A DNA stretch of 64,000 bases from Endomicrobiaceae bacterium. GTDB taxonomy: Bacteria > Elusimicrobiota > Endomicrobiia > Endomicrobiales > Endomicrobiaceae. Shown here in pieces: positions 1 through 64,000 of this stretch (the first letter of the stretch is position 1; each line of letters begins with the position of its first letter). A program made the translations under genes and the position numbers. Under the pieces are notes generated by a model. The model did not search any database, was not told the origin of the DNA, and saw nothing but the letters and a program-made list of their open reading frames with translations. The stretch spans positions 5,034 through 69,033 of the forward strand of contig JAQVBD010000003.1 of NCBI GenBank assembly GCA_028690485.1. The letters are read 5' to 3'.

Positions 1-114
1 GTTTTAAAAAAATATTTTAGCATTTTAATAATAGAAGGACAACTTAAAATATAATTAAAAATATGAACGAGTTATATAAAAAAACCTCATTCAATTGAAA
101 AACTTATTTAATAA

Positions 115-528
115 TTAATTGTTATTTTTATTAACTATACATACTAATGGCTTATTTTTATATTCATGTAATATAAGATTAACATTTTTCAATAACCCAT
201 TAGTATCGGAAGTAGAAACAATAGAAAACTCAGCTTCTTGCTCAGTACCTGGAACAAATACAGCAAAATTTTTAAAATATGAATTAGTTCTTGCATCTAT
301 ATCTAATTCTTTATTATATGACGATTTATCAATTGGCATATAATAATTATATTCTACATAATAAGCTTTTTCTAATTTAGCAATTGAATACATCATAGAC
401 TTGCCTTCAATAATCATTGCATATCGTATATGTTTTAAATAACTAAAAAACATAATAATAGTCAATATGAAAACTATAACCAACACCATAATCAATTCTA
501 ATGAAATATAAACCTTTTCTTTTTCCAT
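115..528 (-). CDS. Type IV pilin/pseudopilin-like protein
   Basis: 137 residues. The N-terminus is a short charged leader (MEKEKV) followed by YISLEL and about 20 hydrophobic residues, then an amphipathic helix with a Leu-Glu-x-Ala-Tyr-Tyr pattern and a polar C-terminal domain. This is the layout of type IV pilin-like proteins, with Glu at position +5 if cleavage occurs after Val6. The usual Gly at -1 is replaced by Val, so processing by prepilin peptidase is uncertain. An AAGGAT ribosome site lies about 8 nt before the ATG, and a good promoter lies at 561-589. No pilus assembly gene is nearby. The fold assignment rests on N-terminal pattern only; a single-pass membrane protein of other function is possible. 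Confidence 0.55.
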   Translation of the reverse strand: MEKEKVYISLELIMVLVIVFILTIIMFFSYLKHIRYAMIIEGKSMMYSIAKLEKAYYVEYNYYMPIDKSSYNKELDIDARTNSYFKNFAVFVPGTEQEAEFSIVSTSDTNGLLKNVNLILHEYKNKPLVCIVNKNNN

Positions 529-560
529 AAAAATCCTTAAAATTAATAATATGCTCTTAT

Positions 561-589
561 CTTATCCCATATTTTGAAAAAGATGTCAA
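561..589 (-). promoter_or_regulatory. Promoter of the pilin-like gene
   Basis: A perfect TTGACA (584-589) is separated by 17 bp from GATAAG (561-566). The expected transcript starts near 554 and leaves a short leader that carries the AAGGAT ribosome site of the pilin-like gene. Confidence 0.6.
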
Positions 590-662
590 ATTGAATCTGA
601 TATTATGATGATTTTTTTGATATTAAATAGTTATTGAATTATATGAAGTTTTAAAAATCGGA

Positions 663-776
663 TCATATTGTCATTAATTGTTTTATGTAATTTGCATAGA
701 AGGTCATAAATATTAATGCTAAAATACCAACGATGATAAGTGTAACTATTATCCCAACTAAAGTGTAATCTTTCAT
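663..776 (-). CDS. 37-residue single-pass membrane microprotein
   Basis: The gene starts with ATG at 776 and stops at 663-665, encoding MKDYTLVGIIV and onward: 37 residues, most of them one hydrophobic helix (about residues 6-28) with a short Tyr/Lys/Gln tail. A strong ribosome site GGGAGGA (781-787) lies 4-5 nt before the start, the best SD in this part of the window, which argues for real translation. It sits alone between the pilin-like gene and the DUF362 gene, both on the same strand. Function unknown. Size and shape recall small regulatory or complex-stabilising membrane peptides, but that is only analogy. Confidence 0.6.
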   Translation of the reverse strand: MKDYTLVGIIVTLIIVGILALIFMTFYANYIKQLMTI

Positions 777-1039
777 CGCTTCCTCCCTGCTCTATTTCTC
801 CCTATATATACTTTAGCCTATAAAAATATAAAATCAAGGACTTTTTCACAAATATTTTACAATTTATATATAATTTATTTTTCTATTATTGATATTTTTT
901 TAAAAAATTTTACTATAATTTCACATATGAATTTTATTTTTTAGATAAGATTTGATATGAAAACAACTTAGCAATATCTTGCAATATGATGTTTTTAAAT
1001 TAAGTTATAGGTGGGGGAAAATCATTAAATTACTATTGA

Positions 1040-2083
1040 TTAGTAATTCACTAACTCATAATCTATTGAACCAATACCAAGCTCAGTCGCATATTTAAAT
1101 TGTATATTATAATCAATCTCCGGAAAAATATGTTTACAGAAATCTTTTCCAAAATGTTTATTAACCATATCAACGCTAGCCTTATCAACAGCTACCGGGT
1201 CAGCACCTGCAATTATACCAATATCATCCATAAGGACTTTACCTTTAGTAGTATAACAATCACAAAATTTTGTTATATGATTTAAAAAATTAATACTAAA
1301 ACTTTTTTTATTTTGTAAAACTCCATAGCAAAACTCAATAATTTTTTCTTGAATATTTTTAGTATTTTCATTCCAACCTAATTTAAAAACATTTTTTGCA
1401 CAACTTAAAACACATTCTCCACAACCTATGCATTTTTTCTTATCGAAGGTAATTTTTTTATCATTAATTTTTAAAGCATTTGCGGGGCACCACTTTATAC
1501 AAGCACCACACCCTATACATTTTTCAATATCAAGATCCGGATTAGCATTATGATGCATTGCATATTTACCTGCTTTACTACCACATCCCATACCAATATT
1601 TTTTAATGCCCCTCCAAAACCTGTTATCTCATGTCCTTTAAAATGATTTAAAAATATAAATGAATCTGCATAACAAATATCTCTCGAAATAGAAACAGTT
1701 TTGCAATGTTTTTTATTTATCTCAATATCAACAGCAGTATTACCTCTTAACCCATCAGCAATAATAATAGGACATCCGCAATTATCTATTGTAAATCCAT
1801 GCTTATTCGCGAGTAGCAGATGATGATATGCATCAGACCTTTTACCAACATATATTGTACTTGCATCTGTTAAAAATGGAAATGCTGTTTTTTCTTTAGC
1901 TATATCTGTTAAAGTTTTTGTATATTCCGGTTTTATATATCCTTCATTACCATCTTCACCAAAATGCATTTTTATAGCAAGAAATTGTCGTGCTTTAACA
2001 TGATCAAACGCTCTGGCGGTTTTTAAAAATTGATATAACTCATTTTTTCTATTCCAAGGTAAAAAATAAACTTTGCCTGCCAT
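1040..2083 (-). CDS. DUF362 family iron-sulfur protein
   Basis: 347 residues. The DUF362 domain is split by a bacterial-type ferredoxin insert with two 4Fe-4S motifs: CIGCGACIKWCP near residue 190 and CIGCGECVLSC near residue 217. The segment ITGFGGALKNIGMGCGSKAG before the insert and the DPVAVDKASVD segment near residue 295 are typical of DUF362 proteins. Family members are presumed soluble electron-transfer or redox proteins of unknown substrate. The ATG has an AGAGG ribosome site. The gene follows the RluA-type gene by 4 nt, so it is probably the last gene of the nusB-ligA-rluA run. Confidence 0.85.
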   Translation of the reverse strand: MAGKVYFLPWNRKNELYQFLKTARAFDHVKARQFLAIKMHFGEDGNEGYIKPEYTKTLTDIAKEKTAFPFLTDASTIYVGKRSDAYHHLLLANKHGFTIDNCGCPIIIADGLRGNTAVDIEINKKHCKTVSISRDICYADSFIFLNHFKGHEITGFGGALKNIGMGCGSKAGKYAMHHNANPDLDIEKCIGCGACIKWCPANALKINDKKITFDKKKCIGCGECVLSCAKNVFKLGWNENTKNIQEKIIEFCYGVLQNKKSFSINFLNHITKFCDCYTTKGKVLMDDIGIIAGADPVAVDKASVDMVNKHFGKDFCKHIFPEIDYNIQFKYATELGIGSIDYELVNY

Positions 2084-2087
2084 ACAA

Positions 2088-4864
<2,777 letters not shown>

Positions 4865-4868
4865 TTAA

Positions 4869-5276
4869 TTATTTTTTTCTTTCATCTTTTAATTTGTCTA
4901 ATATTCCATTAACAAATTTGCTTGAATCTTTATTTGAATATGTTTTTGAAATTTCTACAGCTTCATCAATTATAACACTTATTGGGGTTTCTTTCATATA
5001 AAGGATTTCATAAGCTGCAATCCTCATAATATTTCTATCTATTGCAGACATTCTTTTTATTTCCCAATTATCTGCAAATTCTTCAATAAGGTTATCAATT
5101 TGTTGTTGATTTTGACAAACACCTCTAAAAATAACTATCGCAAATTCTCTATAGGGAATTTCAACTGGTAAAATTTCATCAAAACATTTAAAAATATCTT
5201 GTTCTAACATACAACAATTATCAAATGCATATAACATCTGTAAAGAACATTCTCTAGCTTGTCTTCTCGTTCCCAT
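4869..5276 (-). CDS. nusB: Transcription antitermination factor NusB
   Basis: 135 residues. NusB binds boxA RNA with NusE to allow antitermination, chiefly in rRNA operons. The sequence begins MGTRRQARECSLQMLYAFD and has the typical helices MSAIDRNIMRIAAYEILY and VIIDEAVEISKTYS. A longer reading from 5312 exists, but AAGGATC precedes the ATG at 5276 and the promoter at 5315-5343 places the transcript start near 5308, inside the longer N-terminus, so the shorter start is preferred. It is the first gene of a run with ligA, the pseudouridine synthase and the DUF362 gene. Confidence 0.93.
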   Translation of the reverse strand: MGTRRQARECSLQMLYAFDNCCMLEQDIFKCFDEILPVEIPYREFAIVIFRGVCQNQQQIDNLIEEFADNWEIKRMSAIDRNIMRIAAYEILYMKETPISVIIDEAVEISKTYSNKDSSKFVNGILDKLKDERKK

Positions 5277-5314
5277 AAAAAAAAGATCCTTTGATATATA
5301 TATAACTGGCATTG

Positions 5315-5343
5315 ATTATATATTTTTTATACTTTCTTTTCAA
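5315..5343 (-). promoter_or_regulatory. Promoter of the nusB-ligA run
   Basis: TTGAAA (5338-5343) and a perfect TATAAT (5315-5320) are spaced by 17 bp. The expected transcription start is near 5308, about 30 nt before the chosen nusB ATG. Confidence 0.75.
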
Positions 5344-5490
5344 CAAAAAATCTTATTTCAATAATAATTTTTTAAAAATTAATACAAACAACATACATTT
5401 GTATTTTCTATCTATTCTTTTATTAAAAAACACTAAACTACATAATTTAAATCCATAAACTCATAAAAATACTGATTTTTCAGCTTTTAA

Positions 5491-5520
5491 GGTATAAACC
5501 CATTACCAAAAACGAATTTG
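5491..5520. repeat. 30-bp direct repeat, copy 1
   Basis: GGTATAAACCCATTACC followed by AAAAACGAATTTG. It matches copy 2 (5619-5648) at 27 of 30 positions in the same orientation, 128 bp apart. I find no other copy in the window by reading. Confidence 0.6.
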
Positions 5521-5618
5521 CTAAATTAAATTTTGTTTAAAAGACTTAACTAATGAAACAAAAATACTAAAACAACAAAGTAAAATAATAAATACTCCCG
5601 AATTTTACTATTTCACAA

Positions 5619-5648
5619 GGTATAAAACCATTACCAAAAGTGAATTTG
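5619..5648. repeat. 30-bp direct repeat, copy 2
   Basis: GGTATAAAACCATTACC followed by AAAAGTGAATTTG, differing from copy 1 (5491-5520) at three positions. The flanks are not obviously similar. Confidence 0.6.
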
Positions 5649-6398
5649 GGGAAAATTTTATCAATTAGAAAACTTTCCTGACCATAAATTTACCAAATAA
5701 AAAAAGCAATATCTCTAATTTTATTAGTAGGATAAAAACAACATGTGAGTGCTATTGTATAACAATTAAAATAAAATATAAATCACAAGTATTTTTATAC
5801 TTATAAATATATAAAAAAAACGTATATTTAATATTTTACTTTAATGTTAATGGTTTATTAAATCATATATATAACTTAACATAATATATCTTATCGGAAC
5901 TTGATAAAATAAGAATTTTGACAATTATTTCGTGATTTTTTCCATTTTTTAAAAAATTTTAATTTTCCCAAAAAATTTAAAACTTACTAAAATAATACTT
6001 TTAATTTTTCTCTGAATTTTTATTAAAATTTCTTTGATTGGAAAATTTGGAATTTAATTTTTCAGTTTATATCAGCTTAAATACTCAAAATAAAAATTTA
6101 CGCTATTAAACAAAAAACTAGCCCAAACAAATACAACTTAAGAAAAAATCTCTTTAAAGTAACTTATTTAAAAATATCCCTCATTAAAACAGGTTATCCA
6201 ATAAAAAACCTCTCTAATATAAAAATATTAAAGTTTTCGACAAAAAAAACCTTGAAGAGAAAAATAAAGAATATTTAAGCCAATATGAACATCTCTTTTA
6301 ATATTAATATTCTGTTTTTGATTAATTTGATCTGAAATGTTTGAAAAAACGAACAATTGAATTGATAAAAATATGAAAACAAGTAAACTAGATAAAAT

Positions 6399-6443
6399 AA
6401 TAGCAAATCTTAAGTTGTATAAAAAACAATAAGATTTGCTATT
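6399..6443 (-). terminator. Stem-loop terminator of the riboflavin operon
   Basis: A perfect 14-bp inverted repeat (6399-6412 with 6430-6443, 17-nt loop) lies 30 bp past the ribH stop. On the minus strand the stem is followed by a T-rich tail (TTATTTTATC). Placement and orientation fit the end of ribDEBAH. Confidence 0.6.
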
Positions 6444-6472
6444 ACAAAATTATAAATGATTATGAAATGCTA

Positions 6473-6934
6473 TTAAATTTGTTCAAATAAACTGACCATC
6501 TCAATAGCAGTTACTGCTGCATCTGCACCCTTATTACCAGCCTTTGTACCGGCTCTTTCTATTGCTTGCTCTATTGTATCTGTAGTTAAAACACCAAATA
6601 CTACCGGAATTTTACTAGATAAGCCAACCATTGCAACACCTTTTGAAACTTCTGAAGAAACATAATCAAAATGTGGTGTAGATCCCCTAATAACGCATCC
6701 AACGCATATAACAGCATCATATTTAGATGCTTCAGCTAATTTTTTAGCAACTGATGATATTTCAAATGCCCCCGGAACCCAAACTACTGTAATATCGTCT
6801 TCTTTTGCACCATGTCTTGTTAACATATCTAGTGCACCTGCAACAAGCTTATTTGTTATAAACTCGTTGAATCTTGAAACTACAATAGCAAACTTCTTAC
6901 CTGTTGAACTTAGTTGACCATTAATTATTTGCAT
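6473..6934 (-). CDS. ribH: 6,7-dimethyl-8-ribityllumazine synthase
   Basis: 153 residues, the normal length. RibH condenses 5-amino-6-ribitylamino-uracil with 3,4-dihydroxy-2-butanone 4-phosphate, the penultimate step of riboflavin synthesis. Visible signatures are [18 protein letters not shown], the WVPGAFEI strand, [13 protein letters not shown] with the catalytic His, and [12 protein letters not shown]-like sequence. AGGAGT precedes the ATG. It is the last gene of the FMN-controlled operon. Confidence 0.96.
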
Positions 6935-6971
6935 TCTTAACTCCTTGCCTACATATTTTTAACAACAATAT

Positions 6972-8198
6972 TTAAACTTTTTTTAATGTATGTCCCATCT
7001 TATCTTTTTTAGTCTTCAAGTATCTTTTATTTACAGAATTTGGCTGAACTTCAATTTGCAACCTTTTACTTACTTTTAAACCATATCCTTGCAATCCTAC
7101 AATCTTTCTAGGATTATTTGTCATAAGCCTTATGCTCGAGATACCAAGCTCGCAAAGAATTTGAGCCCCTATACCGTAATCTCTTAAATCCGGAGCAAAA
7201 CCAAGTGCAACATTTGCCTCAACTGTATCTAAACCTTCTTCCTGCAACTTATAAGCTCTTAACTTATTTAGTAAACCAATTCCTCTGCCTTCCTGATGCA
7301 TATATAGAACCACCCCTGTTTTTTCTTTTTCTATCATCCTTAATGCATTTTCTAATTGTTCCCCACAATCACATTTCAAAGAATGAAAAATATCACCTGT
7401 TTCGCATGAAGAATGAACTCTTACCAATACATTCTTTTTGTTTCTGACATCTCCTTTAATAATAGCCAAGTGATTCTCTTTCTTAATTGTATCTTCAAAA
7501 ATAGAAAGCTTAAAAGTTCCGAATTTTGTAGGAAAATTAACAGAAACCATTTCTTTTACCAATTTCTCATTTTGTCTTCTATACTTTATTAAATCGGCAA
7601 CCGTAACAATTTTAAGTTTATGCTTCTTTGCAAACAAAATCAAATCGTTTAATCTTGCCATTGTTCCATCATCTTTCATTATTTCACAAATAACGGCAGA
7701 ACTATCTAGTCCGGCCAGCCTTGCAAGATCTACAGAAGCTTCTGTATGCCCTGCTCTTACCAAAACACCGCCTTCTCTGTATCTTAATGGAAATATATGT
7801 CCAGGTCTTACAAAATCATCTGCTATACTCTTATGGTTTGTAATAGCCTTAATAGTTTTCGCTCTGTCGTAAGCTGATATTCCTGTAGTTGTTCCTTTTT
7901 TATAATCAATTGATTCTGTAAACGCACAACTTATTTTCTCGTTAGTTTTTACACCATGCTTCCTTTCAACAACATCTATCTCAAGTCTATCCAATGTTTT
8001 ACCGTTTACAGGAACGCAAACCAGTCCCCTTCCATATTTTGTCATAAAATTGATTATTTCAGGCGTAACTTTCTCAGCAGCACAAACCAAATCTCCTTCA
8101 TTTTCTCTGCTAGGGTCATCAACAACAACAACCATTTTACCGTTCTTTATATCCTTTAGAACTTCTTCAATTGATGCAAATTTTGACTTTGTTTCCAT
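6972..8198 (-). CDS. ribBA: Bifunctional RibBA: DHBP synthase / GTP cyclohydrolase II
   Basis: 408 residues. The N-terminal half is 3,4-dihydroxy-2-butanone 4-phosphate synthase (DDPSRENEGDLVCAAE; later HTEASVDLARLAG). The C-terminal half is GTP cyclohydrolase II, with the zinc-site region SLKCDCG, the HQEGRGIGL loop and RLMTNNPRK. The ATG at 8198 is preferred over one at 8222 because AAGAGGG (8204-8210) lies just before it, while the upstream ATG has no ribosome site and would overlap ribE. The two activities supply both branches of riboflavin synthesis. Confidence 0.95.
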   Translation of the reverse strand: METKSKFASIEEVLKDIKNGKMVVVVDDPSRENEGDLVCAAEKVTPEIINFMTKYGRGLVCVPVNGKTLDRLEIDVVERKHGVKTNEKISCAFTESIDYKKGTTTGISAYDRAKTIKAITNHKSIADDFVRPGHIFPLRYREGGVLVRAGHTEASVDLARLAGLDSSAVICEIMKDDGTMARLNDLILFAKKHKLKIVTVADLIKYRRQNEKLVKEMVSVNFPTKFGTFKLSIFEDTIKKENHLAIIKGDVRNKKNVLVRVHSSCETGDIFHSLKCDCGEQLENALRMIEKEKTGVVLYMHQEGRGIGLLNKLRAYKLQEEGLDTVEANVALGFAPDLRDYGIGAQILCELGISSIRLMTNNPRKIVGLQGYGLKVSKRLQIEVQPNSVNKRYLKTKKDKMGHTLKKV

Positions 8199-8208
8199 TT
8201 TTACCCTC

Positions 8209-8838
8209 TTAAACAAATCCATTTTCTTTAAGCATTTGTAAAGAAATATCTGTTTCTTTATTATTTTTTATATTGTTTAGCATTTTTTCAACATACTTCG
8301 CTAAAATATCCAATTCTATATTCACAATATCATTCGCCTTTCTTGTTTTGAATATCGTTTTGTTAAAAGTCTCCGGTATCATAGTAACATTAAAATATTC
8401 ATTATTGCATTCAGATATTGTCAGACTTATTCCGTCAATGGCAATAAAACCTTTGTCTACTATATATTTTTTCATTTTATCATTTATACCAAAATCTATT
8501 ATGTAAAAATTATCAATTTTTTTTATACTAATAATTCTTGTAGTCGTATCAATATGTCCATAAACAATATGACCTCCAAGCCTCGAATTAAACAGAAGAG
8601 CCCTTTCCAAATTAACAATTGAATCCTTTTGAAGCTGCGATATATTAGTCAATTTACTTGTAGTAGGGCTGTAATCAAAATCAATCAATCTTCCGGCAAT
8701 TTTTGTAGCCGTTAAACATACTCCGTTTACAGCAATGCTGTCGCCAATATTTATTCCGTCAAGATTAGTTTCTATTCTTATGGCAGAATTTTTTAAATTC
8801 ACAATTTTCCCGATATCTTCAATTATTCCGGTAAACAT
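8209..8838 (-). CDS. ribE: Riboflavin synthase alpha chain
   Basis: 209 residues. It dismutates two lumazine molecules into riboflavin. It has the two lumazine-binding repeats: MFTGIIEDIG with GDSIAVNGVCLTA in the first, and GHIVYGHIDTTT with GFIAIDGISLTI in the second. The start overlaps the ribD stop as TAATG, so translation is likely coupled. The C-terminal tail (residues past 190) is the usual helix region. Confidence 0.95.
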   Translation of the reverse strand: MFTGIIEDIGKIVNLKNSAIRIETNLDGINIGDSIAVNGVCLTATKIAGRLIDFDYSPTTSKLTNISQLQKDSIVNLERALLFNSRLGGHIVYGHIDTTTRIISIKKIDNFYIIDFGINDKMKKYIVDKGFIAIDGISLTISECNNEYFNVTMIPETFNKTIFKTRKANDIVNIELDILAKYVEKMLNNIKNNKETDISLQMLKENGFV

Positions 8839-9914
8839 TAAATTTTTCCTGTGAGCAAAATATCATTGCCAAATCTTTTTATTGTTATTTTTTTAAGTTT
8901 TAACGAATCTGTTATACAATCATTCCCATCACCTTCAACAAATGTTTTTGCATTCCTTCCACCTACGATTAATGGTGCTATAAAAAGCATTATTTCATTT
9001 ACTTTGCCTGTCTTTAGAACTGAAGCATTTATTTCCCCGCCACCTTCTACAACAATTCGTTTTAACGACATATTATGAAGTTTATCTATAATAACATTAA
9101 AATCTTTTTTTACAATTTTAAAATCAACAGGTATCAATTTAACAAAATCTTTTAAAAAATATTCAGGTATGTTTTTTAGATTCTCATCATAAAAAATCAT
9201 TGTAGGAATTTTTGAATTGATTATATTATAGTTAACTGGGGTTTTAAGTTTTTCATCTAATATAACTCTTATTGGATTTTTACCTTTATTATGACTGGAT
9301 AATACAGGATTGTCTTTTAAAACTGTATTAGTACCAACAAGTATTGCATCATACTGTGTCCTAATTTGATGAACAAAATTTCTTGATTTTTCATTTGTTA
9401 TCCATTTTGAATCACCTTTACTTGTTGCTATTTTACCATCAAGAGAAACGGCTGTCTTAATGGTTATATATGCTTTGACTTTTTTTATATGATTAACATA
9501 CTCTTTGTTTAAGTTTATAGATTTTTTTTCTAGAACACCATTAATTACTTCTATTCCATTATCTTTTAATTTTTTAAAACTTTTACCACTGGCATGCGAA
9601 TTTGGATCGATCATAGAACATACAACTTTTTTAATCTGTGATTTTATTATTAAGTCAACACAAGGTGGACATTTGCCCCAATTATTGCATGGTTCCAAGT
9701 TTACATACAAAGTCGATCCTTTTGCTTTATCACCTGCATTTCTAATTGCTTGAGCTTCTGCATGTTCTGCACCAAAAAACTTATGATATCCTCTAGAAAT
9801 TACTTTATGATTTTTGACTAAAATACACCCCACCATTGGATTTGGATAAACATATCCTTGTCCTTTTTTAGCCAAATCTAATGCTAATTGCATAAATTTT
9901 TTATGTTCTTGCAT
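8838..9914 (-). CDS. ribD: Bifunctional pyrimidine deaminase/reductase RibD
   Basis: 358 residues. It deaminates and then reduces the pyrimidine intermediate after GTP cyclohydrolase II. The deaminase zinc site is visible: His51-Ala-Glu53, Cys76 and Cys85 (PCNNWGKCPPC). The reductase domain follows from about 145 (ITIKTAVSLDGKIAT, ESRNFVHQIR-like, VVEGGGEI). There is no Shine-Dalgarno sequence: the ATG directly follows the T-tract of the riboswitch terminator. It is the first gene of the operon. Confidence 0.95.
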   Translation of the reverse strand: MQEHKKFMQLALDLAKKGQGYVYPNPMVGCILVKNHKVISRGYHKFFGAEHAEAQAIRNAGDKAKGSTLYVNLEPCNNWGKCPPCVDLIIKSQIKKVVCSMIDPNSHASGKSFKKLKDNGIEVINGVLEKKSINLNKEYVNHIKKVKAYITIKTAVSLDGKIATSKGDSKWITNEKSRNFVHQIRTQYDAILVGTNTVLKDNPVLSSHNKGKNPIRVILDEKLKTPVNYNIINSKIPTMIFYDENLKNIPEYFLKDFVKLIPVDFKIVKKDFNVIIDKLHNMSLKRIVVEGGGEINASVLKTGKVNEIMLFIAPLIVGGRNAKTFVEGDGNDCITDSLKLKKITIKRFGNDILLTGKI

Positions 9915-9915
9915 A

Positions 9916-9954
9916 AAATAAAAAACTCCGAAATAAAAAAATAATTTCGGGGAA
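9916..9954 (-). terminator. Expression-platform terminator of the FMN riboswitch
   Basis: CCGAAAT (minus strand; plus 9944-9950) pairs with ATTTCGG (plus 9928-9934) across an AT loop, followed by a run of T just before the ribD ATG. The left flank TTCCCCGAA (plus 9946-9954) is exactly complementary to TTCGGGGAA at the 5' end of the aptamer (plus 10093-10101). This gives an obvious antiterminator partner. Confidence 0.85.
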
Positions 9955-9972
9955 AGTTAAAAACTATATAAT

Positions 9973-10104
9973 ATCTTCTATTATCCGGACTTTACCGTCG
10001 GCATCTGATTTACACAGATTCAATCCACTTTAAAAAGCAGACTCGTAGGCTTGCTAAAATTAATAGCTTCACTACCGGTAAGGATTTTCACCTTCCCCGA
10101 AGAT
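9973..10104 (-). promoter_or_regulatory. FMN riboswitch (RFN element) controlling ribDEBAH
   Basis: The minus strand carries the conserved RFN blocks in order: TCTTCGGGGAAGGTGAAA, CTTACCGGTAGTGAAG, AGCCTACGAG, GTGGATTGAATCTG, ATGCCGACGGTAAAGTCCGGA and AGAAGAT. P1 is ATCTTC/GAAGAT (10099-10104 with 9973-9978). FMN binding should stabilise P1, sequester the antiterminator strand and allow the terminator at 9916-9954 to form, switching the operon off when flavin is plentiful. Confidence 0.95.
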
Positions 10105-10179
10105 TTTTAATCTATGTTATTTTACATTATTTTATAAAAAAAATAAAGTATATGTAATAAATTAAAAGATATACCCCCA

Positions 10180-10207
10180 TTGTTTTTTATTATATATTTA
10201 GTATAAT
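10180..10207 (+). promoter_or_regulatory. Promoter of mreBCD
   Basis: TTGTTT (10180-10185) and perfect TATAAT (10202-10207) with a 16-bp spacer, about 50 bp before the mreB ATG. Confidence 0.6.
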
Positions 10208-10257
10208 AATAGAATTCAAAGTTTTATAAAATTTATTTATATTATAGAAGGGTTAAA

Positions 10258-11289
10258 ATGTTTAATTATCTTTTTAAGTTATTTTCAAATGATTTAGGTA
10301 TTGATCTTGGGACAGCAGCAGTACTTGTATATGTTAAAGGACAAGGAATAGTATTGACAGAACCATCAGTAGTAGCAATGGACAAAGAAACAAAAAATGT
10401 TTTAGCAATAGGTACAGAAGCAAAAAAAATGTTAGGTAAAACCCCTGCTAATATTATTGCTGTAAGACCATTAAGAGATGGTGTTATTGCAGATTTTGCT
10501 GCAACAGAAAAAATGATTAGATATTTTATTAAAAAAGTTAATAAATCAAAAAGATTATTACATCCAAGAATAGTAATTGGTGTTCCATCCGGAATTACAG
10601 AAGTAGAAAGAAGAGCTGTTAGAGAATCTGCAGAACAAGCAGGAGCCAGAGAAGTTTACATAATAGAAGAACCTATGGCTGCAGCTATCGGTGCCGGAAT
10701 TCCAATACAAGAAGCAGAAGGTAATATGATTGTTGATATCGGTGGTGGAACTACTGATGTTGCTGTAATATCTCTCGGTGGAATGGTCGTATCAAAAGCT
10801 GTTGATATTGCCGGAGATAAGATGGATGAAGCAATTGTTCAATATTTCAGAAGAAAATATAATTTGCTAATAGGTGATAATACTGCTGAAACTGTCAAAA
10901 TACAAATAGGTTCCGTTTTCCCTATGGCAGAAGAATTAAGTATGGAAGTAAAAGGCAGAGATCAGGTAACTGGTCTTCCAAAAACAATAGTTGTAACCTC
11001 TGAAGAAATTCGTTCTGCTTTGTCTGAACCTGTAAAAGCAATAGTTGAAGTTATAAAAGATACTCTTGAAGAAACTCCTGCAGAATTATCAGCAGATCTA
11101 GTTGACAGAGGAATTGTTCTTGCTGGTGGTGGAGCATTACTAAGAGGTCTTGCAGAACTTTTAGCACAAGAAACAGAATTGCCGATTAATATTGCTGACG
11201 ATCCTTTAACTTGTGTTGTTAGAGGAACTGGAATATATTTAGAAGAACTAGATAATATAAAATTTGCTCAGAAAAGAAATATTATCTAA
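10258..11289 (+). CDS. mreB: Rod shape-determining actin homologue MreB
   Basis: 343 residues, normal for MreB. It forms membrane-bound filaments that guide lateral wall synthesis. The N-terminal [19 protein letters not shown] gives the amphipathic helix and phosphate-1 motif. [18 protein letters not shown] is the phosphate-2 segment and [13 protein letters not shown] the adenosine motif. AGAAGGG precedes the ATG. It is followed by mreC and mreD on the same strand, the usual order. Confidence 0.97.
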
Positions 11290-11315
11290 CTTGTTTTATA
11301 TTTCTTTTATAAATT

Positions 11316-12161
11316 ATGACTTTTAATATTAACAACAATAAATCACATAAACATGCTAATAGACTTTTTTGGGTATTGATTTGCATTTCTTTATTAATGA
11401 TTTCAGCGAGACTTACACCAACCATTCAAGCTATGAAGTATTTGGCATATTCTGTATTGTCCCCTACTTTAAAGCTCACATCTGATTCTTTTACGGGAAC
11501 AAATAATCTTATATTCAATATAATCAATATTATCAAAGTAAATCAAGAAAATATAAAATTAAAAAAACAATTACTTGATTTATCTGATCAACTTAAAGAT
11601 TATCAATCTTTAATTAATGATAATGTAAGACTTAGACAATTATTAAATCTTCCACAAAAAAATCATTCTACAACTATATTTGCAAATGTAATTATTAGAG
11701 AACCTTCGCAATGGTATCAATGGATGATCATAAACAAAGGTTCAGAAGACGGTATTAAACAAGATTCTCCTGTTATAGCAATTGTGAATAATTCTCAATA
11801 TTGTGCATTTGGCAGAATCGTCGAGATTTACAAATCTACTTCTAAAGTTGCTTTATTAACAAATTCGCTTTCTTCAATACCTGCCCAAATTAAAAATTCT
11901 CAAATTGATTGTTTAGCTGATGGGTACAATTCTCAATATTTAAAATTAAATTATATTCCACAATTTGTAGAACTAAATATAGGTGATGAAATCATCACAA
12001 GCCAATTAAATTCTTCTTTTGATAAAGGTATTGATATTGGGAAAATAGTTAAAATATCAAAAACTAATTCCGGAGAATATAGTGATGTAAGTGTAATGCC
12101 TTATTCACAAATGGAAAGAGTTTATGAAGTTGTTGTGTTGGTTCCAAACGAGGAAAACTAA
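11316..12161 (+). CDS. mreC: Rod shape-determining protein MreC
   Basis: 281 residues. A short cytoplasmic tail, one membrane segment (about residues 18-37), a coiled coil (about 65-100, NQENIKLKKQLLDLSDQL) and the beta-barrel periplasmic domain (WYQWMIINKGSEDGIKQDSPVI and onward) match MreC. It scaffolds the elongasome outside the membrane. No SD is visible, so it may rely on coupling with mreB, 26 nt upstream. Confidence 0.9.
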   Translation: MTFNINNNKSHKHANRLFWVLICISLLMISARLTPTIQAMKYLAYSVLSPTLKLTSDSFTGTNNLIFNIINIIKVNQENIKLKKQLLDLSDQLKDYQSLINDNVRLRQLLNLPQKNHSTTIFANVIIREPSQWYQWMIINKGSEDGIKQDSPVIAIVNNSQYCAFGRIVEIYKSTSKVALLTNSLSSIPAQIKNSQIDCLADGYNSQYLKLNYIPQFVELNIGDEIITSQLNSSFDKGIDIGKIVKISKTNSGEYSDVSVMPYSQMERVYEVVVLVPNEEN

Positions 12162-12165
12162 TTAT

Positions 12166-12666
12166 ATGTATTCTTTTATAATATCTTTTATTTATTACTT
12201 ATTTTTAATTATACTACAATTTGTGTTATCAAAATACATCTCTTTTAGTGGAATATACCCTAATTTTATTTTAATGTTTATCGTTTATAATGCTTTAAAT
12301 AAAGGACCTCTTAAAGGTGAATTGACAGGTTTCTTGTATGGCTTAACTTGGGATATTTTATCCACAGATATTTTTGGAATTCGAACTTTGACATTTACAA
12401 TAGCAGGATATTTAGCCGGTAAATTTAATAAGAAGCTAAATAAAAATCAACCTTTAACTCAAGTTATTGTAATGGGCATTTGTTTAATTGTATCACAATT
12501 TGGAATCAGCTTAATTTATATAATAATGCCTAATGACATAAATAGCACATCTTTTGAACTAACACATTTTGTATGGTTATCTGTCATATTTAATTTAGTA
12601 CTTACACCTTTTGTATTTAAAATACTTTCTACAATTGATAAAAAATTAAATTATTTTCATAATTAG
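12166..12666 (+). CDS. mreD: Rod shape-determining protein MreD
   Basis: 166 residues, about five membrane helices, with the family's GFLYGLTWDILSTDIFGIRTL region. The ATG at 12166, four bases past the mreC stop and after a GAGGAAA ribosome site, is preferred over an in-frame ATG at 12124 inside mreC. The gene ends in a 4-bp overlap with the convergent MATE gene. Confidence 0.88.
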   Translation: MYSFIISFIYYLFLIILQFVLSKYISFSGIYPNFILMFIVYNALNKGPLKGELTGFLYGLTWDILSTDIFGIRTLTFTIAGYLAGKFNKKLNKNQPLTQVIVMGICLIVSQFGISLIYIIMPNDINSTSFELTHFVWLSVIFNLVLTPFVFKILSTIDKKLNYFHN

Positions 12667-14060
12667 TTTTGATTAATAACTCTCATACTTTTCCACTTAC
12701 CGGTTCTATATCTCAGAAAAAATGCAATAGCCAGAACAACGATGTTTGTTGTAAGAATAGACCAACTTGTATATAAACCACCTAATTTAAAAAATAAAAC
12801 TATTAAACATAAAGGAATTATAATAACACATATAACAGATATTACCAATGTTTTCATAACAAAAGCAGTATCACCTGCACCTTTTATAGCAAAAGAAAAA
12901 ATTATACAAATTGGATCTCCAATCGCATATACAGCCAAAAATTTTAGTAATGTTATACAAATTGGATATATTTGACTATACATCTCTGTTGTATACTCTT
13001 TTAAAAATGGTGCTATAAAAAAATCTGCCAAAAACAAATAACAACTTATTACTATTAAAACATGTATCATAGCTATATGTAAAGCAGAATATACGCTTCT
13101 TACTGCCAGAAAAATATTATTCTTACCAATATTTTGAGCGACCATAATAGATGTTGTCATCCCTATGCCTAAAACAGGCATAAACATCAACATATTAATA
13201 TTTAATACTATTGTGCTTGCTATAAGTTCTACTGTACCAATTTTGCCTATTACAAACACAAAAAATGTAAATCCAGCCATATCAAAGAAAAATTGAATAC
13301 CATTGGCAAAACCATAATTCCACAATCTTTTTAAAAATCCAAAATTTATATGGATATTTCTAGTATTAAACAACATATTATTGTTTTTAGAAGTAATCAA
13401 AGCGATATATATTAACATCATTATAATAGATGATATTACTGTAGCAATACCTGCACCTTTTATCCCCATATTAGGAAAACCAAATTTACCAAAAATCAAA
13501 ATATAATCTAAAATACAGTTTATTGTTATAGTTATAATATTAACCAATACAATAATTTTAGTTCTGCCTTGTCCTGCATAAAATCCAGAAAGACTGGAAT
13601 TAGCAAGAGTTGGAAATGCTCCATAACATAATATTTTAAAATAATCTATTTCTTTTTGCATAACATCTTTGGAATGATTTATTATGCTAAAAATATTTGT
13701 TGAAAAAAATGCTATTATTAATAATACAATAGCACCAAATACAGATAAATAAACTCCTTGCCATACAGCGGGTCCTATTTTATTGTAATCTTCTTTACCA
13801 TAATATTGTGCAATAAAAACATCAACATAACTAACCGTTCCTACAAACAAGCTCATAATTGCAAAATTTAAAACACCTGCCGGAAGTGATGCTGCTAAAT
13901 CAATTTGAGAATGCCAAGCCAGAAACATTCTATTAATAAATTGTTGAATAGATATTATGCCTGTACAGATTATAAGAGGGATTGCGATACTTAAAAACTC
14001 TCTATATCCTGCTTTACACTGATATCGTTTAATTAATTTTAAAAATATTTTTTTTATCAT
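12663..14060 (-). CDS. MATE family efflux transporter
   Basis: 465 residues with about 12 hydrophobic helices in two similar halves, typical of MATE cation antiporters. Recognisable family features are the N-terminal IAIPLIICTGIISIQQFINRMF, the internal YAIGDPICIIFSFAIKGAGDTAFVM and LRYRTGKW near the end. The substrate cannot be told. No ribosome site precedes the ATG. The promoter at 14186-14214 gives a leader of about 120 nt in which I recognise no known riboswitch. Confidence 0.9.
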   Translation of the reverse strand: MIKKIFLKLIKRYQCKAGYREFLSIAIPLIICTGIISIQQFINRMFLAWHSQIDLAASLPAGVLNFAIMSLFVGTVSYVDVFIAQYYGKEDYNKIGPAVWQGVYLSVFGAIVLLIIAFFSTNIFSIINHSKDVMQKEIDYFKILCYGAFPTLANSSLSGFYAGQGRTKIIVLVNIITITINCILDYILIFGKFGFPNMGIKGAGIATVISSIIMMLIYIALITSKNNNMLFNTRNIHINFGFLKRLWNYGFANGIQFFFDMAGFTFFVFVIGKIGTVELIASTIVLNINMLMFMPVLGIGMTTSIMVAQNIGKNNIFLAVRSVYSALHIAMIHVLIVISCYLFLADFFIAPFLKEYTTEMYSQIYPICITLLKFLAVYAIGDPICIIFSFAIKGAGDTAFVMKTLVISVICVIIIPLCLIVLFFKLGGLYTSWSILTTNIVVLAIAFFLRYRTGKWKSMRVINQN

Positions 14061-14185
14061 ATAAATTTTATTTTTTTAGTTTTAGAGGAAAGTTAATAAA
14101 TGTAAATCGTGTTGTATACTAACAGAATTGAATACTACACATAAATCTAAAGTTATAAAGCTTTACTCTTAAGTCTAGGTCGTTG

Positions 14186-14214
14186 ATATTATAATATTTA
14201 AAAAATTTTGTCAA
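14186..14214 (-). promoter_or_regulatory. Promoter of the MATE gene
   Basis: A perfect TTGACA (14209-14214) with TAATAT at 17 bp (14186-14191) or TATAAT at 15 bp (14188-14193). A 16-bp AT palindrome, AAATAAATATTTATTT, begins a few bases upstream of the -35 box (around 14222-14237). It could serve as an operator or as the terminator of the glycosyltransferase gene. Confidence 0.55.
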
Positions 14215-14305
14215 ATTAGTTAAATAAATATTTATTTATTAACCATAATAAAAATTTATGAGCATACTTTAATTTGATTTTTAACTTTAGAGAAAAATTT
14301 GTATA

Positions 14306-15442
14306 TTAATGAAATATTGCAGAATAAAGTTTTTCATGTTGTTTAATCATATAATCTATAGAAAATGTATTATCTATAGAATCTTTAGCTTTTTGTCCCA
14401 TTTGCTTTCTTATGTCAATATTATTTGCCAACAATAATATTTTTTCAACAGCAGTTTTTATATCATAAGGTTTAATTAAAAATCCTGTTTGATTATCTTC
14501 AATTATTTCAAGCTGTCCATCAACAGCATTTACTATTGGAGCAAGACCACAACTCATTGCTTCTATAGTTGAAATAGGTAACCCTTCCCAAAGTGAAGTC
14601 ATAACAAAGATATCACTGGAATTAAGAATATTTGAAATATCTTTTCTCCATCCTAATAAAATAACATTATTTGATATATTAAATTTTGCTATTAAAATTT
14701 CAAGATCTTTCCTGCCTTCTCCATCTCCAACAACAATAAATTTAAAGTTCTTATTATTTTTTATTATATTATTTGCTATTTTAATAAAATCAGTTAAATT
14801 CTTTTGAGGTTTAAATGGACCTATTGTTGTTACAATAACATCATTATTTTGTAATTTTAATTCTTCTCTTAATGAAGGTTTTAATTGATAATTTTTAAAG
14901 TTATCAATATCTATTCCAAGTCTTATATATCGATACTGTTCTTTTTTACCTATATTATTTTTCAAACCTTTATTTATATTTTCTATACTCACAGGTATTA
15001 AATACTTTGATATTTTTGCTCCTGCTCTTTCAAAAAAAATGAATAACTTCTTTTTTAATATTCTTTGTGTATCATTAAAGCTAAAACCATGAATTGTATG
15101 AATTATGTTTGGAACACGTGAAAATTTTGCCCCAAGTCTTCCTATAATACCTGCTTTTGAAGAGTGTGTATGAACTATATCAGGTTTTTCTTGTTTTAAT
15201 ATCTTATATATTTGAACTAAAGCCTTAAAATCTTTTAAAGGACTAATCTCTCTAACTAAATCTCTTATAAAATAAACTTTTATTTTCCCTTCAATTTCTT
15301 TATCTAGTATCCCCCCGCAGCCACAAATAAGAAATGGCTCGAATTTATTCAAATTTATTTTTTGACAAAGAGATATGGCAACTTTCTGAGCTCCACCAAG
15401 TTCTAATTTTGTAACGATTATACATAATTTAATTTTTTTCAT
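14306..15442 (-). CDS. GT4 family glycosyltransferase
   Basis: 378 residues. The N-terminal LELGGAQKVAISL and the HTHSSKAGIIGRLGAK segment, with the C-terminal VMTSLWEGLPISTIEAMSCG motif (E-x7-E), are typical of GT-B glycosyltransferases of the GT4/CapM-EpsF type acting on lipid-linked or surface glycans. It is last in a group with a WecA-like transferase and a mutase-like flavoprotein, and overlaps the flavoprotein gene by 4 nt. The donor sugar is unknown. Confidence 0.85.
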   Translation of the reverse strand: MKKIKLCIIVTKLELGGAQKVAISLCQKINLNKFEPFLICGCGGILDKEIEGKIKVYFIRDLVREISPLKDFKALVQIYKILKQEKPDIVHTHSSKAGIIGRLGAKFSRVPNIIHTIHGFSFNDTQRILKKKLFIFFERAGAKISKYLIPVSIENINKGLKNNIGKKEQYRYIRLGIDIDNFKNYQLKPSLREELKLQNNDVIVTTIGPFKPQKNLTDFIKIANNIIKNNKNFKFIVVGDGEGRKDLEILIAKFNISNNVILLGWRKDISNILNSSDIFVMTSLWEGLPISTIEAMSCGLAPIVNAVDGQLEIIEDNQTGFLIKPYDIKTAVEKILLLANNIDIRKQMGQKAKDSIDNTFSIDYMIKQHEKLYSAIFH

Positions 15443-16728
15443 TTTTGATTAGTTAATTTAAGTGCGAGATTTTTTGCATCTACAATATTTTTTTCTATAA
15501 AAGAATATTCCCATGCCCCATATCTGCCAATAGTATATATATTATTTTTATTTAAGAATTTATTTATATGTTCTAATGCCTTTTTTCTTTTTTTATCAAA
15601 AACGACATATGCATACGGCATATCAACAACACTTAGTGCTACAATTTCATCATCAACATTCATTATACCAGCTTGTTTTAAATATTTAACAGTATCTTCA
15701 CATTGTTCATAGCTGTTATTATTGCTAGAAAATTCTACATACAGAGAGTAACATTTTTTAGGTACTAATTTTGGACTTACATTTGAATAAATACCAACTC
15801 GATAAAAAGGATATTTATCTTCCGGAAAATATATCCAATGTTTATTCTGAATTAGTTCAGGAATATCTTTCTTATATCTTATCCCGATATTTATACATCT
15901 GACTGATGTAACTGAAAGATTCTTTAAACTTTGCAATATTTGTTTTGGAGGATTATGCAATTGTTTTATAAGTTCAATTAATGGTTGTGTTGATATTAAA
16001 TTATTATATTGATACTTTTTATATCCTGCATAAATCATTTTATTTTTCCAATCAATATTTTCAACTTTTGTATCAGTTAATATAATATCTTTTAATTTTT
16101 TGAATAAACTTTCAGCAACATCTCCGCAGCCATTTTCTGGTGGATAATAAAATTCACTATTATATCCATAATTTATACTATTTATTCTATAAGCAGCATC
16201 TATAATACTTTGGGCTGTTGGTTTTGGAACAAAAGGAGCAGTCCAAGATGCTGTTAATTTTTTTAAGTCACAACTCCAAAGTTTTTGATTATAAGGTTGC
16301 ATAAAATATTTAGTTATTCCATCGCCAAACATTGCTTTACTCCAATCAATAAAAGGCATATCATCATAAATTTTAACATTTTTTCTATTCTTAACACCTT
16401 CTATACATTCTTGTTTTTCTTTTTCATTAAGATAATATAAATTTGCTTGAAAAGGAAAAGGGATAGATATCCCTTCAAAATATATTGAAGCATTCCTTTT
16501 AACTTTTAAAAGTTTTTTGCCAATTATTTTTTCTAATAATTTTTTTATTTTTTGATCTTTTATATGTATGAAATGACCTGAATAATCGAATATAAATCCA
16601 CTATCTTTAATAGATTTACACAGTCCACCTGCAATCGTTTCTTTTTCAAATATAATACATGACTCTTTCGAAAAATATCCGAAAAACAAACCAGTAATAC
16701 CTGCCCCAATAACAATATTATTACCCAT
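15439..16728 (-). CDS. FAD-dependent NAD(P)-binding oxidoreductase, UDP-galactopyranose mutase-like
   Basis: 429 residues. The dinucleotide motif GAGITGL near residue 8, FEKETIAGGLCKS, and the SGHFIHIKD and MPYAYVVFD segments place it with amine-oxidase-like flavoproteins related to UDP-galactopyranose mutase and the protoporphyrinogen oxidase group. The position between a lipid-carrier sugar-phosphate transferase and a glycosyltransferase suggests sugar-nucleotide or glycan modification. True UGM activity is not proven by the sequence; it may be one of the broader family found in polysaccharide clusters. Confidence 0.7.
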   Translation of the reverse strand: MGNNIVIGAGITGLFFGYFSKESCIIFEKETIAGGLCKSIKDSGFIFDYSGHFIHIKDQKIKKLLEKIIGKKLLKVKRNASIYFEGISIPFPFQANLYYLNEKEKQECIEGVKNRKNVKIYDDMPFIDWSKAMFGDGITKYFMQPYNQKLWSCDLKKLTASWTAPFVPKPTAQSIIDAAYRINSINYGYNSEFYYPPENGCGDVAESLFKKLKDIILTDTKVENIDWKNKMIYAGYKKYQYNNLISTQPLIELIKQLHNPPKQILQSLKNLSVTSVRCINIGIRYKKDIPELIQNKHWIYFPEDKYPFYRVGIYSNVSPKLVPKKCYSLYVEFSSNNNSYEQCEDTVKYLKQAGIMNVDDEIVALSVVDMPYAYVVFDKKRKKALEHINKFLNKNNIYTIGRYGAWEYSFIEKNIVDAKNLALKLTNQK

Positions 16729-16730
16729 AA

Positions 16731-17762
16731 TTAATCTACTTTTATCTTTGATAACTTAATTGCAAAAAATATTAAAATTATTATAATTATTGTAAAAAGA
16801 ATGAGAGCTAAAGATTGAGATAAGTTGACTGTTAAATATGCAGCGATTCCTAAAATAGAGCATGCAATATAAACAAATATCAGGATTTGTTTCCTTGTAT
16901 ATCCTATTTTTTCTAATCTAAGCGGGAAATGATCTTTACTTCCAAGAAATGGATTCTTACCTTTTTTTACTCTTATAATACTTACAAATATAGTTTCATA
17001 TATTGGAACAGATAAAATTAATAAAGGAGCAAACATACCTATAGGATTTATTTTTGTATATGATGTTCCCATAGCGATTGTTGCAAGTATAAAACCAATA
17101 GATAAACTTCCGGTATCTCCCATAAATATTTTTTTAGTTTTTGATAAATTATAAGGCAAAAATCCCAAACAACCACCAACAAGGGCAATAGCACAAAAAT
17201 TCACATAAATCATTTCACTTGGTAAGGCTATAAAGAAAAAGAACAAAGAAGCGATTGTTGCAACACCACAAGATAAACCGTCCATAATATCTATAATATT
17301 AAATGCATTTGATAAACCTATTATCCATAATATACTTAATACAACAGATAAAGTATAATTTTCAATAAAATTTATTCTGATATCAAAAACTACTACTACA
17401 ACTATACAGGCTATTATCTGTATAAGAAACTTAAATTTAAAACCTAGCCCGCCTTTTTTTATATCATCAAATAATCCTAACAATAAAAGTAAAAAAGAAC
17501 CTATAAGCAAAGATCTGATATTATTTAGAGTACCCGTTGGAAAATGAGTAATACATCGTATAATAAGTAAACTTATTATCCAACCACTCCAGATAGCAAT
17601 CCCACCCAAATAAGGAGTACTTACTTTATGAGTTTTTACATCGGTAATAGGTCTATCATATATATTTAAGTTCATTGCAATATACCTAAATATAGGAGTC
17701 AATATAAGAGAAATTGCATAGGCTATTATAAAAGTAATAGAATACAAGAATTCATTTGTCAT
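16731..17762 (-). CDS. WecA/MraY-family undecaprenyl-phosphate sugar-1-phosphate transferase
   Basis: About 343 residues and ten or more membrane helices. Family signatures are THKVSTPYLGGIAIW, the DD motif in GLFDDIKKGGLGFKFKF, NAFNIIDIMDGLSCG, FMGDTGSLSIGF and GSKDHFPLRLEKIG. It transfers a sugar-1-phosphate to the polyprenyl carrier and so starts a glycan. It is not MraY itself by context. The ATG at 17762 is chosen because earlier ones lie inside the lipoate-ligase gene; a longer N-terminus from 17825 is possible. Confidence 0.85.
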   Translation of the reverse strand: MTNEFLYSITFIIAYAISLILTPIFRYIAMNLNIYDRPITDVKTHKVSTPYLGGIAIWSGWIISLLIIRCITHFPTGTLNNIRSLLIGSFLLLLLGLFDDIKKGGLGFKFKFLIQIIACIVVVVVFDIRINFIENYTLSVVLSILWIIGLSNAFNIIDIMDGLSCGVATIASLFFFFIALPSEMIYVNFCAIALVGGCLGFLPYNLSKTKKIFMGDTGSLSIGFILATIAMGTSYTKINPIGMFAPLLILSVPIYETIFVSIIRVKKGKNPFLGSKDHFPLRLEKIGYTRKQILIFVYIACSILGIAAYLTVNLSQSLALILFTIIIIILIFFAIKLSKIKVD

Positions 17763-17763
17763 T

Positions 17764-18438
17764 TTAAAATAATCCATTCCATTGCTCAGTATTATATTTT
17801 GAAGATGCAATAATACCTGCATCAAGAATTTCTTGTTTTAATAATTTATTAACTTCAATATCACAATTTAAGCATTTTGAAATATTTTTAAAGAATTTAC
17901 TAGCAAAAATATTTATTTGTTCATCTGTTAATTTTATATGTATAGAACCTTCAACTAATATTCTTTTTCCCCTTCTTCTTTGGCAAGACCCTACAAGCTT
18001 TTTCCCATTTAAAAAAACATCATCTTTATAAAAAGTTTTAATACAAGATATATCTTTATGAGATGTATCAATTTTATCTACATTATCACATATTATCTTT
18101 ATATCAAACAAAGCTTTTTTTATTTCATTATGAATTATTTTATAAGTTTGTTCTTGATCATAAATATAAGGCCAAATACTATCCGATACTATTAAAGAAT
18201 ACGATAAATCCATATCATGTAATACTGCCAATCCTGCTGTCATTCTTCTAATTATTGGATAATTATTTTCATTTTTGATATCTGATTTTTTTTGAAAATA
18301 TCCTATTGTATACGATGGTTCTGTCCACATATAAAATCTTAAAATAGGAACAAACTCGTCTTTGATAAAAAACATTTCATCTATTGACATATTAATTTGA
18401 CAATTCCTAGGTTTATCAATAACACATCTTAATTTCAT
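17764..18438 (-). CDS. Lipoate-protein ligase A / octanoyltransferase family protein
   Basis: About 224 residues. Family motifs are YTIGYFQKKSDI, the IIRRMTAGLAVLHDMDLSYS block (RR-x-T-G-G-x-A-V-x-H), and FLNGKKLVGSCQRRRGKRIL with GSIHI, the lysine-containing lipoyl-AMP region. It attaches lipoyl or octanoyl groups to carrier domains. LplA, LipM or LipL subtype cannot be settled by eye; a Cys in ISCIKTFYKDD could align with the LipM nucleophile. Start chosen at the second ATG (after GGAATACTAT), which matches the family N-terminus; the first ATG is at 18450. Confidence 0.8.
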   Translation of the reverse strand: MKLRCVIDKPRNCQINMSIDEMFFIKDEFVPILRFYMWTEPSYTIGYFQKKSDIKNENNYPIIRRMTAGLAVLHDMDLSYSLIVSDSIWPYIYDQEQTYKIIHNEIKKALFDIKIICDNVDKIDTSHKDISCIKTFYKDDVFLNGKKLVGSCQRRRGKRILVEGSIHIKLTDEQINIFASKFFKNISKCLNCDIEVNKLLKQEILDAGIIASSKYNTEQWNGLF

Positions 18439-18470
18439 ATAGTATTCCATATCAAATAAGTTTTTTTAAT

Positions 18471-19637
18471 TTATATTTCATTTTTTGATACTGCTTCGAG
18501 AAAGGCATCAACAACTGCTGGATTAAATTGTTTATTTTTATTTAACTCTATTTCCCTAATAACCTTATCTTTATCTATCCCTTTTCTGTAAGGTCTATCA
18601 CCTAACATAGCATCATAAGCATCTGCTACGGATATTATAGTTGCAATCAATGGTATATCTTCACCAACTAATCCGTAAGGATACCCGGAACCATCATATT
18701 TTTCATGATGAAATTTTACACCTAAAGTTGCAACCTGAAACTCACTTATTGGCTCTAATATTTCTGCTCCCATAGCAGGATGTTTTCTAACTAAATCTAT
18801 TTCATCATCTGATAATCTTGTCGGTTTATTTAAAATATCTTCAGGTATTCCGATTTTACCAATATCATGTAATAATGCTGATATTTTTAAAGAATCCTCA
18901 AATACTTTTAAATCAGCAATTAAATTATGCGGAATATATTTTACTAAAGCCATCGAATATTTCATAACTCTTTCTGCATGACCATGAGTATAAGCATTTT
19001 TTATATCTATTGCTGTAGCTAAAGTTTCTACAGTATTTAATAATAATTGTTTATTTACATCTAATTGCTGTTTTATATCTTCAAACAATTTTGCATTTTG
19101 AATAGCCATAACAACATCAGAAGCAAGAACTGTCAAAAACTCTATATCATCATCTGTAAAATCTTGATTTTCTATTTTGCCACCTATAAAAAATACAACC
19201 ATTAAATCTTTTCTAAAAAACCCGGGAACAATAAGTTCAGCACGATATAAAGAAAGTTCATTTTCCAAATCTATAAGCAATTCAATAAATTCTTTATTGA
19301 ATTTATTCTCTTCTTTTATCTTTTTAATCTGAGATAATAATAAATATTCTCTATTATTTATGGATAAATTCTGATTTAGAAAGAAATTTATTATTGGATT
19401 AGTATTTCTGATTTTTGTAAAACCAACAGGAATTTTAAGTCCCTTCTTACCACGAGAAACCTCAATTATATATTCTTGGTTAGTTTTGTTGTAAAGGAAT
19501 AAGCCCGCATGTTTAACACTTAAACTTCTTGTAACTGTTCTGATTATTAATTTAGACAAAAGATTAGCATCATGAATTAAAATCATCTGTTTAGCTACTC
19601 TAGATAAATAATTTTTAAAATCTTTTTCTTGTTTCAT
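18471..19637 (-). CDS. GAF and HD-GYP domain protein
   Basis: 388 residues. The N-terminal half (about 20-190) looks like a GAF sensor domain (LSVKHAGLFLYN, LTVLASDVVMAIQNAKLFEDI). The C-terminal half has a full HD-GYP set: HGHAERVMKYS, LLHDIGKIGIPEDIL, KHPAMGAEIL, HHEKYDGSGYPYGL and DAYDAMLGDRPYR. Such domains are metal-dependent cyclic-di-GMP phosphodiesterases. It lies 7 nt after the response regulator and has no SD, so coupling is likely. Confidence 0.9.
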   Translation of the reverse strand: MKQEKDFKNYLSRVAKQMILIHDANLLSKLIIRTVTRSLSVKHAGLFLYNKTNQEYIIEVSRGKKGLKIPVGFTKIRNTNPIINFFLNQNLSINNREYLLLSQIKKIKEENKFNKEFIELLIDLENELSLYRAELIVPGFFRKDLMVVFFIGGKIENQDFTDDDIEFLTVLASDVVMAIQNAKLFEDIKQQLDVNKQLLLNTVETLATAIDIKNAYTHGHAERVMKYSMALVKYIPHNLIADLKVFEDSLKISALLHDIGKIGIPEDILNKPTRLSDDEIDLVRKHPAMGAEILEPISEFQVATLGVKFHHEKYDGSGYPYGLVGEDIPLIATIISVADAYDAMLGDRPYRKGIDKDKVIREIELNKNKQFNPAVVDAFLEAVSKNEI

Positions 19638-19644
19638 AAATGGA

Positions 19645-20001
19645 TTAAATATAATTTAAAATTTTTTCTTTTAAGTCTGCTAAATCTATAGGTTTTTGTA
19701 AATAATCTATTGCTCCTAAATCTAGAACTTTATCTCTATTATCAGAACTAATACTTCCAGTAATAACTATAACTTTAGCATTAGGATTTATTTTCTTTAA
19801 TTTTTTTAATACATCTATGCCACTGATTCCACCTAAATGTATATCCAAAAAAACACAGTCAAATTTATCTATCTGATAATATTCTAATGCTTCTTCACCG
19901 GAAATAGCTGTAACACTATCTATATTTAATCTTTTTAAAAATCTAGCCATAAATGCTACTATTTCTTCTTCATCATCAACTATTAAAACTTTTTTATTCA
20001 C
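19645..20001 (-). CDS. Single-domain response regulator
   Basis: 118 residues, a receiver domain only. The acidic pocket VDDEEE, phospho-acceptor Asp53 in CVFLDIHLGG, the conserved Thr in VIVTGS and Lys in LQKPIDL are all present. GTG start with GGGGAA before it. It sits between the histidine kinase and the HD-GYP gene and most likely carries phosphate between them, acting by protein contact as it has no output domain. Confidence 0.93.
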   Translation of the reverse strand: MNKKVLIVDDEEEIVAFMARFLKRLNIDSVTAISGEEALEYYQIDKFDCVFLDIHLGGISGIDVLKKLKKINPNAKVIVITGSISSDNRDKVLDLGAIDYLQKPIDLADLKEKILNYI

Positions 20002-20046
20002 AAATTTTCCCCAATATTATATATGCTTTTTTAGTATAACATAAGA

Positions 20047-22194
20047 TTATATATTTGGCAACTCAATAATGATATCTGTTCCATGCATATAAGTTGATTC
20101 TAACCAAACTTTGCCATTATGGTTTTCAACAACCATTCTTTTGACTATATACATACCTATTCCTGTTCCTGACTTAGATGATGCTTTTGTTGTAAAAAAA
20201 GGAATAAATATCTTTGATACATTTTCCTCTTTTATCCCAATACCATTATCAGAAATTTTAAAAACATTAGTTTTCTCTTTTTTAATTAAAAATATGTCTA
20301 TTTTAGGGACAAACTTAAGCTGTTCATCTTTTTTTAACATAGAAAATTTTTCATCTATAGCTTCATAAGCATTATCCATTAAATTATAAACTACTTCCAT
20401 CATCTGAGACTTTATACCAAAAAAAACATCATGATCTTCAAAATGGCTAATAATTTTTAATTTTTTAGATAAACGATGTTTTACTTTTAAAAGATCATAT
20501 GATAAATCAACAATCTCTTTTAACTGAAAAACTTCAAACATTCTATATCTTGACTCTATTTTTGCATAATCTAATATTCCTTTTATAACATCATCAGTTT
20601 TTTCAACATTATTTTTCAAAGACTCAGATAACTCATCGATATAATTAAAAGTATTTGTTAATTTTGTGTTACTATCTATTACATTTTTATTTGATTCTTT
20701 AAAATCTTTAATCTCATATTTTAACTCTCCTGAAATCATAGAAAATTGATTTAATCTATTTCTAATTTGATGAGCAATACCTTCAGCAAGTCCACCTATT
20801 GAAGCAAGTTTTTCTGCTGTAAAAATTTTTTCTTGAGCTTGTTTATATTCATCAAAGAATAAACAATTTTCCATAGCAAGAGAGGTTTGTCTAGCCAACA
20901 TTTTAAAAATACTAATATCATCTCTTGTAAAAATATCTTTATTGTTTTTTTCTCCGATTACCATAAAACCCTTAACACCTTCAAAAAAAGATGGAACCAC
21001 CAAAGCTGCCCTAAATGGTAAAATAACAGAATGAGCTATATATTGTGGCATTTCATCAAATAAGAAAGGTGCTTCTTTATGACGAACAAAATTTACAAAA
21101 GGATGTTCATAGTCATAAGAAAACATAAGTTCACTTGTCTTATTTGAAAAAGATCTTAAAATTTTTATCTCAAAATTTTGTTCTTGTTTGTTTTCTAAAA
21201 AAATAGCAACAAAACTTACTTTTATTGTTTTTAAAACTATAATAGCTATAAGTTTTAATAAGCGTTCTAAATTGTGTTCTTTTGCCATACCGCTAGCTGC
21301 ATGTATAAGCAAGTTTTGATAATGTCTATTTTGTGCAAGTAAAACTTCTTCTGTTTTAATAATAACCTTTTTATATACTAAAAAACATCCTATTGTTAAC
21401 ATAAAAGATAGGAAATTTGAAATATAGATATTTGTTGATGATACTAAAATATAATTTGAAAGTATTAAAACTAAAAACAACATAAAAATAAAAATTAAAA
21501 ATTTAATTAAAGTAACTTTAACGTTTGTTAAATTATAACTTGAAATAATTATTGTAATTGAAACTAAACAAAATAACGTTGTTAAGTATAGTATTGGTTC
21601 AAAAACGAAAATATCATAGAAAAATAAATTATCAAATAGGAATAAAACCAATGATAATAAATATACAAGCATCATATATATAACTTTTTGTTTTTTTATA
21701 GATGTAACTTCATTATTTTGAATATATTTGTATGAATTATATATAGGGAATAAAATCATTAAAATGCTATACCCAATAAACAAAATATATAATTTTCCTG
21801 CATGGGGATAAATTCCCCAAGAATTAGGAGCTACTTCTTTTATAACTAAATCAGAAAATATTGCTAAACAGATAAAAAACAAAACAGGAATAACTAATAA
21901 TAAATATTGACTCTTTTTTAATTTAATATCAATAAAAGTAAAAATAAACAAAAACACAGACAACGGGAAAAAAGCAATACCAATAAAGCCTATTTTTGCC
22001 CAAATAAAAGCTATATCTAAATTATAAGTTCCTGACATCTGTGCATATGAAAAAAGCAGAATAAATATTGATAATGATAATGATAAAAAATTAAATGAAA
22101 TTTGAGATTTTTTATTTTTTATAAAAACAAATATGGATAATAGAATAGCTATAATTGAAGAGATATAAAGAAAATTTTGATATAAGCTATACAT
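20047..22194 (-). CDS. Membrane histidine kinase with 7TM and GAF domains
   Basis: 715 residues. About eight hydrophobic helices fill residues 1-270 (7TM histidine-kinase sensor type), then a GAF domain (about 300-450), a histidine phosphorylation helix with His near 474 (LAEGIAHQIRNRLNQ), and a HATPase domain with N box VVYNLMDNAYEAI, G1 DNGIGIK and G2 SGTGIGMYIV. AAGGGAAAA precedes the ATG. It is followed by a receiver and an HD-GYP protein, which gives a likely signalling chain towards cyclic-di-GMP. The signal is unknown. Confidence 0.92.
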   Translation of the reverse strand: MYSLYQNFLYISSIIAILLSIFVFIKNKKSQISFNFLSLSLSIFILLFSYAQMSGTYNLDIAFIWAKIGFIGIAFFPLSVFLFIFTFIDIKLKKSQYLLLVIPVLFFICLAIFSDLVIKEVAPNSWGIYPHAGKLYILFIGYSILMILFPIYNSYKYIQNNEVTSIKKQKVIYMMLVYLLSLVLFLFDNLFFYDIFVFEPILYLTTLFCLVSITIIISSYNLTNVKVTLIKFLIFIFMLFLVLILSNYILVSSTNIYISNFLSFMLTIGCFLVYKKVIIKTEEVLLAQNRHYQNLLIHAASGMAKEHNLERLLKLIAIIVLKTIKVSFVAIFLENKQEQNFEIKILRSFSNKTSELMFSYDYEHPFVNFVRHKEAPFLFDEMPQYIAHSVILPFRAALVVPSFFEGVKGFMVIGEKNNKDIFTRDDISIFKMLARQTSLAMENCLFFDEYKQAQEKIFTAEKLASIGGLAEGIAHQIRNRLNQFSMISGELKYEIKDFKESNKNVIDSNTKLTNTFNYIDELSESLKNNVEKTDDVIKGILDYAKIESRYRMFEVFQLKEIVDLSYDLLKVKHRLSKKLKIISHFEDHDVFFGIKSQMMEVVYNLMDNAYEAIDEKFSMLKKDEQLKFVPKIDIFLIKKEKTNVFKISDNGIGIKEENVSKIFIPFFTTKASSKSGTGIGMYIVKRMVVENHNGKVWLESTYMHGTDIIIELPNI

Positions 22195-22264
22195 ATTTTC
22201 CCTTAAATGTGTTAATAACTATAAATCATTTTGAAATTATAAATTTTAAAATACTGCATTATTC

Positions 22265-23542
22265 TTATTTTTTAGGTTTAATGATATCAAATCCTGTATA
22301 TTTTCTCAAAACTTCCGGAATAATAACAGACCCATCTTCTTGTTGGTAATTTTCAAGTATTGTTGCAAAAGTTCTTCCAACAGCAACACCTGAACCATTT
22401 AATGTATGAACAAATTCTCTCTTTTTTGTAACATTATTTTTAGATTTTACATTCATTCTTCTTGCTTGAAAATCTTTAAAATTTGTACATGAAGAAATCT
22501 CTCTATAAGTATTTTCTGCACTCATCCATGCTTCTATATCATAAGTTTTTGATGAACCAAAACCAATATCTCCTGTACATAAACAAACTACTCTGTACGG
22601 AATCCCTAATAATTGTAAAACATTTTCTGCATCAGCCGTTAATAACTCCAATTCATTTGCTGATTCTTCTGGCTTCACAAATTTCACTAATTCAACTTTA
22701 TTAAATTGATGGTTTCTTATCAAGCCTTTAGTATCTTTGCCATATGTACCTGCTTCTCTTCTAAAGCATGCAGAATACGAAACATATTTTATTGGTAATT
22801 TTGAATCATCAAGAACATCACCTCTGTGCATATTGGTTACAGAAACTTCTGCTGTAGGAATTAAATACATTTCATCATCCAAACACCTGAATAAATCTTC
22901 TTCAAACTTTGGAAGTTGTCCTGTCCCTTTCATAGAGGCCTTGTTAACAAGATATGGTGCCATTATTTCCTGATAGTTTTTTTGTTTATGTGTATCAAGA
23001 AAAAAACTAATAATAGCCCTTTCTAAAGAGCACCCTTCATTTTTTAATATGGCAAATCTTGAACCTGAAATTTTAGAAGCTGTTTCAAAATCTAAAATTT
23101 CTAATTTTTCTCCAATTTCCCAATGGTGTCTAGGTTTAAATGAAAACTGCGGAATTGTTCCAAAAGTTCTAATTACGACATTGTCCTTTTCATCTTTTCC
23201 AATAGGTGTAGTTTCATCAGGAATATTTGGCAGTCTCATTAAGAAGTCTTCAATCTGATTTTCAACATTTAATAAAAATCTTTCTTTTTCTTGTATTCTA
23301 TCTCTGAGTTGGTCTAATTCTTCTAATAATCCTTTTTCAGGTTCTTTGCCTTCTCTCTTTAATTTACCTATTTTTTCTGAATCAGTATTTCTTCTCAATC
23401 TGCATTGTTCTATTTCTGTAATTATTGTTCTTCTCTCATTATCCCAATCCATCAATTGCTCTAAATTAATATTTTGGCCCCTACTCTTTAAACCTTTTTT
23501 AACAACTTCAATATTTTCTCTAAACAACTTAATATCAAGCAT
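22265..23542 (-). CDS. serS: Seryl-tRNA synthetase
   Basis: 425 residues, full length. It charges tRNA-Ser. The N-terminal coiled-coil arm ([22 protein letters not shown] to about 110) is followed by the class II core with motif 2 (SACFRREAG), [12 protein letters not shown] and motif 3 ([20 protein letters not shown]). AAGGAG precedes the ATG. It lies 27 nt after tRNA-Glu with no terminator between, so both probably share the promoter at 23661-23690. Confidence 0.97.
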
Positions 23543-23569
23543 TTTTTCAGCTCCTTATAAATAAGAAAA

Positions 23570-23643
23570 TGCCACCAATGGGATTTGAACCCATGATCTC
23601 CGCCTTGAGAGGGCGATGTCCTAAACCGCTAGACGATGATGGC
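23570..23643 (-). tRNA. tRNA-Glu (anticodon CTC)
   Basis: The minus strand folds as a cloverleaf: acceptor GCCATCA/TGGTGGC, D-arm region CGTCTAGCGGTTTAGGAC, anticodon stem TCGCC/GGCGG with loop CTCTCAA, and T-loop GGTTCAAATCC. The anticodon CTC reads GAG codons. The 3' CCA is not encoded, so CCA must be added. Confidence 0.93.
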
Positions 23644-23660
23644 ATCATCTTTGTTCAAAT

Positions 23661-23690
23661 ATTATATACAATTTCATGTGTTATTGACAA
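23661..23690 (-). promoter_or_regulatory. Promoter of tRNA-Glu and serS
   Basis: TTGTCA (23685-23690), 18 bp, TATAAT (23661-23666), ending about 17 bp before the mature tRNA 5' end. Confidence 0.7.
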
Positions 23691-23888
23691 TCAATTTAGT
23701 TTAATATAGCATATTTTATATATTTTTGAAATTTTTTTTAGAGGGATTAGAAAAAATTATGTTGCTTTGTGCTTGTGTTTCAAATGTTGATGAATTATCT
23801 TATAAAATTGCTAAATAATATCGAACTTTTGAATATGGAATCCTCATCTAAAATTACCACGATATCAAATATAATTTAATTACTCTTT

Positions 23889-24503
23889 ATGGATGGTAAA
23901 ATAGAAATGGCTGAACAACTAATAGATAAACTAATTAATAGGATAAAAGAAGATAATTTATTTTTTTTACTAAAAAAGTCATTGACACTTTGGATTTTAA
24001 TAGGTTTTTTTATTAGCTTGTTTTTTCATGGCATTGATTCAATTTATTTAAGTTATATATTAACTTTTTCACAATATATTTACATTATATTGATTATAAC
24101 TACAAATATAAAATCCACATTAATTTCTAAGAATATAAATACTATCAAGCATTTATTTTTAGTTTTTTTTTCATTTATAATTTTCAGTAATAATAAAATT
24201 ATATTAACTGATTATATATTAGATATATTATTGGTTTTATTTATAATCTTATTTTTGTACTTATTATTCTGGTTTATACATTTTAAAATGTTACATAAAT
24301 TATTTTCAATAAAATTATATTTTATCTCTTCAATTTTAGAATTTATACTAATTTTGTCTATCCTGATACTTGGTATAAACTATAGTTTAACAATTAAATT
24401 TTTGATAATAGGAATGTTTGATATTATATATGGCATAACTGTTTTAACAAGTATTTTACATCTAAATAAGCGATTTAATATGTTATTGATTCAAAAAAAA
24501 TAA
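23889..24503 (+). CDS. Hypothetical multi-pass membrane protein
   Basis: 204 residues with about six hydrophobic helices (first near residues 30-50, last near 165-190) separated by very short Lys/Asn-rich loops. I recognise no family. No clear SD is present; an in-frame ATG at 23907 is an alternative start. The base composition is even more AT-rich than that of its neighbours. The 3' end overlaps the convergent small membrane protein gene by 29 bp. Expression is plausible but unproven. Confidence 0.55.
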   Translation: MDGKIEMAEQLIDKLINRIKEDNLFFLLKKSLTLWILIGFFISLFFHGIDSIYLSYILTFSQYIYIILIITTNIKSTLISKNINTIKHLFLVFFSFIIFSNNKIILTDYILDILLVLFIILFLYLLFWFIHFKMLHKLFSIKLYFISSILEFILILSILILGINYSLTIKFLIIGMFDIIYGITVLTSILHLNKRFNMLLIQKK

Positions 24504-24801
24504 TAAAAGAAAGTATATAACTTATAATTGTAAAATTAAGCCAAAATATAAATTTTCTGTTATATTTAATTTTTTTATTTGTTATTTTTCTATACAATTT
24601 TAAAATTAGCGAAAGAATCAACGATACTATAGTTGATAAAACAAAAGATATTACAATAATAGAAATAAACAATATGCTTATTGATATTATAGAGTTATTT
24701 AATAAGCCAATAAGAATTAATTGCTGATTAATAAAATAATATAATATTAAAGATATTATTGCCAAAACAATAAAAAATAAAATTTTATTTTTATAAAACA
24801 T
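24475..24801 (-). CDS. Hypothetical small membrane protein
   Basis: 108 residues, three predicted membrane helices (about 5-25, 35-68, 85-105) joined by a Lys/Arg-rich loop. No recognised family. It follows the TPR gene by 5 nt on the same strand, so it is probably the second gene of that transcript, and overlaps the end of the gene on the other strand. Confidence 0.55.
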   Translation of the reverse strand: MFYKNKILFFIVLAIISLILYYFINQQLILIGLLNNSIISISILFISIIVISFVLSTIVSLILSLILKLYRKITNKKIKYNRKFIFWLNFTIISYILSFIIFFESITY

Positions 24802-24806
24802 AATTT

Positions 24807-25781
24807 TTAAAAAGTTTCTAAAATTGTCCTAAGTTCTTTAACTGCATCGTCATTTCCACAATATGCAGCTATTTTTAAATATTTTATAGCTTCTGCTAAC
24901 ATATTTAATTTCTTATAACTCATACCTGTGTAATAGTTTATGATGCTATTGTTGTTTTCTATTTTTAATGCCTTTTGATACCAATTTATTGCTTGTTGAT
25001 AATCTTGTTTTTCATAATATATATTCCCAATTTTATAATATGGCAAAACATAATCAGAATTTATTTCAATAACTTGCTGATAATATTTTTCTGAATTGTC
25101 AAAATCATTTTTAATTTTATAAATTTCTCCCATACTACAATAAGCGGAAATATAATTTTTATTATAATCAATGGCTCTTCTATAATATTTCATAGCATCA
25201 TCTAATCTAGATTCTTCAAAATAAGTATAAGCTATAAAACCATAAAATTCACTTGGATTTTCAATATCTTCAAATAATGCCTTTCTATACCATGTTCTAG
25301 CATGCTCAAACTTTTTTAATTGTTCATAAATTTGTCCGATTAAACGATATGATGATTTATTTTTTGTATCTAACTCTATACTTTTTTTTAGATATTTAAT
25401 TGCTTCTTCTGAATATTCCTGTAAAAGTGATATTTGTGATTTTGCATAATATGTATATCCTAAAAGATAATATATTTCTGAAGATGGGTTATTTTTCAAT
25501 GCTTCCTTCAAATATTTTTTTGCCCTTTTATAATCCCCTAATTTAATTAAAGAATTTGAAGTATTTATATAAACTTTTTCATCGACAAAACCCATAGAAA
25601 TTAACTTTCTATAATATCTGGCAGATTGTAAAAAATTTTCATTTAAAAAGTAATGATTAGCCCTGTATAAAAAAGTATCACAAGAATATTGTTTATTTTT
25701 TATAAAATAAATAGTACCTGCAATTATGAACAATAGAATTGTAATTAGTAAACTTATCTTATAATTTAAATTTTTTACCAT
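24807..25781 (-). CDS. Membrane-anchored TPR repeat protein
   Basis: 324 residues. An N-terminal membrane anchor (about residues 8-26) is followed by about eight tetratricopeptide repeats with the usual spacing (for example YKRAKKYLKEALKNNPSSEI, FEHARTWYRKALF, YQQAINWYQKALKIE). TPR arrays bind partner proteins; the partner is unknown. The ATG lies 7 nt after a TACAAT -10 box and has no SD, which suggests a leaderless mRNA. Confidence 0.8.
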   Translation of the reverse strand: MVKNLNYKISLLITILLFIIAGTIYFIKNKQYSCDTFLYRANHYFLNENFLQSARYYRKLISMGFVDEKVYINTSNSLIKLGDYKRAKKYLKEALKNNPSSEIYYLLGYTYYAKSQISLLQEYSEEAIKYLKKSIELDTKNKSSYRLIGQIYEQLKKFEHARTWYRKALFEDIENPSEFYGFIAYTYFEESRLDDAMKYYRRAIDYNKNYISAYCSMGEIYKIKNDFDNSEKYYQQVIEINSDYVLPYYKIGNIYYEKQDYQQAINWYQKALKIENNNSIINYYTGMSYKKLNMLAEAIKYLKIAAYCGNDDAVKELRTILETF

Positions 25782-25788
25782 GTCGATA

Positions 25789-25817
25789 ATTGTATTATTT
25801 TTACTAATTTATTGCAA
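25789..25817 (-). promoter_or_regulatory. Promoter of the TPR gene, leaderless arrangement
   Basis: TTGCAA (25812-25817), 17 bp, TACAAT (25789-25794), then TATCGAC and the ATG. The expected start site falls on or next to the start codon. Confidence 0.65.
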
Positions 25818-25856
25818 AATTTTTGTTATAGAATACTATTAATATTTATTTTTTAA

Positions 25857-26039
25857 TTAATAATTATGTCTGTTCGCCAATAACTTTTGTAACTCTTTAC
25901 ATGCCATTTCTAAATTTGTTTTAAATACATAAGAATATTTAACAACCATTGTTTTATAGTATCTAACTTCATTTATTTGATTTTTAATTTCTAATTTTTT
26001 TATTTGTTTTAAAAATTCATTATGCCTTTTTATATACAT
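25857..26039 (-). CDS. Hypothetical 60-residue basic protein
   Basis: 60 residues, rich in Lys, Asn and Tyr, probably helical (residues 5-30 and 40-55). AAAAGG lies about 10 nt before the ATG. No recognised family. It lies between the TPR gene (same strand) and the structured-RNA/HTH region (other strand). Low-complexity AT-rich DNA can produce such frames by chance, so this is moderate only. Confidence 0.4.
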   Translation of the reverse strand: MYIKRHNEFLKQIKKLEIKNQINEVRYYKTMVVKYSYVFKTNLEMACKELQKLLANRHNY

Positions 26040-26122
26040 CTTTATTTACCTTTTTTTAGATAATAAATAAAATATTTTTATTTCGACTATTGATATTTAA
26101 CATAAGTAATTGATAAAATAGT

Positions 26123-26203
26123 GCTAGGATATTAATGACACCGCAAAATGTTTTAATGTTTTTTTCGGTTTGTTTATAACAAAAGAAACCGCCTAGCTTT
26201 TTT
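26123..26203 (+). ncRNA. Structured RNA candidate ending in an intrinsic terminator
   Basis: GCTAGG (26123-26128) pairs with CCTAGC (26192-26197), and directly inside the 3' arm CGGTTT (about 26166-26171) pairs with AAACCG (about 26186-26191). A run of six T follows. ACCG at about 26140 could pair with CGGT instead, giving an alternative fold as in attenuators. It lies between divergent genes, about 180 nt before the HTH gene. I do not match it to a known RNA family. A weak promoter (TTGATA 26090, TAAAAT 26114) lies just upstream, but its predicted start would cut into the stem. Confidence 0.4.
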
Positions 26204-26311
26204 ATATGGCTTATTTAGCAAATTTTTATTGTTTTTTGAAACATTGTTTTTATCTAAACTTGGCACTACTGTGTCCTTTATTGTTTCATTAAATATTTTT
26301 TAATGAGCAAC

Positions 26312-26347
26312 GTTATTTTTGTGTTAATAAAATAACACAAAAATAAC
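26312..26347. promoter_or_regulatory. 36-bp palindrome upstream of the HTH gene, probable operator
   Basis: GTTATTTTTGTGTTA (26312-26326) and TAACACAAAAATAAC (26333-26347) form a perfect 15-bp inverted repeat around ATAAAA. There is no T-run after it on either strand, so a terminator is unlikely. It lies 36 bp before the ATG of an XRE-type regulator and next to a TTGTCA (26351-26356), so autoregulation is the natural reading. Confidence 0.6.
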
Positions 26348-26383
26348 AATTTGTCAAGCATTTTTGTTTTTTATAGGATTTTT

Positions 26384-26752
26384 ATGGATGATATTAAAAC
26401 TTATTTAAAAATTTTAGAAGTATTAAGAAAACAGCATATTTCTCAGAAATACCTTGCTGAGAAAATAAAAATAAAACCATCTTCTTTAAGTAGAATGTTA
26501 TCTGGGAAACATAAAGTAAAACTTGAAAATCTGGAAAAAATTTCAAAAGTTTTAGATTTACCGGTATCATTTTTTTTAGAAAATAATAGTTATCAATATG
26601 AACATAAACTATCAGATACTATTGAAATCAATGAGAATAATTCTTTTTCTAGAGAAATTGAGTTGTTAAAAAGAGAAATAAATATAATTAAAAAAGAAAA
26701 TCAAATTCTACAAAAAGAAAATAAACAACTAAAATCAAAAATTAAAAAGTAA
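26384..26752 (+). CDS. XRE-family HTH regulator with C-terminal coiled coil
   Basis: 122 residues. A Cro/CI-type helix-turn-helix at about 10-62 (ISQKYLAEKIKIKPSSLSRMLSGKHKVKLENLEKIS region, then LDLPVSFFL) is followed by a linker and a strongly heptad-like tail (IELLKREINIIKKENQIL and onward to residue 122) that should dimerise. The ATG at 26384 follows AGGAT at 5 nt. A TTG at 26351 in frame is rejected because it has no ribosome site. A strong terminator follows at 26774. Likely a DNA-binding repressor acting on the adjacent palindrome. Confidence 0.8.
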   Translation: MDDIKTYLKILEVLRKQHISQKYLAEKIKIKPSSLSRMLSGKHKVKLENLEKISKVLDLPVSFFLENNSYQYEHKLSDTIEINENNSFSREIELLKREINIIKKENQILQKENKQLKSKIKK

Positions 26753-26773
26753 TTACATATAATTCTAAAATAT

Positions 26774-26817
26774 AAATCCTAAAACAAAAATAACTTTTAT
26801 TGTTTTAGGATTTTTTT
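26774..26817 (+). terminator. Intrinsic terminator of the HTH gene
   Basis: AAATCCTAAAACAA (26774-26787) pairs perfectly with TTGTTTTAGGATTT (26800-26813), followed by a continuous T-run. Confidence 0.85.
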
Positions 26818-26867
26818 AATTATAACTTTAATTAATGTAATCATTATTTATTAATTTAAAATAAAAG

Positions 26868-26938
26868 AGCGGGCAATGGGAATCGAACCCACATCTCCAG
26901 CTTGGGAAGCTGGGGTTTTACCACTAGACTATGCCCGC
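26868..26938 (-). tRNA. tRNA-Gly (anticodon CCC)
   Basis: Minus-strand cloverleaf: acceptor GCGGGCA/TGCCCGC, D-arm GTCTAGTGGTAAAAC, anticodon stem CCAGC/GCTGG with loop TTCCCAA, T-arm GTGGGTTCGATTCCCAT. The CCA end is not encoded. It starts only 7 nt after the stop of a tRNA nucleotidyltransferase gene on the same strand and is probably cut out of that mRNA. Confidence 0.93.
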
Positions 26939-26945
26939 AATACTT

Positions 26946-28391
26946 TTATATTTTATGTTTTTTTCGTACTAGTGTCAATTTAGATTTAGCAAAAGATATT
27001 GCTTCTTTTTTATTATTAATTTTACCTTCTTCTTGTGCAATATCAATAAGTTTTAGTAATTCCCCGACAAGCTTGCCAGGTTTTAATGAAAGTTCTTTCA
27101 TTAAAATGGTCCCATCAATAATTTTTTCTTGAATTTTTTTATTAATAAACTCAAAATAATTATATATTAAACTTGCAACTGTTTTTTCTTGTTGTTTTAA
27201 AATTTTTTTAGAATAAACTTTTAAAGATTTATATGAATGCCAATCTGACATTGCTAAAATCAACACATCCGGCACATTTCCTTGAATATCCCTAAATAGC
27301 TTAAGTTGAGCTTTATTTGTAATAACATCCGATTTTGCTAGATTTGAAGGTCTCATATGCTGAGAAATAATGCTTTTGGCATAATCTATTTCTTTGTTAC
27401 TCATTTTCAAATTTTTCATTATTTTTGATGTTGCTTCTGCGCCAAGTTCTTCATGTCCTAAAAATCTCATTTTTTTGTCTATTTTTTTTGCACATTCCGG
27501 TTTTGCGCAATCATGAAAAATTGCTATAAATTTTAACATATTGATTCTATGTACATTATCAGAAAATTTTTCTTCCAAATGTTTGAATAATTTATCTTTT
27601 GATTCAGGAAAATATATATCTAATTTTATCAATATTTTTTCTAAAGACTCCAATGTTTGGAAACAATGTTGAAATAATCCTTTTGGATGATAATAAAAAT
27701 TTTTAGCTGATTTCTTCATTTTTAATATTACAGGAAAAAGTATTTCTAATAATTTTGTATCATCTAATAACAAAACATATTGTGCAGAATTTTTATTATT
27801 TAAAATTCTAAAAAACTCATTTTTTATTCTTTCCGGAGCAATTAAAGTAATTTTATTGGAATATTTCTTTATAGAAGAAATTAGTTTCTTCGACATTTTA
27901 AAATTATATTCACTTGCAATTCTAAAAGCTCTTAGCATTCTTAACGGATCATCAACAAATGCTTTGTCATAAACAAGATTTATTTCTTTATTTTTTAAAT
28001 CTTCTTTCCCATTATAAAAATCAATTACATTTTTTTTTATATTATCGAAACAATTTATATCGACCGCTAATGAATTTATTGTAAAATCTCTCTTTTTTAA
28101 ATCTTCTTTAATTGTTTTCCCTTGCATTAATGATATATCTATATATTTCAAATTAGGATTATCAAAAATAGCAACTCTATAAACTTGTGTATCGTTATGC
28201 AATATAAAACATTTACCATTAGTAACTTCTGCTATTTTCTTTGCAAAACTGTTTGCAGATTTAGATACAACCAAATCTAAATCATAAGAGTTTTTCTTTA
28301 GCAAAAAATCTCTTATATAACCGCCAACTAAAAATGTTGCTGTATTTGTACTTTCACTAATTTTTTGAATAGATTTTATTATTTTTTCCAA
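26946..28391 (-). CDS. Class II tRNA nucleotidyltransferase with HD domain, short-loop (CC-adding-like) type
   Basis: 481 residues. Motif A is LVGGYIRDFLLKKNSYDLDL (metal ligands Asp37, Asp39), motif B KKRDFTINSLA at about 99-109, followed by DDPLRMLRAFR and APERIKNEF. Between the strand at Asp85 and RDFT only about 15 residues occur, so the flexible loop of CCA-adding enzymes is missing. This deletion is the known mark of CC-adding enzymes. An HD domain follows (IFHDCAKPE near residue 290). TTG start with GGAG before it, 4 nt after the ABC ATPase gene. It could also be a poly(A) polymerase-like enzyme. Confidence 0.85.
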   Translation of the reverse strand: MEKIIKSIQKISESTNTATFLVGGYIRDFLLKKNSYDLDLVVSKSANSFAKKIAEVTNGKCFILHNDTQVYRVAIFDNPNLKYIDISLMQGKTIKEDLKKRDFTINSLAVDINCFDNIKKNVIDFYNGKEDLKNKEINLVYDKAFVDDPLRMLRAFRIASEYNFKMSKKLISSIKKYSNKITLIAPERIKNEFFRILNNKNSAQYVLLLDDTKLLEILFPVILKMKKSAKNFYYHPKGLFQHCFQTLESLEKILIKLDIYFPESKDKLFKHLEEKFSDNVHRINMLKFIAIFHDCAKPECAKKIDKKMRFLGHEELGAEATSKIMKNLKMSNKEIDYAKSIISQHMRPSNLAKSDVITNKAQLKLFRDIQGNVPDVLILAMSDWHSYKSLKVYSKKILKQQEKTVASLIYNYFEFINKKIQEKIIDGTILMKELSLKPGKLVGELLKLIDIAQEEGKINNKKEAISFAKSKLTLVRKKHKI

Positions 28392-28395
28392 AATT

Positions 28396-29154
28396 TTACT
28401 CCATTAAATAAGTTGCTGTAATAAGTTCATTAATGTACTCATCTGTTCTATCTTTTTTTATATTTTCATTAATATCATATTTTACAATATTACCATCTTT
28501 TAGTATCAAGATTTTGTCAGATAGTTCCATCGCAGAAGCTATATCATGTGTAATAAATATTATATTTGTCTTTTTTTCTTCTTTTATTTTCATAAAAATA
28601 TCCATTATGACTGATTGCGAAATTACATCTAAAGAAGCAAAAGGCTCATCAGCTATTAAAATTTTAGGATTTTTAAGTAATGCTCTGGCAATAGCAATTC
28701 TTTGTCTTTGACCACCTGAAAATTGATGAGGATATTTATCTAAAATATTTTTTTCTAGCCCAACTAATGCCAACTTTTCTTTTATAATATCTTGTTCATA
28801 TTTTATGTGATGATCAAATGCTTGTGATAAAGAATTGCCGATTGTTAACTTAGGATTAAAAGAGGCATATGGATTTTGAAATATCATTTGAACAGTATTA
28901 GATAAGTCTTGCCTTGTAAAAGATAAAATGTTTTTATTATCAATTTCGACAGTTCCACTATCGAAAGGAATTAAAGCTGATATTATTTTTGCAAGTGTTG
29001 TTTTTCCGGAACCGCTTTCTCCTATAATTGATAGTACAACATTATCATTTAAAGAAAAAGTTATATCATTTAAAACATTAAATTTTTTTTCTCGTTTGAA
29101 AAAAGATGAATTTGTCTTATATATTTTATTTAAATGTTTTATATTTATTAACAT
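28396..29154 (-). CDS. Peptide ABC transporter ATP-binding protein (DppF/OppF type)
   Basis: 252 residues. Walker A GESGSGKTT, Q-loop IFQNPYASFNP, signature QFSGGQRQRIAIARAL, Walker B ILIADEPFASLD and switch His (FITHD). Sequence type is DppF/OppF, but it ends soon after the core domain and lacks the usual C-terminal extension of these subunits. It drives uptake of peptides or nickel with the partner ATPase. Last of four transporter genes. Confidence 0.88.
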   Translation of the reverse strand: MLINIKHLNKIYKTNSSFFKREKKFNVLNDITFSLNDNVVLSIIGESGSGKTTLAKIISALIPFDSGTVEIDNKNILSFTRQDLSNTVQMIFQNPYASFNPKLTIGNSLSQAFDHHIKYEQDIIKEKLALVGLEKNILDKYPHQFSGGQRQRIAIARALLKNPKILIADEPFASLDVISQSVIMDIFMKIKEEKKTNIIFITHDIASAMELSDKILILKDGNIVKYDINENIKKDRTDEYINELITATYLME

Positions 29155-29162
29155 TTTAACCC

Positions 29163-29954
29163 TTAATTTTCTATTTTTTTAATATGTTTACATAACAACT
29201 TTGTATAATTATGTTGTGGATTAAAAAACAGTTTCTCAGAATTACCATTTTCAACAACTTCACCATTTAATAATACTGCTGTTGTATCTGAAAACTTTTT
29301 TGCTATCAAAATATTATGTGTAATAATTACTAAAGTTAAATTCAACTGATTTCTTAATTCAACAAATAATTCTAATATTTGTTTTTGAACAGATAAATCT
29401 AATCCCGATGTAGGCTCATCAGCTATTAAAATTTTTGGATTATTTATTATTGCCATAGCTATTAAAATTCTCTGTTTTTGTCCACCAGAAAGTTGGTGCG
29501 GATAAGAATTATATATTCGTTCTACTTCATCTAATTTAACTTTTATAAATGTATCTTTTATTTTTTCATTAATTTCTTTTGAAGTCAAATTAATATTATA
29601 AATTTCTAATGCTTCTCTTACTTGCTGACCTACTTTTATTACAGGATTTAAATAAGAATGAGGATCTTGCAAAACAATTGATATATCTTTACCTCTAATA
29701 TGTTTTACCTTCGAAATTAAATCTTCATCATTAAATTTAATTTGTCCATTTATAATTTTGCCATTATCTATTGATAATAACCCCATTATTGCAAGAGCTA
29801 ATGTACTTTTACCAGAGCCGGATTGTCCAACTATTGCAAAACTTTCACCTTCTTTAATGTTTAAATTTATATCTTTTAAAACATTGATATATTGACCATT
29901 GACATAGTATCCAGCTGATAGATTATTAATTGATAATATATTTTTATTATTCAA
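29163..29954 (-). CDS. Peptide ABC transporter ATP-binding protein (DppD/OppD type)
   Basis: About 263 residues. Walker A GQSGSGKST, Q-loop VLQDPHSYLNPV, signature QLSGGQKQRILIAMAI, Walker B ILIADEPTSGLD and the end motif FFNPQHNYTKLLCKH, typical of DppD. A TTG at 29954 preceded by AAAGGAAG (29961-29968) is a better start than the ATG at 29981, which has no SD and overlaps the permease gene by 35 nt. It is the second ATPase of the importer. Confidence 0.88.
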   Translation of the reverse strand: MNNKNILSINNLSAGYYVNGQYINVLKDINLNIKEGESFAIVGQSGSGKSTLALAIMGLLSIDNGKIINGQIKFNDEDLISKVKHIRGKDISIVLQDPHSYLNPVIKVGQQVREALEIYNINLTSKEINEKIKDTFIKVKLDEVERIYNSYPHQLSGGQKQRILIAMAIINNPKILIADEPTSGLDLSVQKQILELFVELRNQLNLTLVIITHNILIAKKFSDTTAVLLNGEVVENGNSEKLFFNPQHNYTKLLCKHIKKIEN

Positions 29955-30783
29955 TATGATCTTCCTTTGGATCAAAAACATCCCTTATAGCTTCACCCAC
30001 AAGATTAAAAGATAACACTGTCAATAATATTGCAATACCTGGAAATATTGATAGCCACCAAGCAATATAAATATAATCTTTACCGGATGTTAATATTTGC
30101 CCCCATGACGGCATAGGAGGCTGTACCCCCAAACCTAAAAAAGATAATGATGATTCTGTTAATATTGCACCACCTATTGCAAGAGAAGAATACACCATTA
30201 ATGGAGAAATAATATTTGGTAAAATATGCACTGTAAATATTTTAATATTACTTAAAGCCATCATTTTTGCAACTAAAATAAATTCTCTTTCTTTTAATGA
30301 CAAAACCTCTGCTCTTACAAGTCTTGCAAGCCCAGGCCATGAAGTAAATCCAATTACTATCATGACATTATATATATTAGGCTCTAAAAATGCGATTATA
30401 AGTAATATCAAAAAAAATATTGGAAAACATAAAACAATATCTGTAAATCTCATTATCACATAATCAATCTTTCCGCCATAAAACCCTGAAACTATTCCTA
30501 AAAATGTTCCAATAATTAAAATAATAAGAACAGATATAAAACCAACAATTAAGGATATTCTTGACCCATAAATCATTCTTGTAAAGATATCTCTGCCTAA
30601 GTCATCTGTACCAAAAAAATGTTCCATTGATGGTTTTAATAATCTTTCAGACAAATTCTGTTCAGATGGAGTATATGGAGAAATCACAGATGCAAAAACA
30701 GCAACGAATATAAGCAAAAAAATTATAGTTAAACCTATAACAGCAAATTTATTTTTTAATAATTTTTTTATATTATTTCCCAT
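29947..30783 (-). CDS. Peptide ABC transporter permease (DppC/OppC type)
   Basis: 278 residues, about six membrane helices, with the family's N-terminal segment (SPYTPSEQNLSERLLKPSMEHFFG region, GTDDLGRDIFTRMIYGSRISL) and the EAA loop near residue 175. It pairs with the DppB-type permease, whose gene stop overlaps its start. Confidence 0.9.
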   Translation of the reverse strand: MGNNIKKLLKNKFAVIGLTIIFLLIFVAVFASVISPYTPSEQNLSERLLKPSMEHFFGTDDLGRDIFTRMIYGSRISLIVGFISVLIILIIGTFLGIVSGFYGGKIDYVIMRFTDIVLCFPIFFLILLIIAFLEPNIYNVMIVIGFTSWPGLARLVRAEVLSLKEREFILVAKMMALSNIKIFTVHILPNIISPLMVYSSLAIGGAILTESSLSFLGLGVQPPMPSWGQILTSGKDYIYIAWWLSIFPGIAILLTVLSFNLVGEAIRDVFDPKEDHIE

Positions 30784-31751
30784 TATTTATATTTAATCCT
30801 TGGATCAGCATAAGTGTATGATATATCAGCAATTATATTCCCCAACAACGTTAAAATAGCTGTTAATGTTGCAATACCCATAACAACCGGATAATCTCTA
30901 GCCATTACAGCTTCATAACCTAATCTTCCAATCCCAGGATATGAAAAAATTGTTTCAAATATAAAACTTCCACCTATTAATCCGGGAATTGATAATCCTA
31001 TTATTGTAATCATTGGAAGCAGAGCATTTTTTAATGCATGTTTTATGATAACTTGTTTTTCAGTTAATCCTTTTGCATAAGCTGTTTTTATATAATCTTG
31101 TTTTAATACTTCTAACATTCCTGATCTTGTATATCGTGATAGTATTGCAAGTGATGTAATTACTGAAACAGCTACCGGTAAAATTAAATGTTTAGATATA
31201 TCTAGAAGTTTCATAAGTATTGTCATATTGTTAAAATCAAATGAATATAACCCTGATATAGGCAAACATCCAAGTTGAACCCCAAAAAGTATCATAAATA
31301 CTAATGCTAACCAAAAAGAAGGAATTGAAAAAGATATAAAAAGAAAAATAGTTATTCCTTTATCAATAACAGAATCTTTTTTTATAGCTGAATAAATACC
31401 AAGTGGAATTGCAATTAAACAAATAAAAAATAATGATACAAAATTAAGTAGTATTGTTGCCGGCAATCTCTCAAGAATTTTATTTTTTGCAGGTCTTGCA
31501 TCTCTAAAAGAATTACCAAAATCAAAAAAAACAAGTCTTTTTACCCAATCAATATATTGGACATATATTGGTTTATCTAGCCCATATAATCGTTGCAATC
31601 TTTCTTTTGCTTCAGCAGTAACTTTTATATTCATATCAGTCATTAAATCTGTAGGTTTACCAGGAGTTAAGTGCATAATAAAAAAAGTAATTATTGTTAT
31701 TCCAAACAAAATAGGAATTGATGATATTATTCTTTTGATTAGGTAATACAT
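30783..31751 (-). CDS. Peptide ABC transporter permease (DppB/OppB type)
   Basis: About 322 residues with six membrane helices. Typical motifs are FFIMHLTPGKP, LYGLDKPIYVQYIDW and the EAA region DYIKTAYAKGL. The ATG at 31751 lies 6 nt after a TATAAT (31758-31763) and has no ribosome site, so a leaderless transcript is likely; a TTG at 31766 lies inside that box region. First of four importer genes. No substrate-binding protein gene is present beside them. Confidence 0.88.
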   Translation of the reverse strand: MYYLIKRIISSIPILFGITIITFFIMHLTPGKPTDLMTDMNIKVTAEAKERLQRLYGLDKPIYVQYIDWVKRLVFFDFGNSFRDARPAKNKILERLPATILLNFVSLFFICLIAIPLGIYSAIKKDSVIDKGITIFLFISFSIPSFWLALVFMILFGVQLGCLPISGLYSFDFNNMTILMKLLDISKHLILPVAVSVITSLAILSRYTRSGMLEVLKQDYIKTAYAKGLTEKQVIIKHALKNALLPMITIIGLSIPGLIGGSFIFETIFSYPGIGRLGYEAVMARDYPVVMGIATLTAILTLLGNIIADISYTYADPRIKYK

Positions 31752-31757
31752 TTGAGT

Positions 31758-31763
31758 ATTATA
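31758..31763 (-). promoter_or_regulatory. -10 box directly before dppB-type gene
   Basis: A perfect TATAAT ends 6 nt before the ATG. No good -35 hexamer is present at 16-18 bp, so the call is weaker than the other promoters listed. Confidence 0.4.
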
Positions 31764-31809
31764 CAAAATATATAATATTTAATACTAAATGCATTTTTGA
31801 ATTAATAAT

Positions 31810-31851
31810 AAAAAGAACTATTAATCTATAAAACGGTTAATAGTTCTTTTT
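31810..31851 (-). terminator. Intrinsic terminator after hcp
   Basis: A perfect 15-bp stem (AAAAAGAACTATTAA with TTAATAGTTCTTTTT, arms 31810-31824 and 31837-31851) with T-rich tails on both strands. It lies directly past the hcp stop. Confidence 0.85.
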
Positions 31852-31862
31852 ATTTATTTTAC

Positions 31863-33452
31863 TTATCCTAATATTTTTTTTAAATCTGCTTCCGGAGTAC
31901 TTATCGGAGAAATATTAAATTTTTCAACTAATAATTTTAATACATTTGGTGAAATAAATGCAGGAAGAGTAGGTCCTAGATATATATTTTTAATACCAAG
32001 ATGTAATAATGTCAAAAGTATACAAACTGCTTTCTGTTCATACCATGATAATATCATTGATAATGGCAGTTCATTTACACTGCATCCAAATGCTTCTGAT
32101 AAAGCAATAGCAACTTTAATTGCACTGTAAGCATCATTACATTGCCCCATATCCATAATTCTAGGAAAATCGCCAATTGTTCCTAAATCTAAATCATTAA
32201 AACGATACTTACCACATGCAAGTGTTAAAATAATTGTATCCTTTGGTGTTTGTTTTACAAAATCTGTATAATAATTCCTTCCTACTTTCGCACCATCACA
32301 CCCACCAACTAAGAAGAAATGTTTTATTGCTCCGGATTTTACAGCCTCAATAATTTTATCCGCAACTGAAAGTACCATACCATGTGAAAAACCAGTTGTT
32401 ACTTCCTTCCCCCCATTGATACCTGTCATAACAGTATCTTGAGAATATCCCCCAAGTTCAATAGCTTTTTTTATAATAGGAGTAAAATCTTTATCATCCC
32501 CAATATGTGTAGTTCCAGGATAAGAAACTACTTCTGTAGTGAATACTCTGTCAGAATAAGTTTCCTTTGGTGGCATTAAACAATTGGTTGTAAATAATAT
32601 AGGTGCAGGAATAATATCAAATTCTTTCTTTTGATTTTGCCAAGCTGTACCAAAATTCCCTTTAAGATGAGAATATGCTTTTAATTTTGGATAAGCATGT
32701 GCCGGTAACATTTCGCCATGGGTATAAATATTGATTCCTTTATCCTTAGTTTGCTCTAAAAGTAATTGTAAATCTTTAAGGTCATGTCCTGTAACAACAA
32801 TAAATGGACCTTTTTCAATTGTAAGAGAAACTGTTGTTGCTTTTGGAGTGCCATAAACTTCAGTATTTGCACGATCAAGTAACTCCATACATTTTAAATT
32901 AATTTTACCAACTTCAAATACTATTGGTAAAAGTTCTTCTGTTGTAGAAAATTTACCAATTGCAGATAAACCTTTATAGAAAAAATTATTTACTTCATCA
33001 TCAATATAACCGAGTACCATTGCATGATAAGCATATGCAGCAACACCCTTTAAACCAAACAGAATCAATGATTTTAATGAACGAATATCTTCATTATCAT
33101 CCCAAAGCATTTCTTTTATATCATACTCATTATTATTTCCGCAGCCACAACTGCAACAACAACTAGAATTTAATTTTTCATTTTCTTGCTTTACAATTTC
33201 AATTTGTTTATTAATACTTTGTTCATTAAAATTTACATTAGTAATAGTCATAAACAATCCGGAAATCATTGCCTTATGAGTAAATGATGACAAAGTTTTT
33301 CCATTAGATTCCATTGCAAGACTAATTAAAGCCCCTGTCAACTTATCTTGTAAATTTGCAATATCTGCAGGTTTACCACATACCCCGGCTTGACCTTTAC
33401 ACCCTATAGATCCTGCAGTCTGTTCACATTGATAACAAAACATTTTATCCAT
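31863..33452 (-). CDS. hcp: Hydroxylamine reductase / hybrid-cluster protein
   Basis: 529 residues. Hcp reduces hydroxylamine in vitro and acts as an NO reductase or S-nitrosylase in known bacteria. The N-terminal CYQCEQTAGSIGC with a following CGK holds the cubane cluster. Hybrid-cluster ligands are visible in TGHDLKDL, FTTNCLMPP, GGCDGAK and the C-terminal EQKAVCILLTLL. A Cys-rich insertion SCCCSCGCG near residue 95 is unusual. GGGGGAA ribosome site. It is co-transcribed with the ferredoxin-like gene, 14 nt upstream. Confidence 0.95.
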   Translation of the reverse strand: MDKMFCYQCEQTAGSIGCKGQAGVCGKPADIANLQDKLTGALISLAMESNGKTLSSFTHKAMISGLFMTITNVNFNEQSINKQIEIVKQENEKLNSSCCCSCGCGNNNEYDIKEMLWDDNEDIRSLKSLILFGLKGVAAYAYHAMVLGYIDDEVNNFFYKGLSAIGKFSTTEELLPIVFEVGKINLKCMELLDRANTEVYGTPKATTVSLTIEKGPFIVVTGHDLKDLQLLLEQTKDKGINIYTHGEMLPAHAYPKLKAYSHLKGNFGTAWQNQKKEFDIIPAPILFTTNCLMPPKETYSDRVFTTEVVSYPGTTHIGDDKDFTPIIKKAIELGGYSQDTVMTGINGGKEVTTGFSHGMVLSVADKIIEAVKSGAIKHFFLVGGCDGAKVGRNYYTDFVKQTPKDTIILTLACGKYRFNDLDLGTIGDFPRIMDMGQCNDAYSAIKVAIALSEAFGCSVNELPLSMILSWYEQKAVCILLTLLHLGIKNIYLGPTLPAFISPNVLKLLVEKFNISPISTPEADLKKILG

Positions 33453-33466
33453 TTAAAAATTCCCCC

Positions 33467-34132
33467 TTAATTTAATATTTTCCCATCGACTGATATAATA
33501 ACAATCTGCCATGGAATAAATTTACCACTATTTTGAAGTGCATTTTTTGCTGCATTTTCAATACCACTGCAACATGGGACTTCCATTCTTACAATTATTA
33601 CACTTTTTATATTATTATTCTTAATGATATGAGTAAATTTTTCAGTATAATCTATACTATCAAGTTTTGGACAACCAATTAGAACTATTCTGTTTCTAAT
33701 AAATATTTTATGAAAATCATCATACTTATATGCTGTACAATCCGCTGCTATTACTAAATTAGCATTATTAAAATATGGAGCATTTACAGATACAAGTTTG
33801 ATTTGTACCGGCCATTGATAAAACCCAGTTTCTTCTTTTTCTTTAAAAATAGTTTTACTATCAGGACAAGAACATTGAGAAGTTTCATTTTGTTTACTAA
33901 TTTTATTTTTGATTACAACTTTTTCATCATATTGGATAGTTTCTCGTTCTATAAAAGAGATTGCACCTGTAGGACAAACTGGAAGACAATCTCCTAATCC
34001 ATCACAATAATCATCACGAAGCAATTTTGCTTTTCCATCTACAAGCCCAATTGCTCCTTCGTGGCAAGCCTGTACACAAAGTCCGCAGCCATTACATTTT
34101 TTCAAGTCAATCTTAATGACTCTTCTTATCAT
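33467..34132 (-). CDS. 4Fe-4S ferredoxin-type partner of Hcp
   Basis: 221 residues. Cluster 1 is CNGCGLCVQAC (about 13-23) and cluster 2 is YCDGLGDCLPVC (about 42-53). The C-terminal half has a Rossmann-like strand pattern with VIAADCTAY, LIGCPKLD and MEVPCCSGI, conserved in the small iron-sulfur proteins next to hcp in anaerobes. It probably feeds electrons to Hcp. GGAGGAAAA ribosome site. The divergent Crp/Fnr gene lies about 100-130 bp upstream. Confidence 0.88.
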   Translation of the reverse strand: MIRRVIKIDLKKCNGCGLCVQACHEGAIGLVDGKAKLLRDDYCDGLGDCLPVCPTGAISFIERETIQYDEKVVIKNKISKQNETSQCSCPDSKTIFKEKEETGFYQWPVQIKLVSVNAPYFNNANLVIAADCTAYKYDDFHKIFIRNRIVLIGCPKLDSIDYTEKFTHIIKNNNIKSVIIVRMEVPCCSGIENAAKNALQNSGKFIPWQIVIISVDGKILN

Positions 34133-34167
34133 ATTTTTCCTCCATATATTAGAATATATTCAAATAT

Positions 34168-34181
34168 TTTACTCAAGTAAA
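34168..34181. promoter_or_regulatory. Palindrome in the hcp/regulator intergenic region
   Basis: TTTACT-CA-AGTAAA. It contains TTGAGT on the minus strand, which with TCTAAT (34148-34153) makes a 17-bp-spaced promoter, although the predicted start would fall inside the ribosome site. A candidate binding site for the divergent Crp/Fnr protein. Confidence 0.4.
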
Positions 34182-34236
34182 TGTTTATCAAAGTTGCTTT
34201 TGTGAGATTATTATAATAAAATAAATGTTACATATA

Positions 34237-34252
34237 TGTTGTTTTTACAACA
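34237..34252. promoter_or_regulatory. Palindrome just before the Crp/Fnr gene
   Basis: TGTTG-TTTTTA-CAACA, 11 bp before the preferred ATG. It lies between a possible promoter (TTGCTT 34194, TAAAAT 34217, spacer 17) and the gene, as expected for an autoregulatory site. Confidence 0.45.
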
Positions 34253-34262
34253 AAATAATTTT

Positions 34263-34949
34263 ATGAAAGAATATATTGAAATATTAAAAAAATCTCCTTT
34301 ATTTTATAATATTGATGAAAATGATATTTCATCAATACTTACTTGTCTTTCTTCCAATGAAAAAACATACAGAAAAGATGAATATGTCTGGACTGCAGAA
34401 AATAAAATTACAGAAGTAGGTATTGTGTTAACGGGTAGTGTTAATATCATCAAAGAAGATTATTGGGGTAATCGAGCTATTATATCAAAAATAACAAGTG
34501 GTAAAATGTTTGGAGAAGCATTTTCATGTTCTAAATTAAATAAATTACCTATAAGTGTTGTAACATCAGAAATAACAAAAATTCTTTTTATCAATTACAA
34601 AAAAATTATTACAGTATGTTCTAACACATGCATTTTCCATGCTAATCTTATTGATAATATGCTAAAAATTTTAGCAGATAATAATATAATGCTTATACAA
34701 AAGATGGAACATCTTGTAAAAAAAAGCACAAGACAGAAAATTTTATCTTTCCTTTCCGAACAGGCAGAAAAATCAAACAATAATTCATTTATTATTAATT
34801 TCAACAGACAAGAACTTGCAGATTATCTTTCAGTTGACCGAAGTGCTATGTCAAACGAAATATGTAAATTAAGAGATGAAGGGATATTACTATTCAATAA
34901 AAATCAATTTACATTAGTAGAAAAAACGAACAAATCACAATCATTATAA
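34263..34949 (+). CDS. Crp/Fnr family regulator, HcpR-like by context
   Basis: 228 residues. A cyclic-nucleotide-type sensor domain (LKKSPLFYNIDENDI, VGIVLTGSVNI, SGKMFGEAFSC) is followed by a dimer helix and a winged helix (FNRQELADYLSVDRSAMSNEICKLRDEGIL). The divergent position next to hcp and a ferredoxin is that of HcpR-type nitrosative stress regulators. The start at 34263 fits the family N-terminus; an ATG at 34236 would add nine residues and swallow the palindrome. No SD is visible for either. Confidence 0.85.
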   Translation: MKEYIEILKKSPLFYNIDENDISSILTCLSSNEKTYRKDEYVWTAENKITEVGIVLTGSVNIIKEDYWGNRAIISKITSGKMFGEAFSCSKLNKLPISVVTSEITKILFINYKKIITVCSNTCIFHANLIDNMLKILADNNIMLIQKMEHLVKKSTRQKILSFLSEQAEKSNNNSFIINFNRQELADYLSVDRSAMSNEICKLRDEGILLFNKNQFTLVEKTNKSQSL

Positions 34950-34974
34950 AATATAATCAATTATTTAAATTTTT

Positions 34975-36411
34975 TTAAAAAATAGGTGAAAACAATCTCA
35001 TTATAGCCTGCATGAATTTTTCATGTTTAGACTGCATATTGATATAATTTATATCCATCATCGAGCTATTTTGAGCATCTGCAGAAAATATGTCAGCCAT
35101 TTTAGATGTTATATCATTGCCGTACATAAGATTAGTTAATTCAAAATGTAACTTAAAGCTTCTGACATCAATATTAAATGTTCCAAGAGAACATATATCG
35201 TCATCAACTATTAAAGTCTTACTATGAATAAAAGCAGGATAAAAATATACTTTTGCACCTAATTTAGCCATATCACTTGCATAACTCTTTGTAGCATAAT
35301 ACACAAGCCTTTTATCCGGAATTTCAGGAATCATTATTCTTACATCAACACCACTCTTTATTGCTGTAGAAACTGCATCTGCAAAACTTTCATCCGGTAT
35401 ATAATATGGACTTTGAATCCAAATTCTTTTTTTTGCATTATAAATCAATTTTATATAAGTCTGTTTAATTTCCTCATTTGCAACATCAGGCCCGCTACTA
35501 ATAAGTTGCATAGGTAAAATATTTTTTACATTATTTCTAGGTTTTGATAAAACATAATGTGTTACATCTTTATGAGTAACATATGAATAATCTTGCAAAA
35601 ATCTAAGATTGATAAGAGCAACACCATCACCTATTACTTTCATATGAGTATCTCTCCAAGGAAGTTTTCCCTTGTTCATATACTCATCCCCAATATTAGC
35701 CCCACCTGTGTATGCAATACTATCATCAATGACAACCATTTTTCTATGGTTACGATAATTTATATTAAAATTAAGATATTTCCATTTTCCTTCTAAAAAT
35801 CTTAATACTTCACCACCATTTTCTACTAAATGTTTAAAAAATTTAGTATTAGCGCCCATAGAGCCAATATCATCAACTATAAGTTTAATATTAATACCTT
35901 CTTTTGCTTTTGTAATAAGTGCATCCCTTAACCTTGTTCCAATGCTATCTGTTTTATATATAAAATATAAAACATTAATAGATTTTTTTGCTTTGAGAAT
36001 ATCAGAAACCATATCATCATACTGTTTAACTATATCAGTATAGATAGTTACTTCATTATAAATTGCAACAGCTGCAAGATTATATTTTGCATTAAATTCA
36101 ACAATATCATTTATATTTTCTTGTTGTAATAGATTGAGATTTTTAAAATTATTAAGATTATCATCTAAAAATCTAGCAAGTTTTTTATCTTTCTGCATTT
36201 TTAGATAAAATGCTCTTTGTTTTTTTAGAGATGGACCTTTACCAATAAAAATATATAATACAAAACCTGCAAGTGGCAAAACGATAAACAAAAGAGACCA
36301 AACCATGATTGAAGAAGGTCTTTTTTGTTCCTTAAAAATCATAATGGTAATAGATAATAAATCTAAAAAAATTATGATGAATAAATAGATATCAACTTCA
36401 AAAGGTAACAA
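34975..36411 (-). CDS. cls: Cardiolipin synthase (phospholipase D family)
   Basis: 478 residues. Two N-terminal membrane helices are followed by two PLD domains with complete HKD motifs: His222-x-Lys224-x4-Asp229 (HRKMVVIDD) and His396-x-Lys398-x4-Asp403 (HSKTLIVDD). It makes cardiolipin from phosphatidylglycerol at the membrane. TTG start with AAGGAT before it. It ends convergently with the Crp/Fnr gene. Confidence 0.92.
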   Translation of the reverse strand: MLPFEVDIYLFIIIFLDLLSITIMIFKEQKRPSSIMVWSLLFIVLPLAGFVLYIFIGKGPSLKKQRAFYLKMQKDKKLARFLDDNLNNFKNLNLLQQENINDIVEFNAKYNLAAVAIYNEVTIYTDIVKQYDDMVSDILKAKKSINVLYFIYKTDSIGTRLRDALITKAKEGINIKLIVDDIGSMGANTKFFKHLVENGGEVLRFLEGKWKYLNFNINYRNHRKMVVIDDSIAYTGGANIGDEYMNKGKLPWRDTHMKVIGDGVALINLRFLQDYSYVTHKDVTHYVLSKPRNNVKNILPMQLISSGPDVANEEIKQTYIKLIYNAKKRIWIQSPYYIPDESFADAVSTAIKSGVDVRIMIPEIPDKRLVYYATKSYASDMAKLGAKVYFYPAFIHSKTLIVDDDICSLGTFNIDVRSFKLHFELTNLMYGNDITSKMADIFSADAQNSSMMDINYINMQSKHEKFMQAIMRLFSPIF

Positions 36412-36504
36412 TTATAATATCCTTGATATGTGTATTGTAATTAATAGCATAAGTAAGCTTTTTTATTTTTTTAACTATAACTTTCTAAAAATATATATAA
36501 AATA

Positions 36505-36999
36505 CTAAATTCTTTTAAATATATCTGTCTTAAGGGAAGAAACTCTATCTAAGAAAAGAAAACCATCTAAATGATCAATTTCATGTTGCAAAACTATTGA
36601 TTCAAAACCAGAAGTTTTTAATATTTTCTTTGTACCATCTATATCTAAATATTCAACTTCTATCTTTGCTTTTCTTATAACATTACCTGTAAAGTTAGGA
36701 ACACTTAAACAACCTTCTCTAGACTTTAACTTACCAGATGAATAAATGATTCTTGGATTAATCATTATTAATAGTCCGTTATTTTTATGTGGCTTCATAT
36801 TTAAAGAAATATCAACAACTATAATTCTTGATGATACACCTACTTGCGGAGCAGCAATACCAACACAATGAGAAGAACTTTTCATTGTCTCTTTCATATC
36901 AGATACAAGTTTTTTAACACTGCCACTAATAATTTCTATTGGAGTACTTACTTGTTTTAATATATTATTTGGAATTGTCAAAATTTCTAAAATTGCCAC
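36505..36999 (-). CDS. def: Peptide deformylase
   Basis: 164 residues. It removes the formyl group from new proteins. All three motifs are present: GIAAPQVG (47-54), EGCLSVP with metal ligand Cys97, and QHEIDHLDG with His139, Glu140 and His143. GTG start, two bases after the stop of the ACT gene and without an SD, so translation is probably coupled. Confidence 0.95.
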   Translation of the reverse strand: MAILEILTIPNNILKQVSTPIEIISGSVKKLVSDMKETMKSSSHCVGIAAPQVGVSSRIIVVDISLNMKPHKNNGLLIMINPRIIYSSGKLKSREGCLSVPNFTGNVIRKAKIEVEYLDIDGTKKILKTSGFESIVLQHEIDHLDGFLFLDRVSSLKTDIFKRI

Positions 37000-37001
37000 T
37001 T

Positions 37002-37541
37002 TTATATCTCTGATGAATCTGCTTGGTTAACAGATATAAATACATTCAATTCTTTTGATAATACTTTCATCTGAGATTTAATATTATCAATAGTTAAATT
37101 TTTGGGTAATTGTATTTCTAATAACATTATGTAAACTTTATCTTTTAATCCAATTATTGATGTTTGAACATCTGTAATATTGACCTTATTACATGCAAGG
37201 TATTTACTAATGCTGTAAACTATTCCAGGTTTATCTGCCCCATATAACGAAATAACATAGTCACCAAAAGTTTTAATATTTTTGCTGTTATCATCAATTT
37301 CATTTATTGAGAATGATAACCCTATGTCTTTTAAACCATGTTTTAATTTTGTCTTAATTTTTGATACATCTGCATCTTTAGGATAAGCTATAAGAAGTAT
37401 CATTGCAAATTGACCTGATAAAAGAGTCATTGTCGAATTTTCTATATTACACCCAAGCTCAAAAAGAACCTTTGATATTGAACTAACTATACCTGTTTTA
37501 TCTTTTCCTATTGCAGACAATGACAACAGTTTTTTAATCAT
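37002..37541 (-). CDS. Tandem ACT-domain protein, GcvR-like
   Basis: 179 residues with two ACT domains (about 1-85 and 90-170): AIGKDKTGIVSSISKVLFELG and GADKPGIVYSISKYLACN carry the conserved ligand-loop pattern. Such proteins resemble the glycine cleavage repressor GcvR. ACT domains bind amino acids. It overlaps alaS by 8 nt and precedes def, so a link to amino-acid supply is plausible, but the ligand is unknown. Confidence 0.8.
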   Translation of the reverse strand: MIKKLLSLSAIGKDKTGIVSSISKVLFELGCNIENSTMTLLSGQFAMILLIAYPKDADVSKIKTKLKHGLKDIGLSFSINEIDDNSKNIKTFGDYVISLYGADKPGIVYSISKYLACNKVNITDVQTSIIGLKDKVYIMLLEIQLPKNLTIDNIKSQMKVLSKELNVFISVNQADSSEI

Positions 37542-40158
37542 TTATTACATCCTCTATGCTTTTTATTACAGATAAAATTTGCTCTGATCTTTTCCCGCCA
37601 CCTTGCGCAAAATCAGGTTTGCCACCGCCGGAACCATCTATTTTTGCTGCAAATTGTTTTGCTATTTTCCCTGCATGATAACCACTCTTAACTAAATCAT
37701 CACTCACAGAAACAACAAAAGAAATTTTATCTTGTAATTGTGAAGCTATTACTACTATAGCAGAAGAAAGTTTTTCTCTGACTTTATCAGACATATCTCT
37801 TAGCGATTTTACATCAACATTGTCAACCACAAAAGCTAAAATGTTTATATTTTTTACAATTTTAACTTTCTTAATATATTCATCTATTTCATTTGATATA
37901 TATTTACTTTTCAATGATGATATTTCTGATTCTAATTGTTTTGTATCAGATATAAGTTTTTCTACAGCATTAACTAACGAATTTTTAGAAACTTTTAATA
38001 TTTTTGACATATTTTCAATTTGCTCTTCGAAATTATCAAAATATTTTTCAACAGCACTTCCAACAATAGCTTCAATTCTTCTAATACCACTGCCAACTGA
38101 AGATTCTGAAATAATTTTAAACATTCCAATATCACCTGTTCTTTTTATATGAGTTCCCCCACAAAGTTCCATTGAGAATGCATTATTATCATCTTGTTTC
38201 ACAGTTACTGTTCTAACGACATTGCCATATTTTTCACCAAATAAAGCTGTTGCTCCTTTATCTCTTGCCTCTTGTATAGACATTTCTACTATTGATACTG
38301 GGAAATTTTCTCTTATTACTTTATTTACATTTTTTTCAATTTGTTCAAGTTCTTCCTTTGTCAATGCTTTAAAATGATTAAAATCAAATCTTAAAGAATT
38401 TGATGTTACTAAAGAACCTGCCTGTGCAACATGATTACCTAACAAATCTCTTAAAACTTTATGAAGCAAATGTGTAGCCGTATGATGTCTTGCTATTTGT
38501 TGTCTGTTAAATATATCAATTTCAGCTTTTAAAAGTTCTCCTACTTCAACAGAACCATTATTTACTATAACTTTATGAACAAAAAACTTTCCTATTGGCT
38601 TTAAAACTTCATTAACTTCTATTTTTTTATCAACAGACAATGTTCCTATATCCGAAACCTGACCGCCGGATTCAGCATAGAAAGGAGTTTTATCTAAAAT
38701 TATCTCACCTTTGTCACCTTTTGATAAAGTATTAACTTTTTTACCATCTTTTATTAAAGCCAAAACCTTTGAATTCGATGTATAGCTTTCATATCCTTCA
38801 AATTTCGTATCTCCAAATTCTTTATGTAAAATAGAATAAAAAGTTATATCCTTCTCACCTGAACCACTCCATGCTCCTCTAGATTTTTCTTGTGCATTCT
38901 TTTTTTCTTCTTCAAAAGACTTTTCATCTATAGTTAAACCATTTTCCTGGGCTATCTCTTTCGTAAGTTCATGAGGAAACCCATAAGTATCATAAAGTTT
39001 AAAAACATCATTACCATTAATAACTAAATTTCTTTTATTTTTATAATCAGATATTAAATTATTTAATATATCTGTACCGGTATTTAATGTTTCCAAAAAT
39101 TTTTCTTCTTCAACTTTAATCATTGATTTTATATTATCAAGCCTTGATGTTAACTCCGGATAAGCTGGTGACATAATTGAATGGACATCTTTTACCAATT
39201 TATGTAAAAATGGTTCATTCATTCCAAAAACTTTACCTTGTCTTACTGCTCTTCTCAAAATTCTTCTTAAAACATATCCCCTGCCTTCATTAGAAGGAAG
39301 TATCCCATCAGAAATAAGGAATGTTACTGCTCTTGCATGATCTGCTATCATTCTCAATTTTTGTATGTTACTATTTAATGATATTTTTAATAAATCTGAT
39401 GATGCCTGCATTATAGGTAAAAATAAATCTGTTTCGAAAACATTATTTTTACCATTAACAGCTGCAACTAATCTTTCCAGGCCCATACCTGTATCTATAT
39501 TTTTTCTAGCAAGAGGTTTTAAACTGCCATCTTCTTGTCTGTCAAATTGTGTAAACACTAAATTCCAAACTTCAAGATATCTATTACAGTTACACTGAGG
39601 TCCACAAGTAGGTTTACCACAACCCATTTCCGGTCCAAGATCAATCAATATTTCTGAGCAAGGTCCACATGGTCCTGTTGGTCCCATTGTCCAAAAATTT
39701 GTTTCATCACCCATTTTTATAATTCTTGATTCCGGAACAATTTTTTTCCACATTTCTTTAGCATCGTCATCATCATTATAAACTGTTATGTATAATTTAT
39801 CTTTTGGCAAACCCATAACATTGGTTAGAAAGTCCCATGCCCATACAATAGCTTCTTTTTTAAAATAATCTCCAAAAGAAAAATTACCTAGCATTTCAAA
39901 AAATGTTAAATGTCTATTTGTAATGCCAACTTGATCTATATCTGATGTTCTAAAACATTTTTGTGAAGTTGTTGCTTTAGTAAAAGTATCTTTGCTTTGT
40001 CCTAAAAAATGTTGTTTAAATTGAACCATACCTGCTGAAGTAAATAAAAGAGTTTTATCTCCGGATGGAACTAAAGAATCTGATTCTACAATTTTACATC
40101 CTTTTTGTGCAAAAAAATCTAAAAAAGTTTTTCTTATATTTGATGATTGTTTATTCAT
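37534..40158 (-). CDS. alaS: Alanyl-tRNA synthetase
   Basis: 874 residues, full length. The class II core starts at the N-terminus (IRKTFLDFFAQKGCKIVESDSL region, TGPTGPCGPCSEI). The editing domain has HHTATHLLH near 556 and the CGGTH motif near 666. The C-Ala domain ends with GSGGGKPDFAQGGG. No ribosome site precedes the ATG, and a TAAAAT box ends 8 nt upstream, so the mRNA is probably leaderless. First gene of alaS-ACT-def. Confidence 0.97.
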   Translation of the reverse strand: MNKQSSNIRKTFLDFFAQKGCKIVESDSLVPSGDKTLLFTSAGMVQFKQHFLGQSKDTFTKATTSQKCFRTSDIDQVGITNRHLTFFEMLGNFSFGDYFKKEAIVWAWDFLTNVMGLPKDKLYITVYNDDDDAKEMWKKIVPESRIIKMGDETNFWTMGPTGPCGPCSEILIDLGPEMGCGKPTCGPQCNCNRYLEVWNLVFTQFDRQEDGSLKPLARKNIDTGMGLERLVAAVNGKNNVFETDLFLPIMQASSDLLKISLNSNIQKLRMIADHARAVTFLISDGILPSNEGRGYVLRRILRRAVRQGKVFGMNEPFLHKLVKDVHSIMSPAYPELTSRLDNIKSMIKVEEEKFLETLNTGTDILNNLISDYKNKRNLVINGNDVFKLYDTYGFPHELTKEIAQENGLTIDEKSFEEEKKNAQEKSRGAWSGSGEKDITFYSILHKEFGDTKFEGYESYTSNSKVLALIKDGKKVNTLSKGDKGEIILDKTPFYAESGGQVSDIGTLSVDKKIEVNEVLKPIGKFFVHKVIVNNGSVEVGELLKAEIDIFNRQQIARHHTATHLLHKVLRDLLGNHVAQAGSLVTSNSLRFDFNHFKALTKEELEQIEKNVNKVIRENFPVSIVEMSIQEARDKGATALFGEKYGNVVRTVTVKQDDNNAFSMELCGGTHIKRTGDIGMFKIISESSVGSGIRRIEAIVGSAVEKYFDNFEEQIENMSKILKVSKNSLVNAVEKLISDTKQLESEISSLKSKYISNEIDEYIKKVKIVKNINILAFVVDNVDVKSLRDMSDKVREKLSSAIVVIASQLQDKISFVVSVSDDLVKSGYHAGKIAKQFAAKIDGSGGGKPDFAQGGGKRSEQILSVIKSIEDVIND

Positions 40159-40166
40159 AATATGTT

Positions 40167-40196
40167 ATTTTATCAAAAAGCATTATATTTTGGCAA
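40167..40196 (-). promoter_or_regulatory. Promoter of alaS, leaderless arrangement
   Basis: TTGCCA (40191-40196), 18 bp, TAAAAT (40167-40172), then 8 nt to the ATG with no SD. Confidence 0.55.
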
Positions 40197-40280
40197 ATTA
40201 ATATAATACCATTACATTCAAACTTTTATTTCATCTAATAATTTTATACTATAAGAGATACTATATTATATGGATAAAAT

Positions 40281-41741
40281 GTGAAAATATTCAAACAAAT
40301 ACTTTTTTATATTGTTATTTTATTATCTTTAACAATAATAGCAGATTGTCAACTTTTTGCAACTGATGATTGGACATATTCATCCGATAAAATTTTTGAA
40401 ATTCCTGAAGGTCCGGATTTTCTAAGAATAGGGTATACTGATGATCAGGTTGTAACAATATCTAATGGTCCAACTTTTTTAAAAAGCATATCAAGAAATA
40501 TGAAATCTCCTGGATATTGGGTATCAAAAATAAAAAATCCAGATAAAACAATTTTATCTTATAATGAAATTTCTGTAATAAATAATAAAATTTTATCTAA
40601 CGGTATTTCTTTAAATGATGTAATTAATTACCCTGATTCTGTTCGTAAAATAAGTTTTCAAAAACAATCAAATCAGATATATCGAATTTTTACAGGAAGA
40701 AAATATTTAGATTCTTCATTAAAGATAATTCAACAAGATACCCTTAACAAAATAAAGAAGAATATTAAAATTAATTCTTCTGGAAAATATCTTAAAATTA
40801 AATTTGCATTAACAATAAAATATAGTGATGTCAGATTATTACCGACAGATATAACTTTTTTATATGATAAAGAAACTTTTGATATAGACAGATTGCAAGT
40901 CGCCGGATTAGATTTAGGAGAACCTTTAATAGTTTTAACTCAAACTAAAGATAAGAAGTGGACATATGTAATATCATCTATCTCTGAAGGATGGATAAAA
41001 ACACAAGATATTGCTTTCACAGACAGAGAAACTATTTCTAAATGGTATAATTCCAAAACTTTTATTGTTGTAATCAATACAAAAGCAGATATATTCCTTG
41101 ATAAAGAAAGAAGTAAGTATCATGATTATATTAGAATGTCAACAAAACTCCCATTAATAAAAACATTTAATTATCAAACAACTTGTATCAAAATTCCAAT
41201 GGCAAATAAAAAAGGAAATTTATTTTTTACTGAAGCATATATTAATACATCTGATATCAATATTGGTTTTTTAAAATATAACCAACGCAATGTCATTTAT
41301 CAAGCATTTAAACATTTAAATTCACCATACGGATGGGGTGGTTATTCTGGAGAACAAGATTGTTCAACATTTGTAAGGCAACTTTTTGGCTGTTTTGGTT
41401 TTATAATGCCAAGAAATTCATCTAATCAAAAAAAATGTGGTGTTAATCCTGTACAAATAAATTTAACTGATTCTGATTATATAAAAACTAATAAAATAGT
41501 AAAAAATGCTATAAGTGGTATATCTTTACTATATTTACCTGGACATATTATGATTTATATTGGAAGTGAGAATGGGACACCTTATGTTATACATTCAATT
41601 TGGGGTACAGAAAATTACAATAAAGATGGAAGAACTATTAATTTTATTAATAGAATAGTTGTATCAAATCTTTCAATAGGCGATGGAACTAAAAAAGGTT
41701 CTTTATTAAAAAGAATTGCACATTTAAATATAATCAAATAA
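40281..41741 (+). CDS. Secreted SH3 / NlpC-P60 peptidoglycan hydrolase
   Basis: 486 residues. A signal peptide (about 1-28) is followed by SH3-like segments (IKTQDIAFTDRETISKWY, about 250-340) and a C-terminal NlpC/P60 domain: SPYGWGGYSGEQDCSTFVRQ with catalytic Cys near 361, and GHIMIYIG with His near 421. It should cut peptide bonds in the cell wall. GTG start with GGAT before it. It is convergent with the giant gene; a partial hairpin (41730-41764) spans both stops. Confidence 0.88.
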   Translation: MKIFKQILFYIVILLSLTIIADCQLFATDDWTYSSDKIFEIPEGPDFLRIGYTDDQVVTISNGPTFLKSISRNMKSPGYWVSKIKNPDKTILSYNEISVINNKILSNGISLNDVINYPDSVRKISFQKQSNQIYRIFTGRKYLDSSLKIIQQDTLNKIKKNIKINSSGKYLKIKFALTIKYSDVRLLPTDITFLYDKETFDIDRLQVAGLDLGEPLIVLTQTKDKKWTYVISSISEGWIKTQDIAFTDRETISKWYNSKTFIVVINTKADIFLDKERSKYHDYIRMSTKLPLIKTFNYQTTCIKIPMANKKGNLFFTEAYINTSDINIGFLKYNQRNVIYQAFKHLNSPYGWGGYSGEQDCSTFVRQLFGCFGFIMPRNSSNQKKCGVNPVQINLTDSDYIKTNKIVKNAISGISLLYLPGHIMIYIGSENGTPYVIHSIWGTENYNKDGRTINFINRIVVSNLSIGDGTKKGSLLKRIAHLNIIK

Positions 41742-41760
41742 TATATCTGTTATATTTTGA

Positions 41761-44700
41761 TTATGCAGCACTCAATATATTCTTTATAGTCAATACTGAT
41801 ACTTTTACTTCGTCCGTTATTTCTAATCTTCTAAAGTTATCCAGCAACAACACATTGAATTCTTTAAAATCAGATATTGCTTCCAATGTATTATTTACTT
41901 TAGTTATAAAATACTCATTCTCTCTTAATATTTTTCCAATATTCCCATTAACTTTAGATATTATTGAATCCAAATAATCTTTTACAGTGATTGTATCTGA
42001 ATCTATAAATTCATCATTTAACAAATCATTTATATTTTCACCTGATATTATTAATTGTATTGCTAAAATTAACAATGCTTTTTGATATTTGCCATTGGAT
42101 TCTTTTTCCATTTTTTCAAGATCTATATTAATATTTTTATCAGCCAAAATATTAATAATTTCTTTTCGTATGGAATTCATAGAAATACCTCTGATAAAAC
42201 CTAATGCTTCTGCATATTTTCCTTTACTTAACAAAAACTCTAAATAAGATTTTGAATCAACACTTAATTGAGTTGTTGAAATATTCTTTAATATTTCTGC
42301 TAGATTTTCATTATTTATTAAATCATTACTTATTAAACTAAACAACATTTTTACATTTGTAGTTGTATAATCAAATTTGCTGTTTAAACATGCATTATAC
42401 CCTTTAGCATATTGTTGTTTTAATGTACTGTTTTCATCAATTTGATTTATTAAATCATTTAATAACACACTACCATCATCTATCGTAATTGCTATGACAT
42501 TATCATCATTATAAATAGACTTTATCTCTTGTTGTGTAATATTTTCATCAATAAATATATCAACTTTACCAAAGTTAATATATTTTGACTGTTTATCAAC
42601 TATAGGTAAAATGCCATATGTATTCCATATATCTATATTTCTTTTAACAAATTTATCAAGAATATCTTCATTAAATTTGATAGCGATTCTCGTATCTACT
42701 CCTTTATTATTTATAAATTCTTGAAGTTTCTCTAATAGCCCATGTGCAATATTAATATCTGTTATATTATCCGCATCAATTCTGCTGCCATTAAGAATTA
42801 TATTAGTAGCGGCATTTGTCGTTTCTAATATAAATTTAAAACCTTGCCCTTGCAATAAAGTAATTTCAGCCGCATATTTTTGTGATTGCTCATTATTTAC
42901 AACAAATATTTTTATATTATTTACTTTATATTCCTGTTCGCATATATTTGATAAGTTGTCTAAATTTTCTTTTTTAGATAAATTTAAAACAACTTCTTTT
43001 AGAGGCATTGTAACAGAATATGTATATTCATTTTTCATTTCATTAATCACATCATAAGATGTTAATTTATTTGTTATTATTATTTGTTCTATACCATTGA
43101 AAATATCATTTTTAATACCATCTGAAAAAGCTTTATTTAATGATTGCTTTAAATTTTCAATATCAACACCAATTAAACCTTTCTTTGAATAAAAAACTAT
43201 TTCTTTTGTTTTACTATTCCAATATACTCTAACAACACTATTATTATATTGTGTCGTTACTCCTGAAATTTTAACACATTCTTTTAAATCTTTTTTATTT
43301 TCAACAATTTTTATACTAACGACATTAAATCCTTCTTCTCTCAACTTATTAGCTATAAGTCTATTGTTTACTAGTAATAATTTTCTTGAAATATTAAATT
43401 TGGTTTCTGAATTTGGTTTCTGAATTTCATTTAAAGAAATAATATTGACTGCTTTGTTTTTTATTTTAGAGATTGGATTTATACTTACTAAAATAAATTT
43501 ATTTAAATTTCTTATTTTTATTTGCTTAAGATTATAAATTATATGTAAACTCCATTCAGCAAACAATACAGATAATGGTATTAATAACGGCATGAGAATA
43601 GGAATAAAAACACTTGTAATTAAAGTAATACTAGCTGCAAATGTAATTGTAAATATTTTAATTCCTTTAATACTGTTTTTCATTTTATCAGTATATATGT
43701 CATGTCCCTCTATGAAGTCTTTTGTCCAAAATGAAAATGTTTCAATTATAACACCTAAAAATATTCCCTTAAAACTATACTTATCTATCCGCATTTTTTC
43801 TAATTTATGTATAGTTTTTACTGTTTGGAAAGTCTGTGAAATCTCAGAGTTTTCTTGATAAGATAAATTTAAATTTTCAATTGTATCTATAACTTTTAAA
43901 TTTTCCTCTAATTTGGAATTAATATCTTTGCTATTTGTTATAGATGTGGCATAAAGACCTTCAAATGTTTCCCCTTTTGGAAAATATATTTTGTGGGTTG
44001 TCAGATCGCTATATATATCAGACTGATCATACCCAACTAATTGTGTAGATGCTGCAAGTTTAAGTTTTCTTGTCGTTGTTTTTCCATTCAAGCTATTGAA
44101 AATACTTATAAAATACTCATTAGTTTGATTATCAAACCCAGATGTCATATATATTGGTTTATTTGAATCTCCGTTATTACCATAAATAAATGCATCTCTT
44201 AATGATTTAAATATAAAACGAAGCATTTTAGCTGGTTCTTCTTTATATCTATTATTTATATTATTAAGCTCGCAAAAATTAGAAATAAAGAAATTTGATA
44301 TTACAGAAAACATAGCATAGTTTTTATAATATATAATAAACAGTTCCTCGTCTGTAAGTTTGGATATATCACATCCAACTCCTATTGGATAAATTATTAA
44401 TGGTTTATTAAAAATGTCAGGATCTTTCATTTTCAGTGATTTAAAAGTTGAATTAACTTTTAATAAGTCATCAAAAAGCAATATAGAGAATGTTGATTGT
44501 TGTTGAATATCAATCTTTAACTTTTCTAATTTTTCACTTTGTTCTTTTTGTAAAAAAGCTTTTAAGTTATCTATTGATGGTACTGTGTATTTTATTAATG
44601 GATTCTTTTTATTAACAAAAGAAATTTTAATTTTATCATTATAAGATTGTTTTGCCCTAACTAATATTTTCCATTTGTTATGATATTTATCATTTTTCTT

Positions 44701-47700
44701 TTCAATATCAATAATATCATTTATATTCATACCTTTAATCTTTTGATCTAATCTATCAGAAATAGATTCTGTATTCCTGGATACTAAATGAACATCACCA
44801 TCTTTTTTTATATCTAGAAAAAAAGATTCATCTTCAATCTTTAAAAATATACCTATAATATCATCATACTCTGCAAAATTGCTTTCCCAAAAAATATCAG
44901 GAATGTCTAAAGCTTTTAATTTATCATTTAAAATATATTTATTATAAATTATGTGTACAATCCATTCTCCAGTTATTGCCATCATAACTGTTATAATTGC
45001 CGTTGCAAAAAAACCTGGTATTGAAGATACACCTAATACAGGCAATAATACAGGAGCTACCACTGTTCCACCAAAAAATCCACTTGCAATTGTAAATAAT
45101 TTTATTACATTGATTGCAACTTTCATTGATTTAGATTGTGTAGAATGTTGTTTTATAAAATCTTTTTTCCATAATGAAAATGTTTCAAAAACAACACCTA
45201 AAACTGTTCCCTTAAAACTATACTTATCTATTTGCATTTTTTCTAGTTTTTTTATTGTTTTTTTTGTTTTAAGAGTTTTTGCTTGATTATATAAAGCCAA
45301 ATCTTCTTGTTCAGATGTATTTATATTTATGACTTTGACATTTTGCTCTAATTTGAGATCAATATTTCCATCAATATTCAAATCTTCTTTAACAGAAGAA
45401 CCTCCTAATTTTATTATCTTATATTGTTCGTCAAATTTTTTACTATTTGTAAGATATGTTAAATACATATTGTTTTTTGTTTGACCAGCGAAAAAAGTTA
45501 AAGGAAGTTTTTCTATACTATATTCCATATTTTCAATACCTTTATGCATCCCTGAAATACCGGTAGCAACAGCTATTGCAAGAACTTGCTCACTTGTTTG
45601 TCCAAAAGATTCATTATAAACAGCTATAGAATATTCTTTAGTATTAGTGTCATATTTAGTAACTATATATATTGGTTTATTTGGATCTCCATTATTACCA
45701 TGAACCAAAGCATTTTTTAAAGATTCATATAGAAAATGGTATAAATCAATTGATAAATAAGCTCTTTCTTTTTGTTCCATATCCGATGCAATAATATTTA
45801 AAAAATTATCTATAAAATCATGCATAAATATAAAAAAAGCATTCTTATTATCAGTAAATAAACTATATAGCTGATGATTTGTTAATGAATTAAAATCTGC
45901 ACCAACTCCAATTGGATATAAAATCACTGTCTTATCTGTTAAATCAATTTGTTGTATTATTTCTTTAGTATTTTTCTTATCATCTCCAAACAATGCCCCT
46001 AGAAATATGATACTATAAGTCGTCGGTTTATCTAACATAATACCTAATGCATCTAATCCTCTTTTATACTCATTTGATAATAATATTTTTAATTTTTCTG
46101 ATTTTGGTAATGGTTGTTCAAAATATTTATTTTTATTGATCAGTGTTATTTTTATATCATCAAAATAAAGAGGTCCTTTTGTTATTATCACTTTCCATTT
46201 TTGATTTTCTTCATCATATTGTTTTTGAACTTTAATAAAATTATTTATATACATACCTTTAAAAACCTGATCCATTTTGTTAAAAAAAAGATCATTATTT
46301 TTAGACATTAATTTTAAGTCACCTTCTCTATGTATCTCTACATAGTAATAATCATCTTTTATTTTTAAAAAAATGCCTATAGAATCTCTGTTATTAAGAT
46401 ATTCACTTTTTAATAAAATTTGGTTTTCTATATTAGTTGAAGCATCTTCAATCTTTATATCATCTAATATTTGGTAATTGACATTATTTACATCTTCTTC
46501 TGCAATTGTATTATCTGCTATTTGTAACGTTAATGATATATTATTATCTTGTTCTTCATTTATAAATACTTTTAAAAAATTATAAGCAATATGTATAATC
46601 CATTCCCCAGTTATTGCAGTTAGCAAAGTTACAATTGCTGTCCCTGTTATTCCAGAAATGCTATACAAACCAACTCCTGACAACAATAATGGTGATATGC
46701 AAGTTAAACCAAATATAGCACTTAAGATTGTAAATGTTTTTATTATTAACAATGCGTATTTCATCATTTTTGATTTATTTTTATGTTGGTTTAAAAAATT
46801 ACTTTTCCACAATAAAAATGTTTCAAAAATGACACCTAAAACTATTCCTTTAAAACTATATCTATCTATCCCCATTTCTTCTAATTTCTGAACAGTTGAT
46901 TTCAATTGTAATATTGGTAAAGTATGAATAATATTTTTAGTATCTTCTTCCTGTGATAAACTTGATACAACAAAATTATGTTTTTCCTGAACTTTTATAA
47001 TACTTATTAAATCATCTATTATTTGTCTAACATCTTCAGCTATAGAATTGTATAACAAAAGTGTTTGTTTAAAAACTTTATCATTGTTAGCAATATTTTG
47101 CTTATATATTGCCTTTGTGACCAAATGTTTTAGTTTTTTTGCATCTGTAAGTGATTGTTGTAATGTATCAATATTAATATATTCCAAAAGATTTTTATTA
47201 ATTTTTTCTAATAAATTAGGTTCATTATCAAGATTATTACGGATCAAGGAAACTATTTGTTCATTAATATTACCTAAATCATCTGACTCTAGGAGTTTAG
47301 CTTTTTTTATATTTATTATAAGATTTGATATATTGTTAATTTGCTTATCGTCTAATATTCCTTTTATTTTTGCTGCATTTATTTCTGATAAACTATATCT
47401 TTCTTTTAAATTTATATTTGGTTCTAATTTTTGCAATATTTTTATTTGATCAATTGGCGACAGAGATGCAATTAAATTTGCTAATGTTTGAAATGATATA
47501 TTACTTTGTTCTTTTGCTATCTGATAATATGTTTTTTGTGCATATTTGATTCCACCTGTCACATTTGGAGTTATGACTATATATGACACATTCTTTTCTT
47601 CTAATATCTTTGAAACACTATCTGTATGAAATCCTCCAGTTATTACAACATCTACTCTTTTGACATTTTTTATATTATCTATAATATTTATTTCTTTTTT

Positions 47701-49041
47701 TGATTTCATATTTGATGTTTCTATTCCATCAAATATATTATTTATAAAATATTTATTTCTTTCTGTATTTATCACATAAAATTTATCTGCTTCTAGCAAA
47801 TACTGTTCTAACAAGGATAATACCCTATTATCTACATATTTATTCCATAATTCTCTATATTTGTCTATATTATTTTTATAATATTCATAATCTTCTGATG
47901 TTATTTTACTTGTTGTATAATCTTCCAAATATTTTTCAAAATTTGTTAAAAAAACTATCTCTCTTTGCACTTTTGTTTCTGAAAACCTTGTATTTATTTC
48001 ATTTATTAACTTATGTTCTTCTTTTATTAATTGTATTGGATTTATTTTTTGACTAAATTCTACATATTGAAGATACTTATTTAACTCTTTAAAATTTGTC
48101 TGTAAATCCAAATTATATTCTCTAGTTATTCTTATAAGATAGACATATAATTTATCTATCTTTGAAAAATTTTCTGTTGAATCCATTAACATCTTATATG
48201 CACTATATGGTATTCGTTCTTTTAACAACAATACTAATGTTTGTAATTCTTTTGTTATTTTTTTATATGATAATTTTTTCTGCTGTGACAACAACATAAT
48301 ATATGAATATGTATTGTTATATTTATGAATATCTATTCCTAACTTATCTACATGTTTTGATAATAATGCAAAGTATTTTTCAGGTGTGATTTTTCCATTT
48401 ATATAGTCATTAGAAAGTTGTTCTATTTTCAACTGTTTTCTATCGTAATATTTATTTTTTAACATTAATGTAGATTTTTTTATTTCTTCTAATATTTTAT
48501 TTATTTTTTCCTGATTCTCTAATATTTTCCCAAATCTTTTTAAATTATCTAAATATGCTTCTCTTTGTTCCAACCCTTTTATTATTTCTGTTTTACCACT
48601 GAGTACACTGTAATATTCTGCCCCTGTTAATCTTCCTGTTTCAATCATTTTTTCTATTACATTATTCTTTGAAGAAGAACCTATTGATTGTGTTATCCAC
48701 TTTGTACTTACTTTTCCATAAGCACCCTCTAAGTATATGTTGCTTATTTCATGTTCTTTATTAAACAACTCTATTATATTGCTAATATTTTTTTGTACTA
48801 TTGGATGGCAATGTAAATCTTGTATATTTATTACTAACCTGTCAGATGATGTAAAATGTGAAGATGTTATTTGTCCATATGAATATGGCAACATAAAATC
48901 ATTAAATATTTGTTTATATTGTTGTGTTGTTGTTATATTTGCTATTACTGATGACACAACTTGCCCATATACAAATGACAATAAAAAGCAATTAACAACG
49001 AAAATAGAGATTATTTTTTTTATTTTTTTTATCTGAAACAT
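41761..49041 (-). CDS. 2426-residue secreted repetitive protein with Tiki/TraB-like N-terminus
   Basis: A signal peptide (1-27) is followed by a domain (about 60-480) with INIQDLHCHP (71-80), IYLEGAYGK (102-110) and VVITGGFHTDS (near 467). The spacing and residues resemble the GxxH/E/GxxH pattern of Tiki/TraB/ChaN proteins. Then comes a module with two to three hydrophobic helices present three times (starting near 717, 1264 and 1744; KLEKMxIDKYSFKGxxLGV). After copies 1 and 2 come beta-rich segments and ALVHGNNGDPNKP (near 1109) or AFIYGNNGDSNKP (near 1617), which look like the N-box of GHKL ATPases. The last 550 residues match nothing I know. GGAGTG ribosome site. Function unknown. Confidence 0.85.
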   Translation of the reverse strand: MFQIKKIKKIISIFVVNCFLLSFVYGQVVSSVIANITTTQQYKQIFNDFMLPYSYGQITSSHFTSSDRLVINIQDLHCHPIVQKNISNIIELFNKEHEISNIYLEGAYGKVSTKWITQSIGSSSKNNVIEKMIETGRLTGAEYYSVLSGKTEIIKGLEQREAYLDNLKRFGKILENQEKINKILEEIKKSTLMLKNKYYDRKQLKIEQLSNDYINGKITPEKYFALLSKHVDKLGIDIHKYNNTYSYIMLLSQQKKLSYKKITKELQTLVLLLKERIPYSAYKMLMDSTENFSKIDKLYVYLIRITREYNLDLQTNFKELNKYLQYVEFSQKINPIQLIKEEHKLINEINTRFSETKVQREIVFLTNFEKYLEDYTTSKITSEDYEYYKNNIDKYRELWNKYVDNRVLSLLEQYLLEADKFYVINTERNKYFINNIFDGIETSNMKSKKEINIIDNIKNVKRVDVVITGGFHTDSVSKILEEKNVSYIVITPNVTGGIKYAQKTYYQIAKEQSNISFQTLANLIASLSPIDQIKILQKLEPNINLKERYSLSEINAAKIKGILDDKQINNISNLIINIKKAKLLESDDLGNINEQIVSLIRNNLDNEPNLLEKINKNLLEYINIDTLQQSLTDAKKLKHLVTKAIYKQNIANNDKVFKQTLLLYNSIAEDVRQIIDDLISIIKVQEKHNFVVSSLSQEEDTKNIIHTLPILQLKSTVQKLEEMGIDRYSFKGIVLGVIFETFLLWKSNFLNQHKNKSKMMKYALLIIKTFTILSAIFGLTCISPLLLSGVGLYSISGITGTAIVTLLTAITGEWIIHIAYNFLKVFINEEQDNNISLTLQIADNTIAEEDVNNVNYQILDDIKIEDASTNIENQILLKSEYLNNRDSIGIFLKIKDDYYYVEIHREGDLKLMSKNNDLFFNKMDQVFKGMYINNFIKVQKQYDEENQKWKVIITKGPLYFDDIKITLINKNKYFEQPLPKSEKLKILLSNEYKRGLDALGIMLDKPTTYSIIFLGALFGDDKKNTKEIIQQIDLTDKTVILYPIGVGADFNSLTNHQLYSLFTDNKNAFFIFMHDFIDNFLNIIASDMEQKERAYLSIDLYHFLYESLKNALVHGNNGDPNKPIYIVTKYDTNTKEYSIAVYNESFGQTSEQVLAIAVATGISGMHKGIENMEYSIEKLPLTFFAGQTKNNMYLTYLTNSKKFDEQYKIIKLGGSSVKEDLNIDGNIDLKLEQNVKVININTSEQEDLALYNQAKTLKTKKTIKKLEKMQIDKYSFKGTVLGVVFETFSLWKKDFIKQHSTQSKSMKVAINVIKLFTIASGFFGGTVVAPVLLPVLGVSSIPGFFATAIITVMMAITGEWIVHIIYNKYILNDKLKALDIPDIFWESNFAEYDDIIGIFLKIEDESFFLDIKKDGDVHLVSRNTESISDRLDQKIKGMNINDIIDIEKKNDKYHNKWKILVRAKQSYNDKIKISFVNKKNPLIKYTVPSIDNLKAFLQKEQSEKLEKLKIDIQQQSTFSILLFDDLLKVNSTFKSLKMKDPDIFNKPLIIYPIGVGCDISKLTDEELFIIYYKNYAMFSVISNFFISNFCELNNINNRYKEEPAKMLRFIFKSLRDAFIYGNNGDSNKPIYMTSGFDNQTNEYFISIFNSLNGKTTTRKLKLAASTQLVGYDQSDIYSDLTTHKIYFPKGETFEGLYATSITNSKDINSKLEENLKVIDTIENLNLSYQENSEISQTFQTVKTIHKLEKMRIDKYSFKGIFLGVIIETFSFWTKDFIEGHDIYTDKMKNSIKGIKIFTITFAASITLITSVFIPILMPLLIPLSVLFAEWSLHIIYNLKQIKIRNLNKFILVSINPISKIKNKAVNIISLNEIQKPNSETKFNISRKLLLVNNRLIANKLREEGFNVVSIKIVENKKDLKECVKISGVTTQYNNSVVRVYWNSKTKEIVFYSKKGLIGVDIENLKQSLNKAFSDGIKNDIFNGIEQIIITNKLTSYDVINEMKNEYTYSVTMPLKEVVLNLSKKENLDNLSNICEQEYKVNNIKIFVVNNEQSQKYAAEITLLQGQGFKFILETTNAATNIILNGSRIDADNITDINIAHGLLEKLQEFINNKGVDTRIAIKFNEDILDKFVKRNIDIWNTYGILPIVDKQSKYINFGKVDIFIDENITQQEIKSIYNDDNVIAITIDDGSVLLNDLINQIDENSTLKQQYAKGYNACLNSKFDYTTTNVKMLFSLISNDLINNENLAEILKNISTTQLSVDSKSYLEFLLSKGKYAEALGFIRGISMNSIRKEIINILADKNINIDLEKMEKESNGKYQKALLILAIQLIISGENINDLLNDEFIDSDTITVKDYLDSIISKVNGNIGKILRENEYFITKVNNTLEAISDFKEFNVLLLDNFRRLEITDEVKVSVLTIKNILSAA
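43528..43810 (-). repeat. Giant protein membrane module, copy 3
   Basis: Encodes KLEKMRIDKYSFKGIFLGV through AEWSLHIIYNL. About 50 bp at its start are nearly identical at DNA level to copies 1 and 2. Confidence 0.75.
44937..45250 (-). repeat. Giant protein membrane module, copy 2
   Basis: Encodes KLEKMQIDKYSFKGTVLGV through GEWIVHIIYNKYI, with two long hydrophobic helices between. Confidence 0.75.
46570..46890 (-). repeat. Giant protein membrane module, copy 1
   Basis: Encodes KLEEMGIDRYSFKGIVLGV through GEWIIHIAYNF. It is the least similar in its polar start but has the same helix layout. Confidence 0.75.
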
Positions 49042-49577
49042 TTTTCACTCCAAAATAAAAAAGCCTGTACTTTTCTACAACAAAGTACAAGCTTTTTTGT
49101 ATATGATATATTTTTTATAGAAACAGATCTTGGTAAAATATTAAACAATAACCTAAATAATAACACGAAAACAATACATCGCCATAGCGGAATTTTTAAT
49201 GGTGAATTTACTAATACATTTTTATACACATTAGAAATAATTCCATCATTGATTTCTATAATGTGTTTATTTACTGTTTTATAATCATTTAAAAAAGAAT
49301 AAATTGATATTACAGAAATATCATAAAATGATGTTTCTGTTGTGTTTTCATTATGTTTTTTATTACTATTTTGATGATTAGACATCATTGATGAAATAAT
49401 ATCTGTAGGCATGTTTACAACTATAAAAAACTTACTAATAAATGAATCGGATTGGATATTATATAATGAGATATCTATATTCTTAAAAGTACACATAAAT
49501 GCATTTAAAAAAACACTTATAGCACATATAAAAACACATAAAAAAATATATTTCTTTAATATTAATCTTTTTTTCAT
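49029..49577 (-). CDS. Small two-helix membrane protein before the giant gene
   Basis: About 182 residues. One helix near the N-terminus (about 10-30) and one near 135-150, with a Ser/Asn/His-rich extracytoplasmic region between. No family recognised. Its end overlaps the giant gene by 13 nt, so they are co-expressed if transcription passes the hairpin at 49060-49095. The ATG at 49577 lies 8 nt after TATAAT with no SD; an ATG at 49583 would be too close to the -10 box. Confidence 0.65.
   Translation of the reverse strand: MKKRLILKKYIFLCVFICAISVFLNAFMCTFKNIDISLYNIQSDSFISKFFIVVNMPTDIISSMMSNHQNSNKKHNENTTETSFYDISVISIYSFLNDYKTVNKHIIEINDGIISNVYKNVLVNSPLKIPLWRCIVFVLLFRLLFNILPRSVSIKNISYTKKLVLCCRKVQAFLFWSEKCFR
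49052..49095 (-). terminator. Terminator-like hairpin inside the end of the small gene
   Basis: Arms 49060-49073 and 49082-49095 form a 14-bp stem with one G-T pair and an 8-nt loop. The minus strand then runs GGCTTTTTTATTTT. It lies within the last codons of the small membrane protein gene and about 20 bp before the giant ATG. Confidence 0.7.
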
Positions 49578-49585
49578 ATACATAC

Positions 49586-49614
49586 ATTATAAACCATACA
49601 TTTAATTTTTACAA
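49586..49614 (-). promoter_or_regulatory. Promoter of the small membrane protein and giant genes
   Basis: TTGTAA (49609-49614), 17 bp, perfect TATAAT (49586-49591); start site expected at or near the ATG at 49577. Confidence 0.7.
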
Positions 49615-49645
49615 TATCAAAGATATAAAACTATATCTTTGATAT
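49614..49645. terminator. Perfect inverted repeat at the M42 gene end
   Basis: ATATCAAAGATATA (49614-49627) and TATATCTTTGATAT (49632-49645), 4-nt loop, overlapping the M42 stop codon. The T-tail is poor, so termination is likely but not certain. The arm also touches the -35 box of the next promoter. Confidence 0.45.
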
Positions 49646-50656
49646 AACTTTAACAGACAATTCAACAGCACTTTCAAGATCTTTAATATTAAAAACCGAA
49701 CTTGAAGCATGTAAATATCTTGTAGGTATACTTAATATTCCGGTTAAAATGCCTTCTCTATTCATATAAACAACGGCACCATCAGTCATCCCACCATCTA
49801 TAACATCAACTTGATGCTTTATATTATTTTCTTTTGCAGTATCTATCATTAATTTTCTAACTTTATTATTTACAATTGTACCTCTTCCGCTTGCTTCTAT
49901 GATAGTTATTGCTATACCTTCTCCTAATCTTAATGATGAAACTTTATCTTCAATTCCGGGAACATCTCCGGCAACAGCTGTATCTAAAATAAGAGCAAAA
50001 TCAGGATTTATAGCAAATGATGAAGTTCTTGCACCTTTTAAGCCTACTTCTTCCTGTGCAGTTGCCACTGCATATACTTCCGCATCAAGTGACGACAATT
50101 TTTCCATAACTTTTATCATAGCATAACAACCTGCTCTATTATCTATTGCTTTACCATAATAAACATCTTTATTTAAAATTCCTGCATTTGGTTCAAATAT
50201 AATTTGATCACCTATTTCTACTTTTTCTAAAACTTCTTGTTTCGATGAACAACCAATATCTATGAACATATTATCATGTGTCATAACTTTATTTTTTTCT
50301 TCCGGACTTTGTAAGTGAGGAGGTTTTGTACCTATAATTCCGCAAATATCACCTTTGTTTGATTTAATAACAACTCTTTGTCCCGGCAAAACCATATCTG
50401 CTATTCCGCCAACTTTTATAAAATATATAAATCCTTCATTATTTATATATTTGACTGCAAGACCTATTTCATCCATATGAGCTGCAATCATAATTTTTTT
50501 TGAGCCTTTACCTTTCTTAGCAATAACATTGCCGAAATTATCAATTCTAACGCTATCACAAGTCTTCTCTAATTCTCTTTTCATAATCTGTGCAATTGAT
50601 TCTTCATACCCGGAAATACCAGGTGCCAACAAAAGTTCTTTGAGTAAATTATCCAT
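49631..50656 (-). CDS. M42 family metallopeptidase (glutamyl aminopeptidase type)
   Basis: 341 residues. It cuts N-terminal residues from peptides with a two-metal centre. Visible are MIAAHMDEIGLAV (metal His), AIDNRAGCYAM (bridging Asp), ATAQEEVGLKGA (catalytic and metal Glu), ALILDTAVAGD and the C-terminal RYLHASSSV (metal His). GGGGAATA before the ATG. It lies 4 nt after the M48 gene and is last in the run from 62720. Confidence 0.93.
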   Translation of the reverse strand: MDNLLKELLLAPGISGYEESIAQIMKRELEKTCDSVRIDNFGNVIAKKGKGSKKIMIAAHMDEIGLAVKYINNEGFIYFIKVGGIADMVLPGQRVVIKSNKGDICGIIGTKPPHLQSPEEKNKVMTHDNMFIDIGCSSKQEVLEKVEIGDQIIFEPNAGILNKDVYYGKAIDNRAGCYAMIKVMEKLSSLDAEVYAVATAQEEVGLKGARTSSFAINPDFALILDTAVAGDVPGIEDKVSSLRLGEGIAITIIEASGRGTIVNNKVRKLMIDTAKENNIKHQVDVIDGGMTDGAVVYMNREGILTGILSIPTRYLHASSSVFNIKDLESAVELSVKVISKI

Positions 50657-50660
50657 AATA

Positions 50661-51905
50661 CTATTCCCCTATTTTTATATTCTTTATTGCTTTTATTCTT
50701 TCCAAAATTGGCGGATGAGAATATTCTAAAAATACTTTTAATTTATGTGGTGTTAAGTTCGTCAAATTATCAACTGAAAGTTTTTTTAAAGCTTCTACCA
50801 TTGAATCTGGTTTTTTATATGTATCTACTGCATATTTATCAGCTTCAAATTCATATTTTCTTGATATCACATTTTGAATTATTGATAAAAACATTGATAC
50901 CGGCGTATATAAAAATCCAAAAAATACTAATGCTGCATAAATTGATATATTTTGCATACCAAAAGCTTCAAATAAATATTGATTCCCTATAAAGAATGAT
51001 AAAATAAAAAACATTAAAATAACATTAATAAAAGACATCATCATAAATTTATTAATATGTCCTTTTTTATAATGTCCCATTTCATGAGCAAGCACGGATA
51101 CAAGTTGCTCTGTTGTTTGTTTTTCAATTAAAGTATCAAAAAGAACTATTCTTCTGAATTTACCAAATCCTGTAAAAAATGCATTACTTTTTGTTGATCT
51201 TTTTGATCCATCCATTTTATAAAGACCTTTCATTTTAAAATTTTCTTGTTTAGCATAATTTTCAAGTTCTAACTTAAGTTCTCCTTCCTCAAGTGGAACA
51301 TATTTATTAAATAATGGCATAATAAATACAGGAGCTATAAAAGTTATTAAAATTTCAAATAAAATAACTGCACTTGCAGCATAAATCCATGCTAAAGAAT
51401 CAAACTTGATGAAAAACCAAATTATAAGTGCAAAAATTGGAAGTCCAATAACTGCAAATAAAATGGTTGTTTTAAAAATATCCAATATAAATGTTTTTAT
51501 TGTCGTTTTATTAAATCCGTACTTTTCTTCTATAACAAATATGTTATATGCAGAAAAAGGTATTTGTATTATATTAAGCGATACCATTAAAGTTATTATA
51601 AAAATTAGACCTGTAATTATTTGTCCATAGCCGAATGACCTTGCAAAATTATCTACAAAATTAAAGCCGCCTGCGAGTATAAACACAATTTCAACAATCA
51701 GCACAAAAGATGAAGATGTAAAAGAAAATTTTGTTTTATCTTTTAAATAATTCTGAGATTTTTTATATTTATCACTATCATAATAGCCAATGAATTCTTG
51801 TGGTAATTCATCTGACATATTTTTTGCATTTAAATAATCAGACAAGCTATCGATTATAAAAGCAATTAATAAAAAAGAAATCACTGCAATTAAATATATA
51901 TTCAT
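50661..51905 (-). CDS. M48 family membrane metallopeptidase (Ste24-like)
   Basis: 414 residues with about seven membrane helices. The zinc motif HEMGH is near residue 275 (VSVLAHEMGHYKKGH) and the third ligand Glu near 351 (YEFEADKYAVD). Similar to CAAX protease Ste24, which in bacteria works in membrane protein quality control. AGAGG ribosome site. Co-directional with the M42 peptidase, which could finish peptides it releases. Confidence 0.92.
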   Translation of the reverse strand: MNIYLIAVISFLLIAFIIDSLSDYLNAKNMSDELPQEFIGYYDSDKYKKSQNYLKDKTKFSFTSSSFVLIVEIVFILAGGFNFVDNFARSFGYGQIITGLIFIITLMVSLNIIQIPFSAYNIFVIEEKYGFNKTTIKTFILDIFKTTILFAVIGLPIFALIIWFFIKFDSLAWIYAASAVILFEILITFIAPVFIMPLFNKYVPLEEGELKLELENYAKQENFKMKGLYKMDGSKRSTKSNAFFTGFGKFRRIVLFDTLIEKQTTEQLVSVLAHEMGHYKKGHINKFMMMSFINVILMFFILSFFIGNQYLFEAFGMQNISIYAALVFFGFLYTPVSMFLSIIQNVISRKYEFEADKYAVDTYKKPDSMVEALKKLSVDNLTNLTPHKLKVFLEYSHPPILERIKAIKNIKIGE

Positions 51906-51958
51906 ACAACCTCTATTTTAATTTATACTAAATAAAAAGATAATTCTTGTTATCACTG

Positions 51959-53875
51959 TTAGCCTTTATGTTTAAGAAAAACAGCACCCAAAGGTGGTAA
52001 TGTAATCTCTAAAGTATATGGTTTAGCATGAGTTGAATAATCATAAGTATTAACTCCGCCAAGATTGCCCATATTACTACCAAAATAACATTCTGAATCA
52101 CTATTTAAAATTTCTTTCCAAAAACCATTTTTTGTAACACCAACTTTATAATTATGTTTTGGCACCGGATTAAAGTTATATATACAAACTATAACTTCAC
52201 CTGTTGATGGTGATTTCCTCAAGAAACTCAGAACAGTATTATCAGAATCATTACAATCTATCCATTCAAAACCATCCCAACTATTATCATCTTCATACAA
52301 AGCTAATTCATCTTTATAAACTTTGTTTACATCTTTTACCCATTTTTGCATCCCAGAATGTTGCCAAAATTGTAAAACATGCCATTCTAAACTTTCCTCA
52401 TGAGACCATTCTCTAACCTGCCCAAATTCTGAACCCATAAATAAAAGTTTTTTACCTGGATGTCCATACATATAACCTATAAGTAATCGAAGATTTGCAA
52501 ATCTCTGCCATTCATCTCCCGGCATTTTTCCTATAAGGGAACCTTTACCTTGTGTTACTTCATCATGAGAAAAAGATAAAATAAATTGTTCACTAAAAGC
52601 ATACAATAAACTGAACGTTAAATTTGTATGATTATATTTTCTAAAAACGGGATCTGTTTTAAAATATCTCAATGTATCATTCATCCACCCCATATTCCAT
52701 TTAAAGCCAAATCCTAAACCACCTAAATAAGTAGGTTTTGAAACCATAGGCCATGCAGTTGATTCTTCTGCTATCATTTGAACATCATTATAATTCTCAT
52801 ATATAACATGATTTAATCTTTTTAAAAATGCTATAGCTTCAATATTTTCCTTACCACCATATTTATTAGGCAACCATTCGCCTTCTTTTCTTGAATAATC
52901 TAAATATAGCATAGATGCAACAGCATCTACCCTTATTCCATCAATATGATATTTATCAAACCAAAATAATGCTGACGATATCAAGAAATCTTTAACTTCA
53001 TTCCTTCCATAATTAAATATTGAACTTTTCCAATCCGGATGGAACCCAAGTCTTTTGTCTGAATGCTCATATAAATATGTCCCATCAAAAAAAGATAAAC
53101 CATGCAGATCTGTAGGAAAATGCGATGGAACCCAATCCATTATTATACCGATACCAGCCTGATGTAAAACATCTATCATATACATTAAATCTTGTGGAGT
53201 TCCATACCTGCTTGTAGGAGCAAAATATCCTGTAGTCTGATATCCCCATGAAGCATAAAAAGGATGCTCCATTATAGGCATAAGTTCAATGTGTGTAAAA
53301 TTCATATCAAGACAATAATCTCTTAACTCTGAAGCAATTTCTCTATATGTTAACATTCTATTATTTTCTTCAAATTTTCTTTTCCACGAACCTAAATGTA
53401 ACTCATAAATTGACATTGGAGCTTTTATACTATTATGCTTATATCTAGTTGTCATCCATTTACCATCATTCCACTGATAATCAAGTCCCCAAACTTTTGA
53501 CCCTGTTTTTTTTGGAGTTTCACAATGAAAAGCATATGGATCTGACTTTTCTACAGAATAATTGTTACAATTGGAAATTATAAAATATTTATATATATCA
53601 CCTTGTTTTAAATAAGGGATAAAGCCTTCCCATATACCTGAGTTATCTCCTCTTGAATGTAATGGATGAGACCATTTATCCCAATAATTAAAATCACCTA
53701 TAACTGATACATGTTTTGCATTAGGTACCCAAACAGCAAAATAAACGCCATCCATACCATCATAATTTATTTCATGAGAACCTAATAAATTATATAATTT
53801 GAAATGACTCCCTTCTTTAAAAAGATAAATATCCTGAGCACTGAAAAGAGAAAAACCCCTAACATAATTATCCAT
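51959..53875 (-). CDS. glgB: 1,4-alpha-glucan branching enzyme
   Basis: 638 residues. It adds alpha-1,6 branches to glycogen. The N-terminal CBM48 (about 25-125, YFAVWVPNAKHVSVIGDFNYW) leads to the GH13 barrel with EHPFYASWGYQ, nucleophile Asp in IDGIRVDAVASM (near 315), acid Glu in MIAEES (near 368) and LSFSHDEV (near 436), then a beta C-domain. AAGGAT ribosome site. No other glycogen genes are in the window. Confidence 0.95.
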   Translation of the reverse strand: MDNYVRGFSLFSAQDIYLFKEGSHFKLYNLLGSHEINYDGMDGVYFAVWVPNAKHVSVIGDFNYWDKWSHPLHSRGDNSGIWEGFIPYLKQGDIYKYFIISNCNNYSVEKSDPYAFHCETPKKTGSKVWGLDYQWNDGKWMTTRYKHNSIKAPMSIYELHLGSWKRKFEENNRMLTYREIASELRDYCLDMNFTHIELMPIMEHPFYASWGYQTTGYFAPTSRYGTPQDLMYMIDVLHQAGIGIIMDWVPSHFPTDLHGLSFFDGTYLYEHSDKRLGFHPDWKSSIFNYGRNEVKDFLISSALFWFDKYHIDGIRVDAVASMLYLDYSRKEGEWLPNKYGGKENIEAIAFLKRLNHVIYENYNDVQMIAEESTAWPMVSKPTYLGGLGFGFKWNMGWMNDTLRYFKTDPVFRKYNHTNLTFSLLYAFSEQFILSFSHDEVTQGKGSLIGKMPGDEWQRFANLRLLIGYMYGHPGKKLLFMGSEFGQVREWSHEESLEWHVLQFWQHSGMQKWVKDVNKVYKDELALYEDDNSWDGFEWIDCNDSDNTVLSFLRKSPSTGEVIVCIYNFNPVPKHNYKVGVTKNGFWKEILNSDSECYFGSNMGNLGGVNTYDYSTHAKPYTLEITLPPLGAVFLKHKG

Positions 53876-53888
53876 AATTATCCTTTTA

Positions 53889-54929
53889 CTAATATATTTT
53901 TTTATATCTCTTTATAAACATAACAAAAACATTTTTCAATAAAGCCATTATAGGAACTGCTAAAAGTATTCCTAAAAAACCAAAAATTTCAGCCCCGGCA
54001 AGTAATGCAAACATCATAACAACCGGACTTAAATTGACATTCTGTCCAACAACAATAGGTTGAACAACATTATTATCAATTTGCTGTATTATAAGAAATA
54101 AACAAATGACTTTTATAACAACCAACATAGACTGAAACTGTACAGCAACAACAATAACTGCTGTTATTAATCCAACTGCCGGACCTAAATAAGGTATTAA
54201 ATTGCATAAGCCTGCTACAATCCCTATTAAAAAAGCATAATTTACACCTAATATACTCAATCCTACAATTGAAAATGTACCTACAAATATAATCTCTATA
54301 ATTTGCCCTCTTATATATTTTCCCATAACAGAATCTATCTCATGAAAAATAGATAAAACAATTTCTACATATTTTGCCGGTACAAGATTAACAATAGATT
54401 TAGTAGTTTTATTATAACCTAACAACATAAAAAAAGTTATAACCGGAACTAAAAAAATTATAGAAAAAACAGAAACTATACTCATTAAATGTTTTGGAAT
54501 TTTTGTAACTTCGTTTGTAACAAAAGTTGTAACTTTAACTGTAATATTGTCAATTATATTATATTTTTTTATAAACGGAACAAATCTATCAAAATAAGAT
54601 TGAATGTTTATAAGTAAATTTTTTATATAAGCAATATATTCAGGCATTTTTTTTACAAAGATATCAATATCATTATTTATTATCGGAATGACAAAGATTA
54701 TTGTAAACATCACAAAGATACAAAATACTATTATCAAAATAATAACAGCAACCCATCTTTTAACCCCTATTAACATTATCTTAGTAACTAAAGGTGATAA
54801 AAGATATGCTAAAAAAGAAGAAATTATAAAAGGAGCTAAAATTCCTCTACTAAAATATGCAAATAAAATAACTGCGAAAAAAATGAGTATTGAAAGGACA
54901 AATCCTTTAGTTAATAAATTCTCTTTCAT
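53889..54929 (-). CDS. AI-2E family transporter (PerM-like)
   Basis: 346 residues with about eight membrane helices. Typical are the N-terminal helix pair, FLAYLLSPLVTKI, and the C-terminal block GLCNLIPYLGPAVGLI with VQPIVVGQNVNLSPVVMMFALLAGAEIFG. Members export small molecules or act as Na+/H+ antiporters; the substrate is unknown. Confidence 0.9.
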   Translation of the reverse strand: MKENLLTKGFVLSILIFFAVILFAYFSRGILAPFIISSFLAYLLSPLVTKIMLIGVKRWVAVIILIIVFCIFVMFTIIFVIPIINNDIDIFVKKMPEYIAYIKNLLINIQSYFDRFVPFIKKYNIIDNITVKVTTFVTNEVTKIPKHLMSIVSVFSIIFLVPVITFFMLLGYNKTTKSIVNLVPAKYVEIVLSIFHEIDSVMGKYIRGQIIEIIFVGTFSIVGLSILGVNYAFLIGIVAGLCNLIPYLGPAVGLITAVIVVAVQFQSMLVVIKVICLFLIIQQIDNNVVQPIVVGQNVNLSPVVMMFALLAGAEIFGFLGILLAVPIMALLKNVFVMFIKRYKKIY

Positions 54930-54935
54930 AAATTA

Positions 54936-55382
54936 TTATTGTACCTTATTATATAAGTTATCTAGCAATATTTTAGTTATTTTAAAACCAATTTTTGTAT
55001 CTTCAGACATAAGTCTCTCAAAATCATATTTATGTATTATATAAACCACACTTTTTTCTATTACTTTTGCTGTGTTAACATATATTTCACTATCACACAT
55101 TAAAAATTTTTGTCCAAAAACATCATTTATTTCAACATTTTTCTTATCTTTTTCATCGTATAATTCAACTTTCCCATTTTTTAATATACAGAACAATTTA
55201 GCTTCTTCACCTTTATTATAAATAACTTCATTTTTTAAATACTCTTTTTTATAAATTATGCTTATTATTTTTTTTAATTGCCAAACTGTAAATTTATTAA
55301 AAATTTTTATATTCTCAAGAAATTTTATATCGTTTTTAATTTCAGTATCAATAAAAATATTTATAAGCATTTTTTTAAACAT
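54936..55382 (-). CDS. Cyclic nucleotide-binding domain protein
   Basis: 148 residues. A single cNMP-type beta-roll (KIFNKFTVWQLKKIISIIYKK start, VIYNKGEEAKLFCILKNGKVELYD, then NDVFGQKFLMCD) without a DNA-binding or enzyme domain. The phosphate-binding cassette is weak (FGQKFL in place of FGE-x-AL), so nucleotide binding is uncertain. GAGGGAA ribosome site. It sits between the ankyrin gene and the AI-2E gene, 6 nt before the latter, and may modulate one of its neighbours. Confidence 0.75.
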   Translation of the reverse strand: MFKKMLINIFIDTEIKNDIKFLENIKIFNKFTVWQLKKIISIIYKKEYLKNEVIYNKGEEAKLFCILKNGKVELYDEKDKKNVEINDVFGQKFLMCDSEIYVNTAKVIEKSVVYIIHKYDFERLMSEDTKIGFKITKILLDNLYNKVQ

Positions 55383-55397
55383 AGAAAATTCCCTCTT

Positions 55398-56729
55398 TTA
55401 TTTATTTTTTCTACTTTTTAATAATTCAATCATACCATAATCTTTATTTCTTTCTGCATAATCCATTGCAGTAAAACCCCTATTATCATTTGAATGCAAT
55501 CTTGCACCATTATCAAGTAGCAATTTTGCAATATCAAAATAACCTTTATAACTTGCTAATATTAAAGGGGTCATGCCATTTATATCTTTTGTATTAAGTC
55601 TCGCACCTTTTTCTAATAAAAATCTAATGATGTCTATATTGTTAATATCTACAGCTGTATTTAATAATCTTGGAACATTATCTTGTTTTTGATTTAAAAT
55701 TGCTCCGTTTTTAAATAATAGTTTTACCATTTCTATATTACCTTTTCTTACAGCAATAATTATTGGAGAAATTCCATTATTATCAACAATATTTATATTT
55801 GCTTTATGAGCTAGTAACAATTTAACAATTTCTGTATTTGATTTATATAAGGCATACATCAATGGTGTAATTCCATTGACATCATGAACATTAATATCTG
55901 CTCCGCTATTAAAAGCTAATTCTACCAAATCAATATTATTGGAAGCACAAGCTGAAATTAAAGGATTTATACCATTATCATCAGCCATACTAATATCTGC
56001 ATTTCTTGATATTAAAAAAGCTGCCATATCATAATCACCATTATCAAAAGCAATTAATAAAGGTGTTTTTCCCAAAACACCTTTTTCATTAACATCAGAA
56101 CCATAAGCAATAAATCTTTCTGTAAGCCTTATGTCTGATGTAACAACTGCTTCCCCTAAAGTTCCCGGTATTGAACCTACTTCATTGAAAAACTTTACAA
56201 TATTACTATGTCCTGCTTTCATAGCTATTGATGAAGCTGTTAACCCATTATCTGTTTTTGTGTTTACATTCACATCATATTTAACCATGTACTTAATAAT
56301 TTTAATCATCCCTTTCTCTGAAGCCATCATAAGAGCTGTAGTTCCATTATTTAATTTTTTATCAAAATCCACACCATAATCTATTAACAATTCAGCTGTA
56401 GATTCCATATCTTTATTTATAGCAAGCATTAACGAATTCATTCCTCTAGAATAAGATTCATTAACGTTAGCTCCTCTTTTTATTAGCAAATTTGCTCCAT
56501 CCTTAAAACCCATATTAATTGCAAGTAATAAAACAGCATTCCCATTTGAATCTTTTGAATTTGGACTAACCCCATTATCTAAACATTTAACCATTGTTTT
56601 TAAATCAGATCTTACAATTGCGTCCAACAAAGTATCTGAATTCAAAACAGTATTTGCTGAATACAAATAAGTATGTATGCAAAAAACACTTATTAAACAA
56701 ATATAAACTAATGACTTTATTTTTTTCAT
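55398..56729 (-). CDS. Secreted ankyrin repeat protein
   Basis: 443 residues. A signal peptide (about 1-25, ending near YLYSANT) is followed by about 12 ankyrin repeats (pattern NGxTPLMxAxxxGxxxIVKLLLxxGAxIN) to the C-terminus. Ankyrin arrays bind proteins. The ATG overlaps the stop of the TPR gene as TAATG, so translation is coupled. A longer frame starting at 56765 would lack a signal peptide at its N-terminus. Secretion is inferred from the signal only. Confidence 0.88.
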   Translation of the reverse strand: MKKIKSLVYICLISVFCIHTYLYSANTVLNSDTLLDAIVRSDLKTMVKCLDNGVSPNSKDSNGNAVLLLAINMGFKDGANLLIKRGANVNESYSRGMNSLMLAINKDMESTAELLIDYGVDFDKKLNNGTTALMMASEKGMIKIIKYMVKYDVNVNTKTDNGLTASSIAMKAGHSNIVKFFNEVGSIPGTLGEAVVTSDIRLTERFIAYGSDVNEKGVLGKTPLLIAFDNGDYDMAAFLISRNADISMADDNGINPLISACASNNIDLVELAFNSGADINVHDVNGITPLMYALYKSNTEIVKLLLAHKANINIVDNNGISPIIIAVRKGNIEMVKLLFKNGAILNQKQDNVPRLLNTAVDINNIDIIRFLLEKGARLNTKDINGMTPLILASYKGYFDIAKLLLDNGARLHSNDNRGFTAMDYAERNKDYGMIELLKSRKNK

Positions 56730-59700
56730 TATAATGTCGTTAATTGTGAAATTTTTGAATTGCATTCTTTTGAAATCTTTATATCTAATTTTGCAGCTTT
56801 TTGATAATTTTCTATAGCTAAATCATTTTGATTATTACTTTCACATAACTGAGCATATCCAAAATATGCAAGAGAATTTTTTGGATTTATATCTATTGAT
56901 ATTTTGTAATAATGTTGAGACTGTTTAAAATTATTTTTCATTTTATATATATCTGCAATTTTGCAATTTGCTAATGATGATTTTGGAGATAATTTTATAA
57001 CTTTGAACAAATCATCCAATGCTAAATCAAATTCTTTTATTTCATAATATGCTTCGGCTCTAGAAATATAAATCTGTATATCATTAGAATTTTGTTCTAT
57101 TGCTCTTGTAAAATCATCTATTGCTTCATCATATTTTTGCTTTTTTAAGTTAATATTGCCTCTATTAAAAAAAAGTATACTGGTTTTAACATCTATTTGC
57201 GATGAAGTTGCTTGGACTATAACTTGTGATTTGTCTTGTTCGATTAAATCATCGTTTTGTCTTTCTTCTATCATTTTTGATCTATTAAAATCTAGTTCTG
57301 CTTCTTTGTTATTACCTAATTTTTTATACAATAAACCTCTATTGTAATAATATTTTGCATTATTTTTATCAAGAATTATTGCATTAGTATAATCTTTTAT
57401 AGCTATAGTATTTTTTTCATTTTTGGCATAGTATTCAGCTTTTTCGGCAAATAAACTATGTTTCTTAGAGTTAATTTTAACAGCTTTTTCATAATCTTGT
57501 GATGCTTTTAAAAAATTATTTGATTTTGTATAAATTTTTGCCCTTAACCAAAATAGCTCATAGTCATTTGATTCTAGTTCTATTGCTTTGTTTACATTAT
57601 ATAAAGCGACAGCAAAATTAGATATGTAAAAATATGATAATGCATTTGAATAATAAATTAATTTATTATTCAAACCTTTACTAATTGATTTTGTTAAATA
57701 AACAGTCGCATTATCATAATCTTTTGTTTTAAAATAACTCATACCTAAATAATAATTTATTTCTTTTTCTTCTTTTTTATCATCGTATATCTCAGTTAAT
57801 ACCTCAATACTCTTTCTATATTTTTCTAAATGAAAATATATTTGTGATAATAAATATTTAATATCATTACCGGCATAAAAATCTAAAAGAAATACTATAT
57901 CTTCATACGCTTCTTCAAACTTTGATTGTGTTATATAATAATTGATTCTTGATATATACGCTTCTTTATATTCAGGTTCATATTCTATTGCTTCATTTAA
58001 ATTCTTCAAATAGTTTTTGATATCTCCATTCATCTTATATAACAAAGATCTTTTATAATATAACGTTGCATTATCTGGTTCTAAAAAAATAGCCTTATCC
58101 AATGAAATAATGGCATCCTTATATTTTGTTAATAATTTAAATGATTCTGATTTATTAACAAAAATTTCCACATCTCCTACTTTATGATATTTAATTGCCA
58201 TATCATAATCTTTTATAGCTTCTTTAAAATTTAATTGTCTAAAATATAAATTAGCTCTTTTTTTATAGTTTAACCAATCACTGATATTTTCTTTTACAGC
58301 TTTATTTGCCTCTTGTAAATCTAAGAATTCTTCATCAGTTTTTTTAACATCTTCTTGTTCCTGTATTATTGGCTGTGATTGTTCTTGCTCTACTTTTTTT
58401 GATACTTCTTCCAAATTATTACTCTCTGGTAATTTATCGTTAGAATCATCGATTTGACCGATATTTGTTGTATCTTCTTCTATTACTGTAGACTGTTCTT
58501 TTTCTTCTGTTGGTATTTCTTTTATTTTATCATTTTCAGATAAGTTGTCTTGAGAATTATCTATTTGACCAATATTTGGGATATCTTCTTCTATTATTGA
58601 AGACTGGTGTTCTTTTTCTTCGGTTAATACTTCTTCTAATTTTGTATCTTCTTGAAAATTATCATTATTATTAATTTTACTATTATCTTGGTTGTTTTTT
58701 TGTTCATCTATCATTGAAAGAGATTGTTCTTGCTCTGCTTTCTTTGATACTTCTTCTAAATTATTACTTTCAGATATGTTAATATTTTGGCTTTCTTTTT
58801 CTATTATTGGCGACTCAAATTGATCTTTATTTTCTTCTATTGATATTTCTTCTGAATTAGGCTTTTCTTGAAAATCATATTCTATATCTATATCATTTTT
58901 CTGTTCTATTTCATCATTTTTAACTAATTCTTTATTTCCAACATTTTCAACTCCATCATCATGTATAATTGTTTTTTTAGACTTCTTTTTTTCATTATGA
59001 AAATATTTTTTTGTTTCCAAGAGCTCAATACCCAAATCTAATGTTTTATTTTCACACAAAAGTTTAAGTGCTGTATCATAATCTTTAATAGCGTCAATAA
59101 TATTACCTCTGTTTCTATTAATTATAGCCTTATAAAAATATGCATTTACAAATTTATCATCAACTCCTAATAAATAAGAAATATCCTCTAGTGCCTCTTC
59201 ATAACTTTTCATTTTAATACATAATTTAATTCTTTTAATATATAAATTTAAATTTTGTGGTTCTACTGAAATCATTTCGGTATAATCTGCATATGCTTTT
59301 GTTAATTTATCAACCACAATATAAGAAGATGCTCTCATTTCTAAGCAATCCATATCTTTAGGGTTTTCTTGTAAATATATTGATGCAAATTTTATAGTAT
59401 CTTCATAATTATATGTCAAAAAATTAATTTTAGCTTTTAAGAATAAAACATCCTTATTATCTGTTGATAATTCTAATATTTTATCAAGATCTTGATCTGC
59501 TTTTTCATATTGTTTTAATAAAATCAATATTTTTACTTTATCAATATATGTTTTAATATCTGTATTATCTCTTTCTAAAACTGCATTATAATCAATAAGT
59601 GCCTCATTGTACATTTCCAACTTACTAAAAACAAAAGCTTTTCTTTTGAGAACTTCGAGATTACAATATCCACCAGAAACTGCATCTTGCAAATTTAATA

Positions 59701-61168
59701 ATGCTGAATCATAATTTTTTAATTTTAAATTACACAATCCTAAATAATAAGAACTTTCATATAAATTATATTTATCATTTACACATTTTTCAAAATCATT
59801 TAATGCTGAATCATACTTTGCAAGTTTTACATATATCATTCCTCTGTAATAATTGGCTTCAATAAAATCTTCTTTTTTATCTAATACTAAAGAAAAATCA
59901 TTAATAGCAGATTCATAATTATTCAAATTAAAGTAACATAAACCCCTTGAATACAGTAACTCTGGTATATCAAAAACTAAAGATAATGCCTTATTAAAAT
60001 ATGTCTCTGCATTTGAATATTCATTTTTTTCCAGATGACAAACTCCACAGACATACAAAAGTTCAGGATTTTTATTAATATCAAATTTAACTGCCATTTT
60101 AAAATTATCTAAAGCATCATCATAATTCTCTGTTATAAGATTTATATATCCCATCATAGAGTAACAAATATGATTATCAGGCATAAAATCAATAACTTGG
60201 CGAATATCTTCATTTGCTTTTTTAAAATCATCTTTCAATAAAGACATATTAGCTCTTGCTATATATGGCGGAACAAAAGAGTAATCTATATCTATTGCTT
60301 CAGAATAAAGTTTTAATGCTTTATCATCAAAACCTTGTTCTCTATACAGATTTGCCAAATTATAATATGCATAGCTATCTTCTGGAATAATTTCAATAGC
60401 ATATTTAAAATCTTTCTCAGCCAAATCTTCTTCTAATTTTTTTCTATATATTATCCCTCTATTATTTAAAGCGAATGAATCGGTAGGTTGCAATTTTAAT
60501 GCTTCATTAAAATCTGCAATAGCTTTATCTAAATCATCTATGCTGCTATATGTTATTGCTCTATTACAGAATGCATAATCATCATTAGGGTTTAATTCAA
60601 TTGCTTTTGTAAAATCATCGATTGCTTTTATATATTTGAATAAACATCTAAATGCCATTGCTCTGCCATAAAAAGCAGATTCATTATTCGCATTTAATTC
60701 TATTGCTTTATCAAAATATAAAATAGCCTGTTCAAAATTATGTTGTATTCTATTGATGTTGCCTAAACTATTATAAACCGTTGAATTCTGAGGATTAAGT
60801 TTTATAGCATTTTCAAAATCTTCTTGAGCAAGATCAAAGTTCTTAACAGCAATATAAGTTTCTCCTCTGGCAATAAAAGCAAAAGTAAAATTTTTATCTA
60901 ATTCTATTGCTTTCGTAAAATCAGTTATTGCTAACTTATATAATGATTTTTTATGATATATAATTCCCCTGTTGTAGTATGCAGATGCATCTGAAGGATT
61001 ATAAAGAATATTAGAAGTATATTGTTCTATTAATTTATCAAATTCTTTTTGTTGTAATTTAGGAATGACTTTATGGAAGTTTATATAAAATTTTTCAGGA
61101 TGAAATTCTATTTCATCAATTGTTTTTTCTATAAAAATTTTAATATGTTTTTTGTAATCTAGCCCCAT
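56729..61168 (-). CDS. 1479-residue TPR repeat protein with acidic linker
   Basis: Two TPR superhelices: residues about 35-735 (about 20 repeats) and about 965-1475 (about 14 repeats). They are joined by a Glu/Asn/Ser-rich linker of about 210 residues that itself repeats NNLEEVSKK-x-EQEQS and NIGQID-x-S-x-D. There is no signal peptide, so it is presumably cytoplasmic. Repeats have canonical W/Y-G-A-P positions (ALDDFTKAIELNPN-type). GGGGAATAA ribosome site. It is translationally coupled to the ankyrin gene, so both may serve the same process. No enzymatic domain is seen. Confidence 0.9.
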   Translation of the reverse strand: MGLDYKKHIKIFIEKTIDEIEFHPEKFYINFHKVIPKLQQKEFDKLIEQYTSNILYNPSDASAYYNRGIIYHKKSLYKLAITDFTKAIELDKNFTFAFIARGETYIAVKNFDLAQEDFENAIKLNPQNSTVYNSLGNINRIQHNFEQAILYFDKAIELNANNESAFYGRAMAFRCLFKYIKAIDDFTKAIELNPNDDYAFCNRAITYSSIDDLDKAIADFNEALKLQPTDSFALNNRGIIYRKKLEEDLAEKDFKYAIEIIPEDSYAYYNLANLYREQGFDDKALKLYSEAIDIDYSFVPPYIARANMSLLKDDFKKANEDIRQVIDFMPDNHICYSMMGYINLITENYDDALDNFKMAVKFDINKNPELLYVCGVCHLEKNEYSNAETYFNKALSLVFDIPELLYSRGLCYFNLNNYESAINDFSLVLDKKEDFIEANYYRGMIYVKLAKYDSALNDFEKCVNDKYNLYESSYYLGLCNLKLKNYDSALLNLQDAVSGGYCNLEVLKRKAFVFSKLEMYNEALIDYNAVLERDNTDIKTYIDKVKILILLKQYEKADQDLDKILELSTDNKDVLFLKAKINFLTYNYEDTIKFASIYLQENPKDMDCLEMRASSYIVVDKLTKAYADYTEMISVEPQNLNLYIKRIKLCIKMKSYEEALEDISYLLGVDDKFVNAYFYKAIINRNRGNIIDAIKDYDTALKLLCENKTLDLGIELLETKKYFHNEKKKSKKTIIHDDGVENVGNKELVKNDEIEQKNDIDIEYDFQEKPNSEEISIEENKDQFESPIIEKESQNINISESNNLEEVSKKAEQEQSLSMIDEQKNNQDNSKINNNDNFQEDTKLEEVLTEEKEHQSSIIEEDIPNIGQIDNSQDNLSENDKIKEIPTEEKEQSTVIEEDTTNIGQIDDSNDKLPESNNLEEVSKKVEQEQSQPIIQEQEDVKKTDEEFLDLQEANKAVKENISDWLNYKKRANLYFRQLNFKEAIKDYDMAIKYHKVGDVEIFVNKSESFKLLTKYKDAIISLDKAIFLEPDNATLYYKRSLLYKMNGDIKNYLKNLNEAIEYEPEYKEAYISRINYYITQSKFEEAYEDIVFLLDFYAGNDIKYLLSQIYFHLEKYRKSIEVLTEIYDDKKEEKEINYYLGMSYFKTKDYDNATVYLTKSISKGLNNKLIYYSNALSYFYISNFAVALYNVNKAIELESNDYELFWLRAKIYTKSNNFLKASQDYEKAVKINSKKHSLFAEKAEYYAKNEKNTIAIKDYTNAIILDKNNAKYYYNRGLLYKKLGNNKEAELDFNRSKMIEERQNDDLIEQDKSQVIVQATSSQIDVKTSILFFNRGNINLKKQKYDEAIDDFTRAIEQNSNDIQIYISRAEAYYEIKEFDLALDDLFKVIKLSPKSSLANCKIADIYKMKNNFKQSQHYYKISIDINPKNSLAYFGYAQLCESNNQNDLAIENYQKAAKLDIKISKECNSKISQLTTL

Positions 61169-61185
61169 TTATTCCCCACAAGAAT

Positions 61186-61383
61186 TCATTTTTTTATGAA
61201 AGTACCAATTAGAAGACCTAAAAACATACCAACTGTAATCCCCATTAAAAAATCAATTATTCCAAACAAAGAAAGAAGAATTCCAAAAACACCACCTATT
61301 AAAAGACCTACTTTATCATAGGTTTTTTCTTCTTTTGTGGTATCCTTTTGATTTTCTTCATTTTTTACATCTTCATTATCCAT
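61186..61383 (-). CDS. Small glycine-rich membrane protein
   Basis: 65 residues. A charged head (residues 1-24, Asp/Glu/Lys/Asn) is followed by two short glycine-rich helices (LLIGGVFGILLSLFGII and MGITVGMFLGLLIGTFI). AGAGG lies before the ATG. No recognised family. It is placed between the tRNA nucleotidyltransferase and the large TPR gene with 17-nt gaps on both sides, so it is part of the same transcript. Confidence 0.65.
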   Translation of the reverse strand: MDNEDVKNEENQKDTTKEEKTYDKVGLLIGGVFGILLSLFGIIDFLMGITVGMFLGLLIGTFIKK

Positions 61384-61400
61384 AAATCCACCTCTGTGTA

Positions 61401-62720
61401 TTATAGCAATATATCCTTTGATTTTTCAATATAAAATTTAAGTTTTTTTATTGCTTTTTCCTTTGATATTGATGGTTCCTCAAATTGTAGCTCTTCTATA
61501 TATTTTTTTGCATTCCCAACCCATTTACCGGATGGATACCCTAAAATATTAACTAATTCATTACCATCAAATAATTCTTCTTTTGGTGCAAGCATATTGT
61601 GACTTTCTAATTTTTTGATTCTATCAAACAAAGACGAATTATATTGTTTTGTACTAGCTATACTAAATAATTCTATATTTTTTAGATTTTCAGATACTTG
61701 TTTTTCAAATTTTCTGACATCTGCATCTGTCCAAGATGAATTATATTCTTTAACTAACATATTGTCTTCAATAAAAGAAGAAACTTCTTTTATGAAATTA
61801 GTAGGATATTTTAATTTTATTAATATATCCTTTGCAATTTTAACACTTTCTTGTTCATAATTAACAATATTTACAATTTTGCCTGTTTCATAAAGAAGTG
61901 CTGTAATTCGCAAAAACAAAACAGATCTAATTTTATCAACTACATGCATGACATGCTCAAAAACATTCTCTATCTTTTGTATTTTTTTTAATTCCGGTAA
62001 AATGATTTCCAACAAATTAATATCATCAAGCATATAAAAAGCTTTTGATGGTTTATCCAACAATAAGATTTTGTTTATTTCATCCCTTATTCTTTCCGGA
62101 GAAACTATTGTTATTCTATTTGATTTTTTTACCATACTTTGATAAGTATTTTTTTCTATAGTAAAACCAAGTTGGAAACTTTGTCTGACAGCTCTTAAAA
62201 TTCTTAATGGATCTTGTTCAAAAATCAAATCGGAAGCAGTTTCATCTGTAACTCTAATTATCTCATCATTTATGTCTTGAAGTCCTTTTCCACATAAATC
62301 TAACAGTAACATATCATTAAGTCTCAAAAACAAGGCATTAACAGTAAAATCTCTTCTTAGAACATCTTGAACAAGAGTGGCTTTTTCTGTACGAGGATTT
62401 CTAGAATTTTTATCATAATATTCCTGTCTAGGCATGATAAATTCTATTTCTTTATTATCAATGATTAATTTTGCTGTAGCAAATTTTTCGAATATAACAG
62501 GTGGGTGAATATTTAACTGTTCTGATAAAAGAGTAGCAAATTTTATTCCGGCATTATCTCCCTCAACCATAATATCAAGGTCTTTGGGATGACGATTCAA
62601 AATCATATCCCTAACAAAACCACCAACAGCATAAATTGTATAATTATTTGCTATTGCAACTTTTGTAATTTTGTCAATTATAGGTTGATATTCTTTAGGA
62701 ATATTATTAATAAATTTCAT
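61401..62720 (-). CDS. Class II tRNA nucleotidyltransferase, long-loop (A/CCA-adding-like) type
   Basis: 439 residues. Motif A AVGGFVRDMILNRHPKDLDI (Asp47, Asp49), motif B LRRDFTVNAL (121-130), then EQDPLRILRAVR and SPERIRDEI. About 29 residues separate the strand at Glu93 from RRDFT, with EFIMPRQEYYDK and NPRT, so the flexible loop is kept. The region matching an HD domain is degenerate (ALLYETGK in place of HD). It may add the terminal A, or the whole CCA. No SD; the -10 box ends 8 nt before the ATG. First gene of a nine-gene run. Confidence 0.85.
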   Translation of the reverse strand: MKFINNIPKEYQPIIDKITKVAIANNYTIYAVGGFVRDMILNRHPKDLDIMVEGDNAGIKFATLLSEQLNIHPPVIFEKFATAKLIIDNKEIEFIMPRQEYYDKNSRNPRTEKATLVQDVLRRDFTVNALFLRLNDMLLLDLCGKGLQDINDEIIRVTDETASDLIFEQDPLRILRAVRQSFQLGFTIEKNTYQSMVKKSNRITIVSPERIRDEINKILLLDKPSKAFYMLDDINLLEIILPELKKIQKIENVFEHVMHVVDKIRSVLFLRITALLYETGKIVNIVNYEQESVKIAKDILIKLKYPTNFIKEVSSFIEDNMLVKEYNSSWTDADVRKFEKQVSENLKNIELFSIASTKQYNSSLFDRIKKLESHNMLAPKEELFDGNELVNILGYPSGKWVGNAKKYIEELQFEEPSISKEKAIKKLKFYIEKSKDILL

Positions 62721-62728
62721 ACTTTTAT

Positions 62729-62757
62729 ATTTAACAACAAATTAATATTTTTTGCAA
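62729..62757 (-). promoter_or_regulatory. Promoter of the long run, leaderless arrangement
   Basis: TTGCAA (62752-62757), 17 bp, TTAAAT (62729-62734), then ATAAAAGT and the ATG. Same -35 hexamer and geometry as the promoter at 25789-25817. Confidence 0.5.
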
Positions 62758-62825
62758 TGAAAACAGTTCTTTGTATTATACCAACAATTCAATAAAATTT
62801 TTATAAAAAATATGTGAAAAATCAG

Positions 62826-62850
62826 AAAATCCATTAATAATTCGGATTTT
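62826..62850 (-). terminator. Short terminator after the GNAT gene
   Basis: AAAATCC (62826-62832) pairs with GGATTTT (62844-62850). The minus strand continues CTGATTTTTC. The stem is only 7 bp. Confidence 0.4.
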
Positions 62851-62905
62851 TGAACTTTATGAAGCACAAACTATAAATTTGCTTTAAGGGGTTTAAGAAT
62901 GAAGA

Positions 62906-63367
62906 TTAGTTAACAGACTTTTCCATATATACTATTTCTATACCGCCACAACCTTTTTGTTCTTTTTTAAAAACTGAATAACCAAGTTTTTTATAAAGAT
63001 ATATGTTTTTTTCACTTTTTATACCTGTAAAAAGTTCAAACCTTTTACATTTGAAATATTTTTCTATTTCTTTCATAATAAGAGTTGCAATGCCATTGTT
63101 TTGCATTTTCGGAGAGACAGCCAATTTTCCTATATAACATGTACCATCTCTTTCAAAAGCACGCACTGTCCCAACTATGCTGCCATCGGCAGAAGAAACT
63201 GCTTTTAAAAAAATATAATTGCTGAACTGTTGTTTTATTTCTTCTATACTCTGATTTAAAGGTTCAATACTATAATTGCCATAAAGTTCAGCTTCACTCT
63301 CAAAAGCTGTTTTTTGTAAATCTAATATTTCTTTTGCATCTTTTGCTGATGCCTGTAAAATTTCCAT
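62906..63367 (-). CDS. GNAT family N-acetyltransferase
   Basis: 153 residues. The acetyl-CoA site is visible as IGKLAVSPKMQNNGIATLIM (motif A, about 85-105) with the later KNIYLYKKLGYSVFKKE strand-helix. It acetylates an unknown amine substrate. AGGA ribosome site. Same strand as the decarboxylase gene upstream, 65 nt apart. Confidence 0.88.
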   Translation of the reverse strand: MEILQASAKDAKEILDLQKTAFESEAELYGNYSIEPLNQSIEEIKQQFSNYIFLKAVSSADGSIVGTVRAFERDGTCYIGKLAVSPKMQNNGIATLIMKEIEKYFKCKRFELFTGIKSEKNIYLYKKLGYSVFKKEQKGCGGIEIVYMEKSVN

Positions 63368-63432
63368 TAAAATATTCCTGTTGAAATAATATAAACTATA
63401 AATAATTTACTGATATTTATGAATCATCGTTT

Positions 63433-64000
63433 TCATTTTATATAACTCCATCTTGCTAACTTTGTTATTCCTGCCTGAATTTTTTGTTTTGGACGAACAA
63501 GAATTTTTGCATCTTGTGGAATATATATATCAACCTGAGATCCGAATTTAATTATACCATATAAATCTCCACATTTTAAACAATCACCATTGCTTTTCCA
63601 TACAACAATACGCCTGGCAATAATTCCTGCTATCTGTACACATCTGACTTTTCTGCCATCTTCTTTTATAAAATCTATACTGTTTTTCTCATTTTCAATA
63701 TGTGCTCTTTCATCCATAGCAGGTAAAAATTTACCTTCAGTATAAACTATATTATCAATAACACCTTCTATAGGAGCTCTTTGAATATGAACATTAAATA
63801 TAGATAAAAAAATACGAACTACTTTTACTTTACCTAAATCTTCATAATATTCATTTTCAATACTCATAATTTTCCCATCTGCCGGTGCTAGAATATCAGC
63901 ATTTGTAGAAGTTACAATTCTTCTAGGATTTCTAAAGAAGAAACAAGAAAACAATGCAACTATAAAACTCAATATTGATAATCCTATTAAAAAAGATAAA
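63433..64000 (-). CDS. psd: Phosphatidylserine decarboxylase, 5' end outside the window
   Basis: At least 188 residues; the frame stays open to the window edge, so the true start is beyond 64000. Membrane segment, then FFFRNPRR, ILAPADGKI, FLSIFNVHIQRAPIEG and near the end IIKFGSQVDIYIP, where the Gly-Ser is the expected self-cleavage site that makes the pyruvoyl group. Small Psd type of about 200-215 residues. It makes phosphatidylethanolamine at the membrane. Confidence 0.88.
   Translation of the reverse strand, partial: LSFLIGLSILSFIVALFSCFFFRNPRRIVTSTNADILAPADGKIMSIENEYYEDLGKVKVVRIFLSIFNVHIQRAPIEGVIDNIVYTEGKFLPAMDERAHIENEKNSIDFIKEDGRKVRCVQIAGIIARRIVVWKSNGDCLKCGDLYGIIKFGSQVDIYIPQDAKILVRPKQKIQAGITKLARWSYIK

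Follow-up and report, generated by a model that had tools for sequence, protein, structure and literature searches.

A family of modular, probably membrane-associated giants with constant ends and a variable middle, specific to Elusimicrobiota and chiefly found in Endomicrobia

Introduction

The literature records numerous uncharacterised giant proteins in Elusimicrobiota (PMC11573180) and describes those of Omnitrophota as poorly understood (PMC10066038). The main genome paper on Endomicrobia (PMC11257099) contains none of the terms for giant proteins for which we searched it. Among described enzymes, those of the Tiki superfamily offer the closest point of comparison for the N-terminal part of the protein considered here. 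They use a set of two histidines and two glutamates, which in VvRRSP comprises E3900-x-H3902, E3930 and H4030, and the published superfamily member Bcr135 has the corresponding pair H85/E113 (PMC6254334).

Here we analyse a giant gene in a stretch of 64,000 nucleotides, referred to as the window, from an uncultured, gut-type member of the Endomicrobia (Elusimicrobiota) with a genome of 1.63 Mb that is 96% complete in 122 contigs. A preliminary description, made from the window alone, had proposed a single secreted protein that combines a Tiki/TraB-like domain, a triplicated membrane module and GHKL-like segments. Our comparison with paralogues and with other genomes places this protein in a large family, upholds much of the proposed architecture and changes the reading of several of its parts.

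Results

The features of the locus are collected in Table 1. The gene is real and is one uninterrupted frame, as had been claimed, and its product contains every peptide quoted from it: INIQDLHCHP at residues 72-81, LEGAYGK at 104-110, TGGFHTDS at 468-475, and the segment peptides ALVHGNNGDPNKP and AFIYGNNGDSNKP. Because the same genome holds at least 12 paralogues and other genomes hold many relatives, the long frame is neither a product of chance nor an assembly quirk. Direct searches of Pfam, NCBIfam and PDB sequences with the window protein returned nothing significant, and a promoter scan gave no signal above chance. Convergent with the giant gene lies a plus-strand gene for a peptidoglycan hydrolase with SH3 and NlpC/P60 domains (window 40281-41741), and a TPR-repeat protein of 1479 aa is encoded on the minus strand at 56729-61168.

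Table 1. Features of the giant gene and its partner, in window coordinates (res., residues of the giant protein)
Feature	Position	Strand	Basis
Giant protein gene	41761..49041	(-)	2426 aa, one uninterrupted frame
N-terminal hydrophobic segment (signal-peptide/anchor-like), res. 1-30	48952..49041	(-)	KD peak 2.03 at res. 10-28
N-domain, Tiki/Ere/ChaN superfamily (well supported), res. 31-540	47422..48951	(-)	70-sequence alignment; AlphaFold2; bridging homologues at PF04187 cut-off
QDLH motif (D75, H77), first acid-x-His of predicted active site	48811..48822	(-)	D, L, H invariant in 70 sequences
E105, 28 residues after H77	48727..48729	(-)	invariant in 70 sequences; spacing as in Bcr135 and VvRRSP
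GGFH motif (G469, G470, H472)	47626..47637	(-)	G, G, H invariant in 70 sequences
Hydrophobic module 1, res. 727-825	46567..46863	(-)	hydropathy and self-comparison
Beta-rich segment 1, res. 830-1032	45946..46554	(-)	self-alignment and segment alignment
RsbW-like GHKL segment 1, res. 1033-1223, with N-box ESLKNALVHGN and without G1 box	45373..45945	(-)	SpoIIAB-only PDB profile matches; PF13581
Hydrophobic module 2, res. 1270-1372	44926..45234	(-)	hydropathy and self-comparison
Beta-rich segment 2, res. 1373-1541	44419..44925	(-)	self-alignment and segment alignment
RsbW-like GHKL segment 2, res. 1542-1726, more degenerate	43864..44418	(-)	sequence profile
Hydrophobic module 3, res. 1735-1850	43492..43839	(-)	53.5% aa identity to module 2
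C-terminal domain, res. 1855-2426	41764..43479	(-)	conservation across giants from 7 or more genera
Conserved tail SVLTIKNILSAA-COOH	41764..41799	(-)	consensus on 27/29 complete members; DNA read
Small two-TM partner of 184 aa, one TM near each terminus, the C-terminal one before a K/R-rich end	49029..49583	(-)	upstream-ORF family

A search of its own genome with the window protein gave 13 further matches, 12 of which cover the N-terminal ~500 residues at 25-52% identity, the length of their frames ranging from 483 to 4446 aa. The thirteenth, a piece at a contig end, may be the continuation of another match. In the wider scan of public genomes 292 relatives were found, and the 80 that were kept all belong to Elusimicrobiota, mostly to Endomicrobiaceae and Endomicrobiales. 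Across the phylum, 44 of the 150 genomes surveyed were positive, including all seven listed order-mates outside the family Endomicrobiaceae, and a positive genome usually held about ten or more copies, in frames of up to 11,814 aa. Homologues occur throughout the order. What had been treated as a single gene belongs to a large, lineage-wide family with constant ends and a variable middle, an arrangement that no gene on its own could reveal; we read the family as specific to Elusimicrobiota, chiefly Endomicrobia, and as made up of modular, membrane-associated giants. In the genus whose genomes are smallest (0.5-1.4 Mb), probably that of the flagellate endosymbionts described in PMC11257099, genomes were mostly negative or had few copies, and the giants therefore appear to be a trait of the larger-genome lineages. 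An idea that they are effectors of endosymbiosis was dropped, since the family is missing or sparse in reduced genomes. Elsewhere in the window genome we noted a cobalamin riboswitch (L031:11838-12044, minus strand). At L029:12077-13513, a secreted-protein ORF adjoining a giant contains a masked (N) stretch that is probably a repeat.

A hydrophobic segment lies upstream of the DLH motif in 75 of the 76 members that are complete at the 5' end, and is followed by the N-domain, of ~500 aa. In the alignment of 70 sequences D75, L76, H77, Q83, E105, E142, N425, R428, G469, G470, H472 and P492 (window numbering) are invariant. Among these, D75-x-H77, E105 and GGFH472 reproduce the E-x-H, E, GxxH order of the 2-His/2-acid set, with a conservative E-to-D change at the first acid, and both the residue order and the His-to-Glu spacing of 28 (H77/E105) equal those of Bcr135 (H85/E113) and VvRRSP (H3902/E3930). 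An AlphaFold2 model of the domain (pLDDT 89, pTM 0.85) has the element order beta(DLH)-alpha-beta(E)-helices-beta(GGFH)-alpha-beta, as expected for the superfamily, together with a large helical insertion. When this model was compared with the PDB by Foldseek, no match reached E<=0.001; the top probability, 0.30, belonged to the erythromycin esterase EreC (6xcs), and the Ere-like structure 3b55 was also listed. More distant, bridging homologues in the phylum strengthen the assignment: a giant with a frame of 4034 aa (L150) matches the N-domain profile at 3.6e-42 and, in the same stretch, the Pfam model ChaN (PF04187) at 27.8 bits against a cut-off of 27.7, and a 369-aa protein (L151) scores 32.4 bits with ChaN and gives a weak match to the N-domain profile.

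Other comparisons were negative. The window protein matched none of the Pfam models of the superfamily (PF04187, PF05139, PF01963), the N-domain profile matched nothing in the PDB at E<=10, and hhalign of the N-domain with ChaN gave only a helical match of 43-46 columns, which was set aside. Across the phylum the Pfam Ere model had no matches and the TraB/Tiki model had one below threshold. The D in place of E at the first acid and the missing first G of GxxH also weigh against the assignment. Since the direct ChaN-to-N-domain profile comparison fails, we regard membership of the Tiki/Ere/ChaN superfamily as well supported, not proved. The Tiki/TraB-like assignment of the preliminary description therefore holds at the level of the superfamily, on the strength of the residue set, the ChaN-bridging giants and the Ere esterase with the top Foldseek probability, and falls short of a direct Pfam, PDB-sequence or profile-profile match for the window protein itself. 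In related genomes from another taxonomic family of Elusimicrobiota, G067 and G055 among them, we also observed clusters of ChaN-like proteins of 370-520 aa, several to a contig, which are possible relatives of the N-domain.

The triplicated hydrophobic module is confirmed, with starts near residues 727, 1270 and 1750, as are the homologous beta-rich and N-box segments that follow two of its three copies. Unit 1 (residues 711-1250) and unit 2 (1257-1733) are 40% identical over 470 residues, with an alignment score of 830 compared with at most 84 in 200 shuffles. The pairs of hydrophobic modules share 41-58% identity in protein and 62-69% in DNA, and the units are therefore old, diverged duplicates rather than recent ones. 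The earlier view that the copies are similar at DNA level, and hence recent or kept by conversion, was overstated.

The proposed GHKL-like character of the segments survives in a restricted form. They contain the N-box E..xNA..H, in which E and N are at least 90% conserved and A is invariant, and a G2-like GLSGxHxG, and in the alignment xVYN stands in place of the missing G1 box DxGxG. Comparison of a profile of ten such segments with the PDB returned four sequences at E<=10, all of them SpoIIAB anti-sigma F factors (E 0.7), and four of the ten members touched HATPase_c_2 (PF13581), the best E being 0.022, short of the cut-off. The signal is thus weak but specific to the SpoIIAB/RsbW type, with no profile match above cut-off and a degenerate look. 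The segments share the N-box E..KNA..HGN and the G2-like motif with the RsbW/SpoIIAB anti-sigma kinases, from which they differ in the lost G1 box and in being embedded in a membrane-associated giant. Their motifs suggest that they are GHKL-derived rather than functional GHKL ATPases, and because the G1 box is lost they would be expected to bind rather than to catalyse.

In paralogues and relatives the corresponding middle is occupied by PGK, PGI, PGM, adenylate kinase (ADK), PPDK, methyltransferase, MFS or SecA-like domains. By Pfam, the giant L025 carries adenylate kinase, two PGM/PMM copies, PGK and PGI; G136 has PGK, PGI, ADK and a methyltransferase, G170 has NUDIX, PGM, PGI and PGK, and a giant of G058 has PGK and a methyltransferase. 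Other members contain a metallophosphatase, a cytidine deaminase or an MFS domain, further cargo includes PPDK, ABC1 kinase-like, M48, LMW phosphatase and SecA-like domains, and some members have GA, TPR or LysM modules. The two PGM/PMM copies of L025 (G000:C97; residues ~1790-2455 and 2455-3200) are identical and in tandem within one giant frame, which may be due to duplication in the very recent past or else to assembly. L031 (5907-9062) and L033 (3354-6386) consist of the N-domain, a complete MFS transporter and the family's C-terminal tail, and L033 has a stop codon near its start. In L035 and in L055 and its relatives the N-domain is followed by a SecA DEAD-like domain and then by about eight TM helices, with GA modules also present in L055; this SecA DEAD-like subfamily is conserved in many Endomicrobiaceae.

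PGK lies inside giant frames of six genomes from five genera, with the N-domain on the PGK-bearing ORF itself in G000, G136, G166 and G058; the other two ORFs are cut by contig ends. The catalytic motifs of the fused PGK are kept in five of the six genomes and the PGK of G058 is eroded, and the fused PGI has lost its catalytic Glu region (GEPGTNGQH to GTAGTDAQH). Values of dN/dS, rough because dS is large, were 0.09 for PGK, 0.13 for PGI, 0.18 for PGM and 0.06-0.15 for other giant pairs, which points to purifying selection on the cargo modules. The window genome has stand-alone PGK and PGI beside the fused copies, and most genomes with PGK giants likewise have a stand-alone PGK, which rules out the idea that the fused enzymes are the cell's only glycolysis.

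The losses among these domains bear on the possibility that the giants are surface or structural proteins, in which enzyme domains would serve as dead building blocks for adhesion or for a coat, as has been proposed for giants of Omnitrophota (PMC10066038). The altered PGI, the eroded PGK of G058, the GHKL segments without a G1 box and the GA, TPR or LysM modules are all consistent with this notion. Most fused PGKs, however, have an intact active site and evolve under strong constraint, and MFS and SecA-like cargo is not adhesive; we think such a surface or structural role unlikely.

At the other end of the protein, every full match to the C-terminal domain that was examined ends on the last residue of its own ORF. 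The last 12 residues follow the consensus x-[LVI]-x-x-[IVTY]-[RK]-x-[IM]-L-[SA]-A-A-COOH; among 29 complete members, L occupies position -4 in 27, R or K position -7 in 24 and A position -1 in 26. A relaxed form of the pattern fits 27 of the 29, compared with 1 of 328 other complete ORFs, and the strict form fits 1 of 500 other ORFs. The single background ORF, L040|14668-17955, is found immediately downstream of a truncated giant, whose detached C-terminus it most probably represents. The locus (L040:10001-17955) appears to hold a giant split by a frameshift or stop, with an N-terminal ORF of 1494 aa that ends in an HD domain and a second ORF that ends in the family tail (SILGAA). Within the window genome, 13 ends fall into nine clusters without detectable similarity outside the tail, L032 and L033 varying most.

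The tail is also visible in DNA. An exact pattern for [IM]L[SA]AA-stop, outside which the window gene itself falls by virtue of its Ser codon AGT, has six matches in the whole window genome and none in a reversed control; two are known giants and four are ORFs that enter from contig starts and resemble giant C-termini. In 11 N-domain-positive genomes there were 69 matches against 16 in the control, and in nine N-domain-negative genomes 4 against 11. Tails ending in AA, as this one does, are familiar from ssrA tags; among known readers of tails of this kind, the Prc/CtpA and Clp proteases come closest. A structure model of residues 1250-2426 was of low confidence (pLDDT 59, pTM 0.35), and its Foldseek matches, scattered TIM barrels, were set aside; likewise, phmmer hinted at a relation between the C-terminal domain and muconate cycloisomerase (E 0.012), on which we do not rely.

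The small ORF that overlaps the start of the window giant by 13 bases belongs to a family that accounts for 46 of the 70 ORFs directly upstream of relatives' giants, mostly at -40 to +100 bases. The remaining 24 do not match the partner profile, which counts against a two-gene model. Over 80 loci the profile found no ORF away from a giant, except for one ORF overlapping the start of its giant and another forming part of a giant. In L086 the partner is fused in frame to its giant, and in L091 the frame is open through both.

That many members run off contig ends, that L025 contains an identical tandem pair and that paralogue C73 has a stop near its start might suggest that the fused frames stem from misassembly or from decaying pseudogenes. 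The same architectures nevertheless recur in independent assemblies and genera, in very long frames, with dN/dS far below 1 and with tail and partner conserved. For the family as a whole this artefactual origin is already refuted and has a negligible probability, although single members could be broken.

Discussion

At the level of sequence, the family combines a constant N-domain, a variable middle of hydrophobic modules and captured domains, a constant tail and a two-gene cassette. The explanation of the whole that we favour, and to which we give about even credence, is a family of giants with a partner, an outward-facing N-domain hydrolase, membrane-fixed cargo and a tail read by a common factor. 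The N-terminal signal or anchor would direct the N-domain to the outer surface of the inner membrane. There the domain may act as a hydrolase that cuts an ester or peptide bond, most likely as an endopeptidase in the manner of Tiki and RRSP, its target being either its own polyprotein or a substrate in the envelope. Between cargo modules, the hydrophobic modules would anchor the chain in the membrane. A single factor, most likely a tail-specific protease of the Prc/CtpA or Clp type or else a sorting enzyme, would read the [RK]x[IM]L[SA]AA tail and thereby cut, retain or clear every member of the family. The cargo of the window protein, its two RsbW-like GHKL modules, probably binds a ligand or partner rather than turning over ATP.

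Topology is the weak point of this explanation, and hydropathy and charge gave contradictory answers among members. ATP-using cargo makes little sense on the outer face, and in MFS-fused members a very basic K/R-rich linker after the N-domain, together with canonical MFS loop charges, would place the end of the N-domain or the linker in the cytoplasm. The main rival is therefore a membrane-tethered cytoplasmic mega-enzyme, or metabolon, in which only the N-domain is outside, the cargo is cytoplasmic and the tail serves as an ssrA-like degron by which the level of these very large proteins is regulated. Its appeal is that much of the cargo (PGK, ADK, PGM, PPDK, deaminase) uses ATP or nucleotides and is cytoplasmic in kind, that most fused PGKs keep their catalytic motifs under strong constraint, that the loop charges of MFS-fused members are of the cytoplasmic type, that the tail ends in AA, and that in 37 of 82 members GGFH is followed, at a distance of 140-280 residues, by a clear hydrophobic segment. 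The flanking charges of that segment, however, do not settle its direction and do not favour an out-to-in crossing, L025 has no strong TM between N-domain and ADK, and the stand-alone PGK and PGI of the same genome mean that the fused copies are not needed for glycolysis. We consider this arrangement somewhat unlikely.

Returning to the favoured explanation, a broader form of it would describe a protein-carrier system, in which Endomicrobia place housekeeping enzymes and other modules on membrane giants equipped with a Tiki-superfamily hydrolase, a partner and a new tail signal read by a common factor. We advance this only tentatively, as rather less than an even prospect. Intact, constrained glycolytic enzymes behind an export-type N-terminus, beside stand-alone copies, raise the question of where these reactions run, and for whom. 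Furthermore, the 12-residue tail, which nine unrelated C-terminal regions in a single genome have in common, makes a strong candidate for a new signal that directs sorting or processing.

Comparison with known systems

Elusimicrobiota rank with the bacterial phyla that have the most huge proteins. The open literature covered here does not say what these proteins are, and the present analysis defines one large family among them by parts that can be tested. In the open literature that we searched no description of the giant family, its tail or its partner was found, and a set of giants with shared front end, fixed tail, partner gene and swapped middle appears to be undescribed. The reported giants of Omnitrophota, Elusimicrobiota and related phyla (PMC10066038, PMC11573180) likewise have thousands of residues and several membrane segments; those reports offer no family definition, whereas here N-domain, tail and partner define one family.

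With the Tiki/TraB/Ere/ChaN superfamily the N-domain shares the acid-x-His motif, the Glu 28 residues on, the subsequent GxxH and, in its predicted structure, the beta-alpha core order, and with Tiki and ChaN a putative extracytoplasmic N-terminal targeting. It departs from them in having D for E in the first motif and QDLH instead of GxxH, in an insertion of ~280 helical residues and in its fusion to giant variable proteins.

Constant ends around a variable middle are also the layout of MARTX toxins, whose effector RRSP is a Tiki-superfamily enzyme (PMC6254334), and one may imagine a MARTX- or polymorphic-toxin-like vehicle whose ends carry the middle into competitors or protist hosts. The lineage is gut- and protist-associated, and the hydrophobic hairpins could insert into target membranes. 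Against such delivery, Pfam scans of ~30 members found no RTX repeats, no autoprocessing cysteine protease and no recognised toxin domain; the cargo consists of housekeeping enzymes rather than anything toxin-like, the Tiki-like domain is constant at the N-terminus, and the family is absent or sparse in reduced genomes resembling those of flagellate endosymbionts. We hold a toxin-like function to be improbable.

Like PEP-CTERM, MYXO-CTERM and T9SS CTD tags, the tail is a short C-terminal signature on otherwise unrelated proteins of one genome. Unlike them, its ~12 residues, ending in ILSAA-COOH, have neither a beta-sandwich nor the TM helix and basic cluster that follow the signature in PEP-CTERM and MYXO-CTERM, and the tail is found only on N-domain giants. 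With the ssrA tag and the tails of Prc/Tsp (CtpA) substrates it shares a short apolar C-terminus ending in AA; in contrast to these, it is genetically encoded, conserves R/K at -7 and L at -4, and marks one family only.
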